Part shown: positions 1 to 64,000 of the stretch, one piece after another
Layout of the letters: every line of letters begins with the position of its first letter
How positions within the stretch are numbered: the stretch's first letter is position 1
Position numbers and translations under genes: made by a program
From: Paeniglutamicibacter psychrophenolicus
GTDB taxonomy: Bacteria > Actinomycetota > Actinomycetes > Actinomycetales > Micrococcaceae
DNA: 64,000 bases
Assembly: GCF_017876575.1 (NCBI RefSeq)
Contig: NZ_JAGIOE010000001.1
Coordinates: 806,001-870,000, forward strand
Direction: 5' to 3'
The notes under the pieces: generated by a model
What the model saw: only the letters and a program-made list of their open reading frames with translations
Databases searched by the model: none
What the model was told of the DNA's origin: nothing

Positions 1-429
1 ATCGACGAGGAAGGCACCAACGTGTCGGCCGGCGAGAAGCAGCTGATCACCATCGCCCGTGCGTTCGTGGCCAACCCCTCGCTGCTGATCCTCGACGAGG
101 CGACCAGCTCCGTGGACACCCGCACCGAGCTGTTGGTGCAGCACGCCATGGCGGCGCTGCGCAGCGACAGGACCAGCTTCGTGATCGCGCACCGCCTGTC
201 CACCATCCGCGACGCCGACACCATCCTGGTGATGGAAGAGGGCAAGATCGTGGAACAGGGCAACCACGAAGTGCTGCTCGCGGCCCGCGGGGCGTACTAC
301 AGGCTGTACCAGTCGCAGTTCGCCGGCCCGGCCCAGGACGCCGACGCGGAAACCGCCGGTGGCGGTGCCCCGGTGCTCGAGGGCATCGAGCCCGGTGCTG
401 CCGAGACCCAGCCGGACGCCATCGGCTAG
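1..429 (+). CDS. ABC transporter ATP-binding subunit, C-terminal part (partial)
   Basis: This is the end of an ABC-type ATPase, probably the nucleotide-binding domain of a fused exporter; its start lies before the window. The reading frame opens at base 1. Visible motifs, in order, are the ABC signature in a VSAGEKQ variant, the Walker B and D-loop stretch [12 protein letters not shown], and the H-loop IAHRLST. The SxVDTRTE spacing is typical of MsbA/MdlB-type lipid or drug exporters. A tail of about 45 residues rich in Ala, Glu and Gly follows the domain and looks disordered. The substrate cannot be inferred from this fragment. Confidence 0.9.
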
Positions 430-445
430 CACCGGCTGGCTTGTT

Positions 446-496
446 GGTGGCCTGCGGGCGCGATGGATTCAATATCCGTTGCGCCCGCAGGCCACC
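446..496 (+). terminator. Long stem-loop after the ABC transporter gene
   Basis: A perfect 16-bp inverted repeat (446-461 and 481-496) with a 19-nt loop begins 16 nt after the stop codon. No strong T-run follows. Its position between two unrelated genes makes a transcription terminator the likely role. Confidence 0.7.
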
Positions 497-590
497 TGCG
501 TTTGGTCTTGGATGCCCTTTTCGGGCCGGCGCCGGGCCACTGAATGGACGGTCGGGCCCGGTCCGAGGTGCACAGTGCCTGCTCCCACTT

Positions 591-637
591 CGGGAGAAAG
601 TGATAATAACAGCCATCCTTACTATCACTTTCGCCCG
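591..637. promoter_or_regulatory. Inverted repeat upstream of the acyltransferase gene, candidate operator
   Basis: Arms at 591-605 and 623-637 match at 14 of 15 positions, with the core GAAAGTGATA repeated in inverted form as TATCACTTTC. A third half-site-like AAAAAGTGATT lies at 674-684, over the start codon. The arrangement ahead of a promoter suggests a regulator binding site; no T-run follows, so a terminator is less likely. Confidence 0.5.
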
Positions 638-678
638 GCGAGATCAGTGCGCACGACCGATGGGCTAGGCTAGAAAAA

Positions 679-2886
679 GTGATTGTTCGAACCGGCTCCG
701 CCCCGCTGCAAACCCCGCGCAATGCCCCGTCCGTGAAGGCCCCGCAGGCTGCCGGGCGCGGATCGTCGATGGGATTCCGGGAGGACATCCAGGGGTTGCG
801 CGCGATCGCCGTGCTGATGGTGATCATCCACCACCTGCGCCCCGGCGCGCTCAGCGGCGGATTCATCGGCGTGGACATGTTCTTCGTGATTTCCGGGTAC
901 CTGATCACCGCGCACCTGTTCCGGGAAATGCGCGCCACCGGAACCATCAAGCTGGCAACGTTCTGGGCCAGGCGCATCCGGCGGCTGCTGCCGCTGGCCT
1001 TCACGGTGTTGCTGGCCAGCGCCGGGCTGGTCTATTTCTTCATCCCGGCCACCGAGCACGGCACGATGTTCAAGCACATTGCCGCGGCCGGCCTCTACGT
1101 GGAGAACTGGGCGCTGGTTCTGGACGCCACCGACTACTCCGCCGCCGGGCAGATGGCCACCGCGGTGCAGCATTACTGGTCGCTCTCGGTGGAGGAACAG
1201 TTCTACCTCGCCTGGCCGCTGCTGCTCTTGGGCGGCGCGTTCATCGCCGGGAAGCTGGTGCCCCGATTCGGCCGACGGGCCAGCATCGGCCGGCACACCT
1301 TCGCCGGGCCCGGCACCCGGCAGCTCTTCCTTGGCGTCATCGGCGCCATCACCGTGGTTTCCTTCGCCTACGGGCTCTGGGTCACCGCCGCCAGCCCGCA
1401 GGCCGCCTACTTCGACACCGCCGGACGTGCCTGGCAATTCGCCGCCGGCGGCATCGTGGCCCTGCTCTGCGTGAACCGCGGGGTGGGCGGGCTGCTCGGC
1501 GCACTGCTGGGCTGGGGCGGGCTTGCCGCCCTGCTGGCCGGCGCGGTGCTGATCCCCACCGAGACCCGCTTCCCCGGCACCATGGGCCTGGTCCCGGTGC
1601 TCGGCACCGCCGCGGTGCTGGCAGCCGCCGGGACACGGCACCCCTCGCTACGCTGGTTTTCCGCCTCCACCTGGCTGTCGATCCCGCCGATGCGCAAGAT
1701 CGGGGACATCAGCTACGGGGCCTACCTGTGGCACTGGCCGCTGATCATCGTCGCCCCGTTCGTGCTGCACACCGAACCCAAGTGGTACCACGAGGCCGGA
1801 ATCCTGGGCATGACCCTGTTGCTGGCTTGGCTCTCCCAGCTGCTCATCGAGGACCCGCTGCGCTTCGGGACGTGGCTGAAGCCGGTGCGCAACGCGTTCG
1901 TCTTCGCCTTGGCCGGGATGCTGGTGTTGGCGTCCCTCGCCTGGGCGGGCACCGCTGCCTCCGCGCAAAGCTCCAACCTGCCGCGGATGGATGTGAACTC
2001 CCGGTGCTACGGAGCCGGGACCATGGAACACCCCAAGGACTGCCTGCCGGTGGCCTCGGACTTCGCCCCGTACCCCTCGGCCGTTGCGGTGTCCCAGCAG
2101 GTCCGCGCGCCGCTGTTCCCGGGCTGCGAGACCGACACGCTGCAGGTGGGCGAGTCCAGCTGCCGGCTGGGCAACACCGCCAACCCCAAGCTGCGCGTGG
2201 CAGTGGTGGGGGACTCGCACGCCTCGGCGTGGCTGCCGGCGCTGTCGGTAATCGCCAAGGCGCGTGACTGGGAACTGGTCACGCACATCCGTTCCGGCTG
2301 CTCTCCCTCGGTTGCCGCGCTCAAGGGTGCGGAGAAGCTCAGCAGCGCGGCCGAACGCCTGTGCACCGAATCGGTGCGCGCCCTGGGGCCGAGCCTCGCC
2401 GCGGACCCGGGGATCGACGCGGTCATCGTCGCCGCGCAGGGCAACAAGCGCAGCTGGATCTCCTCCCCGGGCTACGAGTTCAAGGATCCGGCCACCGAGG
2501 GCTTCACCAGCCTCTGGAAGCTATGGACCGACGCCGGCAAGACCGTCGCGGTGATCGGCGAGGTGCCGCGGCTGGGCAACAAGAACGTGCCCACCTGCGT
2601 GGCCTCGAACCCCGGTGAACCGCTGGCCTGCTCGGTGACCCGCAAGCAGGGCCTGTCGATCCGGCACAACCTGCAAAGGGCGCTGGAGGCCGACACGGCC
2701 CCGGCTGGAATCGTGCGCGCGGATCTGACCGATTCGATCTGCTCGGAGGAAACCTGCTTCGCCGTCATCGGCTCGCTGATCACCTACTACGACCAGTCGC
2801 ACCTCTCCCACGACTTCTCCGCCTCGCTGGCCCCCAGGCTGGCCGGCGAACTGGAGAAGGACCCCGTCTTCGCCGCCGGCAGGTAG
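679..2886 (+). CDS. Membrane acyltransferase (OafA/YrhL type) with C-terminal SGNH domain
   Basis: This is a two-domain O-acyltransferase of 735 residues. The first ~400 residues form an acyltransferase-3 domain with about ten membrane helices; FREDIQGLRAIAV, the IIHH pair and FFVISGYLIT are the family hallmarks. The C-terminal ~270 residues are an extracytoplasmic SGNH hydrolase domain: VVGDSHASAW carries the catalytic Ser, and the late DQSHLS motif carries the Asp-His pair. Such proteins move acetyl groups onto cell-wall or exported polysaccharides. I chose GTG 679 because a -10-like TAGGCT ends 7 nt upstream, the leaderless spacing seen elsewhere in this window; ATG 769 is an alternative with no clear ribosome binding site. 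The exact acceptor is unknown. Confidence 0.9.
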   Translation: MIVRTGSAPLQTPRNAPSVKAPQAAGRGSSMGFREDIQGLRAIAVLMVIIHHLRPGALSGGFIGVDMFFVISGYLITAHLFREMRATGTIKLATFWARRIRRLLPLAFTVLLASAGLVYFFIPATEHGTMFKHIAAAGLYVENWALVLDATDYSAAGQMATAVQHYWSLSVEEQFYLAWPLLLLGGAFIAGKLVPRFGRRASIGRHTFAGPGTRQLFLGVIGAITVVSFAYGLWVTAASPQAAYFDTAGRAWQFAAGGIVALLCVNRGVGGLLGALLGWGGLAALLAGAVLIPTETRFPGTMGLVPVLGTAAVLAAAGTRHPSLRWFSASTWLSIPPMRKIGDISYGAYLWHWPLIIVAPFVLHTEPKWYHEAGILGMTLLLAWLSQLLIEDPLRFGTWLKPVRNAFVFALAGMLVLASLAWAGTAASAQSSNLPRMDVNSRCYGAGTMEHPKDCLPVASDFAPYPSAVAVSQQVRAPLFPGCETDTLQVGESSCRLGNTANPKLRVAVVGDSHASAWLPALSVIAKARDWELVTHIRSGCSPSVAALKGAEKLSSAAERLCTESVRALGPSLAADPGIDAVIVAAQGNKRSWISSPGYEFKDPATEGFTSLWKLWTDAGKTVAVIGEVPRLGNKNVPTCVASNPGEPLACSVTRKQGLSIRHNLQRALEADTAPAGIVRADLTDSICSEETCFAVIGSLITYYDQSHLSHDFSASLAPRLAGELEKDPVFAAGR

Positions 2887-3028
2887 GCGCGGCGGGAGGC
2901 GGATGCCCCGGGCCCGTAGGCAGCGCGCCCGGAGACGCCGGGACCGGTTCCGTCAAGCCGCACGCGGGTGAGAAAGCCAACGTGCGCTCCGGCGGGAATC
3001 GTCCGCGCCGCCGCATAAGCTATTGCCC

Positions 3029-3685
3029 ATGCCTGCATCCGTGAAAGCCCCCCGTCTGCCCGCCTTCAAGGAACCGGCCACCACCGGCTCGGGGGACCTG
3101 ACCGGGCTGGATCTGGATGGACGTGCCGAATCCCTGCTCTTCGAATCCGACGACGCCGACGGGGTGGACCTGGAGGACGCGGTCTTCACCGAATGCATCT
3201 TCCGCGCAGTCTCCCTGCAGGGCGCCCCCATGGCGCGGGTGACGTTCGGGGACTGCCGCATCGAGGAGGTCAACGCCCCGGTGCTCGAGGCACCGGACTC
3301 AGGCTGGTGGAACACCGCGGTCATCGGCGGGCGCATCGGATCGGCGGAACTCTACGGGGCCACCTTCCGCTCGGTGAAGTTCGAGCGCGCCAAGCTCGGC
3401 TACCTGAACCTGCGCCGCGCGAAGATCAAGGACGTCGAGTTCCGCGACGTGCACATCGACGAACTCGACGCCGGGGGAGCGAACCTGGAGCGGGTCACCT
3501 TCATCGACTGCACCATCGACACCCTGGTGCTCAACGGCGCCAAGCTCAAGGACGTGGATTTGCGCGGCGCGCGGCTGCGATCGCTCTCGGGCATCTCCGC
3601 GCTCAAGGGCGCCACCGTCAGCTTCGAGCAGCTCATGGACCTGGCCCCGATCCTCGCGAACGAACTGGGCCTGCGCGTCCAGTAG
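3029..3685 (+). CDS. Pentapeptide-repeat protein
   Basis: A 218-residue protein rich in A(D/N)LxX-type repeats, such as GATFRSVKFERAKLGYLNLR and the later AKLKDVDLRGARL, which predict a right-handed quadrilateral beta-helix. Relatives include McbG/MfpA-like gyrase-protecting proteins and many proteins of unknown role; nothing here decides between them. The start is ATG 3029, preceded by a -10-like TAAGCT ending 7 nt upstream, so the mRNA is probably leaderless. The next gene starts 56 nt downstream from its own similar promoter. Confidence 0.8.
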   Translation: MPASVKAPRLPAFKEPATTGSGDLTGLDLDGRAESLLFESDDADGVDLEDAVFTECIFRAVSLQGAPMARVTFGDCRIEEVNAPVLEAPDSGWWNTAVIGGRIGSAELYGATFRSVKFERAKLGYLNLRRAKIKDVEFRDVHIDELDAGGANLERVTFIDCTIDTLVLNGAKLKDVDLRGARLRSLSGISALKGATVSFEQLMDLAPILANELGLRVQ

Positions 3686-3741
3686 CTCCGCCGCGGGGCG
3701 GCGCACACGCCGGGGTGCCCAAGGTCGATAGGGTGGAAACC

Positions 3742-4506
3742 ATGCACCAGCCGCCCGTCCCGTACCCATTCGCCCCGCCGCCGAAAAAGCGGCAACCGGT
3801 CTTCGACGCCGGACCCATGCGGCGCGGGGACCTGGTGGTGGTGGGCATCTACCTGGCGCTGTTCGTCTTCGGCGCCGCCGGGCTGCTGGCCCTGGTCCCG
3901 GGGTTCATCGAGGCCTTCAAGGACCAGGAATCCGCGCTGTTCGGGGTGAACCTGATCATGTACGTGGTGGTGTTCACCGGCGCGATCATCATGGGCTTCG
4001 AGACGCTGCGCACCTCGTTTGCCACCTTCAGGCACCACCCGTGGACCAAGGCGCTGATGGTGCCCGGCGGCTGGCTGGGGTCCCTGATCGTCAGCGCCAT
4101 CGTGCTGGTGTCCATGGGCAACCCGGTCAAGAGCGAAAACCAGCTGGCCCTGGAGGGCATGACGCGCGCGGTCCCGTTCATCACGATGTTCGTGGTCACC
4201 GCGATCCTGGGCCCGTTCGTGGAGGAGTACATCTTCCGCCACCTGCTCATCGGCAAGCTCAGCCGCAGGCTCAACGTGTGGGTCTGCGTGGCGATCTCGG
4301 TGGTGCTTTTCACCGCTCTGCACTTCATCGGCTCCGGGTCCTTCGATGTGACCAGCGCGATTCCGTACACGACGCTGGGCATCATGATGTCGGTGGCCTA
4401 TGTGCTCACCGGCAAGTCGCTGGCGTATTCCTACGTGCTGCACGTGTTCAACAACGCGGTGGCGCTGTCCCTGTCCTACACGCTGCTGCCGCTGATCCAG
4501 CAGTAG
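3742..4506 (+). CDS. CPBP-family intramembrane metalloprotease
   Basis: A 254-residue multi-spanning membrane protein of the CPBP (Abi/CAAX protease-like) family. All three family motifs are present: EEYIFR (EExxxR) near residue 165, FTALHF (FxxxH) near 193, and HVFNNAV (HxxxN) near 234, which together form the glutamate/histidine active site inside the membrane. The first 25 residues are Pro- and Lys-rich and cytoplasmic. A -10-like TAGGGT ends 7 nt before ATG 3742. The frame stays open far upstream, but that part overlaps the pentapeptide gene and has no homologous look. Substrates of bacterial CPBP proteins are mostly unknown. Confidence 0.88.
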   Translation: MHQPPVPYPFAPPPKKRQPVFDAGPMRRGDLVVVGIYLALFVFGAAGLLALVPGFIEAFKDQESALFGVNLIMYVVVFTGAIIMGFETLRTSFATFRHHPWTKALMVPGGWLGSLIVSAIVLVSMGNPVKSENQLALEGMTRAVPFITMFVVTAILGPFVEEYIFRHLLIGKLSRRLNVWVCVAISVVLFTALHFIGSGSFDVTSAIPYTTLGIMMSVAYVLTGKSLAYSYVLHVFNNAVALSLSYTLLPLIQQ

Positions 4507-4564
4507 CAGCCCGGATCCACCCGGTTCCCCGGAGCCCAGCCAAGATGAGGAACGAAAAGCGCAC

Positions 4565-5785
4565 GTGAGCAACGACTCCGGCCAGGGCGGACCCTGGCAC
4601 GGCCACATCCACGGCAGCGACGGCTACCGCCGCATGATCCTGGCGCTCTTCGCCGCCGGGGTGGCCACCTTCTCCCAGCTGTACTCGGTGCAGGGGGTGC
4701 TGCCGGAACTGGCCCGCGACCTGTCGGTGTCCGAGGCCGACGCGGCGTTGGCGGTTTCCGCCGCGACCCTGGGCCTGGCCGCCTCGGTGCTCTTCTGGTC
4801 GCTGCTGGCCGACCGCATGGGCCGGCTGCGGACCATGACCATTGCGGTGCTCGCGGCCGTGGTGCTGGGGCTTGCCGTCCCGTTTTCCCCGGGCTTCGAG
4901 GTGCTGCTGGCGTTGCGCTTCATCGAGGGCCTGGCCCTGGGCGGGATCCCCGCGGTCGCCCTGGCTTACCTCTCCGAGGAGGTTTCGCCGCTGCATTCGG
5001 CCGTAGCCGCCGGCACCTACATCTCCGGGACCACCCTGGGCGGGCTGGCCGGGAGGCTGGTCGCCGGTCCGCTGAGTGAATTCGTTTCCTGGCGCCTGGG
5101 CACCCTGGTGGTCTCGATCATGGCGGCGATCGCCGCCTCGGTGTTCATCGCGGTGGCGCCCAGGCCGCGCGGCTTCACCCCGGTGCCCTGGCGCAGCCCG
5201 AACCGCATACCCCTGTGGAAAAAGCTGTGGATGAACCTGCGCAAGGGGCAGCTGCTGGTGCTCTACGCGCAGGGGTTCCTGCTCATGGGCGGCTTTGTGG
5301 CCGTCTACAACTACCTGGGATTCCGGCTCGAGGCCGCCCCGTTCCTGATCCCCGCCTCGCTGGCCTCGCTGGTGTTCATCGCGTACCTGTCGGGCACGTG
5401 GTCCTCGCGGCAGTCCGGGGCGATGGTGGCCCGCTTCGGGCGGCTGCGCGTGCTGGTGGCCTCCATCGGGTTGATGGCCGCCGGGCTGGCGGTGACGCTG
5501 GCCGATTTCCTGCCGGCGATCATTGCCGGGCTGCTGGTGTTCACCGCCGGGTTCTTTGCCGCGCACTCGGTGGCCAGCGGGTGGATCCCGATGCTGGGTG
5601 TCGGGGGCCGGGCGCAGGCCGCCAGCCTGTACAACCTGGCCTACTACTCAGGGTCCTCGATCTTTGGCTGGGCCATCGGGCTGGCGTTCAAGGCCGGGGA
5701 GTGGCCGGGGTTGGTGGTTTCGGTGGTGTCCCTGCTGGTGCTGGCGGCGCTGCTGGCGCTGGGCGGGTTGCGCCGAAGCCCGTAG
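4565..5785 (+). CDS. MFS transporter (drug/sugar efflux type)
   Basis: A 406-residue major facilitator with twelve predicted membrane helices. The loop-2 motif is visible as LLADRMGRLRTM, and FIEGLALGGIPAVALAYLSEE marks helix 4. It resembles YnfM/AraJ-type efflux carriers. The N-terminus is hydrophilic and His-rich (GPWHGHIHGSDG), which could be a metal-touching cytoplasmic tail or chance. The start is GTG 4565, with GAGGAA about a dozen bases upstream; it follows the CPBP gene by 58 nt on the same strand and may be co-transcribed. Substrate unknown. Confidence 0.88.
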   Translation: MSNDSGQGGPWHGHIHGSDGYRRMILALFAAGVATFSQLYSVQGVLPELARDLSVSEADAALAVSAATLGLAASVLFWSLLADRMGRLRTMTIAVLAAVVLGLAVPFSPGFEVLLALRFIEGLALGGIPAVALAYLSEEVSPLHSAVAAGTYISGTTLGGLAGRLVAGPLSEFVSWRLGTLVVSIMAAIAASVFIAVAPRPRGFTPVPWRSPNRIPLWKKLWMNLRKGQLLVLYAQGFLLMGGFVAVYNYLGFRLEAAPFLIPASLASLVFIAYLSGTWSSRQSGAMVARFGRLRVLVASIGLMAAGLAVTLADFLPAIIAGLLVFTAGFFAAHSVASGWIPMLGVGGRAQAASLYNLAYYSGSSIFGWAIGLAFKAGEWPGLVVSVVSLLVLAALLALGGLRRSP

Positions 5786-5942
5786 GCGGACGCCGCCTGC
5801 AGTGCCCGTGCCGCGCGACAAGGGGCCGTTCAACTTCGCACTGCAAATCCGCAGCGCTTTGGTGCCACCGGCCGTTATGCTGGAGCTCTTCTCCTTATGC
5901 CCATATCGAGAAGTAGCAACGAAGAGATTGGAAGTGATCCAC

Positions 5943-6026
5943 ATGCGTGGAAGCAACCTGGTATGGACAATCGTAGGCGTTCTCGTCGCTGTTGCCTTGG
6001 TGATCTGGATCGCTTCAGCGATCTAG
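5943..6026 (+). CDS. 27-residue single-span membrane peptide
   Basis: The frame from ATG 5943 to the stop at 6024-6026 encodes MRGSNLVW followed by an uninterrupted hydrophobic stretch, ending WIASAI. A GGAAG-type ribosome binding site lies about 8 nt upstream, and a strong terminator follows within 60 nt, so this is a self-contained short transcription unit. The residues after the Arg/Asn head fit one membrane helix with the N-terminus in the cytoplasm. No function can be assigned. Confidence 0.6.
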   Translation: MRGSNLVWTIVGVLVAVALVIWIASAI

Positions 6027-6082
6027 GGAGTCGTCTCTGAGTAGTTATCAACAAGTCCGACCAGCGCAGGTCGGACAGCTCG

Positions 6083-6128
6083 AACAGCGTGGGGTACGGG
6101 CATGGCCCGTGCCCCACGCTGTTTTCCC
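6083..6128 (+). terminator. Strong Rho-independent terminator
   Basis: An 18-bp stem (6083-6100 with 6107-6124, one G-T pair) with a 6-nt loop runs into TTTTCCCC. It closes the unit holding the 27-residue peptide. Confidence 0.9.
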
Positions 6129-6263
6129 CACGTCGAGACGACGGAAGCTGCCAAACCTGCGCTTTTTGGCACCTCGGCCCCCTGCCGACCCTGGCCACGG
6201 CCGCTTCTTGATGCCGGGTTCGGGCGCGGGTGGCCGCCACCTGATCAGCGAAAGGCCTTGCGT

Positions 6264-6548
6264 CTAGAGCAGCTGGATGAGCTGGGCCTTGTAGGCCTCG
6301 AATGCCGCGACGCCGGTGGCGGTGATGCCCACGTAGGTCGCCGGGCTCCTGCCCTCGATGAGTTTCTGCTGGGTGATGTACCCGGCGTCCTCGAGCTTGC
6401 GCAGGTGGGTTGAGAGGTTCCCGGCGGTCATGCCCAGGATCCCGCGCAGCTTCGGGAATGCGATGGATTCATGCAGTCCCAGGGTGTTCAGGGCCGACAT
6501 GGCCCGCAGCCTCGCATCGGCGTGGATCACCGGATCGAGTTCGGCCAT
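6264..6548 (-). CDS. Winged-helix transcriptional regulator (MarR/ArsR-like)
   Basis: A 94-residue single-domain DNA-binding protein. The recognition region is KLRGILGMTAGNLSTHLRKLEDAGYI and the wing is KLIEGRSPATYVGITATG, typical of the short regulators that accompany small membrane proteins. The gene starts 2 nt after the stop of the membrane-protein gene 6551-7210, so the pair is translationally linked. The palindrome over their shared promoter (7270-7298) is the likely site of autoregulation; this is inferred from position. No metal-binding cysteines are seen. Confidence 0.87.
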   Translation of the reverse strand: MAELDPVIHADARLRAMSALNTLGLHESIAFPKLRGILGMTAGNLSTHLRKLEDAGYITQQKLIEGRSPATYVGITATGVAAFEAYKAQLIQLL

Positions 6549-6550
6549 GG

Positions 6551-7210
6551 CTACTTCACCGCCCCGGCGGTTTCGCGGCGGCGCAGCACGAGCATGGCGA
6601 TGCCCGCTGCAACGAAGAGGACCGGGCCGCCGATGGCGAAGATCGAGATGAAGGCCTGCGCCCCGGCGATCAGGCCGGCGGCGTTGAGCACCGTGAAGCA
6701 GGCGCCCAGGAGGAACATCGGGCGGTCTTGGAAGACCGCTGCACCTGCCATGTACATGATGCCCACCACGAGGATGGCCACGGAGTTGATCAGCCAGCCG
6801 GTGACCAGCTGGTCGGTGCCGGCCAGGAGCCTGGAGATGGCGATGGAGAACAGCGCAACGACCAGGAAGCCTCCCATCCAGCTCATCCCGTAGGCCATGC
6901 CGGCGAACTTGGAGTCCCCGCGGATCCGGGAGCCGGAGCGGATGCCGGCCACGGCGGTGTAGGCGACGGCTGCGAGCAGGATCCCGGCGCCGATGAGCAG
7001 TGCGGTGCCGTAGGCCAGCGGCAGCCAGCCGAAGGCCGCGCCGTGCAGCAGGCCGTAGCCGGCCAGGTAGGCGGCTGCCCAGACAAAGTAGATCACCGCG
7101 GTGTTCGGTTCGATGGAGGCGCGGGTGGCGGCCGCGGCCTGGTTCAGGGAGGCCAGGGCCGCGCGGGGGTCGAGTGCCGGTTCCGGTGCGGCGGGCTGGT
7201 TCGTGTTCAT
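6551..7210 (-). CDS. Multi-spanning membrane protein of unknown function
   Basis: A 219-residue protein with a ~35-residue Ala/Pro-rich cytoplasmic head and about six hydrophobic helices in closely spaced pairs, ending in LRRRETAGAVK. I recognise no family motif beyond the arrangement common in actinobacteria, in which a membrane protein is paired with a small winged-helix regulator. The ATG at 7208-7210 has AAGGAG 6-7 nt upstream; the longer in-frame extension runs into the operator and is rejected. First gene of a two-gene operon. Confidence 0.8.
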   Translation of the reverse strand: MNTNQPAAPEPALDPRAALASLNQAAAATRASIEPNTAVIYFVWAAAYLAGYGLLHGAAFGWLPLAYGTALLIGAGILLAAVAYTAVAGIRSGSRIRGDSKFAGMAYGMSWMGGFLVVALFSIAISRLLAGTDQLVTGWLINSVAILVVGIMYMAGAAVFQDRPMFLLGACFTVLNAAGLIAGAQAFISIFAIGGPVLFVAAGIAMLVLRRRETAGAVK

Positions 7211-7269
7211 GGGGGGTCTCCTTCGGTGGGTGGTGGCGGTGTGCCGTCCGGCAAGCCGTGGTGCGTCTG

Positions 7270-7304
7270 CAAACAAGTTTGTAACGCAAACTTGTTTGTG
7301 TCAA
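7270..7304 (-). promoter_or_regulatory. Promoter with palindromic operator for the membrane protein/HTH operon
   Basis: Two perfect 12-bp arms, CAAACAAGTTTG at 7270-7281 and its inverse at 7287-7298, flank a 5-bp spacer. On the minus strand a consensus -35, TTGACA (7299-7304), abuts the repeat, and the palindrome fills the spacer and -10 region. Bound repressor would block RNA polymerase; the co-encoded winged-helix protein is the obvious candidate. Confidence 0.75.
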
Positions 7305-7365
7305 GTGCGTTCGCGGACAATTTCCTGCACCAGGCCCGGCCGGTGCCCCCGGGTAGTCTGGAGGG

Positions 7366-8721
7366 GTGAAAGAAACCGCCAAAAACCAGGTCACGGCCCC
7401 CGAATCCGCACGCGGGCTGGGGCGCACCATCCTGGCATTGGCGGTTCCCGCGCTCGGCGCACTGATCGCCGAGCCGCTCTTCCTGCTGGCCGACATGGCC
7501 ATCATCGGGCACCTGGGCATCAACGAGCTGGCCGGCGCCGGGCTGGGGACCACGGTCCTGCAGACCGCCGTGGGACTCATGGTGTTCCTGGCGTACTCCA
7601 CCACCCCCGCGGTGGCCCGGGCCATCGGGGCCGGGAACATGGGCCGGGCCATGGCCGCCGGACGCGACGGGATCTGGCTGGCCGTCGGGCTGGGCGTCAT
7701 CCTGGCGCTGGTCGGCTTCTTCGCCGCCGGCACGCTGGCCGACGCCATGGGCGCACGGGGCCCGGTGCGGGAATTCGCCGTCGACTACATCCAATATTCC
7801 ACCTTCGGCATCCCCGCGATGCTGCTGGTGCTCGCCGCCACCGGGGTGCTGCGCGGCATGCAGGACACCAAGACCCCGCTGTATGTGGCCGGGTTCGGCT
7901 TCGCCGCGAACATCGCGCTGAACTTCGTGCTGGTCTACCCGCTGGGCATGTCCGTCGCCGGCGCCGCGCTGGGCACCTCGATCGCCCAGTGGGGCATGGC
8001 GGCGGTCTACCTGTGGATGCTGGTGCCGCGGATCCGGGCCGCCGGCCAGTCTCTGGCCCCGCACCCCCGCGGGGTGCTGGGCACCGGACAGGTCGGTTCC
8101 TGGCTGATGCTGCGCACGCTCTCGCTGCGCCTGGCGCTGATCGCCACCGTCTGGGTCGCCACCGGGCAGGGCGCGCTCACGCTCGCGGCCCACCAGCTGG
8201 TCTTCACCATCTTCACCTTCATGGCCTTCGCGCTGGACGCGCTGGCCATCGCCGCCCAGGCGCTCATCGGCAAGGAGCTGGGCGCCGGGCATGCCGGGCG
8301 GGCCAACCTGCTGACCCGCACCATGTGCCGCTGGGGAGTGTACTTCGGGCTGGGAACCGGCGTGCTGCTCGCGGCCATTGCGCCCTTCGTCGGCGCGCTG
8401 TTCACCACGGACGATTCGGTGCGCCGGGCCACCATGGTCGGGGTGTGGATCCTGGCCGCCGCGCAGCCGGTGTGCGGGTTGGTGTTCGTGCTCGACGGGG
8501 TGCTCATCGGCGCCGGGGACGCCCGCTACCTGGCGGTGGTGGGCATGATCAACCTGCTGGCGTACCTGCCGATGCTCTTCCTCATCACGCTCTTCGAGCA
8601 CACCGGGGTCTCCGCCGTCGCCTGGATCTGGGTGGCCTTCGGGATCGGGTTCATGATGGCCCGTGCCGCGACCCTGTCCTGGCGGGTGCGCAACGACAAA
8701 TGGATGCGCCTTGGCGCCTGA
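7366..8721 (+). CDS. MATE-family efflux transporter (DinF-like)
   Basis: A 451-residue polytopic exporter of the MATE family, with twelve helices in two related halves. The stretch LAVPALGALIAEPLFLLADMAIIGHLG in helix 1 and RGMQDTKTPLYV mid-protein are typical of the DinF/NorM branch, which uses Na+ or H+ antiport to expel cationic drugs or oxidants. The start is GTG 7366: TAGTCT ends 6 nt upstream, so the message is probably leaderless even though a GGAGG-like run touches the start. It diverges from the membrane-protein/HTH operon. Substrate unknown. Confidence 0.9.
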   Translation: MKETAKNQVTAPESARGLGRTILALAVPALGALIAEPLFLLADMAIIGHLGINELAGAGLGTTVLQTAVGLMVFLAYSTTPAVARAIGAGNMGRAMAAGRDGIWLAVGLGVILALVGFFAAGTLADAMGARGPVREFAVDYIQYSTFGIPAMLLVLAATGVLRGMQDTKTPLYVAGFGFAANIALNFVLVYPLGMSVAGAALGTSIAQWGMAAVYLWMLVPRIRAAGQSLAPHPRGVLGTGQVGSWLMLRTLSLRLALIATVWVATGQGALTLAAHQLVFTIFTFMAFALDALAIAAQALIGKELGAGHAGRANLLTRTMCRWGVYFGLGTGVLLAAIAPFVGALFTTDDSVRRATMVGVWILAAAQPVCGLVFVLDGVLIGAGDARYLAVVGMINLLAYLPMLFLITLFEHTGVSAVAWIWVAFGIGFMMARAATLSWRVRNDKWMRLGA

Positions 8722-8810
8722 TACCCGCCCGCCGACCGGCCACGGTGCCGGCACCTGATCCCAGGGGTGCACCACCCACCCACGACCCACAGAAAGCCGG
8801 AGAAGCCCAC

Positions 8811-10031
8811 ATGAAGCGTCGCCTGCCGCAGGTTTCCGAACTCCGCTCGCTGATGAAATTCGAGCCGATCACCCTGGACCGGCGGGCGGCCCGCCTGGCC
8901 AGGGCCGCCGACGTGTGGGACCTGCGCGCCATCGCCAAGCGGCGCACCCCCACCCCGGCCTTCGACTACGTCGATGGCGCCGCCCAGCGCGAACTGACCC
9001 ACCGCCGCGCCCGCGAGGTCTTCGACTCCATCGAGCTGGTCCCGCGGATCCTGCATGGGACCGCGAGTGCGGATTTGTCCACCACCATTGCCGGGGCACC
9101 GTCCGCGCTGCCCTTCGGCATCGCCCCCACCGGATTCACGCGCTTCATGCACGCCGAGGGCGAGACCGGGGCGGTGCGCGCCGCGGCCCGCGCGGGCATC
9201 CCGTTCTCCCTGTCCACCATGGGCACCCGCTCGCTGGAGGAGGTCGCGGCGGCCGCCCCGGCATCCCGCCGCTGGTTCCAGCTCTACCTGTGGAAAGACC
9301 GCCAGAAGTCCCGGGCGCTGCTGGAGCGCGCCGCCGCGGCGGGCTACGACACGCTGCTGGTCACCGTCGACACCCCGGTGGCCGGACAGCGGCTGCGCGA
9401 TGCCCGCAACGGCATGGTCATCCCGCCGCGGCTGAACCTCAAGACGGTGCTGGATGCCTCCTACCGTCCCGAATGGTGGTTCAATTTCCTGACCACAGAC
9501 TCGCTGAAGTTCGCCTCGCTGTCCAACAGCGCCACCGACCTGCCCACGCTGATCAACTCGATGTTCGACCCGACGCTGTCCTTCGCGGACCTGGAATGGA
9601 TCCGTTCCATCTGGGAGGGGAAGCTCTTCGTCAAGGGCGTGCTCACCGCGCAGGACGCCCGCAAGTCCATCGCCGCCGGGGCCGACGGGCTGGTCGTCTC
9701 CAACCACGGCGGGCGCCAGCTGGACCGCGCCCCGGTCTCCTTCGAGGCGCTGGCCGAGGTCCGCGCCGAGGTGGGTGCGGGAACCGAGATCATCCTGGAC
9801 TCGGGCATCATGTCCGGCGCCGACATCGTCGCCTCGCTCTGCGCCGGGGCCGACTTCGTGCTCATCGGCCGGGCCTACCTTTACGGGCTGATGGCCGGCG
9901 GGGAAGCGGGCGTGGAGCGGGTCATCGAGCTGCTGGCCAGGGAAATCGAGGTCAGCATGCAGCTCATGGGAGCCGCGACCATCGCGGACCTGGGTCCGGA
10001 GCTGATCCGCCGGCGGCCCGGGCGCGAATAA
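8811..10031 (+). CDS. lldD: FMN-dependent alpha-hydroxy-acid dehydrogenase (L-lactate dehydrogenase type)
   Basis: A 406-residue TIM-barrel flavoenzyme oxidising an alpha-hydroxy acid, most likely L-lactate to pyruvate, at the cytoplasmic membrane. Signature parts are FDYVDGAA near the N-terminus (substrate Tyr region), PFGIAPTGFTRFMHAEGE, the FMN-binding QLYLWKDR and, near residue 300, SNHGGRQLD, which holds the catalytic His and the Arg that binds the carboxylate. The length fits quinone-linked LldD rather than the oxidase. The start is ATG 8811 with GGAGAAG 6-7 nt upstream. The same frame is open from 7101, but that part lies antisense-like under the MATE gene. Glycolate or mandelate remains possible as substrate. 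Confidence 0.88.
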   Translation: MKRRLPQVSELRSLMKFEPITLDRRAARLARAADVWDLRAIAKRRTPTPAFDYVDGAAQRELTHRRAREVFDSIELVPRILHGTASADLSTTIAGAPSALPFGIAPTGFTRFMHAEGETGAVRAAARAGIPFSLSTMGTRSLEEVAAAAPASRRWFQLYLWKDRQKSRALLERAAAAGYDTLLVTVDTPVAGQRLRDARNGMVIPPRLNLKTVLDASYRPEWWFNFLTTDSLKFASLSNSATDLPTLINSMFDPTLSFADLEWIRSIWEGKLFVKGVLTAQDARKSIAAGADGLVVSNHGGRQLDRAPVSFEALAEVRAEVGAGTEIILDSGIMSGADIVASLCAGADFVLIGRAYLYGLMAGGEAGVERVIELLAREIEVSMQLMGAATIADLGPELIRRRPGRE

Positions 10032-10065
10032 GGCCCATGGCCCCGCGCCCGGTAGACTCGTAGGC

Positions 10066-10638
10066 GTGCCTGCAGTAAAAATCCCCGCAACCATTGCCGC
10101 CGAAGTAGCCGTCCCAGTCATGGGGCGCGCCGCCACGGCCGCCGGTTTCGCGCTCCTGTCCATCTTCTGGCCCGCCGCCACCAACCAGGTGCTGGCCTAT
10201 GCGCTGGCCGCCTTCATGGTTCTCAGCTCGAAGTTCCTCTGGGACTACGCCAGTGCCCCGAGCGCCCCGAAGTCGGTGCGCGGTCCCTACGCGGTGGCCG
10301 CGGTGGCCATGATCATCGCGGGCCTGGTGATGGCCTTCCGGCCCGAGACGCTGGTGATCGCAATCGCCGCGGCCGCGGCCTGGATCATCGCCGGCGTGCT
10401 GGAAATCGTCGTCTTCATCCGCCACCGCGCCGACTTTGCCCCGTTCAAGGACCAGCTGGTCACCGGCTTCGTGTCGCTGGGCGCCGGTGCCGCGCTGCTG
10501 ATGGGACTGGACCTGGACGCGCACGGATTGCTCGGCCTGGCCGGCGGCGGGGCCATCATCCTGGCGGTGTTCGAGCTGATATCGGCCTTCGGCCTGCGCC
10601 ATGCGGCCAAGGAACCCGAGACCGGGCTTTGGAGCTAG
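10066..10638 (+). CDS. HdeD/DUF308-like membrane protein
   Basis: A 190-residue protein with about six hydrophobic helices in the paired pattern of the HdeD/DUF308 family (AAWIIAGVLEIVVFIRHR in the middle; GAALLMGLDLDAHGLLGLAGGGAIILAVFELISA at the end). Function in this family is poorly known. The start is GTG 10066; TAGACT ends 7 nt upstream and no ribosome binding site exists, a clear leaderless arrangement. It follows lldD by 34 nt but has its own promoter. Confidence 0.75.
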   Translation: MPAVKIPATIAAEVAVPVMGRAATAAGFALLSIFWPAATNQVLAYALAAFMVLSSKFLWDYASAPSAPKSVRGPYAVAAVAMIIAGLVMAFRPETLVIAIAAAAAWIIAGVLEIVVFIRHRADFAPFKDQLVTGFVSLGAGAALLMGLDLDAHGLLGLAGGGAIILAVFELISAFGLRHAAKEPETGLWS

Positions 10639-10676
10639 AATAGATGTTGAACCAAAAATCCGTAGGAGGGCCTTTC

Positions 10677-10982
10677 GTGGGCAACACCCCAGCCGAGCAG
10701 AAGAAGTCTTGGCAGCAGAGCATCAAGGCACCCCTGTCGTTCTCCCTGGTCATGGCCATCATCGCCGGTGTCATCGCCACCATTTCGGCAACCGGCGGGT
10801 CCGACAACCCGTTGCGGATCGACATCGGGCTGGTCGCCTTCGGCGTCGCCTTTGTCGCCTGCCTGCTTGTCATCTCCGTGATGACCATGGCCGGCAAGGA
10901 CAACCCGGAGGAAATGGGCACCGGATCGGGCGTCAACCGCTCGTCGTCCACGCCGGACGAAAAGCCGGACGCCAAGAAGTAG
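10677..10982 (+). CDS. Two-helix membrane protein of unknown function
   Basis: A 101-residue protein with two hydrophobic helices and charged ends; the C-terminus SSSTPDEKPDAKK is disordered. I chose GTG 10677 because AGGAGG lies 6-7 nt upstream; ATG 10644 sits only 2 nt from a -10-like TAGAAT (10636-10641) and would be at or before the transcript start. It resembles small amino-acid-transporter-like proteins of Micrococcaceae with no known role. Confidence 0.75.
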   Translation: MGNTPAEQKKSWQQSIKAPLSFSLVMAIIAGVIATISATGGSDNPLRIDIGLVAFGVAFVACLLVISVMTMAGKDNPEEMGTGSGVNRSSSTPDEKPDAKK

Positions 10983-10999
10983 CTAGTCGTTTCACCGTT

Positions 11000-11024
11000 G
11001 CCGCCCTGGAAGAATCTGGGCGGC
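11000..11024 (+). terminator. Stem-loop after the two-helix membrane protein gene
   Basis: A 7-bp GC-only stem, GCCGCCC with GGGCGGC, and an 11-nt loop, followed by a T-containing tract. It lies 18 nt past the stop codon at 10982. Confidence 0.6.
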
Positions 11025-11159
11025 TTCGCTGCTTAATGGGTGGTGCTTAAGGGACGGGCCGGCAAGCGTTCGAGCGGTGCCGGCCGACGCGCAGGGGAGA
11101 GCCAACCCGCATTCCGCGGGCATGTGGCTACCCGGTGACGCTTGGCAATGCGGTGGAGG

Positions 11160-11489
11160 TCAGAGCGCCGGCTCGGCGCCGTCGCGTCCGCCCCAGCGGT
11201 CCAAAAACTCCTCGTGTCCCAGCTCCTCCAGGTCGGAGCGGACCATCGCCACCAGTGACTCGGCCTCCTCGATGCTGCCGGCATTGATGCGCAGCACCTC
11301 GGCGTCGTTGTCGATGCGGTGGACCACGACGGCGGCACCGACGGCATCTGACCCGTCCCCGCCGAAGAATGCATCGACCAGGCCGGCCGCCCAGCGGGCC
11401 GCAGCGCGGACCGGGCCGTCATTGGACTTCTCCAGTTCGACTTCGTACTCGTCAGCGGCGTGCGGTTGCGGGACTTCTTCGCTGTTCAC
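11160..11489 (-). CDS. Small acidic protein of unknown function
   Basis: A 109-residue soluble protein, strongly acidic at both ends, with an alpha/beta core (AVVVHRIDNDAEVLRINAGSIEEAESLVAMVRSDLEEL). I do not recognise a family. The start is a GTG at 11487-11489 with GGAGGAG about 7 nt upstream, one of the better ribosome binding sites here. The gene follows the CGNR regulator gene on the same strand after a 58-nt gap and may be read with it. Confidence 0.7.
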   Translation of the reverse strand: MNSEEVPQPHAADEYEVELEKSNDGPVRAAARWAAGLVDAFFGGDGSDAVGAAVVVHRIDNDAEVLRINAGSIEEAESLVAMVRSDLEELGHEEFLDRWGGRDGAEPAL

Positions 11490-11547
11490 GGGGACTCCTC
11501 CGATCGGCGGGCCGAATGCACTTTCGCCCCATGGCTCCAGTGTATGT

Positions 11548-12102
11548 TCACAGCCCGGGTTTTTGCTCGGATTTTCGTTGGCGGTATGCGCGAACGTGCT
11601 CGCGGTTGGCGCAGTTGCCGGTGTCGCAGTAGCGCTTGGATCGGTTCCGGGACAGATCCAGCAGCACCGCCTCGCAGTCCGTGGCCGCGCAGACCCGCAG
11701 CCGGGACAATTCCCCTGAACGCAGCACGTCGACCAGTGCCATGGCGGCCTCGACCGCCATGCGTTCGCTCAGCGGCGCCTCCGGGGTGGTGGCGTGGATG
11801 TGGTAGTCCCAGCCGTCGTGCTTGACCAGCTGCGGCAGTGCCCGGGCGTTGCGCAGGATGTTGTTGACCGCGTCCACCGACCGTTCCTCGTCGGCCAGCC
11901 AGATGCCGTGCAGCTGGCTGCGCAGCTGGCGCACCGAACGCAGCTCGGCCTCGTTGCGGGTGCGTGATCCGGTGAACCCCTGCTGGTCCAGGAAGTGGTC
12001 GAGGTCCGCACCGGTGAGCAGGTGATCGGTGGACGGGGTTGCCGAGTTGATGAGCGCCACGATGGTGCCCAGGGCAACTTCTGTGTCAGGGGCAAAGATC
12101 AT
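11548..12102 (-). CDS. CGNR zinc-finger transcriptional regulator
   Basis: A 184-residue protein with an N-terminal ABATE-type stress domain and a C-terminal CGNR zinc finger: CAATDCEAVLLD..., RYCDTGNCANREH and VRAYRQRK give four zinc cysteines followed by a basic helix. Such proteins act as regulators, often beside a transporter. It diverges from the EamA transporter gene across 147 bp, so it probably controls that gene. The ATG at 12100-12102 has AGGAG about 6 nt upstream. Confidence 0.87.
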   Translation of the reverse strand: MIFAPDTEVALGTIVALINSATPSTDHLLTGADLDHFLDQQGFTGSRTRNEAELRSVRQLRSQLHGIWLADEERSVDAVNNILRNARALPQLVKHDGWDYHIHATTPEAPLSERMAVEAAMALVDVLRSGELSRLRVCAATDCEAVLLDLSRNRSKRYCDTGNCANREHVRAYRQRKSEQKPGL

Positions 12103-12126
12103 TGTGACTCCTGTGGGGGCGCGTGA

Positions 12127-12156
12127 ATTGACGGATAAACCCGTAAGGTTCTAGTG
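12127..12156 (+). promoter_or_regulatory. Promoter candidate for the EamA transporter
   Basis: TTGACG (12127-12132) and TAGTGT (12151-12156) are separated by 18 bp between the divergent CGNR and EamA genes. The region is AT-richer than its surroundings. The CGNR regulator would be expected to bind here; no clear palindrome was seen. Confidence 0.45.
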
Positions 12157-12249
12157 TCATTAGCATACATACTTTTACTCCTGACAGTCGATTTGGCTCC
12201 CGTGCCCCCTCGTCCGTCGGAGCAACCTCGCCCCAGGGAGCGTTTCGCC

Positions 12250-13224
12250 GTGCCAAGAGAAGAAATCCATACACAGGTGGCACCTCCGGCACCGCTCCCG
12301 GTCTCCGCGCCGCTGCGCAAGCCACGCATGGGCGGCATCGGCATCGCCCTGTTTTCCTCGGCGGTGTTCGGGGTTTCGGGTTCGTTCGCCAAGGCGTTGC
12401 TCGAAGCCGGATGGAGCCCCGCCGCGGCGGTCACCCTGCGCATGGCCGGAGCCGCGCTGGTGCTGCTGCTTCCGACGCTCTTGGTCATGCGCGGCAAGTG
12501 GCCGCTGGTGGCGAGCAACTGGAAGTCCATCCTGCTCTTTGGGCTCTTCGGCGTCGGCGCCTGCCAGTTCTTCTACTTCCTGGCCGTCGAACGGCTTGAC
12601 GTCGGGGTGGCGCTGCTGCTGGAATACCTGGCGCCGGTGCTGATCGTGCTCTTCCTCTGGGTGAAGTTCCGCAAGCGGCCCAAGGTCATGACGATCGGGG
12701 GCACGCTGCTCTCGCTGGCCGGGCTCGTATTGGTCCTGGACCTCACCGGGGACACCCGTGTCGATCCGATCGGCGTGCTCTGGGGATTGGGCGCGGCAGT
12801 GGGGCTGACCGTGTACTTCTTCGTCAGCGCCCGGGCCGACGGCGCGCTGCCGCCGATCGTGCTGGCCACCGGCGGGTTGCTGGTCGGAGCGGTGACCATG
12901 GGGCTGTTGGCGCTCGTCGGCCTGCTGGAAATGAAGATGACCTTCGTGCCGGTGCGGTTGGCGCAATGGGAGACGCAGTGGTGGGTGGCCCTGGGCGGGC
13001 TGATCCTCATTTCCACCGTCATTTCCTACGTCACCGGGATCATGGCGGCCCGTGCACTGGGCTCGAAGCTGGCGTCCTTCATCTCCCTGACCGAGGTGCT
13101 CTTCGCGGTGCTCTGGGCGTGGCTGCTGCTGGGCGAACTGCCCGCCGGGATCCAGCTGCTCGGCGGCGTGTTGATTGTCGGGGGAGTGCTGCTGGTGCGT
13201 GCCGACGAACTGCGCAGCCCGTAG
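12250..13224 (+). CDS. EamA/DMT-family transporter (RhtA-like)
   Basis: A 324-residue drug/metabolite transporter with ten predicted helices in two EamA repeats. GVSGSFAKALLEAGWSPAAAVTLRMAGAA marks helices 1-2 of the first half and FISLTEVLFAVLWAWLLLGELP the end of the second, the pattern of RhtA/YdcZ-like amino-acid or metabolite exporters. I chose GTG 12250 because AGGGAG lies 9 nt upstream; the open frame from 12154 begins inside the promoter. It is divergent from the CGNR regulator. Confidence 0.87.
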   Translation: MPREEIHTQVAPPAPLPVSAPLRKPRMGGIGIALFSSAVFGVSGSFAKALLEAGWSPAAAVTLRMAGAALVLLLPTLLVMRGKWPLVASNWKSILLFGLFGVGACQFFYFLAVERLDVGVALLLEYLAPVLIVLFLWVKFRKRPKVMTIGGTLLSLAGLVLVLDLTGDTRVDPIGVLWGLGAAVGLTVYFFVSARADGALPPIVLATGGLLVGAVTMGLLALVGLLEMKMTFVPVRLAQWETQWWVALGGLILISTVISYVTGIMAARALGSKLASFISLTEVLFAVLWAWLLLGELPAGIQLLGGVLIVGGVLLVRADELRSP

Positions 13225-13254
13225 CGGACTGACGCCTCGACCTGGACAAGCCAA

Positions 13255-13302
13255 ACGCCGGCCCCCTGCGCCTCCCGGGCAGAAGGGACGGGGGTCCGGC
13301 GT
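13255..13302 (+). terminator. Stem-loop between convergent EamA and copA genes
   Basis: Arms ACGCCGGC-CCCC at 13255 onward and GGGGTCCGGCGT ending at 13302 pair with one mismatch around a loop of roughly 20 nt. It lies between two convergent genes and may serve both. Confidence 0.55.
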
Positions 13303-13327
13303 CGTGGGGACGGACGGGAGAGAGGGC

Positions 13328-15634
13328 CTACTTGCGGCCGAAGCTGCGCAGGCGCAGCGAGTTGGCCACCACCAGCACGGAGCTGGCGGCCATCGCGGCC
13401 CCGGCGATCATCGGGTTCAGGAACCCGAGTGCGGCGATCGGGATGCCGGCGGTGTTGTAGGCGAAGGCCCAGAACAGGTTCATCTTGATGGTGCCCAGGG
13501 TCTTGCGGGACAGCTCGATGGACTGCGCCACCTGGGCCAGGTCGTTGCCCATGATGGTGAGGTCCGCCGCCTCGATGGCGACGTCGGTGCCCGATCCCAT
13601 GGCGATGCCGAGATCGGCTTGGGCAAGCGCCGGGGCGTCGTTCACACCGTCGCCGACCATGGCGACAACCTGCCCGCGGGCCTGGAGCTCACGCACGGCC
13701 CGGGCCTTGCCGTCGGGGAACACATCGGCGAAGACGTCTTCCTCGGCGATGCCGACCTGGGCGGCAACCAGCTTGGCTACCGCGGCGTTGTCGCCGGTGA
13801 GCAGCACCGGGCGCAGGCCCAATGCCTTGAGCTTGGCGATGGCGGCGGCGGAGGATTCCTTGATGGTGTCTGTCAGGTTCACCAGCCCGGCGAAGGCCCC
13901 GTCGACGCCGACCATGATGGAGGTGGCCCCGGCCTGTTGCGCCGAGGCCAGGTCGGCACGGTGCGCATCGGTGAGTTCGATGCCGTTTTCCTTCAACCAG
14001 CTTTCCCTGCCCGCGACAACCACTCGGGTGCCGACCGTGGCGCGCACGCCGCCGCCGGGTGCGGAATTGAATCCGCTGGTCTCTCGCAGCGGTGCCTTGG
14101 CGCGGGCGGCGGCGGCGATCGCGTGGGCGATCGGGTGCTCGGAGGGTGACTCGGCGGCGCCGACCAGGGCCAGCAGCTCCGACTCGTCGAATCCAGCGGC
14201 CGGGCCCAGCGAGGTGACGGCGAGGTTGCCCTCGGTGATGGTTCCGGTCTTGTCCAGCAGCACGGTGTCGATCTTGCGGGTGTCTTCCAGGACCTGCGGT
14301 CCGCGGATCAGGATGCCCAGCTGGGCCCCGCGACCGGTGCCGACCAGCAGCCCGATCGGCGTGGCCAGCCCCAGGGCGCACGGGCAGGCAATGACCAGCA
14401 CGGCGACGGCTGCGGTGAATGCGGAGTTCACCTCACCGGTGAACACCAGCCAGAGGATGAAGGTGAGCACCGCGATGACCAGCACGATCGGCACGAAGAC
14501 GGCGGAGATGCGGTCGGCCAGCCGGGCGATGGGTGCCTTTCCGGTCTGCGCCTCGGATACCAGCCGGCCCATCTGGGCCAGGGTGGTGTCAGCCCCGACG
14601 CGGGTGGCGCGCACCAGCAGGGCCCCGGAGGTGTTGATGGTGGCACCTGTGACGGTGTCGTCCGGTCCCACCTCGACGGGAACCGATTCGCCGGTGACCA
14701 GTGCGGTATCGATGGCCGAGTGCCCGGTGACGACGAAACCGTCGGTGGCGATCTTCTCCCCGGGGCGGACGACGAATTCGTCGCCGGGAACCAGTTCGGA
14801 GGCGGCGATCTTGGTTTCCACGCCGTTGCGCAGCACCGTGGCTTCCTTGGCGCCCAGGTCCAGCAGGGCCTTCAGCGCGTCGCCGGCACGCGATTTGGCG
14901 CGGGCCTCTAGCCAGCGGCCGAGCAGCAGGAACGTGGCCACGACGCCGGCCGTTTCGAAGTACAGCGCGTGTTCGCTCATCGACATGCCGATGTGGGCCG
15001 TGATGTTCGGGTCGGCTATCAGCTGCCAGAGCGAGAACAAGTAGGCTGCCAGCACGCCGATGGACACCAAGGTGTCCATCGTGGAGGCGAAGTGGCGGGC
15101 GTTGATCGCCGCGGCGCGATGGAACGGCCAGGCGGACCAGAAGACCACGGGCGTTGCCAGGACGAGCGCAACCCAGCCCCAGTGGGGGAATTGCGCCCCG
15201 GGAATCATGGAAATGATGAACAGCGGCACCGTGAAGATCGCACCGATCACCAGGCGCTTCTTCAGCTCGTCTCCCGCAGTGTCCGACGCGTGGTTGGTGC
15301 CCAGTTGCTTGCTCGGTTCGCCGGCGGCGGGCGAGGTGGCTTCGCCGGATTCCCCGTTCCCGGGGATCGCGGGGGCTGCCGTGGTGGAGTACTGGTCGAC
15401 CTTGAGGCTTGCCTGGTAGCCGGCTGACTGGACCGTTGCGATGAGCTGTTCATCGCTGACGTTTTCGGGGACCGTGATGCGTGCCGATTCCAGCGGCAGG
15501 TTCACGAGGGCCTCGACGCCGTCGATCTTTCCAAGTTTTCGCTCGACTCGACCCACACAGGATGCGCACGTCATGCCCTGGATATCCAGTTCGACGATGC
15601 GTTGGTTGGCCGGGAACGTGATGTCGTTGCTCAT
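13328..15634 (-). CDS. copA: Copper-exporting P1B-type ATPase CopA
   Basis: A 768-residue heavy-metal P-type ATPase that exports Cu(I) across the membrane at the cost of ATP. Domains in order: an HMA metal-binding domain with MTCASC at residues 21-26, membrane helices, the TGES actuator loop (314-317), the transmembrane CPC metal site (417-419), the phosphorylated Asp in DKTGT (461-465), the HP motif (500-501) and GDGVND (661-666). CPC followed by CALGLATP, with CsoR and CopZ beside it, points to Cu(I) rather than Zn or Cd. Last gene of the csoR-copZ-copA operon; the ATG at 15632-15634 is chosen because the HMA domain begins right after it. Confidence 0.95.
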   Translation of the reverse strand: MSNDITFPANQRIVELDIQGMTCASCVGRVERKLGKIDGVEALVNLPLESARITVPENVSDEQLIATVQSAGYQASLKVDQYSTTAAPAIPGNGESGEATSPAAGEPSKQLGTNHASDTAGDELKKRLVIGAIFTVPLFIISMIPGAQFPHWGWVALVLATPVVFWSAWPFHRAAAINARHFASTMDTLVSIGVLAAYLFSLWQLIADPNITAHIGMSMSEHALYFETAGVVATFLLLGRWLEARAKSRAGDALKALLDLGAKEATVLRNGVETKIAASELVPGDEFVVRPGEKIATDGFVVTGHSAIDTALVTGESVPVEVGPDDTVTGATINTSGALLVRATRVGADTTLAQMGRLVSEAQTGKAPIARLADRISAVFVPIVLVIAVLTFILWLVFTGEVNSAFTAAVAVLVIACPCALGLATPIGLLVGTGRGAQLGILIRGPQVLEDTRKIDTVLLDKTGTITEGNLAVTSLGPAAGFDESELLALVGAAESPSEHPIAHAIAAAARAKAPLRETSGFNSAPGGGVRATVGTRVVVAGRESWLKENGIELTDAHRADLASAQQAGATSIMVGVDGAFAGLVNLTDTIKESSAAAIAKLKALGLRPVLLTGDNAAVAKLVAAQVGIAEEDVFADVFPDGKARAVRELQARGQVVAMVGDGVNDAPALAQADLGIAMGSGTDVAIEAADLTIMGNDLAQVAQSIELSRKTLGTIKMNLFWAFAYNTAGIPIAALGFLNPMIAGAAMAASSVLVVANSLRLRSFGRK

Positions 15635-15717
15635 GATTCCATTTCTTGTCTCGGCCGCGAGGGGGAGGGGCCGGACGCCTGGTCCGGCCCCCTGCCCTGG
15701 GACGAGCGGGGAGATGC

Positions 15718-16044
15718 CTAGGCGCTTGCGGAGACGAGCGTGTAGCCGGCCTCCGTCACTGCGGCTTCGAGAACCGAGTTCTCGACGGGGGAGTTGGTGG
15801 TGACGACGGCGGTGGATGTTCGTCCGGCAGACAGGATGACCTCGACGTTGCTGACACCGGGAACCTCGTTGAGTTCCTCGTTGACGGAGGCTACGCAGTG
15901 GCCGCAGGTCATGCCGTCGATTTTCAGGGTGATCGTGCTCTGGCTCATGGTTTCCTCGGAGGGCTTGGTGGTGATGGTGAGGCCTTCGTTTGAGTTGCTT
16001 CCGCAGCCGCAGCCGCCGCAACCGCAGCTTGATTCGTTGCTCAT
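15718..16044 (-). CDS. copZ: Copper chaperone CopZ with Cys-rich N-terminal extension
   Basis: A 108-residue copper carrier. Residues ~34-108 are an HMA domain with the metal site MTCGHC at 45-50. The ATG at 16042-16044 has AAGGAGA upstream and adds about 32 residues beginning MSNESSCGCGGCGCGS, four cysteines in eight positions. A second in-frame ATG at 15946-15948 (Met33), preceded by GAGGAA, would give a 76-residue protein close to the usual CopZ size. Either two forms are made or one start is wrong. It sits between csoR and copA and should pass Cu(I) to CopA. Confidence 0.88.
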   Translation of the reverse strand: MSNESSCGCGGCGCGSNSNEGLTITTKPSEETMSQSTITLKIDGMTCGHCVASVNEELNEVPGVSNVEVILSAGRTSTAVVTTNSPVENSVLEAAVTEAGYTLVSASA

Positions 16045-16084
16045 GTGTTCTCCTTGTGGGGTTGTTGAAAAGTGGTGTGGGTGC

Positions 16085-16414
16085 CTAGCGCAGCAGGCGG
16101 CCGATGGCGGTGGTGACCTCTGCGACCTTGTCGTCCACGTAGGACTGGTCCCCGGTCTCCAGCGACCGGGCCGCGGCGTTGACCACGCAATGTGAAACGT
16201 GGTCCTCGACCAGCCCGAGGCTGACCTTGTGCAGGGCGGCGTTGATGGCGGAGATCTGGGTGAGGATGTCGATGCAGTACTTTTCCTCGCCGACCATGCG
16301 GCTGACCCCGCGGACCTGGCCCTCGATGCGGCTGAGCCGCTTGAGCAGGGCCTCCTTGTTGGCCGTGTATCCGTGGTCAACGTGGGCGTCGGTGGGGGCT
16401 GCAATGTTTTCCAT
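16085..16414 (-). CDS. csoR: Copper-sensing transcriptional repressor CsoR
   Basis: A 109-residue all-helical repressor that leaves DNA on binding Cu(I). The Cu ligand triad is in place: Cys47 (KYCIDIL), His72 and Cys76 (DHVSHCVVN), with the 25- and 4-residue spacing of known CsoR proteins; KRLSRIEGQVRGVSRMV is the family N-terminal helix. First gene of the csoR-copZ-copA operon. The ATG at 16412-16414 lies 7 nt from the -10 TATCAT, so the transcript is leaderless. Confidence 0.94.
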   Translation of the reverse strand: MENIAAPTDAHVDHGYTANKEALLKRLSRIEGQVRGVSRMVGEEKYCIDILTQISAINAALHKVSLGLVEDHVSHCVVNAAARSLETGDQSYVDDKVAEVTTAIGRLLR

Positions 16415-16421
16415 ACCTCAA

Positions 16422-16449
16422 ATGATACCCCCTGAGGGTATGTTGTCAA
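16422..16449 (-). promoter_or_regulatory. Promoter of the copper operon
   Basis: On the minus strand, -35 TTGACA (16444-16449) and -10 TATCAT (16422-16427) are 16 bp apart, and csoR begins 7 nt after the -10. The proximal CsoR operator fills the spacer, so the repressor and RNA polymerase compete. Confidence 0.8.
16426..16440. promoter_or_regulatory. CsoR operator, proximal copy
   Basis: TACCCCCTGAGGGTA is a G/C-rich pseudopalindrome with TAC...GTA ends, matching the known CsoR box pattern of TA(C)n(G)nTA type. It lies between the -35 and -10 of the copper operon. Confidence 0.8.
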
Positions 16450-16450
16450 G

Positions 16451-16465
16451 TACCCCCATGGGGTA
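16451..16465. promoter_or_regulatory. CsoR operator, distal copy
   Basis: TACCCCCATGGGGTA is a near-perfect palindrome of the same type, 25 bp centre-to-centre from the proximal copy. It lies just upstream of the copper -35 and about 20 bp from the -10 of the divergent ATP-grasp gene, so it could influence both. Confidence 0.78.
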
Positions 16466-16497
16466 TTCGATTTGTGGCGGGTTGATAGTTTTGGATC

Positions 16498-17766
16498 ATG
16501 CAGATCAGCGAGAACCAGCCCTTCGTCCCTGTCATTCTGGGCGGTGACATCGGCGCCTACTCGTTGGCGCGGGAGTTTCACGAGCAATACGACGTGCATT
16601 CGGTGGTCGTTCCCTCGGTGATGACCGGAATCACCGAACATTCGCGGATCCTGCTGCCCCGGCCCTTCGCGCAGCAGGACGACCCGGGCGCATTTGCCGC
16701 CTTCGTCTCCGAACTGGGACGCGAATTCGGCGGCGCCAACGGCACCAAGCGACCGCTGCTGCTGCTGGGTGCTGCCGACCAACACATCCGCTTCATCGCC
16801 ACGCACGCCGACGAGCTCTCCGAATGGTTCACCATCCCGTACGTCGGCAACGCGGAACTGGACCGGGCCACGGAAAAGGACGCCTTCTACCAACTCTGCC
16901 GCGACCTGGGCGTGAGCTACCCGGCCACGGTGGTCCACGACTGCGCCGGCGGTTCCGTTGACGCCCCGGCGCTGGAAGCCGAGCTGGCCGCGGAAGGGGT
17001 GCCGTTCCCGGCCATCGTGAAGCCATCGGACGGGGTTGCCTGGGGAGCCCTGGAATTCCAGGGCAAGAAGAAAGTCCACACGGTCGCCTCGCTGGCGGAA
17101 CTCACCGAGCTGGTGGCCAAGGCGTCAGCCGCCGGGTATACCGGCACCCTCGTCGTCCAGGACCTGATCCCGGGCGATGACAGCGGCATGCACCTGGCCA
17201 CGTTCTTCAGCGACAAGGCCGGACGGGTGCGTTTTGTCTCCTGCGGCCGGGTCATCGTCGAGGAACATGCTCCCGGCGCCCTGGGGAACTCGGCGGCCAT
17301 CGTCGCCCAGCCAAACGACGTCGCGGTGGCCGAGGGAACCCGGCTGCTTGAGGAGCTCGGATGGACCGGCTTCTCCATGTTCGACATGAAGCTGGACCCG
17401 CGCGACGGGGCCTACAAGTTCTTCGAGCTGAATCCCCGCCTCGGCCGGAACCACTTCTATGTCACCGCGGCCGGGCACAACGTCACGCGCTTCTACGTCG
17501 AAGAGTACCTGCGCGGCGGACTGGCCGGAGGCAACGACCTGCAGGTGGCCAGCGAACGCCACCTCTACAACATCCTTCCGCTGCGGCTCCTGCGCCGCTA
17601 CGTGCCCGGCGACATGAAGAGCGGGGTGGAGGAACTGATTTCGTCCAAGCGGTACAGCCACCCGCTGTACTACAAGAAGGAAACCAACCCCAGGCGTTGG
17701 CTCTACATCCTGCTGAGCACCGTGAACCACTACCGCAAGTTCAAGCGCCACCACCCTGCAGCCTAG
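16498..17766 (+). CDS. ATP-grasp carboxylate-amine ligase-like protein
   Basis: A 422-residue ATP-grasp enzyme. PAIVKPSDGVAWGALEFQGKKKV (residues ~161-183) is the ATP-binding beta strand and loop, VVQDLIPGDDSGM continues the domain, and FFELNPRLGRNHFY (residues ~309-322) holds the Mg-binding Glu and Asn. Relatives include D-aspartate and other carboxylate-amine ligases of cell-wall or peptide synthesis. The ~60 residues at the C-terminus are basic (YYKKETNPRRW, HYRKFKRHH). TAGTTT ends 6 nt before ATG 16498, a leaderless start. Divergent from csoR; a link with copper is possible only through the shared operator region. Substrates unknown. Confidence 0.82.
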   Translation: MQISENQPFVPVILGGDIGAYSLAREFHEQYDVHSVVVPSVMTGITEHSRILLPRPFAQQDDPGAFAAFVSELGREFGGANGTKRPLLLLGAADQHIRFIATHADELSEWFTIPYVGNAELDRATEKDAFYQLCRDLGVSYPATVVHDCAGGSVDAPALEAELAAEGVPFPAIVKPSDGVAWGALEFQGKKKVHTVASLAELTELVAKASAAGYTGTLVVQDLIPGDDSGMHLATFFSDKAGRVRFVSCGRVIVEEHAPGALGNSAAIVAQPNDVAVAEGTRLLEELGWTGFSMFDMKLDPRDGAYKFFELNPRLGRNHFYVTAAGHNVTRFYVEEYLRGGLAGGNDLQVASERHLYNILPLRLLRRYVPGDMKSGVEELISSKRYSHPLYYKKETNPRRWLYILLSTVNHYRKFKRHHPAA

Positions 17767-17831
17767 AGTTCCGAACCCGGCCCGGCGTAGAGTGAAGAAA
17801 AGCCCTCGGGGGCGGTTCAAGGGAGGCAACA

Positions 17832-17999
17832 ATGGGTGACTACAAGTTGTACACGGATGCCGAGCGTGCGTCGTATCTTTCACCGGCTTGTGAGCGTTGC
17901 GGACAACGCCGGCACGTTGTGTGGGAGGACAAGGGCGAGGCCGAAGCCCACTGGTCGCCTCGCGACGCCGGTTGCACCAACGAGGCCTGCACGGCCTGA
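17832..17999 (+). CDS. 55-residue zinc-ribbon protein
   Basis: The frame from ATG 17832 to TGA 17997-17999 encodes a small protein with four cysteines in two pairs, CERC near residue 21 and CTNEAC at the C-terminus, spaced as a zinc ribbon (CxxC...CxxxxC). GGGAGG lies 8 nt upstream, a -10-like TAGAGT lies at 17788-17793, and a strong terminator follows 40 nt after the stop, so the gene is a complete unit. The function is unknown; similar small Cys-rich proteins are common in actinobacteria. Confidence 0.75.
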   Translation: MGDYKLYTDAERASYLSPACERCGQRRHVVWEDKGEAEAHWSPRDAGCTNEACTA

Positions 18000-18038
18000 T
18001 CCGGAACGATCCCGAAGGACCAAGCGGGCACAAGCATG

Positions 18039-18076
18039 AGGCGTGTCGCCGGGCAATACCCGGCGACACGCCTTTC
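18039..18076 (+). terminator. Strong Rho-independent terminator
   Basis: A perfect 15-bp stem (18039-18053 with 18059-18073), loop CAATA, then TTTC. It ends the zinc-ribbon unit just before the convergent VOC gene. Confidence 0.9.
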
Positions 18077-18084
18077 ACATGCGG

Positions 18085-18501
18085 CTAGGCGCCCTCGGTG
18101 GCCGACATGTCCATCCAGCCGACCTCCCATTCGTGCCCGTCGGGATCCAGGAATGCCACCGAATACATGCCCGGGAACTCCTCGGCGGCCTCGCGGTAAA
18201 TCGTGCCGCCATGGGCGAGGGCACGGCTGGCGAACTCGTCGACCTCCTCGCGGGTCTCCCCGCTGATGGCGTTGAGCACCTCGCGGGGTCCGGCACCGTA
18301 GGTGGCCTTGTCGCCATTGCGCAGGAATGAGGAGTAGAACTCCTCGGTGAGCACCATGACCCAGATGGTCTCGGTGATCATCCAGGCGCTGGCGACCTCG
18401 TTGGAGAAATCGGTGTTCTTCTCGAATCCCAGCCCGGCATAGAAAGTGTCCGAGGTTGCCAGGTCCTTGGTGGGAAGATTGACGAAAATCATGCGTGCCA
18501 T
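18085..18501 (-). CDS. VOC-family (glyoxalase/bleomycin-resistance-like) protein
   Basis: A 138-residue protein with the betaalphabetabetabeta repeats of the vicinal-oxygen-chelate fold: MARMIFVNLPTKDLATSDTFYAGLGFEKN opens the first module and FLDPDGHEWEVGWMD closes the second. It belongs to the PhnB-/YaeR-like group often annotated as extradiol dioxygenase or glyoxalase. DPDGHEWEV carries the C-terminal Glu common to metal sites, but the full ligand set is not certain. The start codon at 18499-18501 has AAGGAAC upstream. Confidence 0.85.
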   Translation of the reverse strand: MARMIFVNLPTKDLATSDTFYAGLGFEKNTDFSNEVASAWMITETIWVMVLTEEFYSSFLRNGDKATYGAGPREVLNAISGETREEVDEFASRALAHGGTIYREAAEEFPGMYSVAFLDPDGHEWEVGWMDMSATEGA

Positions 18502-18856
18502 CGGATCGTTCCTTTGTTGGTGTGCGATGGATGAGTCGGGAAATGATCCCGCCCCCATGATCCGTGCCCGCCCGCTGCGGTGGCAATAGCGGGCGGCATA
18601 TTCCGACCTTCGGATCGCCGGACACGGCTTGGCCTGCCAATTCCCCCAAGCCTTGGCCAATCGCCCGATTCCCCGCGAGCGGCGTGCGATTCGCTGCGTT
18701 GAGTGGCGAAACTCGCCCTTGGCGGCCCGCGCGAACCCGCCGGGGTTCTGCTGTAGTTGAATCTCCCCTAAACTAGGAGCTAAATCGTGAAGGGGGTCAC
18801 ACTGGGTGCCGTGTGGGTGCCCATGCAGTGACTTCCTGACTCGTGGAAGGTGAAAG
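18502..18856. other. Gene-free stretch upstream of the GAF regulator
   Basis: 355 bp without a convincing frame. It holds the promoters of the divergent VOC and GAF-regulator genes. A TTGAAT at 18757-18762 with AT-rich CTAAATC about 17 bp downstream is a weak promoter candidate for the regulator. No strong repeat was seen. Confidence 0.5.
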
Positions 18857-20167
18857 ATGCCTCTGGTGACTCCGGCCTCGATGGCTCTGCAGCGCCGTGC
18901 GCTTGCTGCGCACGAGGACTTGGGAGCAGGCGCCCCGGACGAGGCGGCATGGCAGCTCCGCGATGTGGTCCGCGAATCATGGCTGCGCTCGCTGGGGTAC
19001 AAAGACAGCGTCGAGTCCAATGCCCACACGGTTCTCAGCGACGAGGCGCTGCGGGAATTGCGAACCGCCTCGCCGCTGCGCCTGGTGTTGCCCGTCTTTG
19101 ACCGCCTGCTTCTGGAGCCGACCCGAGACACCAGCCTGATTCTTGCCATCGGTGACCCCAGTGGTCGTCTGCTCTGGGTCAAGGGCGATAGCCAAGTGCT
19201 GCGTGACGCCGAATCCATGGCATTTGTTCCCGGTGCGGACTGGTCCGAACGCGCCGTGGGAACATCCGCACCTGGAACCGCACTGGTCACCGGCGCGGGA
19301 GTGCAGGTTGCCGGTGCCGAGCACTTCGACCCCATTGCCCATCGTTGGAGTTGCACCGCGGTTCCCATCCACTCTCCGGACACTGGGGAGATGCTCGGGG
19401 TCGTGGACATCACCGGCGGCGCAGATGCCGTGGCCTCGCACTCACTGGCGCTCTTGAAGGCAGCCGTCGCTGCGGCCGAGTCGGAACTGCGCTGGCACCA
19501 AGAGCATGCCGAACCGGAACGCAAGACCTTCATCGTTCCCGCCTCGTTCAAGCCGCGGGCGGCACCTGTCCTCGAAGCCACGCTGCACCTGACCTCCGGG
19601 TCGGGTGCGGAACTGCGCCGCGACCACAAGAGCATCGAGCTTTCCACCCGGCATGCGGAGTTGCTTGCGTTGCTGAGCTGGCACCCCCGAGGCCTCAGTG
19701 GCGAGGAGCTTGTGGAGCTGTTACACGTCAATCCGGATGCGGCCGACGTGGGCACGCTTCGTGCCGAACTGGTGCGGTTGCGCAAGGTGCTTGCGGACTT
19801 CGACGAGTCGCTGGTCCCGCTCTCGCGTCCCTACCGGTTGGGAAGCCTGCCGTGGTGCGATGCCCGCGAGGTTCTCCGGGCCATCGAGAAGGGCGACCTG
19901 GACGCTGCACTGGCGCATTACGCGGGTCCCATCCTTCCGCGTTCGCTGGCCCCCGGCATCGAAGAGATCCGTGACGAGGTGTTCGCGGCCCTCCGCCAGG
20001 CCATGCTGCAGGACGGCAGTGACGCCCAGCTAGTGCGTTTCCTGGAACAGCCGGAGGCCCAGGGCGACGAAGAGGTCCTCCGCACCACATTGCAGGTGTT
20101 GCCACCCCGCTCCCCGCACCGCGCCCTGGTGGTCGCGGCGCTGGAACGGATCGAATCCCGAGGTTAG
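18857..20167 (+). CDS. GAF-domain transcriptional regulator of the alcohol/aldehyde oxidation operon
   Basis: A 436-residue regulator. Residues ~90-220 form an AcoR-type GAF sensor (GADWSERAVGTSAPGTALVTG..., HRWSCTAVPIHSPDTGEMLGVVDITGG), which usually senses a small metabolite. The C-terminal part (STRHAELLALLSWHPRGLSGEELVELL..., LRAELVRLRKVL, SRPYRLG) looks like a winged helix of the OmpR/SARP kind; no AAA+ sigma-54 domain is present, so it should act with a housekeeping sigma factor. ATG 18857 has GGAAGG upstream. It lies 2.1 kb from the ALDH/ADH operon, with the DUF222 gene between, and is its likely activator. It overlaps the convergent DUF222 stop by 4 nt. Confidence 0.85.
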   Translation: MPLVTPASMALQRRALAAHEDLGAGAPDEAAWQLRDVVRESWLRSLGYKDSVESNAHTVLSDEALRELRTASPLRLVLPVFDRLLLEPTRDTSLILAIGDPSGRLLWVKGDSQVLRDAESMAFVPGADWSERAVGTSAPGTALVTGAGVQVAGAEHFDPIAHRWSCTAVPIHSPDTGEMLGVVDITGGADAVASHSLALLKAAVAAAESELRWHQEHAEPERKTFIVPASFKPRAAPVLEATLHLTSGSGAELRRDHKSIELSTRHAELLALLSWHPRGLSGEELVELLHVNPDAADVGTLRAELVRLRKVLADFDESLVPLSRPYRLGSLPWCDAREVLRAIEKGDLDAALAHYAGPILPRSLAPGIEEIRDEVFAALRQAMLQDGSDAQLVRFLEQPEAQGDEEVLRTTLQVLPPRSPHRALVVAALERIESRG

Positions 20168-21972
20168 TCGGTGAACATCGGCGGGGTGTAGCCGGCGGTT
20201 CGCAGCTCGGGATGCCAGTAGAGGTTCCGTTCCGGGTCCCCTCGGGGCTGGCCCGCCCGGGCGATGACGTATGGGATCCCGTTGACCATTTTCAGCGTGA
20301 TCAATCCGGCATGCACCTGCAGGTGGTGTTCAAGGCACAGATTACAACCATTATCCACACTAGTCAGACCGCCATTGACCCAAGGCTTGACGTGGTGGGC
20401 CTCGTTCGTGGAGGCCGGCCGGCGGCAACCGGGGATCACGCAGCCGCGGTCACGGATCGCGATGGCCTTGCGCTGCGCCGGGGAGAAACCGCGGACCTCC
20501 CGGCCCAGGTCCAGGATCTCGCCCTCCCCGCCCAGGAGCACAGGGAGCAGGTCGCCGTTGCAGGCAAGGCGGCGGATGTTCACCGCGGAAATGGGACGGC
20601 CGTGGTCGGTGATCCCGGCGTCCTCGCACTGGCCCAGCAGCGCGCGGTACCCGATCAACACCCCGATGCGGATGCGCATGCCCCCGGACTCCGGGACGCC
20701 GGTGCCTTCCAGTGCCCCGCCGATGGCCGCGATGATTCCGTCGAGCAGCAGTTGCGGGCTCGTGCGCTGGTCCCCGCCCTCGAGTGATGGCCCATTTTCG
20801 TTGGCGGCGGGACCGCAGTCCCAGGCGCTGCGCGGGGCGTCGGCCGGGTCGGCGCCCGGGGCCAGCGCCCAGGCCGGGGCCGGGGTCCCGGCAGGGGAGG
20901 CCACGGTCCCTGGATCCTTGGTTTCGGGCGCCGAGGTCTCAGCCGCCGTGGTTTCGGAAGGTGCGTGGTTGCCCGGGGTGTCCGGTTTGTCACCGGATTC
21001 CCGGGCGGCGGGTTGCTCGTCGGGTTCTGGGGCTCCGAGTCCGGTGCTGGTGGTGTTGCGGGTGCTGGAAGCCGAGGCGGGCGGGAGCTTGGCGGATCGC
21101 GGGTTGGTCCAGGCCTCGCCGAAGGCGCGGATCGCCTCGGAATCGATGGGATCGCAGCGCAGCAGGTACTCGTCGCATCCGTTGCGCTGGCCCTTGTAGA
21201 ACATCCCGCGCCTGGCGATGATCTCTTCGTCGGTGACCGGCGCCCCGTTTTCCGCCAGGTAGGCGCCCCAGTCGGCCAGGGCCTTGTGCCCGTGTTGCGG
21301 TTCGTTGGTGCCCAGCTCCCGGGCCAGGTCCCGTTCGATGGCCTCGGCGAGGTTCGCCGCGTCGGGGCGCGCGGCGATGCGCGGGCCCATCGAATTAAGC
21401 TTCCCGGCCAGCTGCGCCAACGTCCCCACATCCGCAGCCCCCTCGGCTGCTGCCCGGGCCAGGATCGGGAATGCCGGGGACCCGGGTGCGGAGCCGGGTT
21501 CCATGGCCGCGCCCGGTGGGGGTGGGACCGGGGCGACGAGTAGCCGGGCACCGGCAAGCCGGCGGCGCGCCTCGGTCTCGGAGATGTGCAGGTGCGACTG
21601 CATCCAGGCGGCGGTGGTTCGGTGAGGGGCCATCCCCTGGCACATCGCCTCCGCCGGAACCGGGGCGGTGCCGGCGGCCAGCTCCCGGGGGTCGGCGGCC
21701 AGGGCGTCGATGGCAGCGGCGGTATCCGGGTCCAGCCGATGCACCTGCGCCGCGTCGGCGGCGAACACGGCGCTCAGCTGCCCGAATGCGACCGCCCGGT
21801 TCCCCTGCTCGTACAGCCCCAGCACCAAGGCGGCGGAGGCAGCATCCAGGTCCGCGGACCCCAGCCGTTCCTGCGCGGCACGCAGCGCCAGCACCGCGTC
21901 GGCAAGCTGCCGGATCGCGGTGTCGGAGGGTGCCGGCCCCCTCGGGGTGCCGGTTGGCGCGGTGGTGGTCAT
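20164..21972 (-). CDS. DUF222 (13E12-type) protein with HNH endonuclease domain
   Basis: A 602-residue protein. The first ~300 residues are the helical DUF222 domain found in the mycobacterial 13E12 repeat family; a low-complexity Pro/Ala/Thr linker follows (residues ~310-420); the C-terminus is an HNH nuclease: RDRGCVIPGCRRPAS with paired zinc cysteines, NEAHHVKPW with the catalytic His pair, then NLCLEHHLQVH. Members occur in many copies in actinobacterial genomes and are suspected of mobility or homing, unproven. The ATG at 21970-21972 is the first with a matching DUF222 N-terminus; the longer frame to 22179 overlaps the regulatory repeats. Confidence 0.88.
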   Translation of the reverse strand: MTTTAPTGTPRGPAPSDTAIRQLADAVLALRAAQERLGSADLDAASAALVLGLYEQGNRAVAFGQLSAVFAADAAQVHRLDPDTAAAIDALAADPRELAAGTAPVPAEAMCQGMAPHRTTAAWMQSHLHISETEARRRLAGARLLVAPVPPPPGAAMEPGSAPGSPAFPILARAAAEGAADVGTLAQLAGKLNSMGPRIAARPDAANLAEAIERDLARELGTNEPQHGHKALADWGAYLAENGAPVTDEEIIARRGMFYKGQRNGCDEYLLRCDPIDSEAIRAFGEAWTNPRSAKLPPASASSTRNTTSTGLGAPEPDEQPAARESGDKPDTPGNHAPSETTAAETSAPETKDPGTVASPAGTPAPAWALAPGADPADAPRSAWDCGPAANENGPSLEGGDQRTSPQLLLDGIIAAIGGALEGTGVPESGGMRIRIGVLIGYRALLGQCEDAGITDHGRPISAVNIRRLACNGDLLPVLLGGEGEILDLGREVRGFSPAQRKAIAIRDRGCVIPGCRRPASTNEAHHVKPWVNGGLTSVDNGCNLCLEHHLQVHAGLITLKMVNGIPYVIARAGQPRGDPERNLYWHPELRTAGYTPPMFTD

Positions 21973-22173
21973 GAACCCCAGTCTGCGCCGATCGGGCCCG
22001 GCGCGAGGCCGGGGAAACCCAATGTGGGGGGAAGTGGAACAGCGGCCCGAAAAGCTTCCTGCCCGAGCATCAAGGAAGAGCGGGGGAAGCGGGATGCTCG
22101 GGCCCGTCGGAGTCCATGGGAAGGCGGGTTGGCTTGGTGCACCTCCGCGGGAATCCGCGGGATCCCGTTCGAG

Positions 22174-22207
22174 CGGCAACGTTGCAACCTGGCGTGCAAC
22201 GTTGCCG
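22174..22207. promoter_or_regulatory. Long palindrome upstream of the ALDH operon, candidate activator site
   Basis: Perfect 13-bp arms CGGCAACGTTGCA and TGCAACGTTGCCG around an 8-bp spacer. Each arm contains the 10-bp self-palindrome GCAACGTTGC, so two dyads lie 21 bp apart (two helical turns). It sits about 70-100 bp upstream of the ALDH start, a position suited to an activator such as the neighbouring GAF protein. Confidence 0.75.
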
Positions 22208-22216
22208 CAACCTCTG

Positions 22217-22232
22217 TGTGAGTAGGCTCACA
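22217..22232. promoter_or_regulatory. CRP/GlxR-type binding site
   Basis: TGTGAGTAGGCTCACA matches the TGTGA-N6-TCACA consensus of CRP-family regulators exactly and lies 46 bp before the ALDH start codon. In corynebacteria GlxR uses this motif and controls alcohol and aldehyde dehydrogenase genes; the same link here is inferred. A -10-like TAGGCT lies inside the site, which would make it repressive if that -10 is used. Confidence 0.7.
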
Positions 22233-22277
22233 TTAAGCAACAAGTTCACCACCCCCACCCATCTCCAAGGAGTCGTC

Positions 22278-23801
<1,524 letters not shown>

Positions 23802-24017
23802 ACCGGCACGCGCCCGCGGGGCCGGCGGCGCAGAAGCCGAGGTCCCCGCGGGCAACCGCCCCGGTTGCCCCACCCCCAGGCAGCCATCGACCGCCTCACC
23901 ATCCTCCACGCAGCAACCCTTTCCACCCTTCTTCGGTGGCGCGGGATCAAGGTCTGGCACCAATGGTGCATCCCCCTGTGCCCCGCGCCACCGGTACAAA
24001 GCAAAGGAAACACCCCC

Positions 24018-25043
24018 ATGAGCACCATGCGCGCAGCCATTGTCGAGAACTTTGGCGACGAACTCACCATCGGAACCACCGCCATCCCCGAGCCCGGCCC
24101 GGGCCAGGCGCTGGTGAAGGTCATCGCTTCCGGCGTCTGCCACACAGACCTGCACGCCGCCGAGGGAGACTGGCCGGTCAAGCCGAATCTCCCACTGGTC
24201 CCGGGCCACGAGGGCGTGGGCAACGTGGTCAAGGTCGGCCCCGGGGTCACCGAGGTCAAGGTCGGGGACCTGGTCGGCAACGCCTGGCTGGCCAGCGCCT
24301 GCGGCAGTTGCGAATACTGCCGCACCGGCTGGGAGACCCTCTGCGAGTCGCAGACCAACGGCGGCTATTCGGTCGACGGTTCCTTCGGCGAGTACATGCT
24401 GGTCGATGCGAAGTTCGCCGCCCACATCCCCGAGGGATCGGACCCGTATGAGATCGCCCCGGTGCTCTGCGCCGGAGTGACCGTCTACAAGGGCCTGAAG
24501 CAGACCGAGGTGCGCCCCGGCCAATGGGTCGTGATCTCCGGCATCGGCGGGCTCGGGCACATCGCGGTGCAGTACGCGGTGGCCATGGGCATGCGAGTCG
24601 CGGCCGTCGACGTCGCCGAGGAGAAGCTGGCACTGGCCCGCAGCCACGGCGCCGAGGTCACGGTCAACGCGTTCGCCGAAGACCCGGCCGAGGCGATCCA
24701 GGCTGCAACCGGCGGCGCCCACGGCGTGCTTGTCACCGCGGTGCACCCGGCGGCATTCGGCCAGGCCATCTCCATGACCCGCCGCGGCGGAACCATCGTG
24801 TTCAACGGCCTGCCGCCGGGGGACTTCCCGGCACCGATCTTCGACATCGTGCTCAAGGGCCTGACCATCCGCGGCTCGATCGTCGGCACCCGCCAGGACA
24901 TGGACGAGGCGCTGGAGTTCTACGCCCGCGGCCAGATCAAGCCGACCTTCCACACCCGCCCGCTCGAGGACGTCAACGCGGTCTTCGACGAGATGAAGCA
25001 CGCTAAGATCGACGGGCGCGTGGTCATCGACTACGCGAAGTAG
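24018..25043 (+). CDS. adhP: Zinc-dependent alcohol dehydrogenase (AdhP/AdhA type)
   Basis: A 341-residue medium-chain dehydrogenase. The catalytic zinc ligands are Cys41 (GVCHTDLH) and His64/Glu65 (PGHEGVG); the structural zinc cysteines are Cys95, Cys98, Cys101 and Cys109; SGIGGLGHIAVQYA is the NAD-binding Rossmann turn. The length and motifs fit the bacterial AdhP ethanol dehydrogenases. ATG 24018 has AAAGGAAA upstream. A 216-nt spacer without a gene separates it from the ALDH gene, so a second promoter or processing site is possible. Confidence 0.93.
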   Translation: MSTMRAAIVENFGDELTIGTTAIPEPGPGQALVKVIASGVCHTDLHAAEGDWPVKPNLPLVPGHEGVGNVVKVGPGVTEVKVGDLVGNAWLASACGSCEYCRTGWETLCESQTNGGYSVDGSFGEYMLVDAKFAAHIPEGSDPYEIAPVLCAGVTVYKGLKQTEVRPGQWVVISGIGGLGHIAVQYAVAMGMRVAAVDVAEEKLALARSHGAEVTVNAFAEDPAEAIQAATGGAHGVLVTAVHPAAFGQAISMTRRGGTIVFNGLPPGDFPAPIFDIVLKGLTIRGSIVGTRQDMDEALEFYARGQIKPTFHTRPLEDVNAVFDEMKHAKIDGRVVIDYAK

Positions 25044-25129
25044 GCGGCTGCCTGTCGGGCCGCAACCAAGGACATCGCCGGCCCCCTGGAACGAGGGACG
25101 GGGATAGCAGAAACAGTTCCACACCTCCC

Positions 25130-25162
25130 GCCCGGCACCTTTCCCCCAAGACGGTGCCGGGC
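25130..25162 (+). other. Stem-loop in the spacer between adhP and the DUF779 gene
   Basis: Perfect 10-bp arms GCCCGGCACC and GGTGCCGGGC, extending to 12 bp (25128-25164), flank a 13-nt loop, 46 nt before the DUF779 start. No T-run follows. It may attenuate transcription or protect the upstream message. Confidence 0.5.
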
Positions 25163-25207
25163 GGTGGTGTCTGCCAGGGAAGCCACGAAGCACAAGGGAG
25201 CAGAACC

Positions 25208-25621
25208 ATGGAAAACGTCATCGAGTCGGCGCCGCGTATCACCGGCGAGGAATTCTCGCGCGTCGCGTTGGCGTCCGAGGCGGCCGACCTGCTGCGCCTG
25301 CTCTGGGATCGGCACGGGCCGCTGATGTTCCACCAGTCCGGTGGCTGTTGCGACGGGTCCTCGCCCATGTGCTTCCCGGCCGGCGAATTCAAGACCGGGG
25401 ATTCGGACATCCTGCTGGGGACCTTCGAGCTGCCCGATGCCGGCGGCGGGGTGCTGGGGGAGCTGGACTTCTGGATGAGCCGCGAGCAGTTCGAGTACTG
25501 GAAGCACACCAAGCTGACCATCGACGTGGTCCCCGGGCGCGGATCGGGCTTCTCGGTCGAGGCCCCGGAGGGCAAGCGATTCCTGATCCGCAGCGAGATC
25601 ATCGAGTTCCCCGTCGGCTGA
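25208..25621 (+). CDS. DUF779 family protein of the alcohol oxidation operon
   Basis: A 137-residue protein of the DUF779 family, recognised by MFHQSGGCCDGSSPMCF near residue 40 and SRFQFEYWKHTKLTIDVVPGRG-like residues (MSREQFEYWKHTKL) in the second half. The Cys-Cys and Cys cluster could bind metal. Family members very often follow acetaldehyde dehydrogenase or ADH genes, as here, but their activity is unknown. ATG 25208 has AGGGAG 7 nt upstream. Confidence 0.87.
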   Translation: MENVIESAPRITGEEFSRVALASEAADLLRLLWDRHGPLMFHQSGGCCDGSSPMCFPAGEFKTGDSDILLGTFELPDAGGGVLGELDFWMSREQFEYWKHTKLTIDVVPGRGSGFSVEAPEGKRFLIRSEIIEFPVG

Positions 25622-25636
25622 GGCGGCCCGGCCGAA

Positions 25637-25969
25637 TCATGCTGGGTGGAGGTCGGGGGAGTCCTTGGGCAGCAGAACCAGTTGCATCCCCAAGGCGTCG
25701 GCCAGCCTGATCAAGGTATCCCGGGTCGGGTTTCCGAGACCGCGTTCGATGCGGCTGATATCTGCCTGCTGGACCCCGGAGCGCTGGGCCAGCTGCGGTT
25801 GGGTCAGTCCGGCGAGCTCGCGTGCCGCGACAAGGCCTTGGCCCAATGCGTATTGGGCACTGGTTTCCGAGTCCAGTTGCGCGCCCAGGGCCTTGGAAAA
25901 CTCCTTCACATCGGAGTTCCATTGGGTGCGGAACGGGGCAACGAATTCTTCGTACGGCTGTGTGGGCAT
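25637..25969 (-). CDS. XRE-family antitoxin (HigA-like)
   Basis: A 110-residue protein with a Cro/C1-type helix-turn-helix: AARELAGLTQPQLAQRSGVQQADISRIERGLGNPTRDTLIRLADALGM. It follows the toxin gene by 53 nt on the same strand, the toxin-first order of HigBA systems. The ATG at 25967-25969 has AGGAGGT 5 nt upstream, an almost ideal site; the longer frame to 26047 is rejected. A promoter with a palindrome lies directly upstream, allowing extra antitoxin. Confidence 0.85.
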   Translation of the reverse strand: MPTQPYEEFVAPFRTQWNSDVKEFSKALGAQLDSETSAQYALGQGLVAARELAGLTQPQLAQRSGVQQADISRIERGLGNPTRDTLIRLADALGMQLVLLPKDSPDLHPA

Positions 25970-26002
25970 CTTGACCTCCTGGCGGCGTCGTACCTGGAAC
26001 AA

Positions 26003-26031
26003 GTATGTGCTGACGCACATATTCATGTCAA
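26003..26031 (-). promoter_or_regulatory. Internal antitoxin promoter with palindromic operator
   Basis: On the minus strand, TTGACA (26026-26031, inside the last codons of the toxin gene) and CATACT (26002-26007) are 18 bp apart. TATGTGC-TGAC-GCACATA, a perfect 7-bp inverted repeat at 26004-26021, fills the spacer. The HTH antitoxin is the likely binder. Confidence 0.65.
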
Positions 26032-26502
26032 GGTCTCTTCTCTCCATGCACGAAGGATTTTTCTCGCCTTCTGGATTTCGCGCTCTTGGCGCCTTGAGGA
26101 GGGATCTTTTCCCTTGTCATACCCTTGGAAGAGGACAACGATCCGGTTCCCGTGGAATGTGCAGAATATACGAAGCAGGACAGGTTTTTGGGCCCACGAT
26201 GGGAGCATCTGTCGTTCTTCTTCTTCAGCTATTCCCGTGTTGACGATGGTGGAAAACGACCGGCGTATGCGAAATTCGTACAGCCCCTCCTTGAGGGGCT
26301 TACCCCATTCCGTTTCACATATTCTTGGCCCGAGCGGGACGAGTATCTTGCCGATTGCGGTGTCGACCACGGCCTGATCGTACGGATCGAGTTTTGCATA
26401 CCATTTTCCAAACGGTGATCGGCCGTTCGCGCTATTCCAGATTTCAACCTTCCAGCCGTTGGGACTTTCGTTTTCGGGTGACAGGTATGTACCGATGTCC
26501 AT
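26023..26502 (-). CDS. HigB-like toxin (Gp49/RelE superfamily)
   Basis: A 159-residue protein of the phage Gp49-like (DUF891) group: FGKWYAKLDPYDQAVVDTAIGKIL, WGKPLKEGLYEFRIRRS, LLRIFCTFHGNRIVVLFQGYDK and QEREIQKARKIL are the family landmarks of ribosome-dependent mRNA nucleases such as HigB. The ATG at 26500-26502 has AAGGAAC upstream. About 40 residues precede the usual start of the domain. The local base composition is clearly lower in GC than its neighbours, suggesting recent arrival. Confidence 0.85.
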   Translation of the reverse strand: MDIGTYLSPENESPNGWKVEIWNSANGRSPFGKWYAKLDPYDQAVVDTAIGKILVPLGPRICETEWGKPLKEGLYEFRIRRSFSTIVNTGIAEEEERQMLPSWAQKPVLLRIFCTFHGNRIVVLFQGYDKGKDPSSRRQEREIQKARKILRAWREETLT

Positions 26503-26659
26503 GCAGTTCCTTTCTGGTCTTGCAAGTGTGGGCCGCTCCGGAGGAACAGGTGAAGGCAGCCCCGCACGCTGTGCATAACTTCCATCGCAGGGAGAAAACG
26601 CGGCTGCCGATGTCGTAAACAACTGCGCACATTGGCCGGGATCTGGTGCAATAGGGAAC

Positions 26660-27091
26660 ATGAGTGAAAACAACGCCGTGGCCAGCACCGGGCCCATCGA
26701 CATGGAATTGCAGTTGCGCTGGTCCGACGAGGACGCGCTGGGGCACGTGAACAACGCCCGCGTGGTCACGCTGATGGAGGAGGCGCGGATCCGCTGGACC
26801 CAGCCGCGCAGCAAATCCGGACGCTTCCCGCACGGGACCGTGGTCGCCTCGCTGAAGCTGGACTACCTGCGTCCGCTGTACTACCAACCGACCATGGTGA
26901 TCCAGCTGTCGGTGGTGCGCATCGGCACCAAGTCCTTCTCGCTGCGCCACGTGGGGATCCAGGACGGGTTCCCGGTCTTCGACGGCGTCTCGGTGATGGT
27001 GCCGCTGGCCGAGGACAAGACCTCGAGCCGGGCGATCAACGACCTGGAGCGTGCCTGGCTTGAAAGCGCGTTCGTCGCAGCCGACGCCTGA
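26660..27091 (+). CDS. Acyl-CoA thioesterase (4HBT hotdog fold)
   Basis: A 143-residue single hotdog-fold thioesterase that should hydrolyse acyl-CoA thioesters. LRWSDEDALGHVNNARVVTLMEEARIRW is the family core; the Asp of WSDEDALGHVNN matches the catalytic Asp of 4-hydroxybenzoyl-CoA-type enzymes. LDYLRPLYYQPTMVIQLSVVRIGTKSFSLRH follows as the long beta strands. ATG 26660 is preceded by TGCAAT ending 7 nt upstream and lacks a ribosome binding site. Confidence 0.87.
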   Translation: MSENNAVASTGPIDMELQLRWSDEDALGHVNNARVVTLMEEARIRWTQPRSKSGRFPHGTVVASLKLDYLRPLYYQPTMVIQLSVVRIGTKSFSLRHVGIQDGFPVFDGVSVMVPLAEDKTSSRAINDLERAWLESAFVAADA

Positions 27092-27397
27092 GCCTGCCAT
27101 GCACCTGTCCGCTGGTGCCCAATAGTTGGAACCCTTTGCAGCAAACGGGACTGCGTGTCTCGTCAACGGGGCTTTGCGCGGTGATAGCTTCTTGCCGGAT
27201 GACGCCGGTTTGAGCCGTGGTAGCTTGTTTTTGGGTTGCCCCGGGAGCAAACCCCAAGCCAGGTAGGCATCGCCGGAATTCGTGGTCGCGCTTGCCCGGT
27301 ACGTTCCGCGACGGGGAGGCTCGCCACCAGGCCAAGCACACATCCGTTTGGAAACAGCGCCACCGGATCACCATCCGGCAGACGAGAGGCAAATCGA
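27092..27397. other. Gene-free stretch upstream of the epoxide hydrolase
   Basis: 306 bp without a frame I can support. It presumably holds the epoxide hydrolase promoter; neither a clear -35/-10 pair nor a convincing palindrome was found. Confidence 0.4.
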
Positions 27398-28558
27398 GTG
27401 TCGACAGTTCCGCATGAAGTCAGTTTTGACGCCGAGTCAGTGAAACAACTCAAGTCCCGCATTGCCATGACCAGATGGCCACGGCAGTTCGGGGTCGGCG
27501 ATTGGGACTTTGGAGTCGACAATGGGTATCTGCGCGGCCTGGTCGGTTACTGGCGCGACGGCTTTGACTTCGAGGCCGCAGCACAACGGATCAATTCGAT
27601 TCCGAACTACCTGACCGTCATTGACGGGTTGCCCATCCACCACTTGCACTCCCGGTCGGCCGAAGGCGACGCGACACCGATTTTGCTCCTGCACGGTTGG
27701 CCCGGCTCGATCGTTGAATTTCTCGAGGTCATCCCGAAGCTATCGGAACCCCGCGAGGCCGGCAAGGAATCCTTCCATGTCGTGGCCCCCTCGCTGCAGG
27801 GATTCGGCGGTTCCCCCGGGATCGACGAACCCGGGATGTCGCCCATCCGCATTGCGCACCGCATTGCCTCGTTGATGGAGGAACTGGGCTACGAGCGGTT
27901 CATCGTGCATGGAGGAGACTGGGGAACCCTTGTCGCCACCCACATCGCGTCCCTCTACCCGGAGCGGGTCCTGGGTTTGCACGTGACGTTGACCCATCCC
28001 ATTCCGCCAGCCGATGTGCCCGATCCGATGGCGTTGGTACGGGAGCACGAGCTGAAATGGCTGGAAGAGAACGAATTCAATGCCATCGACGGCCGGGGTT
28101 ACTTCGAAATACAAAAAACCCGCCCGGAGACCTTGGGATTTGCGCTCACCGACTCCCCGGTGGGGTGGTGCGCCTGGGTCTTGGACAAGTTCCACCAGTG
28201 GACCGACTGCGAACGAGACGGGACCAAGGACATCCGCAACGCGGTGAGCTGGGACCTGTTCCTGACGAACCTGTCCTTGTACTGGTTCACGGACACCATC
28301 TCGTCCGCCATGCATTTTTACCGGGAACAGTACCTGGCGCTGAGATCGGGCCAGGGAACCGCCGGGAAAGTCATGGTCCCGACCGGTGCTGGAATATTTC
28401 CCCAGGAAATCCTCAAGTCACCCAAGGCCTGGATGGAGCGGCGATTCCCGTTGGTGCATTGGACGGAGCATCCGGCGGGAGGCCACTTCGGGGCCATGGA
28501 GCAACCAGGGTTTTTCGCCGATGACCTCCGGGAGTTCGCCCGCAAAATCGGAGGCTAG
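27398..28558 (+). CDS. Epoxide hydrolase (alpha/beta fold, EHN domain)
   Basis: A 386-residue epoxide hydrolase of the microsomal/JHEH type. The N-terminal EHN domain (MTRWPRQF, WDFGVDNGYLRGLVGYWRDGFDF) covers the active-site tunnel; LLLHGWPGS is the oxyanion HGWP motif, HGGDWG carries the nucleophilic Asp, and HPAGGHFGAMEQP the catalytic His. These enzymes open epoxides to diols. GTG 27398 has AGAGG about 9 nt upstream; the frame continues upstream to 27236 without family similarity. Confidence 0.9.
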   Translation: MSTVPHEVSFDAESVKQLKSRIAMTRWPRQFGVGDWDFGVDNGYLRGLVGYWRDGFDFEAAAQRINSIPNYLTVIDGLPIHHLHSRSAEGDATPILLLHGWPGSIVEFLEVIPKLSEPREAGKESFHVVAPSLQGFGGSPGIDEPGMSPIRIAHRIASLMEELGYERFIVHGGDWGTLVATHIASLYPERVLGLHVTLTHPIPPADVPDPMALVREHELKWLEENEFNAIDGRGYFEIQKTRPETLGFALTDSPVGWCAWVLDKFHQWTDCERDGTKDIRNAVSWDLFLTNLSLYWFTDTISSAMHFYREQYLALRSGQGTAGKVMVPTGAGIFPQEILKSPKAWMERRFPLVHWTEHPAGGHFGAMEQPGFFADDLREFARKIGG

Positions 28559-28617
28559 GGAGCGCCAACTCGACCCCCGGAATTCTTTCTTGCCGGACGA
28601 CACCTGGATTCAAGCGT

Positions 28618-28638
28618 GCGGCAAGCGTCGAGACGTCC
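28618..28638 (-). pseudogene. sulP remnant, part left of the transposon
   Basis: 21 bp identical to the STAS-domain part of the intact sulP gene at 41094-41114. Together with 32123-32178 it forms a 72-bp stretch, about 86% identical to 41094-41165, interrupted by the transposon. Read on the minus strand the joined remnant encodes [10 protein letters not shown] as its end. Confidence 0.85.
28634..28638. repeat. Target-site duplication, left copy
   Basis: CGTCC directly before the element's terminal TGTT; the same five bases follow its terminal AACA at 32123-32127. Confidence 0.9.
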
Positions 28639-28663
28639 TGTTGACCGCCGCGTTATTTGACGA
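28639..28663. repeat. Left terminal repeat of the transposon
   Basis: Starts TGTTGACCGCCGCG and includes ATTTGACGA; an internal related motif, TTTGGCGACGA, follows at about 28679-28690. Confidence 0.7.
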
Positions 28664-28704
28664 TGAAGCCGCCACGTGGTTTGGCGACGACCGGGGCAGG
28701 GAAA

Positions 28705-28733
28705 CGCCCCTCCGGGAAAATCCCGGAGGGGCG
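28705..28733 (-). terminator. Terminator at the end of the transposon operon
   Basis: A perfect 13-bp stem (28705-28717 with 28721-28733) with a 3-nt loop; on the minus strand it is followed by TTTCCC. It lies 47 nt beyond the AAA ATPase stop. Confidence 0.85.
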
Positions 28734-28779
28734 TCCATGGCCAACGCGGCGGCGTGGTCGTCAGCGGCGCCGGGTGCCG

Positions 28780-29595
28780 CTATTCGGTGAACTCGGTGAC
28801 CGCCGACTGCGCCGCGGACTGGTCCACGATCGCGCCCTGCATTGATCGGGTGGCCATGAGCGCGGCCAGGGCCAGGTTGTTCACGGTCCGCGGGTAGCCG
28901 CGGGAGGCCTGGTGGATGACCTTGATGGCGTCCTCGGAAAACAGCGGATCGGCCCGGCCGGCGAACCCCAGGTGCCCCTTGATGTAGTCGGCGGTGTCCT
29001 CCAAGGTCATCGGGCCGATGGTGTAGCGGGTCCCGATCCGCTGGTCCAGGGCCGAGAGCACCGCCATCTTCAGCTGCCGGCGCAGGGTCGGCTGGCCGAT
29101 CAACAGCAGCGCGAAATGCGACTCCGTATCCATGGAAACGTTCGAAAGCATCCTCAGCGCCTCGAGGTCCTCCACCGAAAGCAAATGGGCCTCGTCGATG
29201 ACGATGACCGGCAGCCGGGAACGCTCGTCCAGTTCCCCGGCCAGCAGGGACGCGGCCTGCGCTGCCAGTGCCCCGGAGAAGAACGAGGGCGTGGAGCCCA
29301 GGGCGGTGACGATCGCCGAGCGGATCCCGCGGATCCCGATGGTCGGGTCCGGGACATAGATGATTTGGTGGCGGGAGGGTTCGAGCTGGTCCAGGGCGGC
29401 GCGGGCCGCCACGGTCTTTCCGGCCCCGACCTCCCCGGCGATCACCCCCATGCGGCGGTGCTCGATGCACCAGCGGATCCGGGCGACCGCCTCGCGGTGC
29501 CCGGGATGCTGGGTCAGCGCGGCCGGCGGGATGGCACGGCCGAAGGGAAGCCGGGTGAACCCGAAATGCGTCTGCAGGGTGGAGATCGAACTCAT
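28780..29595 (-). CDS. AAA+ ATPase of the transposon (TniB/ExeA-like)
   Basis: A 271-residue AAA+ ATPase, the helper protein of the transposon. Walker A is GEVGAGKT at residues 54-61 and Walker B VIVIDEAH at 130-137; LQTHFGFTRLPFGR at the N-terminus is typical of ExeA/TniB-like transposition ATPases. By analogy with MuB/TnsC it should bind target DNA and stimulate the transposase. The start codon overlaps the transposase stop as ATGA, so the two are translated in a fixed ratio. Confidence 0.92.
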   Translation of the reverse strand: MSSISTLQTHFGFTRLPFGRAIPPAALTQHPGHREAVARIRWCIEHRRMGVIAGEVGAGKTVAARAALDQLEPSRHQIIYVPDPTIGIRGIRSAIVTALGSTPSFFSGALAAQAASLLAGELDERSRLPVIVIDEAHLLSVEDLEALRMLSNVSMDTESHFALLLIGQPTLRRQLKMAVLSALDQRIGTRYTIGPMTLEDTADYIKGHLGFAGRADPLFSEDAIKVIHQASRGYPRTVNNLALAALMATRSMQGAIVDQSAAQSAVTEFTE

Positions 29596-31169
29596 CGGAC
29601 GGCCCCGGCTTTCCGCTCGGTGTTCTGCTGGATGTCGGCGAAGCTGATCGGCGCGGCGGTGCGTGACTCGCGGTGCCGGGTCGCCACCAGATCCAGGTAG
29701 TTGATCCCGGTGCTGATGTTGGCCGCTGCGTCGTGGTCCCTCACCGCATTGGCGACCTTGGCGTGCACGTGCCGCCCGATCTTCAGGATTTTCGCCTGCC
29801 CGGCCGCGTGGCCGTGGTGGTTGTTCACCGCGACCTGCCCGTCCAGGTCGAAGGGGTCATAGACCAGTTCCACCCTGGTGCCGGCCAGCAGCGGATCGAC
29901 CTCGTAGGTGTTCGCGTGCAGGGACACGGTCCCGGTCTTGGTGACCGTGCGGACATCGGACCAGAGGAACGCCTCGCGGATCGCCTCCAGGGACTTGCGC
30001 ACCGGTTCCCGGTGCTCCCAGGCCGCCTCCCAGCGCGCCAGGGGTGTTTGCCCGGTGCTGGTGTGTTGCCGGTGGTGGTAGGCCATGTTCACCCACCCGG
30101 TGAACAAGGTGTTCAGCTCCTTCAGGGTGCTGATCTGGGAGCCAGCCTCCGGGTCGGTGCCCGGAAGCATCGGGGTGTCGGTGACCGTGATTTCCCCCAA
30201 AAACTGGCTGGTGACCGTCGAAAAGAAGCGTTCGATCTTGCCTCTTCCCTGGGGCCGGTAGGGGGCCGAATGCACGAGCCGGATCCCGAGCTTGGCGCAG
30301 GTCCGCGACAGGGACTTGTCAACCATGGCGGCCCCGTTGTCCAGGTATACGACCTCGGGGATGCCGTAGGTTTCGAAGGCCGGCCGCAGCACCGCGCCGA
30401 GCCTGATGGCGTCCTCGGCCCAGGCCCAGCGGGCGGCGGTGACCATGCTGGAATGGTCGTCAAGGAACGCGAAGAGGTAGGTTTTCCTGCCGTTGATTTT
30501 CGGCCCGTGCAGGGCATCGCCCACCCAGATCTCGTTCGGATGGTCGGCCTCGAAGCGGCCGGTGGCCACCGGCCGAACGCCGGTGGGAATGTTCCTGGAG
30601 CGGAAGTGGCGCAGCAGCGTGGTCTCCGAGGGCGCGGTGCCCATGGCCTCGGCGATGATCCTTTTGACCTGCGCCGCGGTCCGGTTCGGTTTCTCCCGCT
30701 TCAGGGATTCGGCCAGGGCCAGCACGGTGGAGTCGGTGTAGGGTGCGCTGGCGCGTTCGTCGGGTTTCAGCCCGTCGAAGCCGTGGTCCTGCCAGGCCTT
30801 GATCCAGCGGTCCAGGGTTTCGCGGGAGTAGCGGCGGGTGCCGCCGAACGGCCACGGGTGCTCGACCTCGGCCAGGGCGCGGACCAGGGGCCCGCGCTGC
30901 CGGGTCGTCAGGGAATGGTCGGCCGCGGCCCGGATCACCTGGTAGCGGAAGAGGGCGATCTTCTCGCGGTGTTCCTTGCGCATCAGCGGGGTCGTGGCCC
31001 GCGGGGCCGGATTCGGCGGCACCGGGGAAAGAAGGGACGCCGGCGCCGGTACGGCGTGGGGCGCCTCCTGTGGGAGGGCCGGGCCCTCCACGAACAGATG
31101 CGGAACAGGGCCCGGTGGCTGCGGGGCAGCACCAAGCTCAAGGGGTGGGTGGGCTGGAGCACTGGTCAT
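29592..31169 (-). CDS. DDE transposase of the transposon (Mu/TniA-like)
   Basis: A 525-residue transposase. A Pro-rich head of ~60 residues is followed by helix-turn-helix modules (RRYSRETLDRWIKAWQDHGFDGLKPDER) and an rve integrase core with Asp218 (VGDALHG), Asp277 (YLDNG) and Glu313 (KIERFF), a D-D-35-E triad. The C-terminal region with LHANTYEVDPLLAGTRVELVYDPFDL is the beta-barrel of Mu-type transposases. The ATG at 31167-31169 has AAGGA upstream. The paired ATPase gene is coupled downstream. Confidence 0.93.
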   Translation of the reverse strand: MTSAPAHPPLELGAAPQPPGPVPHLFVEGPALPQEAPHAVPAPASLLSPVPPNPAPRATTPLMRKEHREKIALFRYQVIRAAADHSLTTRQRGPLVRALAEVEHPWPFGGTRRYSRETLDRWIKAWQDHGFDGLKPDERASAPYTDSTVLALAESLKREKPNRTAAQVKRIIAEAMGTAPSETTLLRHFRSRNIPTGVRPVATGRFEADHPNEIWVGDALHGPKINGRKTYLFAFLDDHSSMVTAARWAWAEDAIRLGAVLRPAFETYGIPEVVYLDNGAAMVDKSLSRTCAKLGIRLVHSAPYRPQGRGKIERFFSTVTSQFLGEITVTDTPMLPGTDPEAGSQISTLKELNTLFTGWVNMAYHHRQHTSTGQTPLARWEAAWEHREPVRKSLEAIREAFLWSDVRTVTKTGTVSLHANTYEVDPLLAGTRVELVYDPFDLDGQVAVNNHHGHAAGQAKILKIGRHVHAKVANAVRDHDAAANISTGINYLDLVATRHRESRTAAPISFADIQQNTERKAGAVR

Positions 31170-31255
31170 CAAAAGATCCTTCCGGTGGGGTGAAGCACGG
31201 GTCCGCGCAGCCTCCGGGCATCCGGAAACGACACGTGAATCCCACCTTTGCCCAC

Positions 31256-31900
31256 TTACCGCTGTCGCGGCAGGGCGGGTACGTGTTGCACGCCTTCGGG
31301 CCACCCGGCCTCGCTGAAGAACCACGGACCATGCGCGAACAGGGCGGCGGAATGCCACGTCATGGTGACCACGGTGCCGGCGGCCGTGCCGTGCAGGCGG
31401 GCCAGGACCCGGGCGTGGGCCATCAGCATGCCCAACGCATGGGCCGCGGCGGTCTTTGCCGGTGCCGGCCAGAATTCCAGGGCCTCGGCGGTCGCCCGGT
31501 GCACCCGGGCGGTGAAGGCTTCGGTGATGGCCGGGGCGTTGGTCTTGAAGGTGCGCAGCCAGTCCCGCACCGTGGACTCGGGCCGCTCCAGGATCGCAGC
31601 GATCTTCCGGTACCCTAGTCCCTGGGCGGCGCCAAGTTCCACGGCCTGCCCGATCACCTCCGCGTGGTCGGCCCGGCGGCAGGCAAACTCGGCGGGCAAG
31701 AGGATGTGGGTGGCCCGGCAGCCGCGGCAGCGGGCCCGGCGAGGGGTGACCCAGCGGCTCCGGATCGGTGTTCCGCAGCGGATGACCCGTGCCGTCCCGA
31801 AGCCCCAGGGCCGCAGCCGGTCCTGGCAACGCGGGCAGGGAAGTTCGCGGCCCAGGAGCTGGGATTCGACAGCGGCGGGATCGTGGCTTACCGTAAGCAT
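31256..31900 (-). CDS. DUF6431-type zinc-ribbon/HTH protein of the transposon
   Basis: A 214-residue protein. The N-terminal half holds a zinc ribbon with CPRC and later CRGC pairs around RPWGFGTARVIRCG; the middle holds a helix-turn-helix, GLGYRKIAAILERPESTVRDWLRTFK. It resembles the transposon-linked proteins now called DUF6431, which accompany this transposase/ATPase pair in actinobacteria; the role is unknown, perhaps end recognition or regulation. The start is taken at ATG 31898-31900. The frame continues to a GTG at 31954, but that part overlaps a 13-bp hairpin (31925-31937 with 31951-31963) that may be a regulatory site. Confidence 0.75.
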   Translation of the reverse strand: MLTVSHDPAAVESQLLGRELPCPRCQDRLRPWGFGTARVIRCGTPIRSRWVTPRRARCRGCRATHILLPAEFACRRADHAEVIGQAVELGAAQGLGYRKIAAILERPESTVRDWLRTFKTNAPAITEAFTARVHRATAEALEFWPAPAKTAAAHALGMLMAHARVLARLHGTAAGTVVTMTWHSAALFAHGPWFFSEAGWPEGVQHVPALPRQR

Positions 31901-32100
31901 CAGCGCGACTCGATTTCGCGTCAGAACGACCTGGTGCGGCTTCGAAACTGGCACCGGGTCGTTCGTCTTTAAGTGCCCGGGCGGAATTCCGGGAACGGGG
32001 GTCTGTCGCCAGCCTGACGCCGCCGACGAGGAACGTCAAGGGGCGGGCCGGGAAACACGAAGGCAAATGCCTCGTCGTCAGGCAACGCGGCTACCCACGG

Positions 32101-32122
32101 TCATCAAATGCGACGCCTAACA
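32101..32122. repeat. Right terminal repeat of the transposon
   Basis: Read inward on the minus strand it starts TGTTAGGCGTCGCATTTGATGA, related to the left end. A further motif, CCTGACGACGAGG, lies about 30 bp inside the element. Confidence 0.7.
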
Positions 32123-32127
32123 CGTCC
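32123..32127. repeat. Target-site duplication, right copy
   Basis: CGTCC directly after the terminal AACA of the transposon, identical to 28634-28638. Confidence 0.9.
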
Positions 32128-32178
32128 CAGAGATGCGAAGCCTGCATGTCGATGACCACGTGTGCAGGGTCCAGCGCG
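32123..32178 (-). pseudogene. sulP remnant, part right of the transposon
   Basis: On the minus strand it encodes ALDPAHVVIDMQASHLWDV, continuing in the left part as STLAA. The intact SulP has [24 protein letters not shown], so 22 of 24 residues agree while about 10 of 72 bases differ, mostly silently. It is therefore a decayed relative of sulP, not a recent copy. The first five bases are the target duplication. Confidence 0.85.
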
Positions 32179-32238
32179 CTTGTCGCGATCGAGGCCCGAT
32201 ATCTCGCGCCACGGCGCCCAATCGTCGCCGAACCTTCC

Positions 32239-32283
32239 TATGATGATGGGGTGGGCCGGGAAGGGCACCGGCAGAAACGTTGA
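32239..32283 (+). promoter_or_regulatory. Promoter candidate and possible 10-codon leaderless upstream ORF before jetA
   Basis: TATGAT (32239-32244) resembles a -10 and ends 6 nt before GTG 32251, the spacing of leaderless starts in this window. That GTG is out of frame with jetA and opens a 10-codon ORF (MGREGHRQKR) ending at TGA 32281-32283, 10 nt before the probable TTG start of jetA. Confidence 0.4.
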
Positions 32284-32293
32284 GGACAGGGAC

Positions 32294-33736
32294 TTGGATT
32301 ACTACGCCATACAGGGGCTTCGGGAAAACCACCCGGGGTGGGCCTTGCTACGCGCCGACCATGCCCCGCTGCTGGTCGCCTTCTTCGTCGCGGCCTTCAT
32401 CGAGCCCAACCGCCGCAACATCCCGCGCCGCGAGCTGATCGACGCGCTCGAGGACGTGCTGTTCATGGTCCGCGACGAACAGGGTGATGCAGCGTTCCCG
32501 CGCAGCGCCGCGGAATACCTGGACAACTGGGCGGCGCCGGAGAAGGCCTGGCTGCGCAAGTTCTACATCGAGAACCAGGACGACCCGATCTTCGATCTGA
32601 CCCCCACCACCGAGGACGCGGTGCGCTGGGTGCAATCGTTGCAGGGGCGGGAGTTCGTGGCCACCCAGTCGCGGCTCACCGGCATCTTCGCACTGCTCAA
32701 GACCCTGGTGCAGGGCTCGGAAACCGATCCCGAAGTTCGCCTGGCGCAGCTGGAGGCCGAACGCGCGGCCATCGACGCGAAGATCGAGGCTGTCGCGGCC
32801 GGGGACATGCCGGTGATGACCGGCCCCGAGGCGCTTGACCACTACCAGCAGCTGCGCGCCCAGGCCCAGGACCTGCTCTCGGACTTCCGCGAGGTCGAGG
32901 CGAACTTCCGCGACCTGGACCGCAAGGTCCGCGAACGCATCGCCACCTGGGAGGGAAGCCAGGGAGAGCTGCTCGATGCGATCTTCACCAACCAGGAGGA
33001 CATCTCCGGGTCCTTGCAGGGACGCACCTTCCAGGGGTTCTGGGACTACCTGATGTCCCCGGCGCAGCGTGCCGAACTGTCCGACCTGCTGGAAAAGACC
33101 ACGCAGATCCCCACGCTGGCGACCGTTGACGGGGTGGGGGAGATCGTGAACCTGCAGCGCGACTGGCTGCCGGCGGTCGAGCAGACCCAGGGCACCGTGC
33201 GCCGCCTCTCCTCGCAGATGCGCAGGCTGCTCGATGACAAGGTGTTCCTGGAGAACAAGCGCATCATGCAGCTGATCCGCAGCATCGAATCCAACGCGCT
33301 GGCGCTGCGCAACGACCCGCCGTCCGGCACCGTCACCGAGATCGCGGCGCAGCAGGCGGAGATCACCCTTCCCTTCGAACGCCCCCTCTACAAGCCAGGA
33401 ACCCAGGTGGTCATCGACGATGCGGTGGAGCTCGCCGAGGACACCGAGGTCGATTCCAGCGCGCTCTTCGACCAGTTCTATGTGGACCGTGCCGAGCTGC
33501 AGGCGAACATCGACGAGGTCCTGGGCCAGCTGCCGCAGGCCAGCCTGGGACAGGTCCTGGAGCTGCACCCGCTGGCCAAGGGGCTGGCCGAGGTCGTCAC
33601 CTACTTCCAGATCGCCGCCGAATCCGGCTGGGCGGACATCGACGCCTCGCGCACCCAGACCCTTTCCTGGACCACCAGCACCGGGGCGCGGCGCGAAGCC
33701 ACGGTGGAACACGTTACCTTTGTGAGGCCCGAATGA
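32294..33736 (+). CDS. jetA: Wadjet system subunit JetA (DUF3375, kleisin-like)
   Basis: A 480-residue DUF3375 protein, the kleisin-like (MksF-related) part of the Wadjet SMC complex that recognises and helps cleave closed circular plasmid DNA. The N-terminus MDYYAIQGLRENHPGWALLRADHAPLL matches the usual family beginning, which favours TTG 32294; GAGGACAGG lies just upstream. Three ATG codons at 32240-32248 are in frame and would add up to 18 residues, but they overlap a -10-like TATGAT and have no ribosome binding site. A coiled-coil middle is followed by a helical C-terminal region. First of four overlapping genes, jetABCD. Confidence 0.9.
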   Translation: MDYYAIQGLRENHPGWALLRADHAPLLVAFFVAAFIEPNRRNIPRRELIDALEDVLFMVRDEQGDAAFPRSAAEYLDNWAAPEKAWLRKFYIENQDDPIFDLTPTTEDAVRWVQSLQGREFVATQSRLTGIFALLKTLVQGSETDPEVRLAQLEAERAAIDAKIEAVAAGDMPVMTGPEALDHYQQLRAQAQDLLSDFREVEANFRDLDRKVRERIATWEGSQGELLDAIFTNQEDISGSLQGRTFQGFWDYLMSPAQRAELSDLLEKTTQIPTLATVDGVGEIVNLQRDWLPAVEQTQGTVRRLSSQMRRLLDDKVFLENKRIMQLIRSIESNALALRNDPPSGTVTEIAAQQAEITLPFERPLYKPGTQVVIDDAVELAEDTEVDSSALFDQFYVDRAELQANIDEVLGQLPQASLGQVLELHPLAKGLAEVVTYFQIAAESGWADIDASRTQTLSWTTSTGARREATVEHVTFVRPE

Positions 33737-34380
33737 ACCTGGACGATGCATTGCCCTTCGAGATGGATGCCGATGCGGTTGCGGGCGCTGACCAGGGCGC
33801 GATCGCACCGACTGCGTCCGATGCCCTCTCCCTGGTGCTCACCCACCTGCTCAGGGGCGTGGTCTACCGCGAGGCCGATCCCAAGCTGTGGCAGGCGCTG
33901 GGGGAGAACATTGCCACGGCCCGGGACTATGTCGCGGTGCTCGGCCTGGAGCTCTTCCACGACGACATCGAGGGCTACGCGTTCCTGCGCTCGAACCAGG
34001 ACGAGGACTCCAAGCTGCCGAGGCTGGTCGCCCGCCGGCCGCTGACCTTCCACGTCTCGCTGCTGCTGGCGCTGCTGCGGGTGCGGCTGGCCGAGTTCGA
34101 CCAGCAGACCTCCGAGAGCCGGTTGGTGATGTCCCGCGAGCAGATCGCGGAGATGGTCTCGGTGTTCATGCCCGAAACCAGCAACGAGGTGCGCCTGTTC
34201 GACCAGCTGAACACGTCCATCAAAAAGGTCGCGGAGCTGGGCTTCCTGCGCAAGCTGCGCGGCACCGATGACCACTACGAGGTCCAACGGATCATCAAGG
34301 CGTTCGTGGATGCGCAGTGGCTGGGCGAGCTTGACGCGCGGTTGGCCGACTACCGCACGGCCCTGGAAGGAACGAAATGA
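33733..34380 (+). CDS. jetB: Wadjet system subunit JetB (DUF4194, KITE-like)
   Basis: A 215-residue DUF4194 protein related to MksE, a tandem winged-helix (KITE) subunit that bridges the kleisin JetA and the SMC protein JetC. Recognisable parts are LLRGVVYREADPKLWQAL, LELFHDDIEGYAFLRSNQDED and YEVQRIIKAFVDAQWL. The start overlaps the jetA stop as ATGA and its own stop overlaps jetC the same way, so the subunits are translationally coupled. Confidence 0.92.
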   Translation: MNLDDALPFEMDADAVAGADQGAIAPTASDALSLVLTHLLRGVVYREADPKLWQALGENIATARDYVAVLGLELFHDDIEGYAFLRSNQDEDSKLPRLVARRPLTFHVSLLLALLRVRLAEFDQQTSESRLVMSREQIAEMVSVFMPETSNEVRLFDQLNTSIKKVAELGFLRKLRGTDDHYEVQRIIKAFVDAQWLGELDARLADYRTALEGTK

Positions 34381-37300
34381 ACCAGATGAACGCCTTCGGG
34401 GACCAGGACTCGCTGTTCGGGCAGGAGCAGGAGACGCTTTTTGCCGAAGCGCTGCAGCATCCCCATGGCCAGACGTCCCACGGCCAGGGGTTGGATGCGG
34501 TGGCCAGCAAGGAAACACCCGAGGTCACCAGGGCGTCGGTGCCGCAGGCCGAGGCCTTCGAGTTCGAGGGCCTGGAACCCGGATTCCGCCTGCGCCGGCT
34601 CGAGATCCTGAACTGGGGCACCTTCGACGAGGAGGTTCGCCGCTTCATCCTGGACGGGAAGAACTCGCTGCTGACCGGGGACATCGGCTCGGGCAAGTCG
34701 ACGGTGGTCGATGCGATCACCACGCTGCTGCTGCCGGCGCACCGGATCGAGTTCAACAAGGCCGCGGGCGCGCAGAAGAAGGAACGCAGCCTCATGTCCT
34801 ACGTGCGGGGCTTCCACAAGTCCGAGCGCGGGGGCGGCGAATCCTCCAAGCCGGTCGCGCTGCGCAAGCCCGGCTCCTACACCGTGGTGCTGGGCGTGTT
34901 CGGCAACGCGGAAATGGACAAGGCCGTCACCCTCGCGCTGACGTTGTGGGCCACCCAGGAGGCGGGCCAGCCCAACCGCTTCTACTCGCTGGCCGAAGGC
35001 GAACAGTCAATCACAGGGGACTTTGCGAACTTCGGAGGGGAACCCCGGAAGCTCAAGAGCCGGTTGAAAACCGATGGGGTCAAGACCTTTGATGCTTTTG
35101 AGCAGTATGAATCGGAGTTCAAGCGCCAGTTCGGGATCACCGGGTCCCAGGCCATGGACCTGTTCCACCGCACGGTGTCGATGAAACAGGTGGAGAACAT
35201 CACCAGCTTCGTGCGCACCAACATGCTCGACGACGATGACGTGGCGGAGCGGCTCAAGAACCTGATCCTGCACTTCGACGATTTGAAGAAGGCGCACGAC
35301 GCGGTGCGCCGGGCCAGGGACCAGATCGAGATGCTCGTCCCGGTCCGCGAGCACTCGGCCCGGCACCGCGAACTGGATTCGCAGGAGAAAACCAGCCGCG
35401 CGCTGCGCGACGAGCTGACCCCGTGGTTCATGTCCAGGCAGCTGGAATTGAGCCTGGAACACCAGGCGGAGCTTGGGCGCACCGCACAGCGGCTTCACCG
35501 CGAGTCGGAGGCCAAGAAGGCGCAGGCGGCCACGGCCCAGGAGCAGTTGGCCGTGATCCGCGATGACATCCGCACGCAGGGCGGCGGGAGGCTTGCCGCC
35601 ATCGATTCGGAGATCCATGCGGCGCGCGCCGCACGGGAACGACAGAAAACCAAGGCCGCAAGCTACGGCGCTTCGGCCGCGTTGCTTGAGCTGGCCGAGG
35701 TGCGCGACCAGGTCGATTTCGACGCGAACGTCGCCGCGCTGCCGGAAACCACCAAGCGGCTGGCTGACGAAACGGCGGCACTGAACCAGGACCACGGCGA
35801 GCTGCTGGGCCAGGTTCGCGAGGCCGCCGCGGAGGAAGCCTCGCTCAAGGAAGAACACGCGTCCTTGCAGGCGCGAGCCAACCTGCTGCCGCGCGAGCAG
35901 CTGGAAATCCGCCACCGGCTCTGTATGGCGACCGGCATCGACGAGGCGGTGCTCCCGTACATCGGCGAGCTGCTGCGCGTGCGCCCGGGCGAGCAATTGT
36001 GGGAGAGCGCCGCGGAGCTGACGCTGCGCGGATTCGCCCTGTCGCTGCTGGTGCCCCAGGAGCACTATGCCGCGGTGTCCAGCTGGGTGGATGCGAACAA
36101 CCTGCGCGGGCGGCTGGTCTACCGGAAGGTCGACGCGGAACCCGTGCGCGCCGTGGAGCAGCGGCCCGGGACGCTGGCGTCGAAGGTGGAGATCAAGGCC
36201 GGCACGCACTTCCGCGCCTACCTGGCCGCGGAGCTGAACAAGCGCTTCGACCACCAATGCTGCGAATCCCTGGAGGATTTCCGCCGCCACCCGCGGGCGG
36301 TGACGCCCAACGGGCAGCTCAAGACCGGCGGCGGGCGCCACGAGAAGGACGACAGGCCCGCGAGCCGGGACCGCCGGAACTTCGTGCTTGGCTGGGACAA
36401 CCACGAGAAGATGGCGATGGTCCGCCGGCTCATGGAGGAGAGCGCGGCCAGGCGCCTGGGATTCGAGCGGCGCGTCGCTGCGCTGCTGCAGAAGCTTGGC
36501 GACCTGGGGTTGGCCCAGCGCGCGGTGGGCACCGTGCAGGGCGTGGAGTCTTTCGCGGAGATCAGCTGGCAGCTCACCGCACGAACGATCGACGGGCTCG
36601 AAGCCGAGCACCGGGAACTGTCCGGTGCCAATGACCAGCTGTCGCTGCTGGCCACCAAGGAAGCCGAGCTGGTGCTGGGCCTGAAGAAGCTGCAGGACCA
36701 GTCGGAGGTGCTGCTCGACCGAGGTGGACGGAACAAGCAAGCCCTCGAGGACATCGAAGCGGCGATTGCCGGATGCCGCGAGTCCCTGGCCGAAACCCCG
36801 GCCAGCAGCGACAGCGGGGTCCTGGTCCAGCTGGCGCGATTGACCACCGAAGCGCTGGGCGATGCCGAGCTGAGCTACCGCAACACCACGACCACCGAGC
36901 GAACGGTGCGCGAGCAGCTGACCACCCGCATCGACGGCTTGAACCGGCAGGTGATCAGGGCCGGGGAAAACACGCTGAACAGGATGTCGGAGTTCAGGGC
37001 CAAGTATCCCGAGGAATGCACGGACATCGACAATTCGCTGCAGGCCGCCGGGGAATTCACCGCACTGCTCGAGAAGCTCCAGAAGGACGACCTGCCGCGC
37101 TTCGCCACCCGCTTCAAGGAGGCGCTGAACCAGAACACCATCAACGAGATCGTTGCGTTCAACGCCTTCCTCGATGCACGCAAGACCGACATCACCGGAC
37201 GCATCGGGCAGATCAACGCTTCCCTCGCGCAGATCGACTACAACGCCGGCCGGCACATCCAGCTGGAGCACGACCAGTCCACCGATCCGGAAATCAGGGA

Positions 37301-37901
37301 GTTCATCGTGGATTTGCGCTCCTGTTCCGAAGGGACGCTGGGGGAGTCCGAGCAGTATTCGGAGCTGAAGTTCGCGCAGGTCTCCAAGCTGGTGGAGCGC
37401 TTCCGCGGCCGCGACGGGCTGAGTAGCCTGGACCAACGGTGGACGGCGAAGGTCACCGACGTGCGCAACTGGTTCACCTTCAGCGCCTCCGAACGTTGGA
37501 GCGAGACGGGCGAGGAATTCGAGCATTTCACCGATTCGGGCGGCAAATCCGGCGGGCAGAAGGAGAAGCTTGCCTACACGATCCTCGCCGCGGCGCTGGC
37601 CTTCCAGTTCGGGCTCGGCGGACGCAAGTCCGGCAAGACCGAGGCCAAGCGGAACTTCAGGTTCGTGGTGATCGACGAGGCCTTCGGCCGGGGCTCGGAC
37701 GAGTCGGCCCGCTACGGGTTGGAGCTGTTCCGGCAAATGAAACTGCAGTTGCTGATCGTCACCCCGCTGCAGAAGATCCACGTGATCGAGCCGTTCGTGG
37801 CGCACGTGGGGTTCGTCGACAACCCCTCCGGACAGGCATCGCACCTGCGGAACATGAGCATCGAGGAATACCGGGCCCAGAAGGAACTCCGTGGCAAATA
37901 G
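34377..37901 (+). CDS. jetC: Wadjet system subunit JetC (SMC-like ATPase)
   Basis: A 1,174-residue SMC/MksB-like ATPase, the DNA-loop-extruding motor of Wadjet. An acidic, Gln-rich head of ~65 residues precedes the ATPase half FRLRRLEILNWGTF with Walker A GDIGSGKST at residues 101-109. Long coiled coils fill the centre with a hinge-like part near residues 520-680. The C-terminal half holds the ABC-like signature GKSGGQKEK near residue 1060 and Walker B RFVVIDEAF near 1100. It overlaps jetB by 4 nt (ATGA) and jetD by 11 nt. Confidence 0.94.
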   Translation: MNQMNAFGDQDSLFGQEQETLFAEALQHPHGQTSHGQGLDAVASKETPEVTRASVPQAEAFEFEGLEPGFRLRRLEILNWGTFDEEVRRFILDGKNSLLTGDIGSGKSTVVDAITTLLLPAHRIEFNKAAGAQKKERSLMSYVRGFHKSERGGGESSKPVALRKPGSYTVVLGVFGNAEMDKAVTLALTLWATQEAGQPNRFYSLAEGEQSITGDFANFGGEPRKLKSRLKTDGVKTFDAFEQYESEFKRQFGITGSQAMDLFHRTVSMKQVENITSFVRTNMLDDDDVAERLKNLILHFDDLKKAHDAVRRARDQIEMLVPVREHSARHRELDSQEKTSRALRDELTPWFMSRQLELSLEHQAELGRTAQRLHRESEAKKAQAATAQEQLAVIRDDIRTQGGGRLAAIDSEIHAARAARERQKTKAASYGASAALLELAEVRDQVDFDANVAALPETTKRLADETAALNQDHGELLGQVREAAAEEASLKEEHASLQARANLLPREQLEIRHRLCMATGIDEAVLPYIGELLRVRPGEQLWESAAELTLRGFALSLLVPQEHYAAVSSWVDANNLRGRLVYRKVDAEPVRAVEQRPGTLASKVEIKAGTHFRAYLAAELNKRFDHQCCESLEDFRRHPRAVTPNGQLKTGGGRHEKDDRPASRDRRNFVLGWDNHEKMAMVRRLMEESAARRLGFERRVAALLQKLGDLGLAQRAVGTVQGVESFAEISWQLTARTIDGLEAEHRELSGANDQLSLLATKEAELVLGLKKLQDQSEVLLDRGGRNKQALEDIEAAIAGCRESLAETPASSDSGVLVQLARLTTEALGDAELSYRNTTTTERTVREQLTTRIDGLNRQVIRAGENTLNRMSEFRAKYPEECTDIDNSLQAAGEFTALLEKLQKDDLPRFATRFKEALNQNTINEIVAFNAFLDARKTDITGRIGQINASLAQIDYNAGRHIQLEHDQSTDPEIREFIVDLRSCSEGTLGESEQYSELKFAQVSKLVERFRGRDGLSSLDQRWTAKVTDVRNWFTFSASERWSETGEEFEHFTDSGGKSGGQKEKLAYTILAAALAFQFGLGGRKSGKTEAKRNFRFVVIDEAFGRGSDESARYGLELFRQMKLQLLIVTPLQKIHVIEPFVAHVGFVDNPSGQASHLRNMSIEEYRAQKELRGK

Positions 37902-39090
37902 GGTTGCGCCATGGACTGGCGTGGCAGGGCTGCGGGACGTGTGCCTGAAGTCATGGGACCGCGGGGATATGCTGCGCGAATTGCTGGAGCCATCGGATGC
38001 TTATCCGCGCCGCCGCGCCTTGAAGGCGCCGACTGCCGGCGAACTGCGCCAGCGCTTTGCCGAGGTGAAGGACTGGGCCCGGGAGCTGCATGCCGGGGCC
38101 GGGCACTACCGCCTGGAAACCCGGAGCATCGGGCACCAGAGCGTCGGGGCGAACGATGTCCCGCAGGCGGCACGTTTTGATTCCGTCGCCGACGAGATCG
38201 CCTTCGCGGGCAAGGGCAGGGATGCGGCGGCGTTCCTGAAATTTGCCGCCGCGCTCGAAGCGGCGGAACCCGGCCTCCGCCCGTGGGTGCTGGCCAAGCC
38301 GTTCCAGCTTCTGGAGCTGGGCCCAGAGACCCTGGTGGTCGCACGGGTCGCCCGATGGCTGGTGGAGAACCCGGAACCGGGCATCTACGTGCGCCAGCTG
38401 GCCCTTGCCGGTGTGCACACCAAGTTCGTGGAAAAGCACATGCGGTCCATCGACGAGATGGTCGCGGTCCTCACCGGCGCTGCGGCCCCGCGCAGCTCCT
38501 CGATGAAGTCCTTCAGGGCACGTCACGGCTTTACGACCGAGCCCGACACCGTGCGCATGCGCGCGCTGCCCGGGATCCTGAACGCGCCGGGCGGGGCCGA
38601 GGACGTGGAAATCGCCGCCGAGGCCTTCGAAAACCTGGCGCTGCCGGTGCAGCGGGTGATAGTCACCGAGAACAAGACGAACTTCCTGGCGCTGCCGTTG
38701 ATGCCCGGCACGCTCATCGTTTTCGGTGGCGGTTACGGGTTCAGCGGGCTGGGCGCCGCCGGGTGGGTTGGCGGCTGCGACGTCGTTTATTGGGGAGATT
38801 TGGACACGCACGGCTTTGCCATCCTGAACCAGCTGCGTTCGCACCACCCGCATGTGCGCAGCGTCTTGATGGACCAGGAAACGCTGATGGACCACCGCGG
38901 ATTCTGGGGCGTCGAGATGAGCCCGTCGAAGGGGATTCCCGCCCACCTGGATGCGGCCGAGGCCCGGCTCTTCGGCGAACTGGCCTCGGGCGTCCACGGG
39001 GAGCGGATCCGGTTGGAACAGGAACAGGTCAACTGGGACTATGCGCTGGCGCGCATCGGGGATGCCTGCGGGTGGGACGTCGCGGAATGA
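37891..39090 (+). CDS. jetD: Wadjet system subunit JetD (DUF3322/DUF2220, Toprim-like nuclease)
   Basis: A 399-residue protein with an N-terminal DUF3322 arm (residues ~1-190) and a C-terminal DUF2220 Toprim-like domain, the nuclease that cuts plasmids once JetABC has reeled them in. The catalytic Glu lies in VTENKTNFLALP (near residue 260) and the Asp pair in YWGDLDTHGF (near residues 303-305), so the active site looks intact. GTG 37891, inside the end of jetC, has AAGGAA upstream. Last gene of the system; the convergent hipA follows after 7 nt. Confidence 0.93.
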   Translation: MANRVAPWTGVAGLRDVCLKSWDRGDMLRELLEPSDAYPRRRALKAPTAGELRQRFAEVKDWARELHAGAGHYRLETRSIGHQSVGANDVPQAARFDSVADEIAFAGKGRDAAAFLKFAAALEAAEPGLRPWVLAKPFQLLELGPETLVVARVARWLVENPEPGIYVRQLALAGVHTKFVEKHMRSIDEMVAVLTGAAAPRSSSMKSFRARHGFTTEPDTVRMRALPGILNAPGGAEDVEIAAEAFENLALPVQRVIVTENKTNFLALPLMPGTLIVFGGGYGFSGLGAAGWVGGCDVVYWGDLDTHGFAILNQLRSHHPHVRSVLMDQETLMDHRGFWGVEMSPSKGIPAHLDAAEARLFGELASGVHGERIRLEQEQVNWDYALARIGDACGWDVAE

Positions 39091-39097
39091 CGGCAGG

Positions 39098-40312
39098 TCA
39101 GTTGGCCCGCGATGCCTTCTCGACATTGCGGCCGACGACCGCGCCGAGCAGCTTGGCCTGGTGTGGTGGGAGCGTCGACCATGCTTCGTCAAGGTTTTCC
39201 CCAACCGATAAGGCGATTTCCAGGACCCGGGCACCCAGCTCGTCCTGGTCGAATCCAATTCGCTTGGCAAGCTTGCGCCAGTGGGAGAGGCTGACCGCCT
39301 GGGATTGCCGGGCGCCGGCAATCCGCATGGCAAGGTCCTGGTCGTATTGCGGATAGAGCGCCACGGGTACCGCGTCGTACAGGGGCGCCAGGGAGATGCG
39401 GCCCGGACTAAGGAGCACCGAGTAGTTCTTCGCGTGTGCGTCTGCATTTCCTATCAGGGTATTGAAAACAACCTGATCGAGGAACGTGCGGCGCATGCTC
39501 CCCTCGCGGTCCACGTCGGAAAGTTTCCGAAAAGCTTGCTCCACGGTGATGTTGTACTTGTCCGCCGGCCCGATTCCCAGGGCTTGGGCGAGATCCTCGG
39601 TGTGCAGGCGCCGAGAGAAAACCGAGTTGTCCTGCCGGGCCCTGTCGAAACGCCTGACGATAAATGCTTGGTGGTCCTCAACATGAAGAACCTGGGCCGA
39701 GGCGGCTTCAATGCCGATCGTGCGGGCCAACTCGAGCGCCGCGACCTCTGCGTGCTCGATGCCCTCAAGCCGTGGTGCCCCCGGCTTGACGATGTGTGTC
39801 GAGGGGACGCTTTCGTTGGACCAGTACCAGTCGCCGTCGATGTCGGCCAGCGCGAATTTACCTTGGGTTCCCGCCAGGGAAAAGCGCGCGGGAGCATCCA
39901 GCGGGATCCACGCATCTGCATCGAGCTTGATGCTATTGATCCGGTCGGCAAGATCCCGGTCCAGAATTGGGTTCAGCAATGGCTCATGGTTCGACAGGCT
40001 GGTTCCTTCGGGCAAGAGCACAAGTTCGCCGGCCAGGTCCCCGCCGGCCTTGGCCAACAAGCCATAGGCCGATGTGTCTACGGCTTCGTAGGCCAGGGCC
40101 ATGCGGGTCCGCGTATGTTCAGCGTCAGGCAGCAGATTATCCAAGAAACGCTGGGCTGCAAGCCTGGATCCGCTGCCGCCGCGGGGGAGCGATAGTGAGA
40201 TGGGGGTGGCCGTTGCATCCTCGTCGTAGAGGAATCGCACCGGTTGATTCGGGCCAAAGATGAACTGGCCAACGTGGTGGTCTTCGAGCCAGGCCTCGAG
40301 TACCCGGGTCAT
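39098..40312 (-). CDS. hipA: HipA-family kinase toxin
   Basis: A 404-residue Ser/Thr kinase toxin; HipA of E. coli phosphorylates glutamyl-tRNA synthetase and causes persistence. The activation loop and ATP-loop SLAGTQGKFAL is at residues 145-155 (Ser145 is the likely autophosphorylation site), the catalytic IGNADAHAKNYS at 287-298 with Asp291, and the metal-binding Asp313 in APLYDAV. All residues needed for activity appear present. It overlaps the antitoxin stop as ATGA, the antitoxin-first order of hipBA. Convergent with jetD. Confidence 0.93.
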   Translation of the reverse strand: MTRVLEAWLEDHHVGQFIFGPNQPVRFLYDEDATATPISLSLPRGGSGSRLAAQRFLDNLLPDAEHTRTRMALAYEAVDTSAYGLLAKAGGDLAGELVLLPEGTSLSNHEPLLNPILDRDLADRINSIKLDADAWIPLDAPARFSLAGTQGKFALADIDGDWYWSNESVPSTHIVKPGAPRLEGIEHAEVAALELARTIGIEAASAQVLHVEDHQAFIVRRFDRARQDNSVFSRRLHTEDLAQALGIGPADKYNITVEQAFRKLSDVDREGSMRRTFLDQVVFNTLIGNADAHAKNYSVLLSPGRISLAPLYDAVPVALYPQYDQDLAMRIAGARQSQAVSLSHWRKLAKRIGFDQDELGARVLEIALSVGENLDEAWSTLPPHQAKLLGAVVGRNVEKASRAN

Positions 40313-40932
40313 GCTGCCGCCGGATTCGGGAGTGCAGTTGGCTGGATATTCAGCACGCGGAGAATTCTGCGGCTCGGCGAAGGCAAGGGCAAACGTATGG
40401 CGCGTTCGATCATCTTCAGATCCGCCAGGGATACTTGGGCCTTGTCCGCCAGTTCGGCCTGGGTGAATCCTTGGACAAGGCGTTCGGAGGAAACGATGTC
40501 AGCAAGGTCCTCGGGCTTGCGGAGGTACTCATGTCGCGTCCTGTGCAGGGACTCGAAGACGTAGGCAGAGTTTCCAGCGAGGGCGTGTTCAACCAAGTTG
40601 GTGCCGAAGTTCAATGGGCCGGAATGCTTGCCACCCCACCAATCGATGAGCAGCACCGCAGGGTTGTCGGACGCGCGCAGTTCGGCAATGCGCTTGGCCG
40701 TGCGTTTGCGGTCCTGGCCCGTCAAGCCGGTGAGGCTTCGGTTGTGCAGTGCCCGTGACAGGACCAGCCGCGAATGTTCGGATAGCGGCCGGCGCTCGGC
40801 CCGGCGGAGCTGAAGGTCATCGATCTGCCAGGCGCGCCCGACCTTCCGCGCCTTGAGTTTGCCTTGCTGGATCAGGGCTCGCACGCGTCGTTCGGTCACA
40901 CCGAGGGCCTTGCTTGCTTCGCCGACGTTCAT
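40309..40932 (-). CDS. hipB: HipB-like antitoxin with extra excisionase-type HTH domain
   Basis: A 207-residue antitoxin, more than twice the size of classical HipB. The N-terminus MNVGEASKALGVTERRVRALIQQGKLKARKVGRAWQID is a MerR/excisionase-like winged helix; the C-terminus (SERLVQGFTQAELADKAQVSLADLKMIERAIRLPLPSPSRRILRVLNI) is the Xre-type HipB domain. The middle ~90 residues (NPAVLLIDWWGGKHSGPLNFGTNLVEHALAGNSAYVFESLHRTRHEY) are of unknown fold. TATACT ends 6 nt before the ATG, so the mRNA is leaderless, and a 7-bp inverted repeat covers the -10. Confidence 0.87.
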   Translation of the reverse strand: MNVGEASKALGVTERRVRALIQQGKLKARKVGRAWQIDDLQLRRAERRPLSEHSRLVLSRALHNRSLTGLTGQDRKRTAKRIAELRASDNPAVLLIDWWGGKHSGPLNFGTNLVEHALAGNSAYVFESLHRTRHEYLRKPEDLADIVSSERLVQGFTQAELADKAQVSLADLKMIERAIRLPLPSPSRRILRVLNIQPTALPNPAAA

Positions 40933-40933
40933 G

Positions 40934-40959
40934 ACACAAGTATACCGCTGGGCTTGTGT
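40934..40959 (-). promoter_or_regulatory. hipBA promoter and operator
   Basis: ACACAAG and CTTGTGT form a perfect inverted repeat with a 12-bp spacer. On the minus strand the -10 TATACT (40939-40944) overlaps the first arm and the hipB ATG follows 6 nt later. Antitoxin binding here would give autorepression. Confidence 0.7.
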
Positions 40960-40981
40960 ACCCGGATAGGAGCCGGGGCAA

Positions 40982-42490
40982 TCAGCCCAGGTGACCAGCC
41001 ATCCGTTGGCGCATGGCCGCGCTGGCCTCGTTCAGCCCGGTGATCTCGGCCGATTTGCCGGAGGCAGCGTACTTGGCGGTGATGGACTCGAGCGCGGCAA
41101 GCGTCGAGACGTCCCAAAGGTGGGAGGCATGCATGTCGATGACAACGTGGCCCGGGTCCAGTGCGTACTCGAACTGCGTGTACAAGTCGTTGGACGAGGC
41201 AAAGAACAGCTCGCCGTTGACGGTGTAGGTGGCGGTGTCGCCCGTGGCATCCACGGTGCGGGTGACAGTGACGAAGTGCGCCACGCGACGGGCAAAGAGC
41301 ACCATCGCCGACAGCACCCCCGCGCCCACCCCGATGGCGAGGTTGTGGGAGAAGACCGTGGCCAGCACCGTGATGAGCATGACCGCGGTTTCGCTCTTGG
41401 GCATCCGGCGCAGCGTGGAGGGGCGGATGGAATGCCAGTCGAAGGTCGCCCACGAGACGAAGACCATCACAGCCACCAGCGCGACCATGGGGATCAGCGC
41501 GACCACGTCGCCGAAGGCCACCACCAGGACCAGCAGGAACACGCCGGCCAGGAACGTGGAGATCCGTGTGCGTGCGCCGGAGGCCTTCACGTTGATCATG
41601 GTCTGGCCGATCATCGCGCAGCCGCCCATGCCGCCGAAGAACCCGTTCACCAGGTTCGCCACGCCCTGGCCCCAGGCCTCGCGGGTCTTGTTGGAACGGG
41701 TGTCGGTCACGTCGTCGACCAGTTTGGCGGTCAGCAGGGATTCGAGCAGGCCCACGATGGCCACTGCCAGCGCATACGGAGCGATGATTTTGAAGGTCTC
41801 GAACGTCAAGGGGAGTTGCGGGAAGAACAATTCGGGCAGTGAGGAAGGCAGTTCGCCCTTGTCGCCCACGGTAGGCACCGTGAGGGAAGCGAAAACCGTG
41901 ATGAGCGTGAGCACCACGATCGCGACCAGCGGGGCCGGGACCCTGGTGGTGATCCGCGGCAGCCCGAAGATGATCAGCAACGCCAGGCCCAGCAGCGGGT
42001 AGACAAGCCACGGGACATTCATGAGCTCGGGCAACTGCGCCACGAACACCAGGATCGCCAGCGCGTTCACGAACCCGACCATGACCTGGCGGGGGATGAA
42101 GCGCATCAGCTTGGCCACGCCCAGCACCGCCAACAGCACCTGGAAAACACCCGCGAGCAGGATCGCGGCGACCAGGTAATTCACGCCGTGGCTTGCCACC
42201 AGCGGCGCAATCACCAGTGCCACGGCACCGGTTGCAGCCGAGATCATCGCAGGGCGTCCGCCGGCGAACGCGATGGTCACCGCCATGGTGAAGGCGGAGA
42301 ACAGGCCCACGCGAGGGTCGACCCCGGCAATGATGGAGAACGCGATCGCCTCGGGGATCAGCGCGAGCGCCACCACCAGCCCGCCGAGGATCTCGACACC
42401 CAGAAGCCTCGGGGAGCGCAGCGTGCGCAGCACCGACTGGCGTTCCAGGGGCGTCGGCGCAATGGCCGGGGTGGCGGGCAGGGAAGGCAT
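40982..42490 (-). CDS. SulP-family anion transporter
   Basis: A 502-residue SLC26/SulP carrier with about 11-14 membrane helices and a C-terminal STAS domain. [38 protein letters not shown] is the SulP signature, and [26 protein letters not shown] the conserved helix-8 region. The STAS part, [29 protein letters not shown], is the segment whose remnant lies at 28618-32178. Family members carry sulphate, bicarbonate or dicarboxylates; the short loops and NxGG-type motifs resemble bacterial bicarbonate-type SulP, unproven. The start is the ATG at 42488-42490. Confidence 0.92.
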
Positions 42491-42844
42491 GAAGGGATTC
42501 CGTTCAGAATGATTGCGGCCATGTGGCAGGGGATCGAGCCCAATTCTAGGGGAACGCGGGCGGGCAGGCCCGGCCATGCATCGGACAGGACAATGGCGAG
42601 CGCACGCGGGTTCATGCCTGGGTGCGCCGCGGAGGCGGGACGATGCAGCGGAATTCCGCGCTCGTTCAGGTCTGGAGAAGGCCTTGCAGCTGCTGTCCTA
42701 GAGGGTCAAATCGGCGAATCTTCGCTTAGGATGAGGTATCAAATTGCCCGTCGCCCTGTGGCGTGGGCGGCATGCTTGGAAGATCGAGTGCAGCTGCCGC
42801 GTGGGCGCACCAGGGAACATGGCGAGTGCAAGGGGGAAAGTGGC
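42491..42844. other. Gene-free stretch between sulP and the LuxR regulator
   Basis: 354 bp of promoter DNA for two divergent genes. TAGGAT at 42727-42732 is a possible -10 for the regulator. A long open frame crosses the stretch but has no ribosome binding site or family similarity. Confidence 0.4.
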
Positions 42845-45163
42845 ATGGGGGCCGCACCCGGACGGCGGGACGTTCATCCATCCATGGCCAGGTTCCTGGC
42901 TTGGGACGACGGGACCTGCAGGCTGCTGTTCATCCGCTCCGCGGCCGGCACCGGCCGCGGATATTTTGCGCGCTCGTGGATCGGCAACCGTGACGGCGAA
43001 GTGCTGGACTGGTCGGCCGGGGGCCTCGACGAAGCCGCCGAAACGGAGCGGCTGCTCCAGCGGCTTCGCGCGGATGCCACGCTGCACCTGGCCGTCATCC
43101 TGGCCCCCGGGGCTTCCCTGTGGGACCTGTCCTCCCGAACCCCCTGCCTGGTGGCGAAGCACCGCGACCTGCTGCTCGATGCCCGGGAAACCGCTCGGCT
43201 TGTTGGCACGCATGCCACCGCCGGCGGGGACCAAGGCATCCATGAACTCTCCGGAGGATGGCTTGCCGCGGCCCAGGCCCTTGCGGCCGACCCGAAGGCC
43301 GGTGCCCGCGCACAACAGATCATCCGCCGCGGGCTGGCCGCCTGGCTGGCCCACCGCGACCCCGGCGGGGCGTTGTCCGAGGCCGGATTCCTGCCTGCAT
43401 TCGACAGGCGCACCGTCGAGGCGTTCTACGGGGAATTTTCCCCGGTGGTGCACACTCTGGAGGAACTCGTCGAGGCGGGCCTGGTTCAGGAGGACGGCCG
43501 CGGCGGCTGGATGATGCCGGCCATGGTTCGCCAGGTGCTGGTGGAGCGGGTCGGGCTGCGCGGGCATGAGCTGACCTCCGCCCTGGAGCAGGCGTCCGTC
43601 AACGCGATGGCCGCAACCCGCGGGGTTGGCGCGGCGGTGGATTCGGCCGTGGCGCGCCACAGCTGGAGCGCACTGCTGAACCTGCTGCTGGAGCATTGGG
43701 TGGACATATTCCTCGGAAACCCGCAGCAATTGGGTGCGGTTGCAGCCAAGGTCCCACCCTTCATCGCCGCGCAGACCGAGTACATGCGCATCGGCCTGCG
43801 GTTCCTGGGCCAGACCGACCGCGACGGGATGGCCCTCCAGCTACCGGGGTTCGAGCCCGACTACGCCACAAACCAAACGGCCCAGCGACTGCGCCGCGAC
43901 GCCCAGCGGCTCTACGCCAAACCCGACAACCAGGCCCTGGCCGTGGGCCTGCTGGAGACGGGCCACCTGCGGATGGAGGGGCTCTATCCGGAAGCGGCCC
44001 ACGCCGCCAAGCGCCTGCTCGAGGCGCTGCATCGGGCCCTTGACACCCAGAAGCTCAACCCGGCACTGGTTTCTTGGGTCGAGTTGCAGGCCGGCATCTC
44101 CCTGCAGCTGGCCGGGTTCGACCTCCAGGCGCGCCAGGCCTACGAACGGGGCTTCCACTGGGCCCAGGTCTCGGGCAAGGCATTCCTGCTGGCGGACCTG
44201 GCCGGCAAGCTGGCGCTGATCAATATCCTGGAAGGCGACAGTGCCTCCGCGGAGCGCTGGCTGGCCGAGCACGACGTCGCCGTCGGGGACGTCGGCTGGG
44301 GCCGGACGGTGGCGGAGCGCACCGCCGCGATGGCTCGCGCCTACCTGGCGCTGGCCCGGCTCGACTATGCGGGTTTCGAGGAATTGATGGGAACCCTGCC
44401 CCCGAAGCCGGACAACGATGAATTCTGGGCGGCGCATGCCCAGTTGCTGGCGCTGCGGAAAATCAACGCCGGGCTGTCGGATGCGGCACGGGCGCTGGTC
44501 TCCTCGCTGCGCCAGGAGCGCCGCTACGCATCGGCCTCGCCGCTGGCGCAGAGATTGTTCGACGATACGCTCATGCTGGCCGAAATCCTGGAACGCGGGG
44601 GCATGCGCACGGGAACCGCAATCGGGGCCGAACATCGGGATCCGCTGCTGCTGGCTCTCGGGCACCTGCTCAACGGCAATCCCGACGCGGCGCTGGCTGC
44701 CCTGCAGGACGTTCCGCTCACCCGTGGCATGCGTCGGCGGGGAAACCTTGCACTGTATCTGGATCTTGCCGCCCGGAACCCGGAGGGTCCGACGCCGCAG
44801 GCGTTGCAACGCGTGCGGCGGCTGCATCGGGACTCGGGGGTTCTTTATGAAATCTCCATCCTGGGATTGGTCCCCGGGTGGTCCGAAGTGGGCCGGGCCC
44901 TGCAGCTTGAGCCCGAGGAATTCCAGCGACTGGGCTACGCGCTGGATCTTGCCCCCGCACCATTGCCAAGGCGCCCGGTGCTCACCGCGCGCGAGCAGGA
45001 AGTGCTGCGGCAACTGCGTGCGGGAATGACCCGCCGCCAGATAGCCGAGGCGGATTACCGGTCGGAAAACACCGTCAAGACCCAGATGCGAAGCCTCTAT
45101 CGGAAGCTGGAGGCCTCGGACGTGGAGCACGCGTTGGAGCATGCGCGGAACTGGGGACTCTGA
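42845..45163 (+). CDS. LuxR-family transcriptional regulator (MalT-like, degenerate P-loop)
   Basis: A 772-residue regulator of the large MalT/LAL type. The N-terminal region has the layout of a STAND ATPase, but the Walker A is altered to AAGTGRGY (normal GxxGxGKT), so ATP binding is doubtful. A long TPR-like helical section follows, and the C-terminal ~65 residues are a LuxR DNA-binding domain (LTAREQEVLRQLRAGMTRRQIAEADYRSENTVKTQMRSLYRKL). ATG 42845 has AAGGGGGAAAG upstream; the open frame from 42188 lies opposite sulP and is rejected. Targets may include sulP or the downstream transporter. Confidence 0.85.
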   Translation: MGAAPGRRDVHPSMARFLAWDDGTCRLLFIRSAAGTGRGYFARSWIGNRDGEVLDWSAGGLDEAAETERLLQRLRADATLHLAVILAPGASLWDLSSRTPCLVAKHRDLLLDARETARLVGTHATAGGDQGIHELSGGWLAAAQALAADPKAGARAQQIIRRGLAAWLAHRDPGGALSEAGFLPAFDRRTVEAFYGEFSPVVHTLEELVEAGLVQEDGRGGWMMPAMVRQVLVERVGLRGHELTSALEQASVNAMAATRGVGAAVDSAVARHSWSALLNLLLEHWVDIFLGNPQQLGAVAAKVPPFIAAQTEYMRIGLRFLGQTDRDGMALQLPGFEPDYATNQTAQRLRRDAQRLYAKPDNQALAVGLLETGHLRMEGLYPEAAHAAKRLLEALHRALDTQKLNPALVSWVELQAGISLQLAGFDLQARQAYERGFHWAQVSGKAFLLADLAGKLALINILEGDSASAERWLAEHDVAVGDVGWGRTVAERTAAMARAYLALARLDYAGFEELMGTLPPKPDNDEFWAAHAQLLALRKINAGLSDAARALVSSLRQERRYASASPLAQRLFDDTLMLAEILERGGMRTGTAIGAEHRDPLLLALGHLLNGNPDAALAALQDVPLTRGMRRRGNLALYLDLAARNPEGPTPQALQRVRRLHRDSGVLYEISILGLVPGWSEVGRALQLEPEEFQRLGYALDLAPAPLPRRPVLTAREQEVLRQLRAGMTRRQIAEADYRSENTVKTQMRSLYRKLEASDVEHALEHARNWGL

Positions 45164-45247
45164 GGCATCCCGTGCAACTGCCTGCGCGTTAACCGGTATT
45201 CCGGTGCACCGCCTCCGGACCGCGCCGTCCGTGTCCGGTTCCATGAG

Positions 45248-45300
45248 CACATAGATTTTTTCTATGTGTGGTGCACGCCGCATCTATTGGACAATATAAT
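45248..45300 (+). promoter_or_regulatory. Promoter and operator of the aromatic acid transporter
   Basis: CACATAGA-TTTTT-TCTATGTG is a perfect 8-bp inverted repeat at 45248-45268 of the T-N11-A type bound by LysR proteins. A consensus -10, TATAAT, lies at 45295-45300 with only a weak -35 (TGCACG) at 45272, as expected for an activator-dependent promoter. Confidence 0.7.
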
Positions 45301-45383
45301 GCGAGCCTAGGCACACTGGGTGGTGATGGGTGCCATAGATCTCGTGGTTCCCGAACATCTTGACCTAAGGTTCCACACACTCC

Positions 45384-46610
45384 ATGAAATCCACCCGCAA
45401 TAAATGGATCGTTGCCCTGTGCTGGCTGACGGTCGTCTTCGAGGGCTTCGACATCGTCGCCCTATCCGCTTCGATTCCCCAGCTGATCGATACCGCGTAC
45501 GCCGGGATCACCGCGCTTGACGCGACCTTCATCGCCACGATTTCGCTGGTTGGCGTCGGTGCCGGCGCCGTGCTGATCGGCCCGATCTCGGACCGCTACG
45601 GACGCCGCAACCCGCTGATGGCCTGCGTGCTGATCTTCTCGATCTTCACCATCCTCTTCCCGTTGATGCCCAGCATTGCCCTTCTGGCCACGGTGCGCAT
45701 GATCGCGGGCCTCGGCATGGGCGCATGCATGCCCGTGGCCATCACCATGATGCAAGAAGCCGCGGCCTCCAACGCCCGCGCGCACTCCGCGACCATCACC
45801 ATGACCGGTTACCACGTCGGCGCAGTGGCCGCATCGCTCTTCGCGATCCTTGCCCACGCCGACTGGCACCTGCTCTTCTACATCGGCGGTGCCCTGGGGC
45901 TGGTGGTGCTCCCGTTCATGTATGCGAAACTGCCCGAAACCCACGCAGTCGGCCTTAAGGACATCGGCACCAAGGCGCCAAAGTCCAGCGTGGCGACGCT
46001 GTTCTCCGGCGGGCTTGCCCGTTCGACCATTGGCCTGTGGATCGCAGCCTTCATGGGGCTGCTGCTGGTGTACGGGCTGAACACCTGGCTGCCGCAGCTG
46101 ATGCGCGGGGCCGGATACAACGTCTCGGACTCCTTGGTGCTGCTGCTGGTGCTCAATGTCGGCGCCATCGCCGGCCTGCTGGTGGGCGGACGCATTGCCG
46201 ACAAGCGCGGCGTCAAGGGCACCACGATGTTCTGGTTCACGGCAGCCGCGGTGCTGCTGGCACTGCTGTCCATCCGCATGGAAAGCTCGCTGCTGCTGAA
46301 CTCAGTGGTCCTGGTGACCGGCTTCTTCGTCTTCTGTGCACAGGTGCTGGTCTACGGGTTCGTCGGCTACATCTACCCGAAGCACGTGGTCGGCACCGGC
46401 ATGGGCATGGTTGCAGGTGTCGGGCGACTGGGCGCCATCGCCGGTCCCGGCATCACCGGACTGCTGGTGGCCAGCGGCCACGCCTACCCGTGGGGCTTCT
46501 ACCTCTTTGCCGGGGCGGCGCTGCTGGGCATGCTCGCCGTGGCCATCATCCCCAAGCCGGCCGCGCACAAGGATGTCGACGAGCCGGCGCTCGAAACCCA
46601 GGAGGCGTAG
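45384..46610 (+). CDS. MFS transporter, aromatic acid/H+ symporter type
   Basis: A 408-residue major facilitator of the AAHS family (PcaK/BenK-like). Helix 1 has the family motif LTVVFEGFDIVALSASIP with DGFD-type Asp, and the loop-2 motif is GPISDRYGRRNPL. These proteins import benzoate, 4-hydroxybenzoate and related acids. Its neighbours, a LysR regulator and a benzaldehyde-type dehydrogenase, support an aromatic substrate. ATG 45384 follows the strong promoter at 45295 by 84 nt. Confidence 0.9.
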   Translation: MKSTRNKWIVALCWLTVVFEGFDIVALSASIPQLIDTAYAGITALDATFIATISLVGVGAGAVLIGPISDRYGRRNPLMACVLIFSIFTILFPLMPSIALLATVRMIAGLGMGACMPVAITMMQEAAASNARAHSATITMTGYHVGAVAASLFAILAHADWHLLFYIGGALGLVVLPFMYAKLPETHAVGLKDIGTKAPKSSVATLFSGGLARSTIGLWIAAFMGLLLVYGLNTWLPQLMRGAGYNVSDSLVLLLVLNVGAIAGLLVGGRIADKRGVKGTTMFWFTAAAVLLALLSIRMESSLLLNSVVLVTGFFVFCAQVLVYGFVGYIYPKHVVGTGMGMVAGVGRLGAIAGPGITGLLVASGHAYPWGFYLFAGAALLGMLAVAIIPKPAAHKDVDEPALETQEA

Positions 46611-46748
46611 CGGCGTTTCCCGGGGCAGGAGCCGCCGCCTGGGGGAAAGTTCCGGATAGGCAATGGGGGCGTGGTGCCCGGGGGATTCGCTGGTGCGAAA
46701 ACCCACGGGGACCGCGCCCCTTGTTTGTGCCCGGGAACTTGCGCCGGC

Positions 46749-47666
46749 TCAGTGCCCCGCCGGTCCCAGCGCCGAAGGCATCTCTCGCAGCGCCTCGCGC
46801 ACCAGCTCGCGGAACCAGAGCACCGGCCCGCCCGCGGCGATCTTGTGGTCGGTGTAGAGATCCACGGAGAAGGCGGGGCTGTCCACCGGAAGTTCCCGGT
46901 ATACCAGGGGCCACTGCCGGCAGAAGCGCTCGGCGATCTCCAGCGGCACCACGGAGGCCAGCGAGGATTCCAGCTGCACCGAGGGCAGCACGGAGAAGTG
47001 GTGCACGCGCAGGGCCGTGCGCAACGTGATCCCCGATTCGCCCAGCCTCTCCTCGATCTGGCCGTGCCCGGCCGTGGGGTCGATGGTGACGAACCCCAGC
47101 GCGTCGAATTGCTTGTGTGTGAGCTTGCCCTGTTTCGGGGCCATGGCGCGCGGCAGCAGGCAGACGTACCTGTCCTTGATCACTCCCTCGCGCCTCGCGC
47201 CGCCGCCGAGCACCAGCGAGGTCAGTACGGCGTCGACCTGGCCGTGGGCCAGCCAGTGCGGGATGTGCCCCACGGTCATGGGCACCGATTCGAGGTTGGC
47301 GGCCGGTGCCAGCGCGGCCAGGCGGGCCATGATCGGCGGCAGGAAGATGACCTCGCCGATGTCCGAGAGGCAGATGCGGAAGGTCCGCGTCGTGGTGGCC
47401 GGATCGAAGGCTGCGTTCGAGTCCACGGCGGCGTCGATGTTGTCCACCGCGGTGCGAAAGACCTGGAAGAGATCGTTGGCGCGGGCGGTGGGTTCGAGTC
47501 CGCCGGGACCGCGGACAAAGAGCGGGTCGCCGAGCTGGCTCCGGAGCCTGGCCAGCGTATGCGAGACCGTCGGCTGGGTGAGCGAGAGTTCCTGTGCCGC
47601 CCGGGTGACGCTTCTGGCCTCGTAGATTTCCAGGAAGGTGCGCAACAGATTCAGGTCCAGGCTCAT
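46749..47666 (-). CDS. LysR-family regulator of the aromatic cluster
   Basis: A 305-residue LysR regulator: MSLDLNLLRTFLEIYEARSVTRAAQELSLTQPTVSHTLARLR is the winged helix, and residues ~90-300 the substrate-binding domain with a NodD/PcaQ-like look. It is divergent from the aldehyde dehydrogenase gene and convergent with the transporter gene. TAGAGT ends 6 nt before the ATG (leaderless). The T-N11-A sites at 47678 and 45248 are its likely targets. Confidence 0.9.
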   Translation of the reverse strand: MSLDLNLLRTFLEIYEARSVTRAAQELSLTQPTVSHTLARLRSQLGDPLFVRGPGGLEPTARANDLFQVFRTAVDNIDAAVDSNAAFDPATTTRTFRICLSDIGEVIFLPPIMARLAALAPAANLESVPMTVGHIPHWLAHGQVDAVLTSLVLGGGARREGVIKDRYVCLLPRAMAPKQGKLTHKQFDALGFVTIDPTAGHGQIEERLGESGITLRTALRVHHFSVLPSVQLESSLASVVPLEIAERFCRQWPLVYRELPVDSPAFSVDLYTDHKIAAGGPVLWFRELVREALREMPSALGPAGH

Positions 47667-47677
47667 GAGCCAACTCT

Positions 47678-47692
47678 ATCGAAGCGATCGAT
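47678..47692. promoter_or_regulatory. LysR box between the regulator and aldehyde dehydrogenase
   Basis: ATCGA-AGCGA-TCGAT has the T-N11-A form and 5-bp inverted arms. It overlaps the regulator's own -10 (47673-47678), fitting autorepression with divergent activation. Confidence 0.55.
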
Positions 47693-47874
47693 GGTCGGTT
47701 GCTCGTGAATTCGTTGGACTGATGCGTGGTCCTGGCATAGCGTGGGCATGGGGCAGGTCATACGCGGGGGAGGAGCTGAAGGTCAGCACCAAAAAAGATG
47801 ATTCCACGTCCCGCGGGCCCGCGCCGACCCCCGCCGGAACGACGCATCCAAGTCCACCAGATAAGGAACCAAAA

Positions 47875-49335
47875 GTGCCACTGCTTGAAGAATCACTCTG
47901 GAACTCGAAGATCAACGTCAATGGCTGGGTGCCCGGCGGTGCCGGCACCCAGGATGTCGTGGAGCCGGCCACCGGGAACGTGCTTGGCGTACTGGGAGTG
48001 GCCTCCGCCGATGACGTGCTGCGTGCCTCCGCCGCGGCCGCCAAGGCCCAGGTTTCCTGGGCAGCGAAAAAGCCCGAGGAGCGGGCGGCGGTGCTGCGCA
48101 AGGCAGGTCTGCTTTGGGAAGAGCACGCGGAGGAGATCGACGGCTGGCTGGTGCGCGAGTCCGGCGGCATTCCCGCCAAGGCCGCCCTGGAGACACACAC
48201 CGCGGCCAACGAATGTTTCGAGGCCTCTGCCCTCCCCTCGCTGCCGGCGGGGGACGTGCTGACCACCAATGAGGAACGCTGGTCCTTCGCGCGCCGCCGC
48301 CCTGTCGGCGTGGTCTCGGTGATCGCGCCGTTCAACTTCCCGCTGATCCTGGCCATCCGTGCAGTCGCCCCGGCGCTGGCGCTGGGCAACGCGGTGCTGC
48401 TCAAGCCGGACCCGCGGACCTCGGTCTGCGCGGGGGTGTCGATCATGCGGATCTTCGAGGAGGCCGGGCTGCCCGAAGGGCTTTTGCACCTGCTTCCCGG
48501 AGGCGCGGAGGTCGGTGCCGCCGTCGTCGAAGCCCCCGAGGTGCGGGTCATCGCGTTCACCGGTTCCACGGCCGCCGGGCGCAAGATCGGCGAAAGCGCC
48601 GCCCGGCTGCTCAAACGCGCCCACCTCGAACTGGGCGGCAACAGTGCCATGATCGTGCTGCCCGGCGCCGACTTGGCCAAGGCGGCCTCCGCCGCCGCGT
48701 TCGGTTCGTTCATGCACCAGGGCCAGATCTGCATGGCCACCGGGCGGCACATCGTGCACCAGGACATCTATGAGGACTACGTGGCGGCGCTGGCCGAAAA
48801 GGCCAAGAACCTGCCAATGGGAGATCCGAAGTCGGGAATCGTCGCGATTGGCCCGGTCATTGACGGGCGGCAGCTGGAGCGGATCGATTCCATGGTGCAA
48901 TCGGCGGTTGCCGGGGGCGCGCGGCTGGCCGCCGGAGGGACGCGCGGCGAAGGCTGGTTCTACCCGCCCACGGTCCTTGCGGACCTGGACCCGGAGCACG
49001 ATGCCTGGAAGGAGGAGATCTTCGGTCCGGTCGCCCCGGTGCGTAGCTTCTCCACCATCGAGGAGGCCATCGAGATGGCCAACTCATCGAGCTATGGGCT
49101 TTCGCTCTCGATCCTCGGGGACGTGGGGATGGCCATGAAGATCGCCGACAGGGTTGAATCCGGCAAGGTCCACATCAACGAGCAGACCGTCTCCGACGAA
49201 GCCAACTCGCCCTTTGGCGGGGTCAAGGACTCCGGCAACGGCGGGCGCATTGGCGGGGCGGCGGCCAACATGGAGGCCTTCACCGAAACCCAATGGCTGA
49301 CCATGCGTCCCGAAATCGCGCCATATCCGTTCTAG
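47875..49335 (+). CDS. Benzaldehyde-type aldehyde dehydrogenase
   Basis: A 486-residue NAD(P)-dependent aldehyde dehydrogenase similar to benzaldehyde/vanillin dehydrogenases (XylC/Vdh group). VIAPFNFPLILAIRAVAPALALGNAVLLKPD is the nucleotide-binding core, LELGGNSAMIVL holds the general-base Glu, and MHQGQICMATGR the catalytic Cys. It would turn aromatic aldehydes into the acids handled by the nearby transporter's pathway. GTG 47875 has AAGGAAC 8 nt upstream; the frame runs back to 47638, under the divergent promoter, and that part is rejected. Confidence 0.9.
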   Translation: MPLLEESLWNSKINVNGWVPGGAGTQDVVEPATGNVLGVLGVASADDVLRASAAAAKAQVSWAAKKPEERAAVLRKAGLLWEEHAEEIDGWLVRESGGIPAKAALETHTAANECFEASALPSLPAGDVLTTNEERWSFARRRPVGVVSVIAPFNFPLILAIRAVAPALALGNAVLLKPDPRTSVCAGVSIMRIFEEAGLPEGLLHLLPGGAEVGAAVVEAPEVRVIAFTGSTAAGRKIGESAARLLKRAHLELGGNSAMIVLPGADLAKAASAAAFGSFMHQGQICMATGRHIVHQDIYEDYVAALAEKAKNLPMGDPKSGIVAIGPVIDGRQLERIDSMVQSAVAGGARLAAGGTRGEGWFYPPTVLADLDPEHDAWKEEIFGPVAPVRSFSTIEEAIEMANSSSYGLSLSILGDVGMAMKIADRVESGKVHINEQTVSDEANSPFGGVKDSGNGGRIGGAAANMEAFTETQWLTMRPEIAPYPF

Positions 49336-49350
49336 GTCAGGACACCACTG

Positions 49351-49392
49351 GGGAAGGCCCACGCGGTTCAATGGAACCGCATGGGCCTTCCC
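49351..49392 (+). terminator. Terminator of the aldehyde dehydrogenase gene
   Basis: A 19-bp stem with one mismatch (GGGAAGGCCCA-GCGGTTC with its inverse) and loop AATG, 15 nt after the stop codon. Confidence 0.88.
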
Positions 49393-49478
49393 GGCTCGCT
49401 GTGCGACAGGATGAGTCAAGGGCCAATTACTACCGGCAAATACTTGAAGCATCAACTAATTTCGTTTAGGCTGGTCCC

Positions 49479-50276
49479 ATGACTACTGCAACCGACCGCC
49501 CACCGGTTCTCTTCCTCTCCCATGGCGCGCCGCCCCTGGCCGACGACGCGACCTGGACCTCCCAGCTGGCTGGCTGGTCGGGGACCATGGAAAAGCCCAA
49601 GGACATCCTGATGATCTCCGCGCACTGGGAAAACGCACCCGTGTCGCTGAGTGCCACCAACCGGAAGCAGGAACTGGTCTACGACTTCTGGGGTTTCCCG
49701 CAGCACTACTACGACGTGCGCTACGACGCGCCCATGGCACCGGAGCTGGCCGACGAGGTCGCCCGGCTGGCCGGCAATCACGGCCACCACGTGGAGCGAG
49801 ACGAGACCCGCGGCCTGGACCACGGCGCCTATGTGCCGCTGAAGGAAATGTTCCCCGACGCGGACGTGCCGGTGGTGCAGATGTCGATGCCCACGCTGGA
49901 TCCGCAGGGATTGTTCGAGCTCGGAAAGTCGCTGGCCCCGCTGCGCGACCGCGGCACCATGATCATTGGTTCCGGTTTCACCACCCACAACCTGCGCTGG
50001 TTCAACCCCGCGGGCGGCCCGGATGTCGCTCCGCCGGCGGCCTCGAGCGAATTCGACCATTGGGCCGAAGAGGCCATGACACGCGGGGATGTGGACTCGA
50101 TCCTCGACTTCCTGCACAAGGCACCGGCCGCCCGCGAGGCGCACCCGCGTTCCGAGCACTGGGCTCCGCTCTACGTTGCCCTCGGTGCGGCATATGCCTC
50201 GGGAGGCATCGAGGCCAAGACCGCGATCGACGGCTTCTGGTTCGGGCTTTCCAAGCGTTCCTGGTCGCTGACCTAA
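49479..50276 (+). CDS. DODA-type extradiol dioxygenase (LigB fold)
   Basis: A 265-residue class III extradiol dioxygenase of the 4,5-DOPA dioxygenase/YgiD family. FLSHGAPP carries the first metal His, ISAHWEN the second, GLDHGAYVPL a third and GSGFTTHNL a further conserved His. The metal is Fe(II) or Zn depending on the member; the reaction is ring opening of catechols. TAGGCT ends 6 nt before ATG 49479, so the mRNA is leaderless. Its place beside aromatic-catabolism genes is consistent. Confidence 0.9.
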   Translation: MTTATDRPPVLFLSHGAPPLADDATWTSQLAGWSGTMEKPKDILMISAHWENAPVSLSATNRKQELVYDFWGFPQHYYDVRYDAPMAPELADEVARLAGNHGHHVERDETRGLDHGAYVPLKEMFPDADVPVVQMSMPTLDPQGLFELGKSLAPLRDRGTMIIGSGFTTHNLRWFNPAGGPDVAPPAASSEFDHWAEEAMTRGDVDSILDFLHKAPAAREAHPRSEHWAPLYVALGAAYASGGIEAKTAIDGFWFGLSKRSWSLT

Positions 50277-50301
50277 AAGCCGGTCGGGCCCGAAAGCGGC
50301 G

Positions 50302-50895
50302 TCAGAGGTCGCGGCGTATGATGAGCCGCGGCATCCGGCTGGCCACCGCGTCGGTGGTGCCGATGACCTTGAACCCGGCATGTTCAAACATCGCCCGGGT
50401 GCCGACGAACGCCATCGTAGTGTCCATCCTTCCGTCCGGATCCACGGGGTGGGCCTCGATGGCCGGCGCCCCGCGGGAGGCCGCATAGGCGATGGCACCC
50501 TCGAGCAGGTGCTCGGTGACGCCCTGCCTGCGGTGACCGCTGCGCACCACCACGCAAATGATGCTCCACACCGGGACCTCGTCCACGGGCCGGATGAGCT
50601 TGGAGGCCGCCAGCAGCGGGATCTCGGCGCGCGGGGAAATGCTGCACCACCCGACGGGCTCGCCGTCCCGGTAGGCGATCACCCCGGGCGGGTTGTCCCG
50701 CTCGCAAAGTTTGCGCATGGCGGTTTCGCGGTTGCCTCCGCCGAGCTCCTCGATCTCCTTGGCCCGCAGGCGGTGCGAGAGGCACCAGCAGTGTGGTTCC
50801 CTGCGGGTTGGATTGATGACGTCGGCGAAGTCCTCGAAACGGTCAGGCGTGACCGGATGGGTTTCCCAGTGCCGGCTCGTTGGGTTCTCGGTCAT
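50302..50895 (-). CDS. GNAT-family N-acetyltransferase
   Basis: A 197-residue GNAT-fold acetyltransferase. VWSIICVVVRSGHRRQGVTEHLLEGAIAYA is the acetyl-CoA motif (V..GHRRQGV is the pyrophosphate loop), followed by VGTRAMFEHAGFKVIG. The first 60 residues (WCLSHRLRAKEIEELGGGNRETAM) are typical of a uncharacterised actinobacterial subgroup. CAGAAT ends 6 nt before the ATG at 50893-50895. Substrate unknown. Confidence 0.87.
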   Translation of the reverse strand: MTENPTSRHWETHPVTPDRFEDFADVINPTRREPHCWCLSHRLRAKEIEELGGGNRETAMRKLCERDNPPGVIAYRDGEPVGWCSISPRAEIPLLAASKLIRPVDEVPVWSIICVVVRSGHRRQGVTEHLLEGAIAYAASRGAPAIEAHPVDPDGRMDTTMAFVGTRAMFEHAGFKVIGTTDAVASRMPRLIIRRDL

Positions 50896-51065
50896 GGGAC
50901 CATTCTGACGTTCCACCTGCGTCTTCGGCCAGCCTGCTGCTGCATCGACGGCGACAGTCGAGGCAAGCGGCGGGACCTGGATGCGGCACCGAATTCGTTC
51001 CCTCGGGATCTCCTGCCCCTTGCGGGAAGAATGAACCTGCATGGAAGCTGTGAAAGACTGGCAAC

Positions 51066-51707
51066 ATGTCGACCTCTTCAGCTTTTGAAAACGAGAGCCT
51101 CTCGGAGAAGGTCAAACGAACCATCGTGGACCGAGTCGTTGACGGCACCTACCCTCCCGGCATGCGCCTGGTGGAGCTCCAGCTCGCAAAGGAATTCGGC
51201 GTCAGTCAGGCCCCCGTGCGCGAGGCGCTCCGAGAGCTGTCCACCACTAGACTGGTCGAAAATATCCCGCGCCGCGGAACATTCGTCCGTGCAGCAACAC
51301 AGGATGACCTCTCCGAGGTCTATTTCGTCCGTCTGGCGCTGGAGGGAACCGCGGCGGCGGCGGCGTACCCTGCACTTCATGCCGATCCCTCACCACTGCG
51401 CGAGGCGTTGGCCGGCATGCGAGAGGCCGCAGCAAGCAATGATGCCCACGGCATAGCGAGGTACAGCACGCAATTCCACCGGGCAGTTGTCGCGGCCACC
51501 GGGAACAGGCTCATGACCGAGATCTGGGATTCACTTTACGTCGAGGCCCGGACCATGGCGACGGTCGTGCGTGGCCACGTCGACCTGGAAACAGCCGCAG
51601 AAGCACACGTCCCGATCCTGGAGGCTTTCGAATCCGGTACGCCGGAGCTTTGTACCAGCCTCGTCATTGCCCACCAGCACGAGTACTCCATCCTCCCCCA
51701 GGGATAG
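51066..51707 (+). CDS. GntR-family regulator, FCD subgroup
   Basis: A 213-residue repressor: residues ~15-75 are the GntR winged helix (RVVDGTYPPGMRLVELQLAKEFGVSQAPVREALRELSTTRLVENIPRRGTFV) and ~85-210 an all-helical FCD ligand domain, where the His-rich positions (FHRAVV, HQHEYS) usually bind a metal and an organic acid. It lies 130 bp upstream of, and reads toward, the FAH-hydrolase operon whose promoter has a GntR-type palindrome, so it very likely controls that operon. Confidence 0.9.
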   Translation: MSTSSAFENESLSEKVKRTIVDRVVDGTYPPGMRLVELQLAKEFGVSQAPVREALRELSTTRLVENIPRRGTFVRAATQDDLSEVYFVRLALEGTAAAAAYPALHADPSPLREALAGMREAAASNDAHGIARYSTQFHRAVVAATGNRLMTEIWDSLYVEARTMATVVRGHVDLETAAEAHVPILEAFESGTPELCTSLVIAHQHEYSILPQG

Positions 51708-51806
51708 CGATCCGGCCTCCGAGAGGTGGCCCGGGCAAACTTTTAGTCCCCGGATTTGCACAAACCCTTGTGGTGCGGAGCACACGTACGTATGGTTGCG
51801 TTATCA

Positions 51807-51818
51807 ATTATCGATAAT
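51807..51818. promoter_or_regulatory. GntR-type operator of the FAH operon
   Basis: ATTATCGATAAT is a perfect 12-bp palindrome within an AT-rich patch; ATCGATAATCGAT overlaps it as a second, shifted dyad. It lies 20 bp before the TTG start of the FAH gene, suited to repression by the FCD-GntR protein. Confidence 0.7.
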
Positions 51819-51837
51819 CGATCAAAAAGGGGTCGTC

Positions 51838-52710
51838 TTGAAATTCGTCACTTTCAACCACCGCGGGACGGAACACGCAGGTGTTCTGAACGAAGAGGGC
51901 ACAGGGGTGATTCCCGTGCCCGGCTCGCAGGACCTTCTCTCGCTCATCGACAACTGGACCGAGGCCGCTTCGCAGCTGGCAACGGTGACAGGCCCGGCCA
52001 TCAACCTCGCCGATGTCGAGCTGCTTGCCCCGATCCCGGTTCCCCGCCGCAACATCTTCTGCGTCGGACGCAACTACGTCGAGCACGCCAAGGAATTCGC
52101 GAACTCCGGCTACGACGCCACCGCCAGCGCCACCGCGCAGCCGGAATACCCGGTCGTGTTCACCAAAGCGCCCTCCACCGTGATCGGCACCGGAGCCGAT
52201 ATCGACCCGCACACCGGCGTCACCTCCGAGCTCGACTACGAGGCGGAACTTGGCGTCATCATCGGCATCGGGGGCCGCGGCATCAGCCGGGCCGATGCAC
52301 TGGACCACGTCTGGGGCTACACGATCATCAACGACGTCACGGCCCGCGACCTGCAAAAAGACCACAAACAGTGGTTCCTCGGCAAGAGCCTGGATACCCA
52401 CGCACCCATGGGTCCCTGGGCCGTGACCCGCGACGAGATCGGCGACGGGCCTCTGGATCTGCACTGTTCGGTCAACGGCGAAACGCGCCAGAAGGCGACC
52501 ACCGCCGACCTGATCTTCGACATCCCCACCATCATCGAAACCATCAGCGCCGGCATCACGCTGCAGCCGGGGGACATCATCGCCACCGGCACCCCCGTTG
52601 GCGTCGGCATCGGTTTCACCCCTCCACGTTTCCTGGGCACCGGGGACGTCGTCGAAATCAGCATCACCGGGCTGGGCACCCTGAGCAACCGGATCGGTGA
52701 GGGACGATGA
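51838..52710 (+). CDS. Fumarylacetoacetate hydrolase family protein
   Basis: A 290-residue FAH-fold enzyme that cuts or decarboxylates a beta-keto acid. NIFCVGRNYVEHAKEF opens the catalytic domain; LDYEAELGVIIG gives the metal-binding Glu pair, NDVTARDLQ a conserved Asp, and GDIIATGTPVGVGIGF the C-terminal hallmark. The TTG at 51838 is chosen because AAAGGGG is 7 nt upstream and the protein then begins as the family does. The next gene overlaps as ATGA. The operon partners (alpha/beta hydrolase, amidohydrolase) suggest a ring-cleavage or lactone/amide pathway. Confidence 0.87.
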   Translation: MKFVTFNHRGTEHAGVLNEEGTGVIPVPGSQDLLSLIDNWTEAASQLATVTGPAINLADVELLAPIPVPRRNIFCVGRNYVEHAKEFANSGYDATASATAQPEYPVVFTKAPSTVIGTGADIDPHTGVTSELDYEAELGVIIGIGGRGISRADALDHVWGYTIINDVTARDLQKDHKQWFLGKSLDTHAPMGPWAVTRDEIGDGPLDLHCSVNGETRQKATTADLIFDIPTIIETISAGITLQPGDIIATGTPVGVGIGFTPPRFLGTGDVVEISITGLGTLSNRIGEGR

Positions 52711-53609
52711 CGGCCACGGCCATCACCTCAGGACTGACGCTCGTTGGCTCGAAGCGGCTTTTCATCGAAACCGCCGGCACGGGGCCCGACATTGTCATGG
52801 TCCACGGCCTGGGCGGCACCACGAACTTCTTCGAACCCCTGGTCGCTTCCCTGGCCGACCGGTTCAGGGTCGCCCGATATGACTTCAATGGCCACGGGCG
52901 CTCACCGTTGGCCGAGGAACTGACGCTGGAATCCCTGGTAGCCGAGCTGGCCCTGGTCATCGAATCCCGGACTGTCTCCGGACGCGCGCACCTCGTGGGC
53001 CACTCGATGGGAACCCTCATCGTCCAGCAACTTGCATCGACCCGTCCGGACCTCGTCCAGGACGTTGTCCTCCTTGGCCCGGTCCGCGAGCAAGCCCCGG
53101 CGGCGCAGGACGCCACCCGTGCCCGCGCAGCACTGGTGCGTGACAAGGGCATGGTGGCCGTGGCAGACGCTATTGCCAACGGCGCCACCGCCGCCGAGGC
53201 AGCGATCGAGAACCCGTTGGTCAGGCCGTTCGTCCGCGAAATGCTCCTCGGCCAGGACCCGGAAGCCTACGCCCAGGCCTGCGAGGCCCTCGCGGGTGCC
53301 CGCAACCCGGACCTGTCCACCATCGAATCCCGGGTGCTGCTCCTGACCGGAAATGAGGACAAGGTCAGTACCCCGGCCGCCAACGAAGCCATGGCGGCAG
53401 AACTCGATCGGGCCGAAATGCTTGTCGCGCCGGGAACCGGACACTGGACGGTGCCGGAGGCACCCGACTTCGTCGTCGCCGCGGTGCTGGATTTCCTCGC
53501 CGACGCCCGCCGGCTGCCGACCCCGTCAAAGACTTGCGCTTGCAGCAGCGACGGGTGCACCTCGGGCCGCACAAAAACCATCACCATTCCCATTCGCAAA
53601 ATCGACTAA
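52707..53609 (+). CDS. Alpha/beta hydrolase
   Basis: A 300-residue alpha/beta hydrolase. VMVHGLGGT is the oxyanion motif, LVGHSMGTL holds the nucleophilic Ser, and GTGHWTVPEAP the catalytic His; LLLTGNEDKVSTPAANE precedes the acid. It resembles 3-oxoadipate enol-lactonase/MhpC-type enzymes. The start overlaps the FAH stop (ATGA). The last ~30 residues, with CACSSDGC and a basic end, extend past the normal fold and are unusual. Confidence 0.88.
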   Translation: MTATAITSGLTLVGSKRLFIETAGTGPDIVMVHGLGGTTNFFEPLVASLADRFRVARYDFNGHGRSPLAEELTLESLVAELALVIESRTVSGRAHLVGHSMGTLIVQQLASTRPDLVQDVVLLGPVREQAPAAQDATRARAALVRDKGMVAVADAIANGATAAEAAIENPLVRPFVREMLLGQDPEAYAQACEALAGARNPDLSTIESRVLLLTGNEDKVSTPAANEAMAAELDRAEMLVAPGTGHWTVPEAPDFVVAAVLDFLADARRLPTPSKTCACSSDGCTSGRTKTITIPIRKID

Positions 53610-53641
53610 CCCTGCCACTCCAAGATAAGGACAACGAAGTC

Positions 53642-54910
53642 ATGTCAACAATCCTCTTCACCAACGTCAATATCCTCGACAGCACCGGAGCCCAGCCCTT
53701 CCTCGGCGAAGTGCTCATCGTGGAGGAACGCATCGCGGAAGTCCGCCCCGGCACCGGCAACCTGCCGCGCGAAGGTGCACAGGTCATCGACGGCCGCGGC
53801 CAGACCCTCATGTCCGGGTTGTGTGATGCGCACACCCACTTCACCTGGAACGACGGGGACCTCAACGGGCTGGAAACCATGCAGGTCGAAGAACACCTGC
53901 TCCACACCGTCCAATCCGCCAAGGCCTACATCGACTACGGCTACACGATGTGTTTCGGCGCCGCCAGCGCCAAGAAGCGCCTTGACGTCGTGGTCCGCAA
54001 CGCCATCAACGCCGGCGATATTCCCGGCCCCCGGTACCTGGCCAACGGGCAGGAAGTCGCCACCACCGCCGGCGACCTCGTCCCCGGCATCACCCAGATC
54101 GCCGACGGGGTCGAGGAGATGCGCAAGGTAGTCCGCGAAACCATTGGACTGGGCGTGGACCAGATCAAGCTAAGCATCTCCGGCGAGGAAATCACCGGTT
54201 CCAAGGCCGCCACCGACACCTACATCACCGAAGAGGAACTCCAGGTCGCCGTCGATGAGGCCCACCGCCGCCACGTGCGGGTCTGCACCCATGCCCGGAG
54301 CCGCGATTCGGTCATCATCTCCTTGAAGACCGGCGTGGACATGATCTACCACGCCTCCTACATCGACGACGAGGGCATGGACATGCTCGAGGCCGCCAAG
54401 GACCGTGTCTTTGTGGCCCCGGCCATCAACTGGCTGGTCGCCACGCTCCATGACGCCGAGGCCTTCGGCTACTCGCATGAGGCCGCAGAACAAGCCGGCT
54501 ACGCCCGCGAACTCGACATCGCCGTCAAGGCCATCCGGGAGATGCGCCGCCGCGGAATCCGTGTCCTGCCGGGAGGGGACTACGGATTCGCTTGGACCCC
54601 GCGGGGCACCTACGCCCGGGACCTGGACCACTTCGTCAAGCTCTTCGGCTACACCGAAATGGAAGCCATCATCGCCGCCACCGCCCTGGGTGGGGAACTG
54701 TTCCAAAAGCCCAACGAACTCGGCAAGGTCCTGCCCGGCTTCTACGCCGACCTGATCCTGGTCGACGGCAACCCGCTCGAAGACATCACCATCCTGCAGG
54801 ACCTCACCAAGCTCACTGCAGTCATGAAAAACGGTGAGTTCCACCGCGAACCGGTGGACCACGTCGTCTCGAACCCGGAAACCGCCGACCTGGCCATGTC
54901 CCGGAACTGA
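53642..54910 (+). CDS. Metal-dependent amidohydrolase (imidazolonepropionase-like)
   Basis: A 422-residue amidohydrolase-superfamily enzyme. DAHTHFTW carries the first two metal His ligands, the Lys of QIKLSISGEE bridges the metals, HARSR and YHAS the other His ligands, and LPGGDYGFAW the catalytic Asp. Similar enzymes are proline dipeptidases and imidazolonepropionase-like hydrolases; the substrate here is probably an amide or ester feeding the FAH pathway. ATG 53642 follows the hydrolase gene by 32 nt with AAGGAC upstream. Last gene of the operon. Confidence 0.88.
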   Translation: MSTILFTNVNILDSTGAQPFLGEVLIVEERIAEVRPGTGNLPREGAQVIDGRGQTLMSGLCDAHTHFTWNDGDLNGLETMQVEEHLLHTVQSAKAYIDYGYTMCFGAASAKKRLDVVVRNAINAGDIPGPRYLANGQEVATTAGDLVPGITQIADGVEEMRKVVRETIGLGVDQIKLSISGEEITGSKAATDTYITEEELQVAVDEAHRRHVRVCTHARSRDSVIISLKTGVDMIYHASYIDDEGMDMLEAAKDRVFVAPAINWLVATLHDAEAFGYSHEAAEQAGYARELDIAVKAIREMRRRGIRVLPGGDYGFAWTPRGTYARDLDHFVKLFGYTEMEAIIAATALGGELFQKPNELGKVLPGFYADLILVDGNPLEDITILQDLTKLTAVMKNGEFHREPVDHVVSNPETADLAMSRN

Positions 54911-54917
54911 TGGGTTT

Positions 54918-54952
54918 GCGTACGGCTCCGGCCTTTGGCCGGAGCCGTACGC
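54918..54952 (+). terminator. Terminator-like hairpin after the amidohydrolase gene
   Basis: A perfect 16-bp stem (54918-54933 with 54937-54952) and TTT loop, 7 nt after the stop; no downstream T-run. Confidence 0.8.
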
Positions 54953-55097
54953 ATGGTCCGCAAGTAGACGCTCCTACACGAATCCCCAATAACAGGCCCT
55001 CGACCTCATGCACGGTGGGTTCCTTTGACGTGGAGAGGCGCCGCGTCATGCTGCGTCAAAAAGGAATGGGCGCGGCTGCCGCCCCGTTGAACCCTGC

Positions 55098-55739
55098 ATG
55101 ACTACCATCGGAATCATCGGAGCAGGGCACATCGGATCGCAGATCGCACGCAAGGCCGTGCAGCTGGGATACGACGTGGTCATCGGCAACTCGCGCGGGC
55201 CGGAAACCCTCGCGGAACTGGTGGCCGAACTGGGGCCGCGCGCACGCGCGGCCACCGCGGCACAGGCGGGGGAGGCGGCCGACTTTGCCGTCGTGACCAT
55301 CCCGCTGAAGAACTACAAGGCTCTACCCGCCCAAACGCTGGCGGGCAAGGTCGTGATCGACACCATCAACTACTACTGGGAGCGTGACGGCCACATCGAC
55401 GCGCTGGATGGGGGCGTGGCCACGACCTCGGGCCTGGTCCAGGAGCACCTGGCCGACTCGAAGGTCGCCAAGGGCTTCAACCACATCCTCGCGGCGGACA
55501 TCGCCACCACAGGTTCGGCGGCCTGCACCGAGAACCGCAGGGCGCTGGCCACGGCCAGCGACCACGAGGACGCCGCGGCGTTGGTGACCCGGCTGTACGA
55601 AGAATTCGGGTTCGACACCGTGCAGATCGGCCCGCTGGCCGAGAGCTGGCGGGTGGAACGCGACCGCCCGGCCTACGGGGTGCGGCAGAATGCGGCAGAG
55701 CTGAAAGCGAACCTGGCCAAGGCCCAGCGGGTCGTATAG
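55098..55739 (+). CDS. NADP-binding oxidoreductase (F420 reductase-like)
   Basis: A 213-residue Rossmann protein of the NADP-dependent oxidoreductase/F420 reductase-like family. MTTIGIIGAGHIGSQIARKAVQLGYDVVIGNSRGP is the nucleotide-binding turn with the Asn-Ser-Arg that reads NADPH phosphate; VVTIPLKNY and KVVIDTINYYWERDG are further family positions. The substrate may be F420 or an enzyme-bound ketone; family annotation is uncertain. No good ribosome binding site or -10 is evident upstream of ATG 55098. Confidence 0.85.
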   Translation: MTTIGIIGAGHIGSQIARKAVQLGYDVVIGNSRGPETLAELVAELGPRARAATAAQAGEAADFAVVTIPLKNYKALPAQTLAGKVVIDTINYYWERDGHIDALDGGVATTSGLVQEHLADSKVAKGFNHILAADIATTGSAACTENRRALATASDHEDAAALVTRLYEEFGFDTVQIGPLAESWRVERDRPAYGVRQNAAELKANLAKAQRVV

Positions 55740-55918
55740 AGGGCTCCGCCATCCGTTGGAAGGCTCCCCAGATTGCCCAGCGGGCACGTTGATGCCCGAT
55801 CATGGCTGGAAGGGATATGCCGGGCGGAGCCACCTGCCAGACTTCATCCGTGCCTCCGCACGCGGATATCCACAACAGAGCTCAAGCTTCCCCATGACAG
55901 TTGGCCACCGCGGCACTA

Positions 55919-55966
55919 TGGACATTCCGGATGTCCATTGTGGTTCGTAGGGGGCACCGGATGCCC
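55919..55966. promoter_or_regulatory. Pair of operator-like palindromes upstream of a small cassette
   Basis: TGGACAT-TCCGG-ATGTCCA (55919-55937) and GGGCA-CCGGA-TGCCC (55952-55966) are inverted repeats sharing CCGGATG, 31 bp centre to centre. They lie about 60-100 bp before the hypothetical gene at 56025. Confidence 0.5.
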
Positions 55967-56024
55967 AATCCATGAAGGATAGGCTGCCTGGCGGCAGACT
56001 GGTATCGCCGGAGTACGGAGGTGG

Positions 56025-56456
56025 ATGAGGGTGTGGCGACGAAAGTGGTGGTCGAATTTTGCGGCCGGAGTGGGGGGCGCAACGTTAGGGGCGGTGTTTG
56101 GCCGCCTGTTGCCCCCGTTTGTTCTCGATGACCCATTCTGGCGTTCGTTCTGGGTCAGCCCCGCCGTCGGTGGATTGGCTGCAGTTGCGGCTGCAGGCAT
56201 TGCATTTGGTGCCGCCTGGCAGACGGTCCGCGCATCCAGCAGGGGAGCCCGGAGGCAGGAGTGGTGGTACCGGGCAGAGTGGGCACTGAACTTGGCCGTC
56301 GCTGATGAGGGGAAGGCGCGGGATGTAGGAATTCGAGTTCTGGAAGTCCTCAATAAGGAAGCGACTGAGACGGAGGCGCAGATACTCGAGATGGTTACCG
56401 CAATATATTTTGTGCCGCAGGAAGTTGCTGAAGAGGCCGATGGATTCCCGGACTGA
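56025..56456 (+). CDS. Hypothetical membrane protein
   Basis: A 143-residue protein with two N-terminal hydrophobic helices (residues ~12-30 and ~45-65) separated by FVLDDPFWRSFWVS, and a charged helical C-terminal half. ATG 56025 has GGAGGTGG directly upstream. No family recognised. Its coding sequence is lower in GC than the neighbouring genes, and it is followed by a second short gene of similar composition, suggesting an acquired cassette. Confidence 0.6.
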   Translation: MRVWRRKWWSNFAAGVGGATLGAVFGRLLPPFVLDDPFWRSFWVSPAVGGLAAVAAAGIAFGAAWQTVRASSRGARRQEWWYRAEWALNLAVADEGKARDVGIRVLEVLNKEATETEAQILEMVTAIYFVPQEVAEEADGFPD

Positions 56457-56499
56457 ACTATTGGACAATCGAGGTAGGAAGCTGAGGGAGGCGCCACCG

Positions 56500-56709
56500 A
56501 TGCGTGACACAGGTAAGAAATCGAGTATTTATGACTTGCCACGGCACCTGCCCTCGGGTAGTGGCCTGCTGAAGCGGATTGCTGAAGGGAAGGCCGACCC
56601 GATCACTGACTCGCAACGGGCGGGCGCCGCACGCATTCGCATTGCCAATGACAAGAAGCGAGGCGTGAAGTCGCCGCAGTGGCTTGTTGATCTGGCAAAG
56701 AATGCATGA
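56500..56709 (+). CDS. Hypothetical small basic protein
   Basis: A 69-residue protein (begins MRDTGKKSSIYDLPRHL) with a basic helical C-terminus ending WLVDLAKNA. GAGGGAGG lies 9 nt before ATG 56500, which decides this start; an in-frame ATG at 56440 would overlap the previous gene and add 20 residues. No family recognised. It probably shares an operon with 56025-56456; a strong hairpin follows. Confidence 0.55.
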   Translation: MRDTGKKSSIYDLPRHLPSGSGLLKRIAEGKADPITDSQRAGAARIRIANDKKRGVKSPQWLVDLAKNA

Positions 56710-57163
56710 TTGCCAAGACAGATGGCGTTTGACTGTTCGGGGTTGACGTTTCAGCATGTGGAGGGGATTCTTGCCGGCCCCGTGGACATCTCCACGGGGC
56801 CGGGGCGCTGTAGAAGGTGCCGAGCAATTTTCGTTCACCAAGCCCGTCTGCGCGGCGTCACTCGCATCCGGGTGCCCGAGCACGGGCACATGACCAAGGC
56901 ACCATTTTGAACGTGGCCCTGTGCGGGGTGTTGGCCAGGATTGAGCCGAGATTCGTGAGGGGCCGATGCTGACTACCAGCCATCCGGACGGCGCGTGCGG
57001 AGAGCTTCACCTCAGTGGAGTGACCGTTGCTGCGGGCACGATGCGGCTCCCGTTCACCAATTTCATGTCGGCCTTTGTGCCGCCCCGGCATACGCACCAT
57101 GCGGGCGCAAAGGCCTGCCCAGTGCCTACGAGTGCCTGCATCGCGGCTCGTTGGCACGTGGAG
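56710..57163. other. Gene-free stretch after the small cassette
   Basis: 454 bp in which no frame looks real. It holds the hairpin at 56774-56803; nothing else of note was seen. Confidence 0.4.
56774..56803 (+). terminator. Stable hairpin after the small cassette
   Basis: A perfect 13-bp stem (56774-56786 with 56791-56803), loop CATC. No T-run on either strand, but its position 65 nt after the last stop fits a terminator. Confidence 0.6.
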
Positions 57164-57976
57164 TTATCGGGCCGACCAGCCGCCGTCCATCGCGTGGCTG
57201 GCGCCGGTCACCATGGACGCCTCGTCGCCGGCCAGCCATGCCACCAACGAGGCAACCTCCTGGGGTTCGACCAGGCGCTTGATGGCGCTTTCGGTCAGCA
57301 TGATCCTGGCCAGCACCTCGGATTCGGGGATGGAATGGACCCGCGCCTGGTCCGCCAATTGCTTCTCCACCAGCGGGGTCCGGACGTACCCGGGGTTGAC
57401 GCAATTGCTGGTCACCCCATGCTCGCCGCCCTCGAGCGCGGTGACCTTGGACAGCCCCTCGAGCCCGTGCTTGGCCGTCACGTAGGCGGACTTGAACGGG
57501 GAGGCACGCAACCCGTGCACCGAGGAGACGTTGATGATCCGCCCGAACCCCTGCGCGTACATCTGCGGCAGTGCCGCGCGGATGAGCAGGAACGGGACCT
57601 CCAGCATCAGGGTCATGATCCTGCGGAACGCGGCCGGATCGAAGTCCTGGATCGGGCTGATGTGCTGGATCCCGGCATTGTTGACCAGGATGTCCACCCC
57701 GTCGAGCGCCTCGGCCAGCCGCTCGTCGGTGATGGCCACCGGATCGAGCAGGTCTACCACCCAGCTGGAGCCGCCGACTTCCGCTGCCGCCGCCTCGGCA
57801 CCGGCGGAGTCCCTGTCGGCGACGACGACGTGGGCGCCGCGGGCGGCCAGCGCCCGCACCACCGCCAGGCCGATCCCGCTGGCCCCGCCGGTGACCAGCG
57901 CCCGCCGGCCGGACAAGGACTGAAGAGCCGGTTGGAGGGCTTGCCGGGTCATCGGTCCGGATTCCTGGTTGGTCAT
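57164..57976 (-). CDS. 3-hydroxybutyrate dehydrogenase-like short-chain dehydrogenase
   Basis: A 270-residue SDR enzyme. The NAD site is TGGASGIGLAV; the catalytic Ser, Tyr and Lys are in NVSSVHG and SAYVTAKHG; IQHISPIQDFD and the LVEKQLADQA region resemble BdhA/PHB dehydrogenases, which convert D-3-hydroxybutyrate to acetoacetate. The ATG at 57974-57976 has AAGGGAAAA upstream. It is the second gene of an operon with an MFS transporter, which may import the substrate. Confidence 0.87.
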   Translation of the reverse strand: MTNQESGPMTRQALQPALQSLSGRRALVTGGASGIGLAVVRALAARGAHVVVADRDSAGAEAAAAEVGGSSWVVDLLDPVAITDERLAEALDGVDILVNNAGIQHISPIQDFDPAAFRRIMTLMLEVPFLLIRAALPQMYAQGFGRIINVSSVHGLRASPFKSAYVTAKHGLEGLSKVTALEGGEHGVTSNCVNPGYVRTPLVEKQLADQARVHSIPESEVLARIMLTESAIKRLVEPQEVASLVAWLAGDEASMVTGASHAMDGGWSAR

Positions 57977-58028
57977 GAATTTTCCCTTGTGTGGAGCATG
58001 TTGGTGCAATGTGCGGGCGTTGGGCGGC

Positions 58029-59402
58029 TCAGTTGCCGACCCTGGCGGTGTTCAGCCCGTGCTTGCGGGCATCGGCGTCGTCGATGTCCTGCAGCGAGGC
58101 ACCGCGGGTTTCCTTCAGCGTGATGACCGCGACGGCGGTGATGGCACAGGCTCCCGCCACGTAGATGGCCACCGGCAGCCACGAGCCGAAGTCCTGCAGC
58201 AGCGCTGTCGCGATGATCGGCGCCATCGAGCCGGCAATGATCGAGGTGACCTGGTAGCCCAGCGAGACCCCGGAGTAGCGCATGCGGGTGGGGAACATTT
58301 CGGCCATGATGGCCGGCTGGCCCGCATACATCAGCGCGTGGAAGCACAGGCCGATGGTGACCGCGGCAATGATGATGATGGGGTTCCGGGTGTCGAACAT
58401 CGGGAAGGCGAAGAACGCCCAGCTGGCCCCGAGCACCGCGCCGGCCAGGTAGACCGGCTTGCGGCCGAAGGCATCCGAGAGCCGGCCGACCTGCGGGATC
58501 ACGATGAAGTGGATGACGTGGGCGACCAGCAGGGCCAGCAGCAGCTGGCTGGTGTCGTAGGCGTGCACGGTCTTGAGGTACACAATCGTGAATGACACGA
58601 TCACGTAGTAGAGGATGTTCTCGGCAAAGCGCAGGCCCATGGCACCGAAGATGCCCTTGGGGTACTTCCGCACGACCTCGAGCACGCCGTAGCTGGCGGC
58701 CTTGTCGGCCTCGGCCTGGGCGCGGGCCTCGAGGAAGATCGGTGCCTCGGAAACGTGGGTGCGGATGTAGTAGCCGATGATGACGATGAACGCGGAAACC
58801 CAGAAGGCCACGCGCCAGCCCCAGGACAGGAACTGGTCGACCGGGAGGATCCAGCTCATGCCCAGCAGCACCAGGGTGGCCAGCAGGTTGCCCACCGGAA
58901 CGGCGGCCTGCGGCCAGCTGGACCAGAAGCCGCGGGATTCGTTGGGGCTGTGTTCGGCCACCAGCAGCACGGCCCCGCCCCACTCGCCGCCCACGGCGAA
59001 GCCCTGGACGAAGCGCAGGATCACCAGCAACGCCGGCGCCCAGTAGCCGATCGAGTTGAAGCCGGGCAGGCAACCCATCAGGAACGTGGCGACACCGACC
59101 ATGATGATGGTGACCTGCAGCGTGTGCTTGCGCCCGAGCCTGTCGCCGATCTGGCCGAACACGATGCCGCCCAGCGGCCGGGCGATGAAGCCCACCGCGT
59201 AGGTCAGGAACGCGGCGATGATGCCGTCCAGCTCGCTGTCGGCGTTGGGGAAGAAGAACTTGCCGAAGACCAGCGAGGCGGCGGTGGCGTAGAGGAAGAA
59301 TTCGTACCACTCCACCACCGTGCCGACCATCGAGGCGGCCACGACCTTTTTCAACCCGGACGTTGTTGCCTTCGGGACGTCTGTCAGCTTGCTGGTGCTC
59401 AT
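58029..59402 (-). CDS. MFS transporter (ShiA/ProP-like metabolite:H+ symporter)
   Basis: A 457-residue major facilitator of the metabolite:H+ symporter group. The N-terminus KKVVAASMVGTVVEWYEFFLYATAASLVFGKFFFP is typical; GQIGDRLGRKHTLQ is the loop-2 motif; ILRFVQGFAVGGEWGGAVLLVAEHSP marks helix 4. Substrates in the family are shikimate, proline, betaine, alpha-ketoglutarate and hydroxy acids; beside a 3-hydroxybutyrate dehydrogenase it may carry ketone-body-like acids. The ATG at 59400-59402 has CGGAG upstream. Divergent from the LysR gene. Confidence 0.9.
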   Translation of the reverse strand: MSTSKLTDVPKATTSGLKKVVAASMVGTVVEWYEFFLYATAASLVFGKFFFPNADSELDGIIAAFLTYAVGFIARPLGGIVFGQIGDRLGRKHTLQVTIIMVGVATFLMGCLPGFNSIGYWAPALLVILRFVQGFAVGGEWGGAVLLVAEHSPNESRGFWSSWPQAAVPVGNLLATLVLLGMSWILPVDQFLSWGWRVAFWVSAFIVIIGYYIRTHVSEAPIFLEARAQAEADKAASYGVLEVVRKYPKGIFGAMGLRFAENILYYVIVSFTIVYLKTVHAYDTSQLLLALLVAHVIHFIVIPQVGRLSDAFGRKPVYLAGAVLGASWAFFAFPMFDTRNPIIIIAAVTIGLCFHALMYAGQPAIMAEMFPTRMRYSGVSLGYQVTSIIAGSMAPIIATALLQDFGSWLPVAIYVAGACAITAVAVITLKETRGASLQDIDDADARKHGLNTARVGN

Positions 59403-59457
59403 CTTTGCACTCCGTTGTTCTGCAGGTGTCAGCGTTGACGCCGGCCTTGAGGGGGGA

Positions 59458-59475
59458 CTGTGTGCTGCCACACAG
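59458..59475. promoter_or_regulatory. Palindrome in the divergent MFS/LysR promoter region
   Basis: CTGTGTG-CTGC-CACACAG is a perfect 7-bp inverted repeat 56 bp from the MFS start and 83 bp from the LysR start. It is the natural candidate for a binding site of the adjacent LysR protein. Confidence 0.55.
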
Positions 59476-59557
59476 GGAAGCTTCACCCCAGTATGGACAC
59501 GGCCGATGGTGTGCATCAATGACCAGTTGCGCAGTGATCGGGTGCACAATTGCAGAT

Positions 59558-60490
59558 ATGAACCTGAAGCCTCCGGGCGCCACGGCCCCGAACCCCGATG
59601 ACCTGCTGGTCCTGCTTGCGGTGGCGCGCACCGGGCGGTTCACGACGGCCGCCGAGACCCTGGGCCTGAACCACACCACCATCTCGCGGCGGATTGCCGC
59701 GTTGGAGAAGGACCTCGGCGGCCGGACGCTGGCCCGCACCGTGGGCGGCTGGGAGCTGACGGAGCTGGGCCGGAAGGCCGTGCGGGCGGCCGAGGACGTG
59801 GAAACCGCGGTGGCCACCATCAGCGAAGGGGAAGCCGAGGCGGGCCGGATTGCCGGGGTCGTGCGCATCTCCGCCACGGATGGCTTCAGTGCGTTCATCA
59901 TCGCGCCGGCCGTGGCGCAGCTGCGCCGGAAACACCCGAACCTCAGCGTGGAGATCGTCAACGTCACCCGACGGGCGCTGCAGCACCGCTCCGGGCTGGA
60001 CCTCGAGGTGGTGGTCGGCGAGCCGCAGGTGCACCGTGCGGAGGCGATCCGGCTGGGCTACTACACGCTGGGCATGTACGCCTCCCGGCGCTACCTGGAT
60101 GACTTCGGCACGCCGGCCGGCGTCAAGGAACTGAGCGCGCACGGGCTGGTGTACTTCGTCGATTCGATGCTGCAGGTCGACGACCTGGATGCCCCGCGGC
60201 GGCTGGTCCCGGGGATGCCCGATGCGCTCAGTTCCACCAACGTCTTTGTCCAGGTCGAGGCCACGCGCGCCGGCGCCGGGATCGGCTTCCTGCCCTGCTT
60301 CATGGCCGACCGGCACCCGGATTTGGTGCGGCTGCTGCCCGGGGACTTCGCCGAACGCCTGCCGTACTGGATGGTGCTGCGTCCCGACTCGCTGCGCCAG
60401 CCCGCGGTCGCCGCGGTGGCGCAGGCGTTGCGTCGCCGGATGCTTGAAGTCGAAGACGCCCTGCTGGGCAATGAAGTGCTGGATTCCTGA
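59558..60490 (+). CDS. LysR-family regulator of the MFS/dehydrogenase operon
   Basis: A 310-residue LysR protein. DLLVLLAVARTGRFTTAAETLGLNHTTISRRIAALEKDLGGRTLARTVGGWELTELG is the DNA-binding domain, with the HTTISRRI recognition helix typical of the subgroup near amino- and hydroxy-acid genes; the rest is the ligand domain. CACAAT ends 7 nt before ATG 59558. It diverges from the MFS operon and most likely controls it. Confidence 0.88.
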   Translation: MNLKPPGATAPNPDDLLVLLAVARTGRFTTAAETLGLNHTTISRRIAALEKDLGGRTLARTVGGWELTELGRKAVRAAEDVETAVATISEGEAEAGRIAGVVRISATDGFSAFIIAPAVAQLRRKHPNLSVEIVNVTRRALQHRSGLDLEVVVGEPQVHRAEAIRLGYYTLGMYASRRYLDDFGTPAGVKELSAHGLVYFVDSMLQVDDLDAPRRLVPGMPDALSSTNVFVQVEATRAGAGIGFLPCFMADRHPDLVRLLPGDFAERLPYWMVLRPDSLRQPAVAAVAQALRRRMLEVEDALLGNEVLDS

Positions 60491-60515
60491 TGACCGTGCG
60501 GGCGACGCCGGCGGG

Positions 60516-61475
60516 TCAGGCCAGCAGGTTGACCGGCGTCCCCGCCGCCCAAGCTGCGATGTCCTCGGCCGCTCCCGCGTAGAAGATCCTGAACTGTTCC
60601 TCGGTCACGTAGCCCAGGTGCGGGGTGGCGATCACCCCGGGCGTGTGCGCCAGCCGGTCGCCGGCGGGAAGTGGTTCGGTATCAAAAACGTCGATGGCCG
60701 CCAGTGCCGGGGCTCCCGTGTCCAGGGCGGAAACTAGGGCGTCCGCATCGACGATGGCGCTGCGCGAGGTGTTCACCAGGATCGAACCGGGCTGCATCAA
60801 GGCAAGTTCTTCGACTCCCACCGCGCCGGTGGTGCGTTCGGAGAGTTTCAGGTGGATGGTGAGCACGTCGCTGCGCGAGAACAACTCATCCTTCGACACC
60901 GGTTCGGCCCCGACCCCTGCGGCGCGTTCGGCCGTGAGGTTCTGGCTGTGGGCGATCACGTGCATCCCGAAGGCCTGCCCGATCCGGGCGACCTGGCTTC
61001 CCAGCCTGCCCAGGCCGTAGACCCCGAGGGTCTTGCCGGACAGCCCGGTGCCCAGGGTTTGCTGCCAGGGCTGGTCGGTGGCACGCGGTCGGTCGGTGGA
61101 GAACAGCTCCACATCCAGGCGGCGGGCGGCGGCCAGGATCAGCGCCCAGGTGTGTTCCACCGCGGCCGACGCGCTTCCCGCGGTGCCGCACACCGTGATA
61201 CCCAGTTCCCGCGCCGCGTCCAGGTCGATGGAGGCGTTGCGCATCCCGGTGGTGACCAGCAGTTTGAGGTTCGGCAAGTCGGCCAACCGTGCGGCGGTAA
61301 ACGGCGTGCGCTCGCGCATCGCCACCACCACATCGAAGTCCCGCAGGGCAGCGGTGACGGCGTAGTCCTCGTGTCCAAGGAACGCGGTGAAGAAAACGAC
61401 CTCACCGGGCAGCGAGTCCCAGTCGGCGAGGGTGCGGGCAACGTTTTGGTAATCATCAAGGACGGCAATGCGCAT
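60516..61475 (-). CDS. D-2-hydroxyacid dehydrogenase family protein
   Basis: A 319-residue NAD-dependent D-isomer-specific 2-hydroxyacid dehydrogenase. GLGRLGSQVARIGQAFGMHVIAHS is the NAD site; the catalytic Arg, Glu and His are in NTSRSAIVD, DVFDTEPLP and TPHLGYVT. The short N-terminal domain and NMRNxxID-type residues (TTGMRNASIDLDAA) suit the phosphoglycerate/hydroxypyruvate branch. TAGGAT ends 6 nt before ATG 61475 (leaderless). Substrate uncertain. Confidence 0.9.
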   Translation of the reverse strand: MRIAVLDDYQNVARTLADWDSLPGEVVFFTAFLGHEDYAVTAALRDFDVVVAMRERTPFTAARLADLPNLKLLVTTGMRNASIDLDAARELGITVCGTAGSASAAVEHTWALILAAARRLDVELFSTDRPRATDQPWQQTLGTGLSGKTLGVYGLGRLGSQVARIGQAFGMHVIAHSQNLTAERAAGVGAEPVSKDELFSRSDVLTIHLKLSERTTGAVGVEELALMQPGSILVNTSRSAIVDADALVSALDTGAPALAAIDVFDTEPLPAGDRLAHTPGVIATPHLGYVTEEQFRIFYAGAAEDIAAWAAGTPVNLLA

Positions 61476-62132
61476 GGCTTCATCCTAGACAGTGCCGGTG
61501 TGAACGGTGCGTAGGTGGAGGTTCGATGACGGGCGCCGGCAGTGGTGTCCCGATTCCGCTTCCGGCACGGAAGCCGCGTCCCCTGAAACCCGGCCGCGCT
61601 CCGACAAGGCTCTGGATCGCCAGTGAACCCTCTCGCGCCGTAGAACAAAAACGGATGCACGAACAGATTCCTCAAAACCCATTTGTGACGTTCTCCAGGA
61701 CCGCCGAAGAATCTACTTTGTAGAACAATATTGCCTGCCGATCGGAATCCGGGGCTTGGGCGCGGAACCGTGCGGCAAGAATTGATTTGCCTTGATCGAA
61801 TGATTGATCGAATTCTCCAGCTCTTGACGATATTTTGCGGGGTTTCATCTCGAATCGCCGCTGAACCAATCAAAAATTGGTGATACTTGGCACCTTTCGC
61901 TCTTGAGGATGAGAGCTAAATCGCTGCGCATAGTAGCGCCAATCACGCCCATGACCCTTATGTTTCGGTGTTTTACGCGACCGGAGGGCACTGCGGAAGA
62001 GCAATGGAGCTCGGAACCGGACCCCAGAACTGTTCCCTAGAATTCTCACTGGACGAGAAACAGCCCGTAAATCGGCGCAGTTGCCCGGCCGGAATACAAA
62101 GGCGCAGAGAACGAATCCGGAAAGGGGAAACA
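61476..62132. other. Gene-free, AT-richer stretch upstream of the hut genes
   Basis: 657 bp without a supported gene. It contains the direct repeat TTGATCGAA-TGA-TTGATCGAA at 61792-61812 and two copies of GTAGAACAA (near 61640 and 61721). Base composition is clearly less GC-rich than its flanks. It may hold regulatory sites for the IclR/hut operon or be an insertion scar. Confidence 0.5.
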
Positions 62133-62868
62133 GTGGTCGGAATCGACAGCACGGAAGTGCAGACTTCACGGGTGTTGAAGGTCCTTGACGCATTGGCGAA
62201 AACACCCCAGGCGAGCGTGAAACAACTCGCCGCATCCACCCGGATCCCCGCGAGCACCATGTACCGCCTGCTGGCTCCACTGGTTGCCTCCGGCTTTGTG
62301 CAGAAGACCCCCCACCCGGCACTACTGCGCCGGCCCCATCGCCGTGGAGCTTGCCGAGCGCTATCGCGACGCCCACCCCGGAACGGGGATCTTGGCCTCC
62401 CACCTGCGCCTGCTCGCCGAAGCAACGGGCGAACTCGCGGCCTTCATGGTGGTTCGCGGAACCGAAGCCGTGTGCGTTGAGGCAGTTGAATCGCGCCACA
62501 CGCTGCGGGCCTCCTACTCGGTGGGAGCCGCCGTGCCATTGCTGCGCGGAGCCACCGCAACCGCACTGCTCTCACGGATGCCGCCCGCCGCGCGCGGCTC
62601 CATCCTCGAGCACTACAACGTCCCGGCCGCGCAGCGGGCGGACATCGAATCCGCCTGCGCCCAGGCACAAGCCGACGGGTATGCGGTCAGCACGGGAGAA
62701 CTGGACCCGGGCATCTGGGGAGTCAGCGTGCCGGTGCCCGATGGCAGAGGCCAACTGGCGGGCACGCTCACGCTGATGGCCCCCAGCGAGCGAAGCGGCC
62801 ACAGGGAAGAAGAACTGATTGAACTTGTCCGCGGCACCGCGGACGCCTTGAGCGAAGGAATGCAATGA
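62133..62868 (+). pseudogene. IclR-family regulator with a frameshift
   Basis: The first part (GTG 62133, with AAAGGGGAAA upstream) encodes an IclR winged helix: VQTSRVLKVLDALAKTPQASVKQLAASTRIPASTMYRLLAPLVASGF. The ligand domain continues one base over, from YCAGPIAVELAERY to the stop at 62868. The change of frame lies at a run of six C (62308-62313); removing one C restores KTPTRHYCAGP and an uninterrupted ~244-residue IclR protein. The gene is either disabled or the run is misread. Its stop overlaps the hutG start (ATGA), so it should be the regulator of the histidine-use genes. Confidence 0.85.
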
Positions 62869-63803
62869 CCTGGAAGGACGCCGGTTCCTGGGCCGGCCGC
62901 GACGACGGCCCCGGGGCGCAAAACGCGCGCTGGCACAGCACCATCAAACCGTGGAAGGCCGGAGAAGGCGCAGGAAGCGCGCTTCTGGGCTTCGCCAGCG
63001 ACGAGGGCGTGCGCCGAAACAAGGGACGCACCGGTGCCAAGACCGGGCCCGGTGCGCTGCGTGCAGCACTCTCGAACATCTCGCTCCACGAGCCGGCCAA
63101 CCTTTTTGATGCCGGAGACATTGCCGTCGAGGACCGGGAGCTTGAGGCAGGCCAGGAAGAGTTCGCCAACGCGCTGGCGGGCCTGCTGCGGGACGGACAG
63201 TTCACCGTGGGGCTGGGCGGCGGACACGAAATCACCTTCGCCTCCTACTCCGGCATCGCCAAGGCGCTAGGTGCCGACGGGCACTGGAGCCTGGGCTGCC
63301 TGAACATCGATGCGCACTTCGATTTGCGCGTCGCCGAGACGGCATCCTCGGGCACCGGATTCGCACAGATCGCCGAGGCCGAGGCCGCCGCTGGACGCAC
63401 CTTCCGCTATGCGGCGGTAGGCATCTCCGAGGCGTCAAACACCAAGGTGCTCTTCGACCGTGCGGCGGAACTTGGCGTGCAGGTGCTGCTGGACACCGAA
63501 TGCCACCTGGGGAACATCGACGCGGTGCGTGGCTTCGTTGCCGAATTCGCCGGCTCGGTTGACCATCTGTACCTGACCATCGACCTTGACGCACTGCCCG
63601 CGTCCGTGGCCCCGGGCGTCAGCGCCCCGGCGGGCTACGGCATCGGCCTGGAGGTGGTGCGCGCCATCGTGGTCGCGGCTTCCGCCAGCGGCAAGCTCAT
63701 CCACGCGGACATCGCCGAATTGAATCCCGACTTCGACATCGACCAGCGCACGGCCCGCACCGGCGCCCGCTTGGTCAACGACCTGATTATGAACCGAGGC
63801 TAA
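62865..63803 (+). CDS. hutG: Formimidoylglutamase HutG
   Basis: A 312-residue ureohydrolase of the arginase/agmatinase fold that hydrolyses N-formimidoyl-glutamate to glutamate and formamide in histidine breakdown. The binuclear Mn ligands are His121 (GGGHE), Asp149/His151/Asp153 (NIDAHFD) and Asp240/Asp242 (TIDLDALPAS). It overlaps the IclR gene stop by ATGA and is followed 7 nt later by a GltS-type symporter, which fits glutamate handling. Other ureohydrolases cannot be fully excluded, but the GFASDEGVRRN start is HutG-like. Confidence 0.9.
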   Translation: MTWKDAGSWAGRDDGPGAQNARWHSTIKPWKAGEGAGSALLGFASDEGVRRNKGRTGAKTGPGALRAALSNISLHEPANLFDAGDIAVEDRELEAGQEEFANALAGLLRDGQFTVGLGGGHEITFASYSGIAKALGADGHWSLGCLNIDAHFDLRVAETASSGTGFAQIAEAEAAAGRTFRYAAVGISEASNTKVLFDRAAELGVQVLLDTECHLGNIDAVRGFVAEFAGSVDHLYLTIDLDALPASVAPGVSAPAGYGIGLEVVRAIVVAASASGKLIHADIAELNPDFDIDQRTARTGARLVNDLIMNRG

Positions 63804-63810
63804 TTACTAG

Positions 63811-64000
63811 ATGGATATACAACTTGACCTGGTGCAGAGTTCTGCGCTGGCAATGCTCCTGCTGGCCGGTGGCGAATTTGCCAGACGCCGGATTGGCTTC
63901 CTGCATCGCTTCTGCATCCCGGCTCCCGTGGTGGGCGGCTTCATGTTTGCGGTGCTGGTGCTGCTGCTGCGCCAAACCGATGTGGCGCAGATCCAGCTTG
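63811..64000 (+). CDS. gltS: Sodium/glutamate symporter GltS (start only, partial)
   Basis: The first 63 codons of a GltS-family carrier, running off the window: MDIQLDLVQSSALAMLLLAGGEFARRRIGFLHRF, then CIPAPVVGGFMFAVLVLLLRQTD, where IPAPVVGG is the family helix-2 motif. The family imports glutamate with Na+. It starts 7 nt after hutG and is presumably co-transcribed. Confidence 0.8.
   Translation, partial: MDIQLDLVQSSALAMLLLAGGEFARRRIGFLHRFCIPAPVVGGFMFAVLVLLLRQTDVAQIQL

Follow-up and report, generated by a model that had tools for sequence, protein, structure and literature searches.

In the window, a 64,000-nucleotide stretch of the Paeniglutamicibacter psychrophenolicus genome, four jet genes lie on one strand in the order A-B-C-D, overlapping by 4 bp (jetA/jetB), 4 bp (jetB/jetC) and 11 bp (jetC/jetD) and so forming a predicted operon (Table 1). 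They encode a kleisin, a KITE protein, an SMC ATPase and a DUF3322 + Toprim nuclease, the subunit set and gene order of a type I Wadjet. The original prediction had described a complete four-gene Wadjet in canonical order, overlapping and intact-looking, and this description was confirmed by profiles, coordinates and residues.

Table 1. Features of the jet locus and its surroundings (positions are those of the window)
Feature	Position	Strand	Details	Evidence
Thioesterase gene	26660..27091	+	boundary of the variable site	
Epoxide-hydrolase-like gene	27236..28558	+	neighbour	Pfam
sulP relic, left piece	28605..28638			
Target duplication CGTCC	28634-28638 and 32123-32127		5 bp, flanks the transposon	
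Transposable element	28639..32122	-	3,484 bp, starts TGTT, ends AACA	
sulP relic, right piece	32122..32178			
jetA (DUF3375, kleisin-like)	32294..33736	+	TTG start	PADLOC, Pfam, solved relative
jetB (DUF4194, KITE-like)	33733..34380	+		PADLOC, Pfam, solved relative
jetC (MukB-like SMC ATPase)	34377..37901	+		PADLOC, Pfam, solved relative, ATPase motifs
Tandem QDSLF / QETLF motifs	34404..34442	+	N-terminal tail of JetC	read in sequence
jetD (DUF3322 + JetD_C Toprim nuclease)	37891..39090	+		PADLOC, Pfam, solved relative, catalytic residues
hipA	39098..40312	-	convergent with jetD, outside the Wadjet	Pfam
hipB-like regulator (HTH_17 + HTH_3)	40309..40932	-		Pfam, NCBIfam
sulP	40982..42577	-	core gene bounding the variable site, intact	

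To assign the class of the system, the four proteins were searched against the Wadjet I, II and III families, as had been proposed with the original prediction. The best PADLOC model was of type I for every subunit (JetA1, 641 bits; JetB1, 282 bits; JetC1, 1346 bits; JetD1, 422 bits), and the only type II or III matches were JetC2 (22 bits) and JetD3 (18 bits), upholding a type I assignment that had originally been drawn from the DUF3375 subunit. In Pfam, JetA matched DUF3375 (454 bits), JetB matched DUF4194 (152 bits) and also the MksE model, JetC matched AAA_29 and SbcC_Walker_B, and JetD matched DUF3322 (142 bits) and JetD_C (171 bits); the NCBIfam profile search of the four Jet proteins gave no match. 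The ATPase motifs of JetC are intact (Walker A, GDIGSGKST, at residue 101; signature, SGGKSGGQKEK, at residue 1054; Walker B, FVVIDEAF, at residue 1096), as are the acidic Toprim residues of JetD (E260, D303 and D305), of which E260 aligns with the alanine that replaces E248 in the solved JetD(E248A) chain 8q72_M.

All four jet genes are under purifying selection, dN being far below dS in comparison with the orthologues of Arthrobacter sp. AQ5-05: the values of dN and dS were 0.013 and 0.101 for jetA (ratio 0.13), 0.024 and 0.100 for jetB (0.24), 0.024 and 0.148 for jetC (0.16), and 0.055 and 0.279 for jetD (0.20). Internal stops were absent from the compared stretches of the orthologues in AQ5-05, P. 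psychrophenolicus CC174 and Arthrobacter sp. MYb229 (loci L003, L004 and L005, with jetB and jetC of L005 read from where the match starts).

Sequence searches found solved relatives for all four subunits. The best PDB match of JetD is MksG (8b7f, E 8e-27), followed by JetD chains 7til and 8q72, and the solved relatives of JetC include 8dk2 and 8as8 (E 5e-51 to 5e-60). The solved type I Wadjets (8as8/8q72 and 8dk1-8dk3) share the JetABCD set with the window operon and their JetD Toprim residues align with it, but they are distant in sequence. We take these structures to be those of the E. coli GF4-3 and P. aeruginosa PA14 systems. Such an assignment fits PMC10586767. The MksBEFG system of Corynebacterium glutamicum, a type I Wadjet (PMC10123090), resembles the window operon in its four subunits, its DUF3322 + DUF2220/JetD_C nuclease and its actinobacterial host, a likeness that rests on the published descriptions and the 8b7f match. 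Since Wadjet is reported in PMC10482375 from 42% of Actinobacteria compared with 7% of others, a complete copy here is unsurprising. JetC genes of the Wadjet kind are rare on plasmids, with matches in 18 of 72,556 plasmid records, and none of 50,697 phage records matched JetD. The window operon is an ordinary, intact new example of a known system.

By best-segment identity, the closest JetC proteins are those of AQ5-05 (95%), CC174 (85%) and MYb229 (78%), whose Wadjets are orthologues of the window operon; in the remaining 33 of 36 related loci, JetC identity is 62% or less. All 15 genus genomes contain DNA that matches the sulP region, and three of them (the window genome, G050 and G111) have a Wadjet of the window type, each time between the thioesterase gene and sulP. 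In three other genomes (G141, G190 and G180) the thioesterase gene directly adjoins sulP with no Wadjet between them, and the other genus genomes read carry different DNA or a different order at the site, which was read in 13 of the other 14 genomes (G200, without JetD_C, was left out, and the stretch from G219 comprised sulP only). The Wadjet of G168 belongs to a different clade and is located elsewhere, its JetA being 27% identical. The jet operon is accessory in the genus. In AQ5-05, CC174 and MYb229 as well, the thioesterase gene is found on the left side of jetA, and because it directly precedes jetA in MYb229, in whose fetched flanks neither sulP nor hipB was matched, an ancient presence followed by losses is no less possible than a recent gain. 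Judged on these sequence comparisons, the locus is very probably a complete type I Wadjet (JetABCD/MksBEFG), carried by this member of the Micrococcaceae as an accessory operon in a part of the chromosome that varies between genomes.

Two further accounts of the site were considered and set aside. For a defence-gene hotspot, nine proteins chosen from the site in other genomes (L090, L093, L095 and L097) carried metabolic, transport and regulatory domains, namely IclR, Fer2, MFS, aldehyde dehydrogenase, PLD-like and CAAX protease. For an integrase-type island in the 3' end of sulP, an idea prompted by the sulP relic, no integrase domain was found in the window proteins searched, and the relic matches sequence from within sulP (about 41083-41165), not its end.

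Novelty had originally been sought in the setting of this copy, beside HipBA, next to an active-looking transposon and bracketed by sulP copies. Our data do not support this, hipA, the transposon and sulP being mostly incidental. The transposon is present, encoding an AAA ATPase, an rve/Mu_transpos_C transposase and an HTH protein whose DUF6431 match falls short of the family cut-off. It is a later insertion inside the sulP relic, which it splits, and an incidental late arrival: the insertion site is uninterrupted in AQ5-05, the nearest relative, and the element was found at this place in none of AQ5-05, CC174 and MYb229. Further copies occur in the window genome (one near-full-length, 79% identity) and in AQ5-05 (two, 93% and 85%), and any match to the element was seen in 8 of the 15 genus genomes. 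As for the bracketing, one intact sulP gene does lie on one side, but on the other there is a short relic in two pieces.

The HipBA module, a HipA kinase with its N-terminal subdomain (HipA_C, 164 bits; Couple_hipA, 51 bits) beside a HipB-type HTH gene, does adjoin jetD. The hipB-like regulator carries an extra N-terminal HTH_17 domain and scores 25 bits against TIGR03070, whose cut-off is 71.65. The 8-bp distance between the ends of hipA and jetD, and the hipB-like gene that follows the Wadjet in three genomes, would suit a single functional island in which HipA serves as a back-up growth-arrest arm. We regard such an island as very improbable: hipA is convergent with jetD, its third-position GC (0.74) is lower than that of the jet genes (0.84-0.90), and in tblastn searches of the 36 related Wadjet loci, with flanks of up to 10 kb and some shorter, hipA was found beside none and hipB in two. 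In addition, the two nearest relatives seem to have lost hipA by deletion: the hipB frame of AQ5-05 passes straight into the last HipA residues, and the end in CC174 differs further. G022 has a hipB homologue at the same place without hipA. None of the orthologous Wadjets in AQ5-05, CC174 and MYb229 has hipA at this place. The module is therefore an incidental neighbour.

By homology, the JetABC motor dimer of the complete type I Wadjet would load onto DNA and extrude a loop through ATP hydrolysis; full extrusion of a circle would then activate the dimeric JetD Toprim nuclease, which would linearise the circle, so that smaller circular plasmids would be destroyed and the chromosome spared. This mechanism is taken from PMC10586767 and PMC12647877, and we infer that loop extrusion, cleavage and plasmid restriction may likewise occur in this host. 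The same genome contains a second contig of 83,774 bp with 60% GC (66% in the window) and a CbiA/MinD/ParA-type gene. One frame runs open off both contig ends and can be followed from one end into the other over 698 aa, so that the contig reads as circular. The 698-aa frame is presumably a biotin-carboxylase subunit, and we take the CbiA match to be a partition ATPase.

The coexistence of this 83.8-kb circular-looking replicon with a complete Wadjet was counted against the main explanation. It favours the alternative that the genes, though intact in appearance, encode a system with little or no activity in this host, or one that only tunes plasmid copy number and does not block uptake, a role for which the effect of C. 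glutamicum MksBEFG on plasmid copy number (PMC10123090) also speaks. However, all four genes have dN well under dS, the residues are intact, and the replicon is close to the published size limit: targets are described as under 50-100 kb, with escape above about 100 kb (PMC10586767), which places it in a grey zone. We consider a silent, weak or copy-number-tuning system unlikely, though by no means negligible.

A second DUF3375 gene was found elsewhere in the window genome (C1:4559204-4560598), followed by DUF4194 and SMC genes, giving a jetABC operon with no jetD. Walker A, signature and Walker B are readable by eye in its SMC protein, and the only JetD_C match in the whole genome is the window's jetD. 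This operon therefore fits an MksBEF lineage without nuclease, a case named at the outset as one that would overturn a Wadjet assignment; the window operon does not fit it, since jetD is present. The closest described counterpart of the second operon is P. aeruginosa MksBEF, a condensin without MksG (PMC10586767), from which the window operon differs in having JetD. That the window operon might itself be a chromosomal condensin of the MukBEF/MksBEF type and not a defence system is suggested by the MksE match of JetB and by this JetD-less relative in the same genome, yet we find it highly unlikely, given a jetD with catalytic residues, the presence of the operon in only 3 of 15 genus genomes and a canonical ScpA encoded elsewhere in the genome.

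The second operon is the more widely kept. A DUF3375 match of its type (316-329 bits) occurs in all 15 genus genomes and any JetD_C match in five, one of them partial, leaving 10 of 15 genomes with the second-type DUF3375 and no JetD_C match. Its flanking genes agree in the six loci examined, of which the one from another genus shares two of these genes. With both motors in one cell and a single JetD_C in the genome, JetD could conceivably serve the second JetABC in trans and so arm both. This seems most improbable, as those ten genomes keep the second-operon DUF3375 without JetD_C and the two JetC proteins are only about 25% identical. A nucleotidyltransferase gene beside the JetD-less operon was considered as a replacement effector and rejected, having no match in the loci of six relatives.

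Across a family sample of 295 genomes, DUF3375 was found in 167 and JetD_C in 70. Among the 150 DUF3375 matches listed, which score 308 bits and up, JetD_C lay within 10 kb of 59 of the 61 scoring at least 400 bits compared with none of the 89 below 400 bits; of the two exceptions, G108 has its JetD_C on another contig and the DUF3375 of G218 is a second copy. Conversely, for 17 of 76 JetD_C matches, several of them fragments, no DUF3375 of the list lay within 10 kb. Below 308 bits, in 13 hand-picked genomes, JetD_C was within 10 kb of 2 of 10 matches: G245:C5 (a full-length match of 303.5 bits, some 5 kb from JetD_C) and G244:C13 (290.7 bits, limited to positions 1-257 of 474). These two exceptions indicate that the DUF3375 score alone does not separate the two kinds, and it was dropped as a clean divider. 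In a quick JetC tree of 54 sequences, 25 of 26 JetD-less ones formed one group free of JetD-bearing sequences, and the window JetC grouped with JetD-bearing systems; false joins are possible with this quick method and its long branches (L110, L116, L138, L140 and L141). The remaining JetD-less sequence, L144, whose JetC match is broken into two, sits among the JetD-bearing ones. The tree took in 12 of the 36 named loci and left out L130, for which no JetC was obtained, and the low-scoring JetD-bearing G245.

The N-terminal tail of the window JetC carries tandem short motifs (Table 1). The pattern [QE][DE]x[LIM]F precedes the start of the ATPase, within one open frame, in 35 of the 36 related loci (the exception being L028), and the strict form Q[DE]xLF occurs within the last 60 residues before NWGTF in 34 of 36 loci against a shuffle mean of 0.07 and in the rest of JetC in none; as the loci are kin, these counts are not independent. 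Among 30 further JetD-type loci, 13 were readable, at least five of which repeat the first set, and 10 of the 13 had the motif, the other three showing QAGLF, QTSLF and QASLF. In JetD-less loci it was seen in 1 of 27 (L116, in the similar form EDTLF). The motif was rejected as a general mark of JetD, being present in none of eight readable loci of a second JetD-bearing clade (17 tried).

In solved type I Wadjets, JetD is contacted by an IFDR motif at the N-terminus of JetB, as described in PMC10586767, whereas in the broader clade of the window the JetB N-termini vary (14 loci) and it is the tail of JetC that has a conserved motif. Our guess, drawn from the parallel with JetB, is that this JetC motif may act as a partner dock. 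Counting against a dock on JetC, the two-hybrid data from C. glutamicum in PMC7083940 connect MksG through MksF.

One broader reading, which we hold only as a doubtful possibility, is that Micrococcaceae run one condensin in two versions, an inherited, nuclease-free JetABC that would act on the chromosome and an accessory JetABCD that would recruit its nuclease or another partner through the Q[DE]xLF motif of a flexible JetC tail, not through the JetB tail. The two-version pattern is partly in print already: in PMC11719660, Table 6 gives Paenarthrobacter lasiusi S21 two Wadjets, one a complete type I system and the other made up of JetA, JetB and JetC alone. Among the titles and abstract openings searched, a set outside which the key papers lay, we found no description of a family-wide JetD-bearing/JetD-less pattern. 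The JetD-less companion operon is of more interest than the window operon and is the thread to follow, as one family has the same kind of motor with JetD and, in a separate lineage that is better conserved, without it, the two often sharing a genome. The conserved JetC tail motif offers a concrete guess for partner docking in the accessory clade, and, if the broader reading is true, the pair would lend itself naturally to comparing how a motor that organises DNA turns into a plasmid killer.

The P. psychrophenolicus genome that contains the window carries a second jetABC operon, which lacks jetD; its DUF3375 type was found in all 15 genomes of the genus, and its ATPase motifs look intact. No match to the nucleotidyltransferase-domain gene downstream was found in the loci of six relatives. 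In the JetC of the window, the N-terminal tail bears two tandem short motifs, and the Q[DE]xLF motif is conserved across the clade of this protein.

Coordinates of the features described
Feature	Location	Content
Transposable element, 3,484 bp	window 28639-32122	AAA ATPase and rve/Mu_transpos_C transposase
Short motifs, JetC N-terminal tail	window 34404-34442	QDSLF and QETLF
Large open frame, 991 aa	window 42188-45163	adjoins sulP
Second jetABC operon	L069:8922-14592 (G000:C1, about 4558922-4564592)	no jetD
Nucleotidyltransferase-domain gene	L069:14765-15382	
Second DUF3375 operon of genome G218	L144 (G218:C1:563000-571800)	JetC match in two pieces
Low-scoring DUF3375 operon	G245:C5:127256-133984	full-length DUF3375

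Among the sampled genomes, the second DUF3375 operon of G218, with its split JetC match and no JetD match, may be a decaying Wadjet. The G245 operon is a JetD-bearing operon falling outside the DUF3375 score pattern: its DUF3375 scores 303.5 bits, JetD_C is matched on the same strand at a distance of about 5 kb, and a second DUF3375 lies 12.5 kb away.

The transposable element of the window has a 5-bp target duplication, and related copies are present in other genomes of the genus. The large frame gave a sole Pfam match, a C-terminal LuxR-type GerE DNA-binding domain. At the Wadjet loci of Arthrobacter sp. AQ5-05 (L003) and P. psychrophenolicus CC174 (L004), the antitoxin-like hipB is retained (frames from 15363 and 15395 downwards, respectively) and hipA is missing; in L003, hipB reaches the last HipA residues in frame.

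The complete Wadjet coexists with a circular-looking replicon of 83,774 bp (G000:C2; L154-L158), on which a MinD/ParA-type gene was found.
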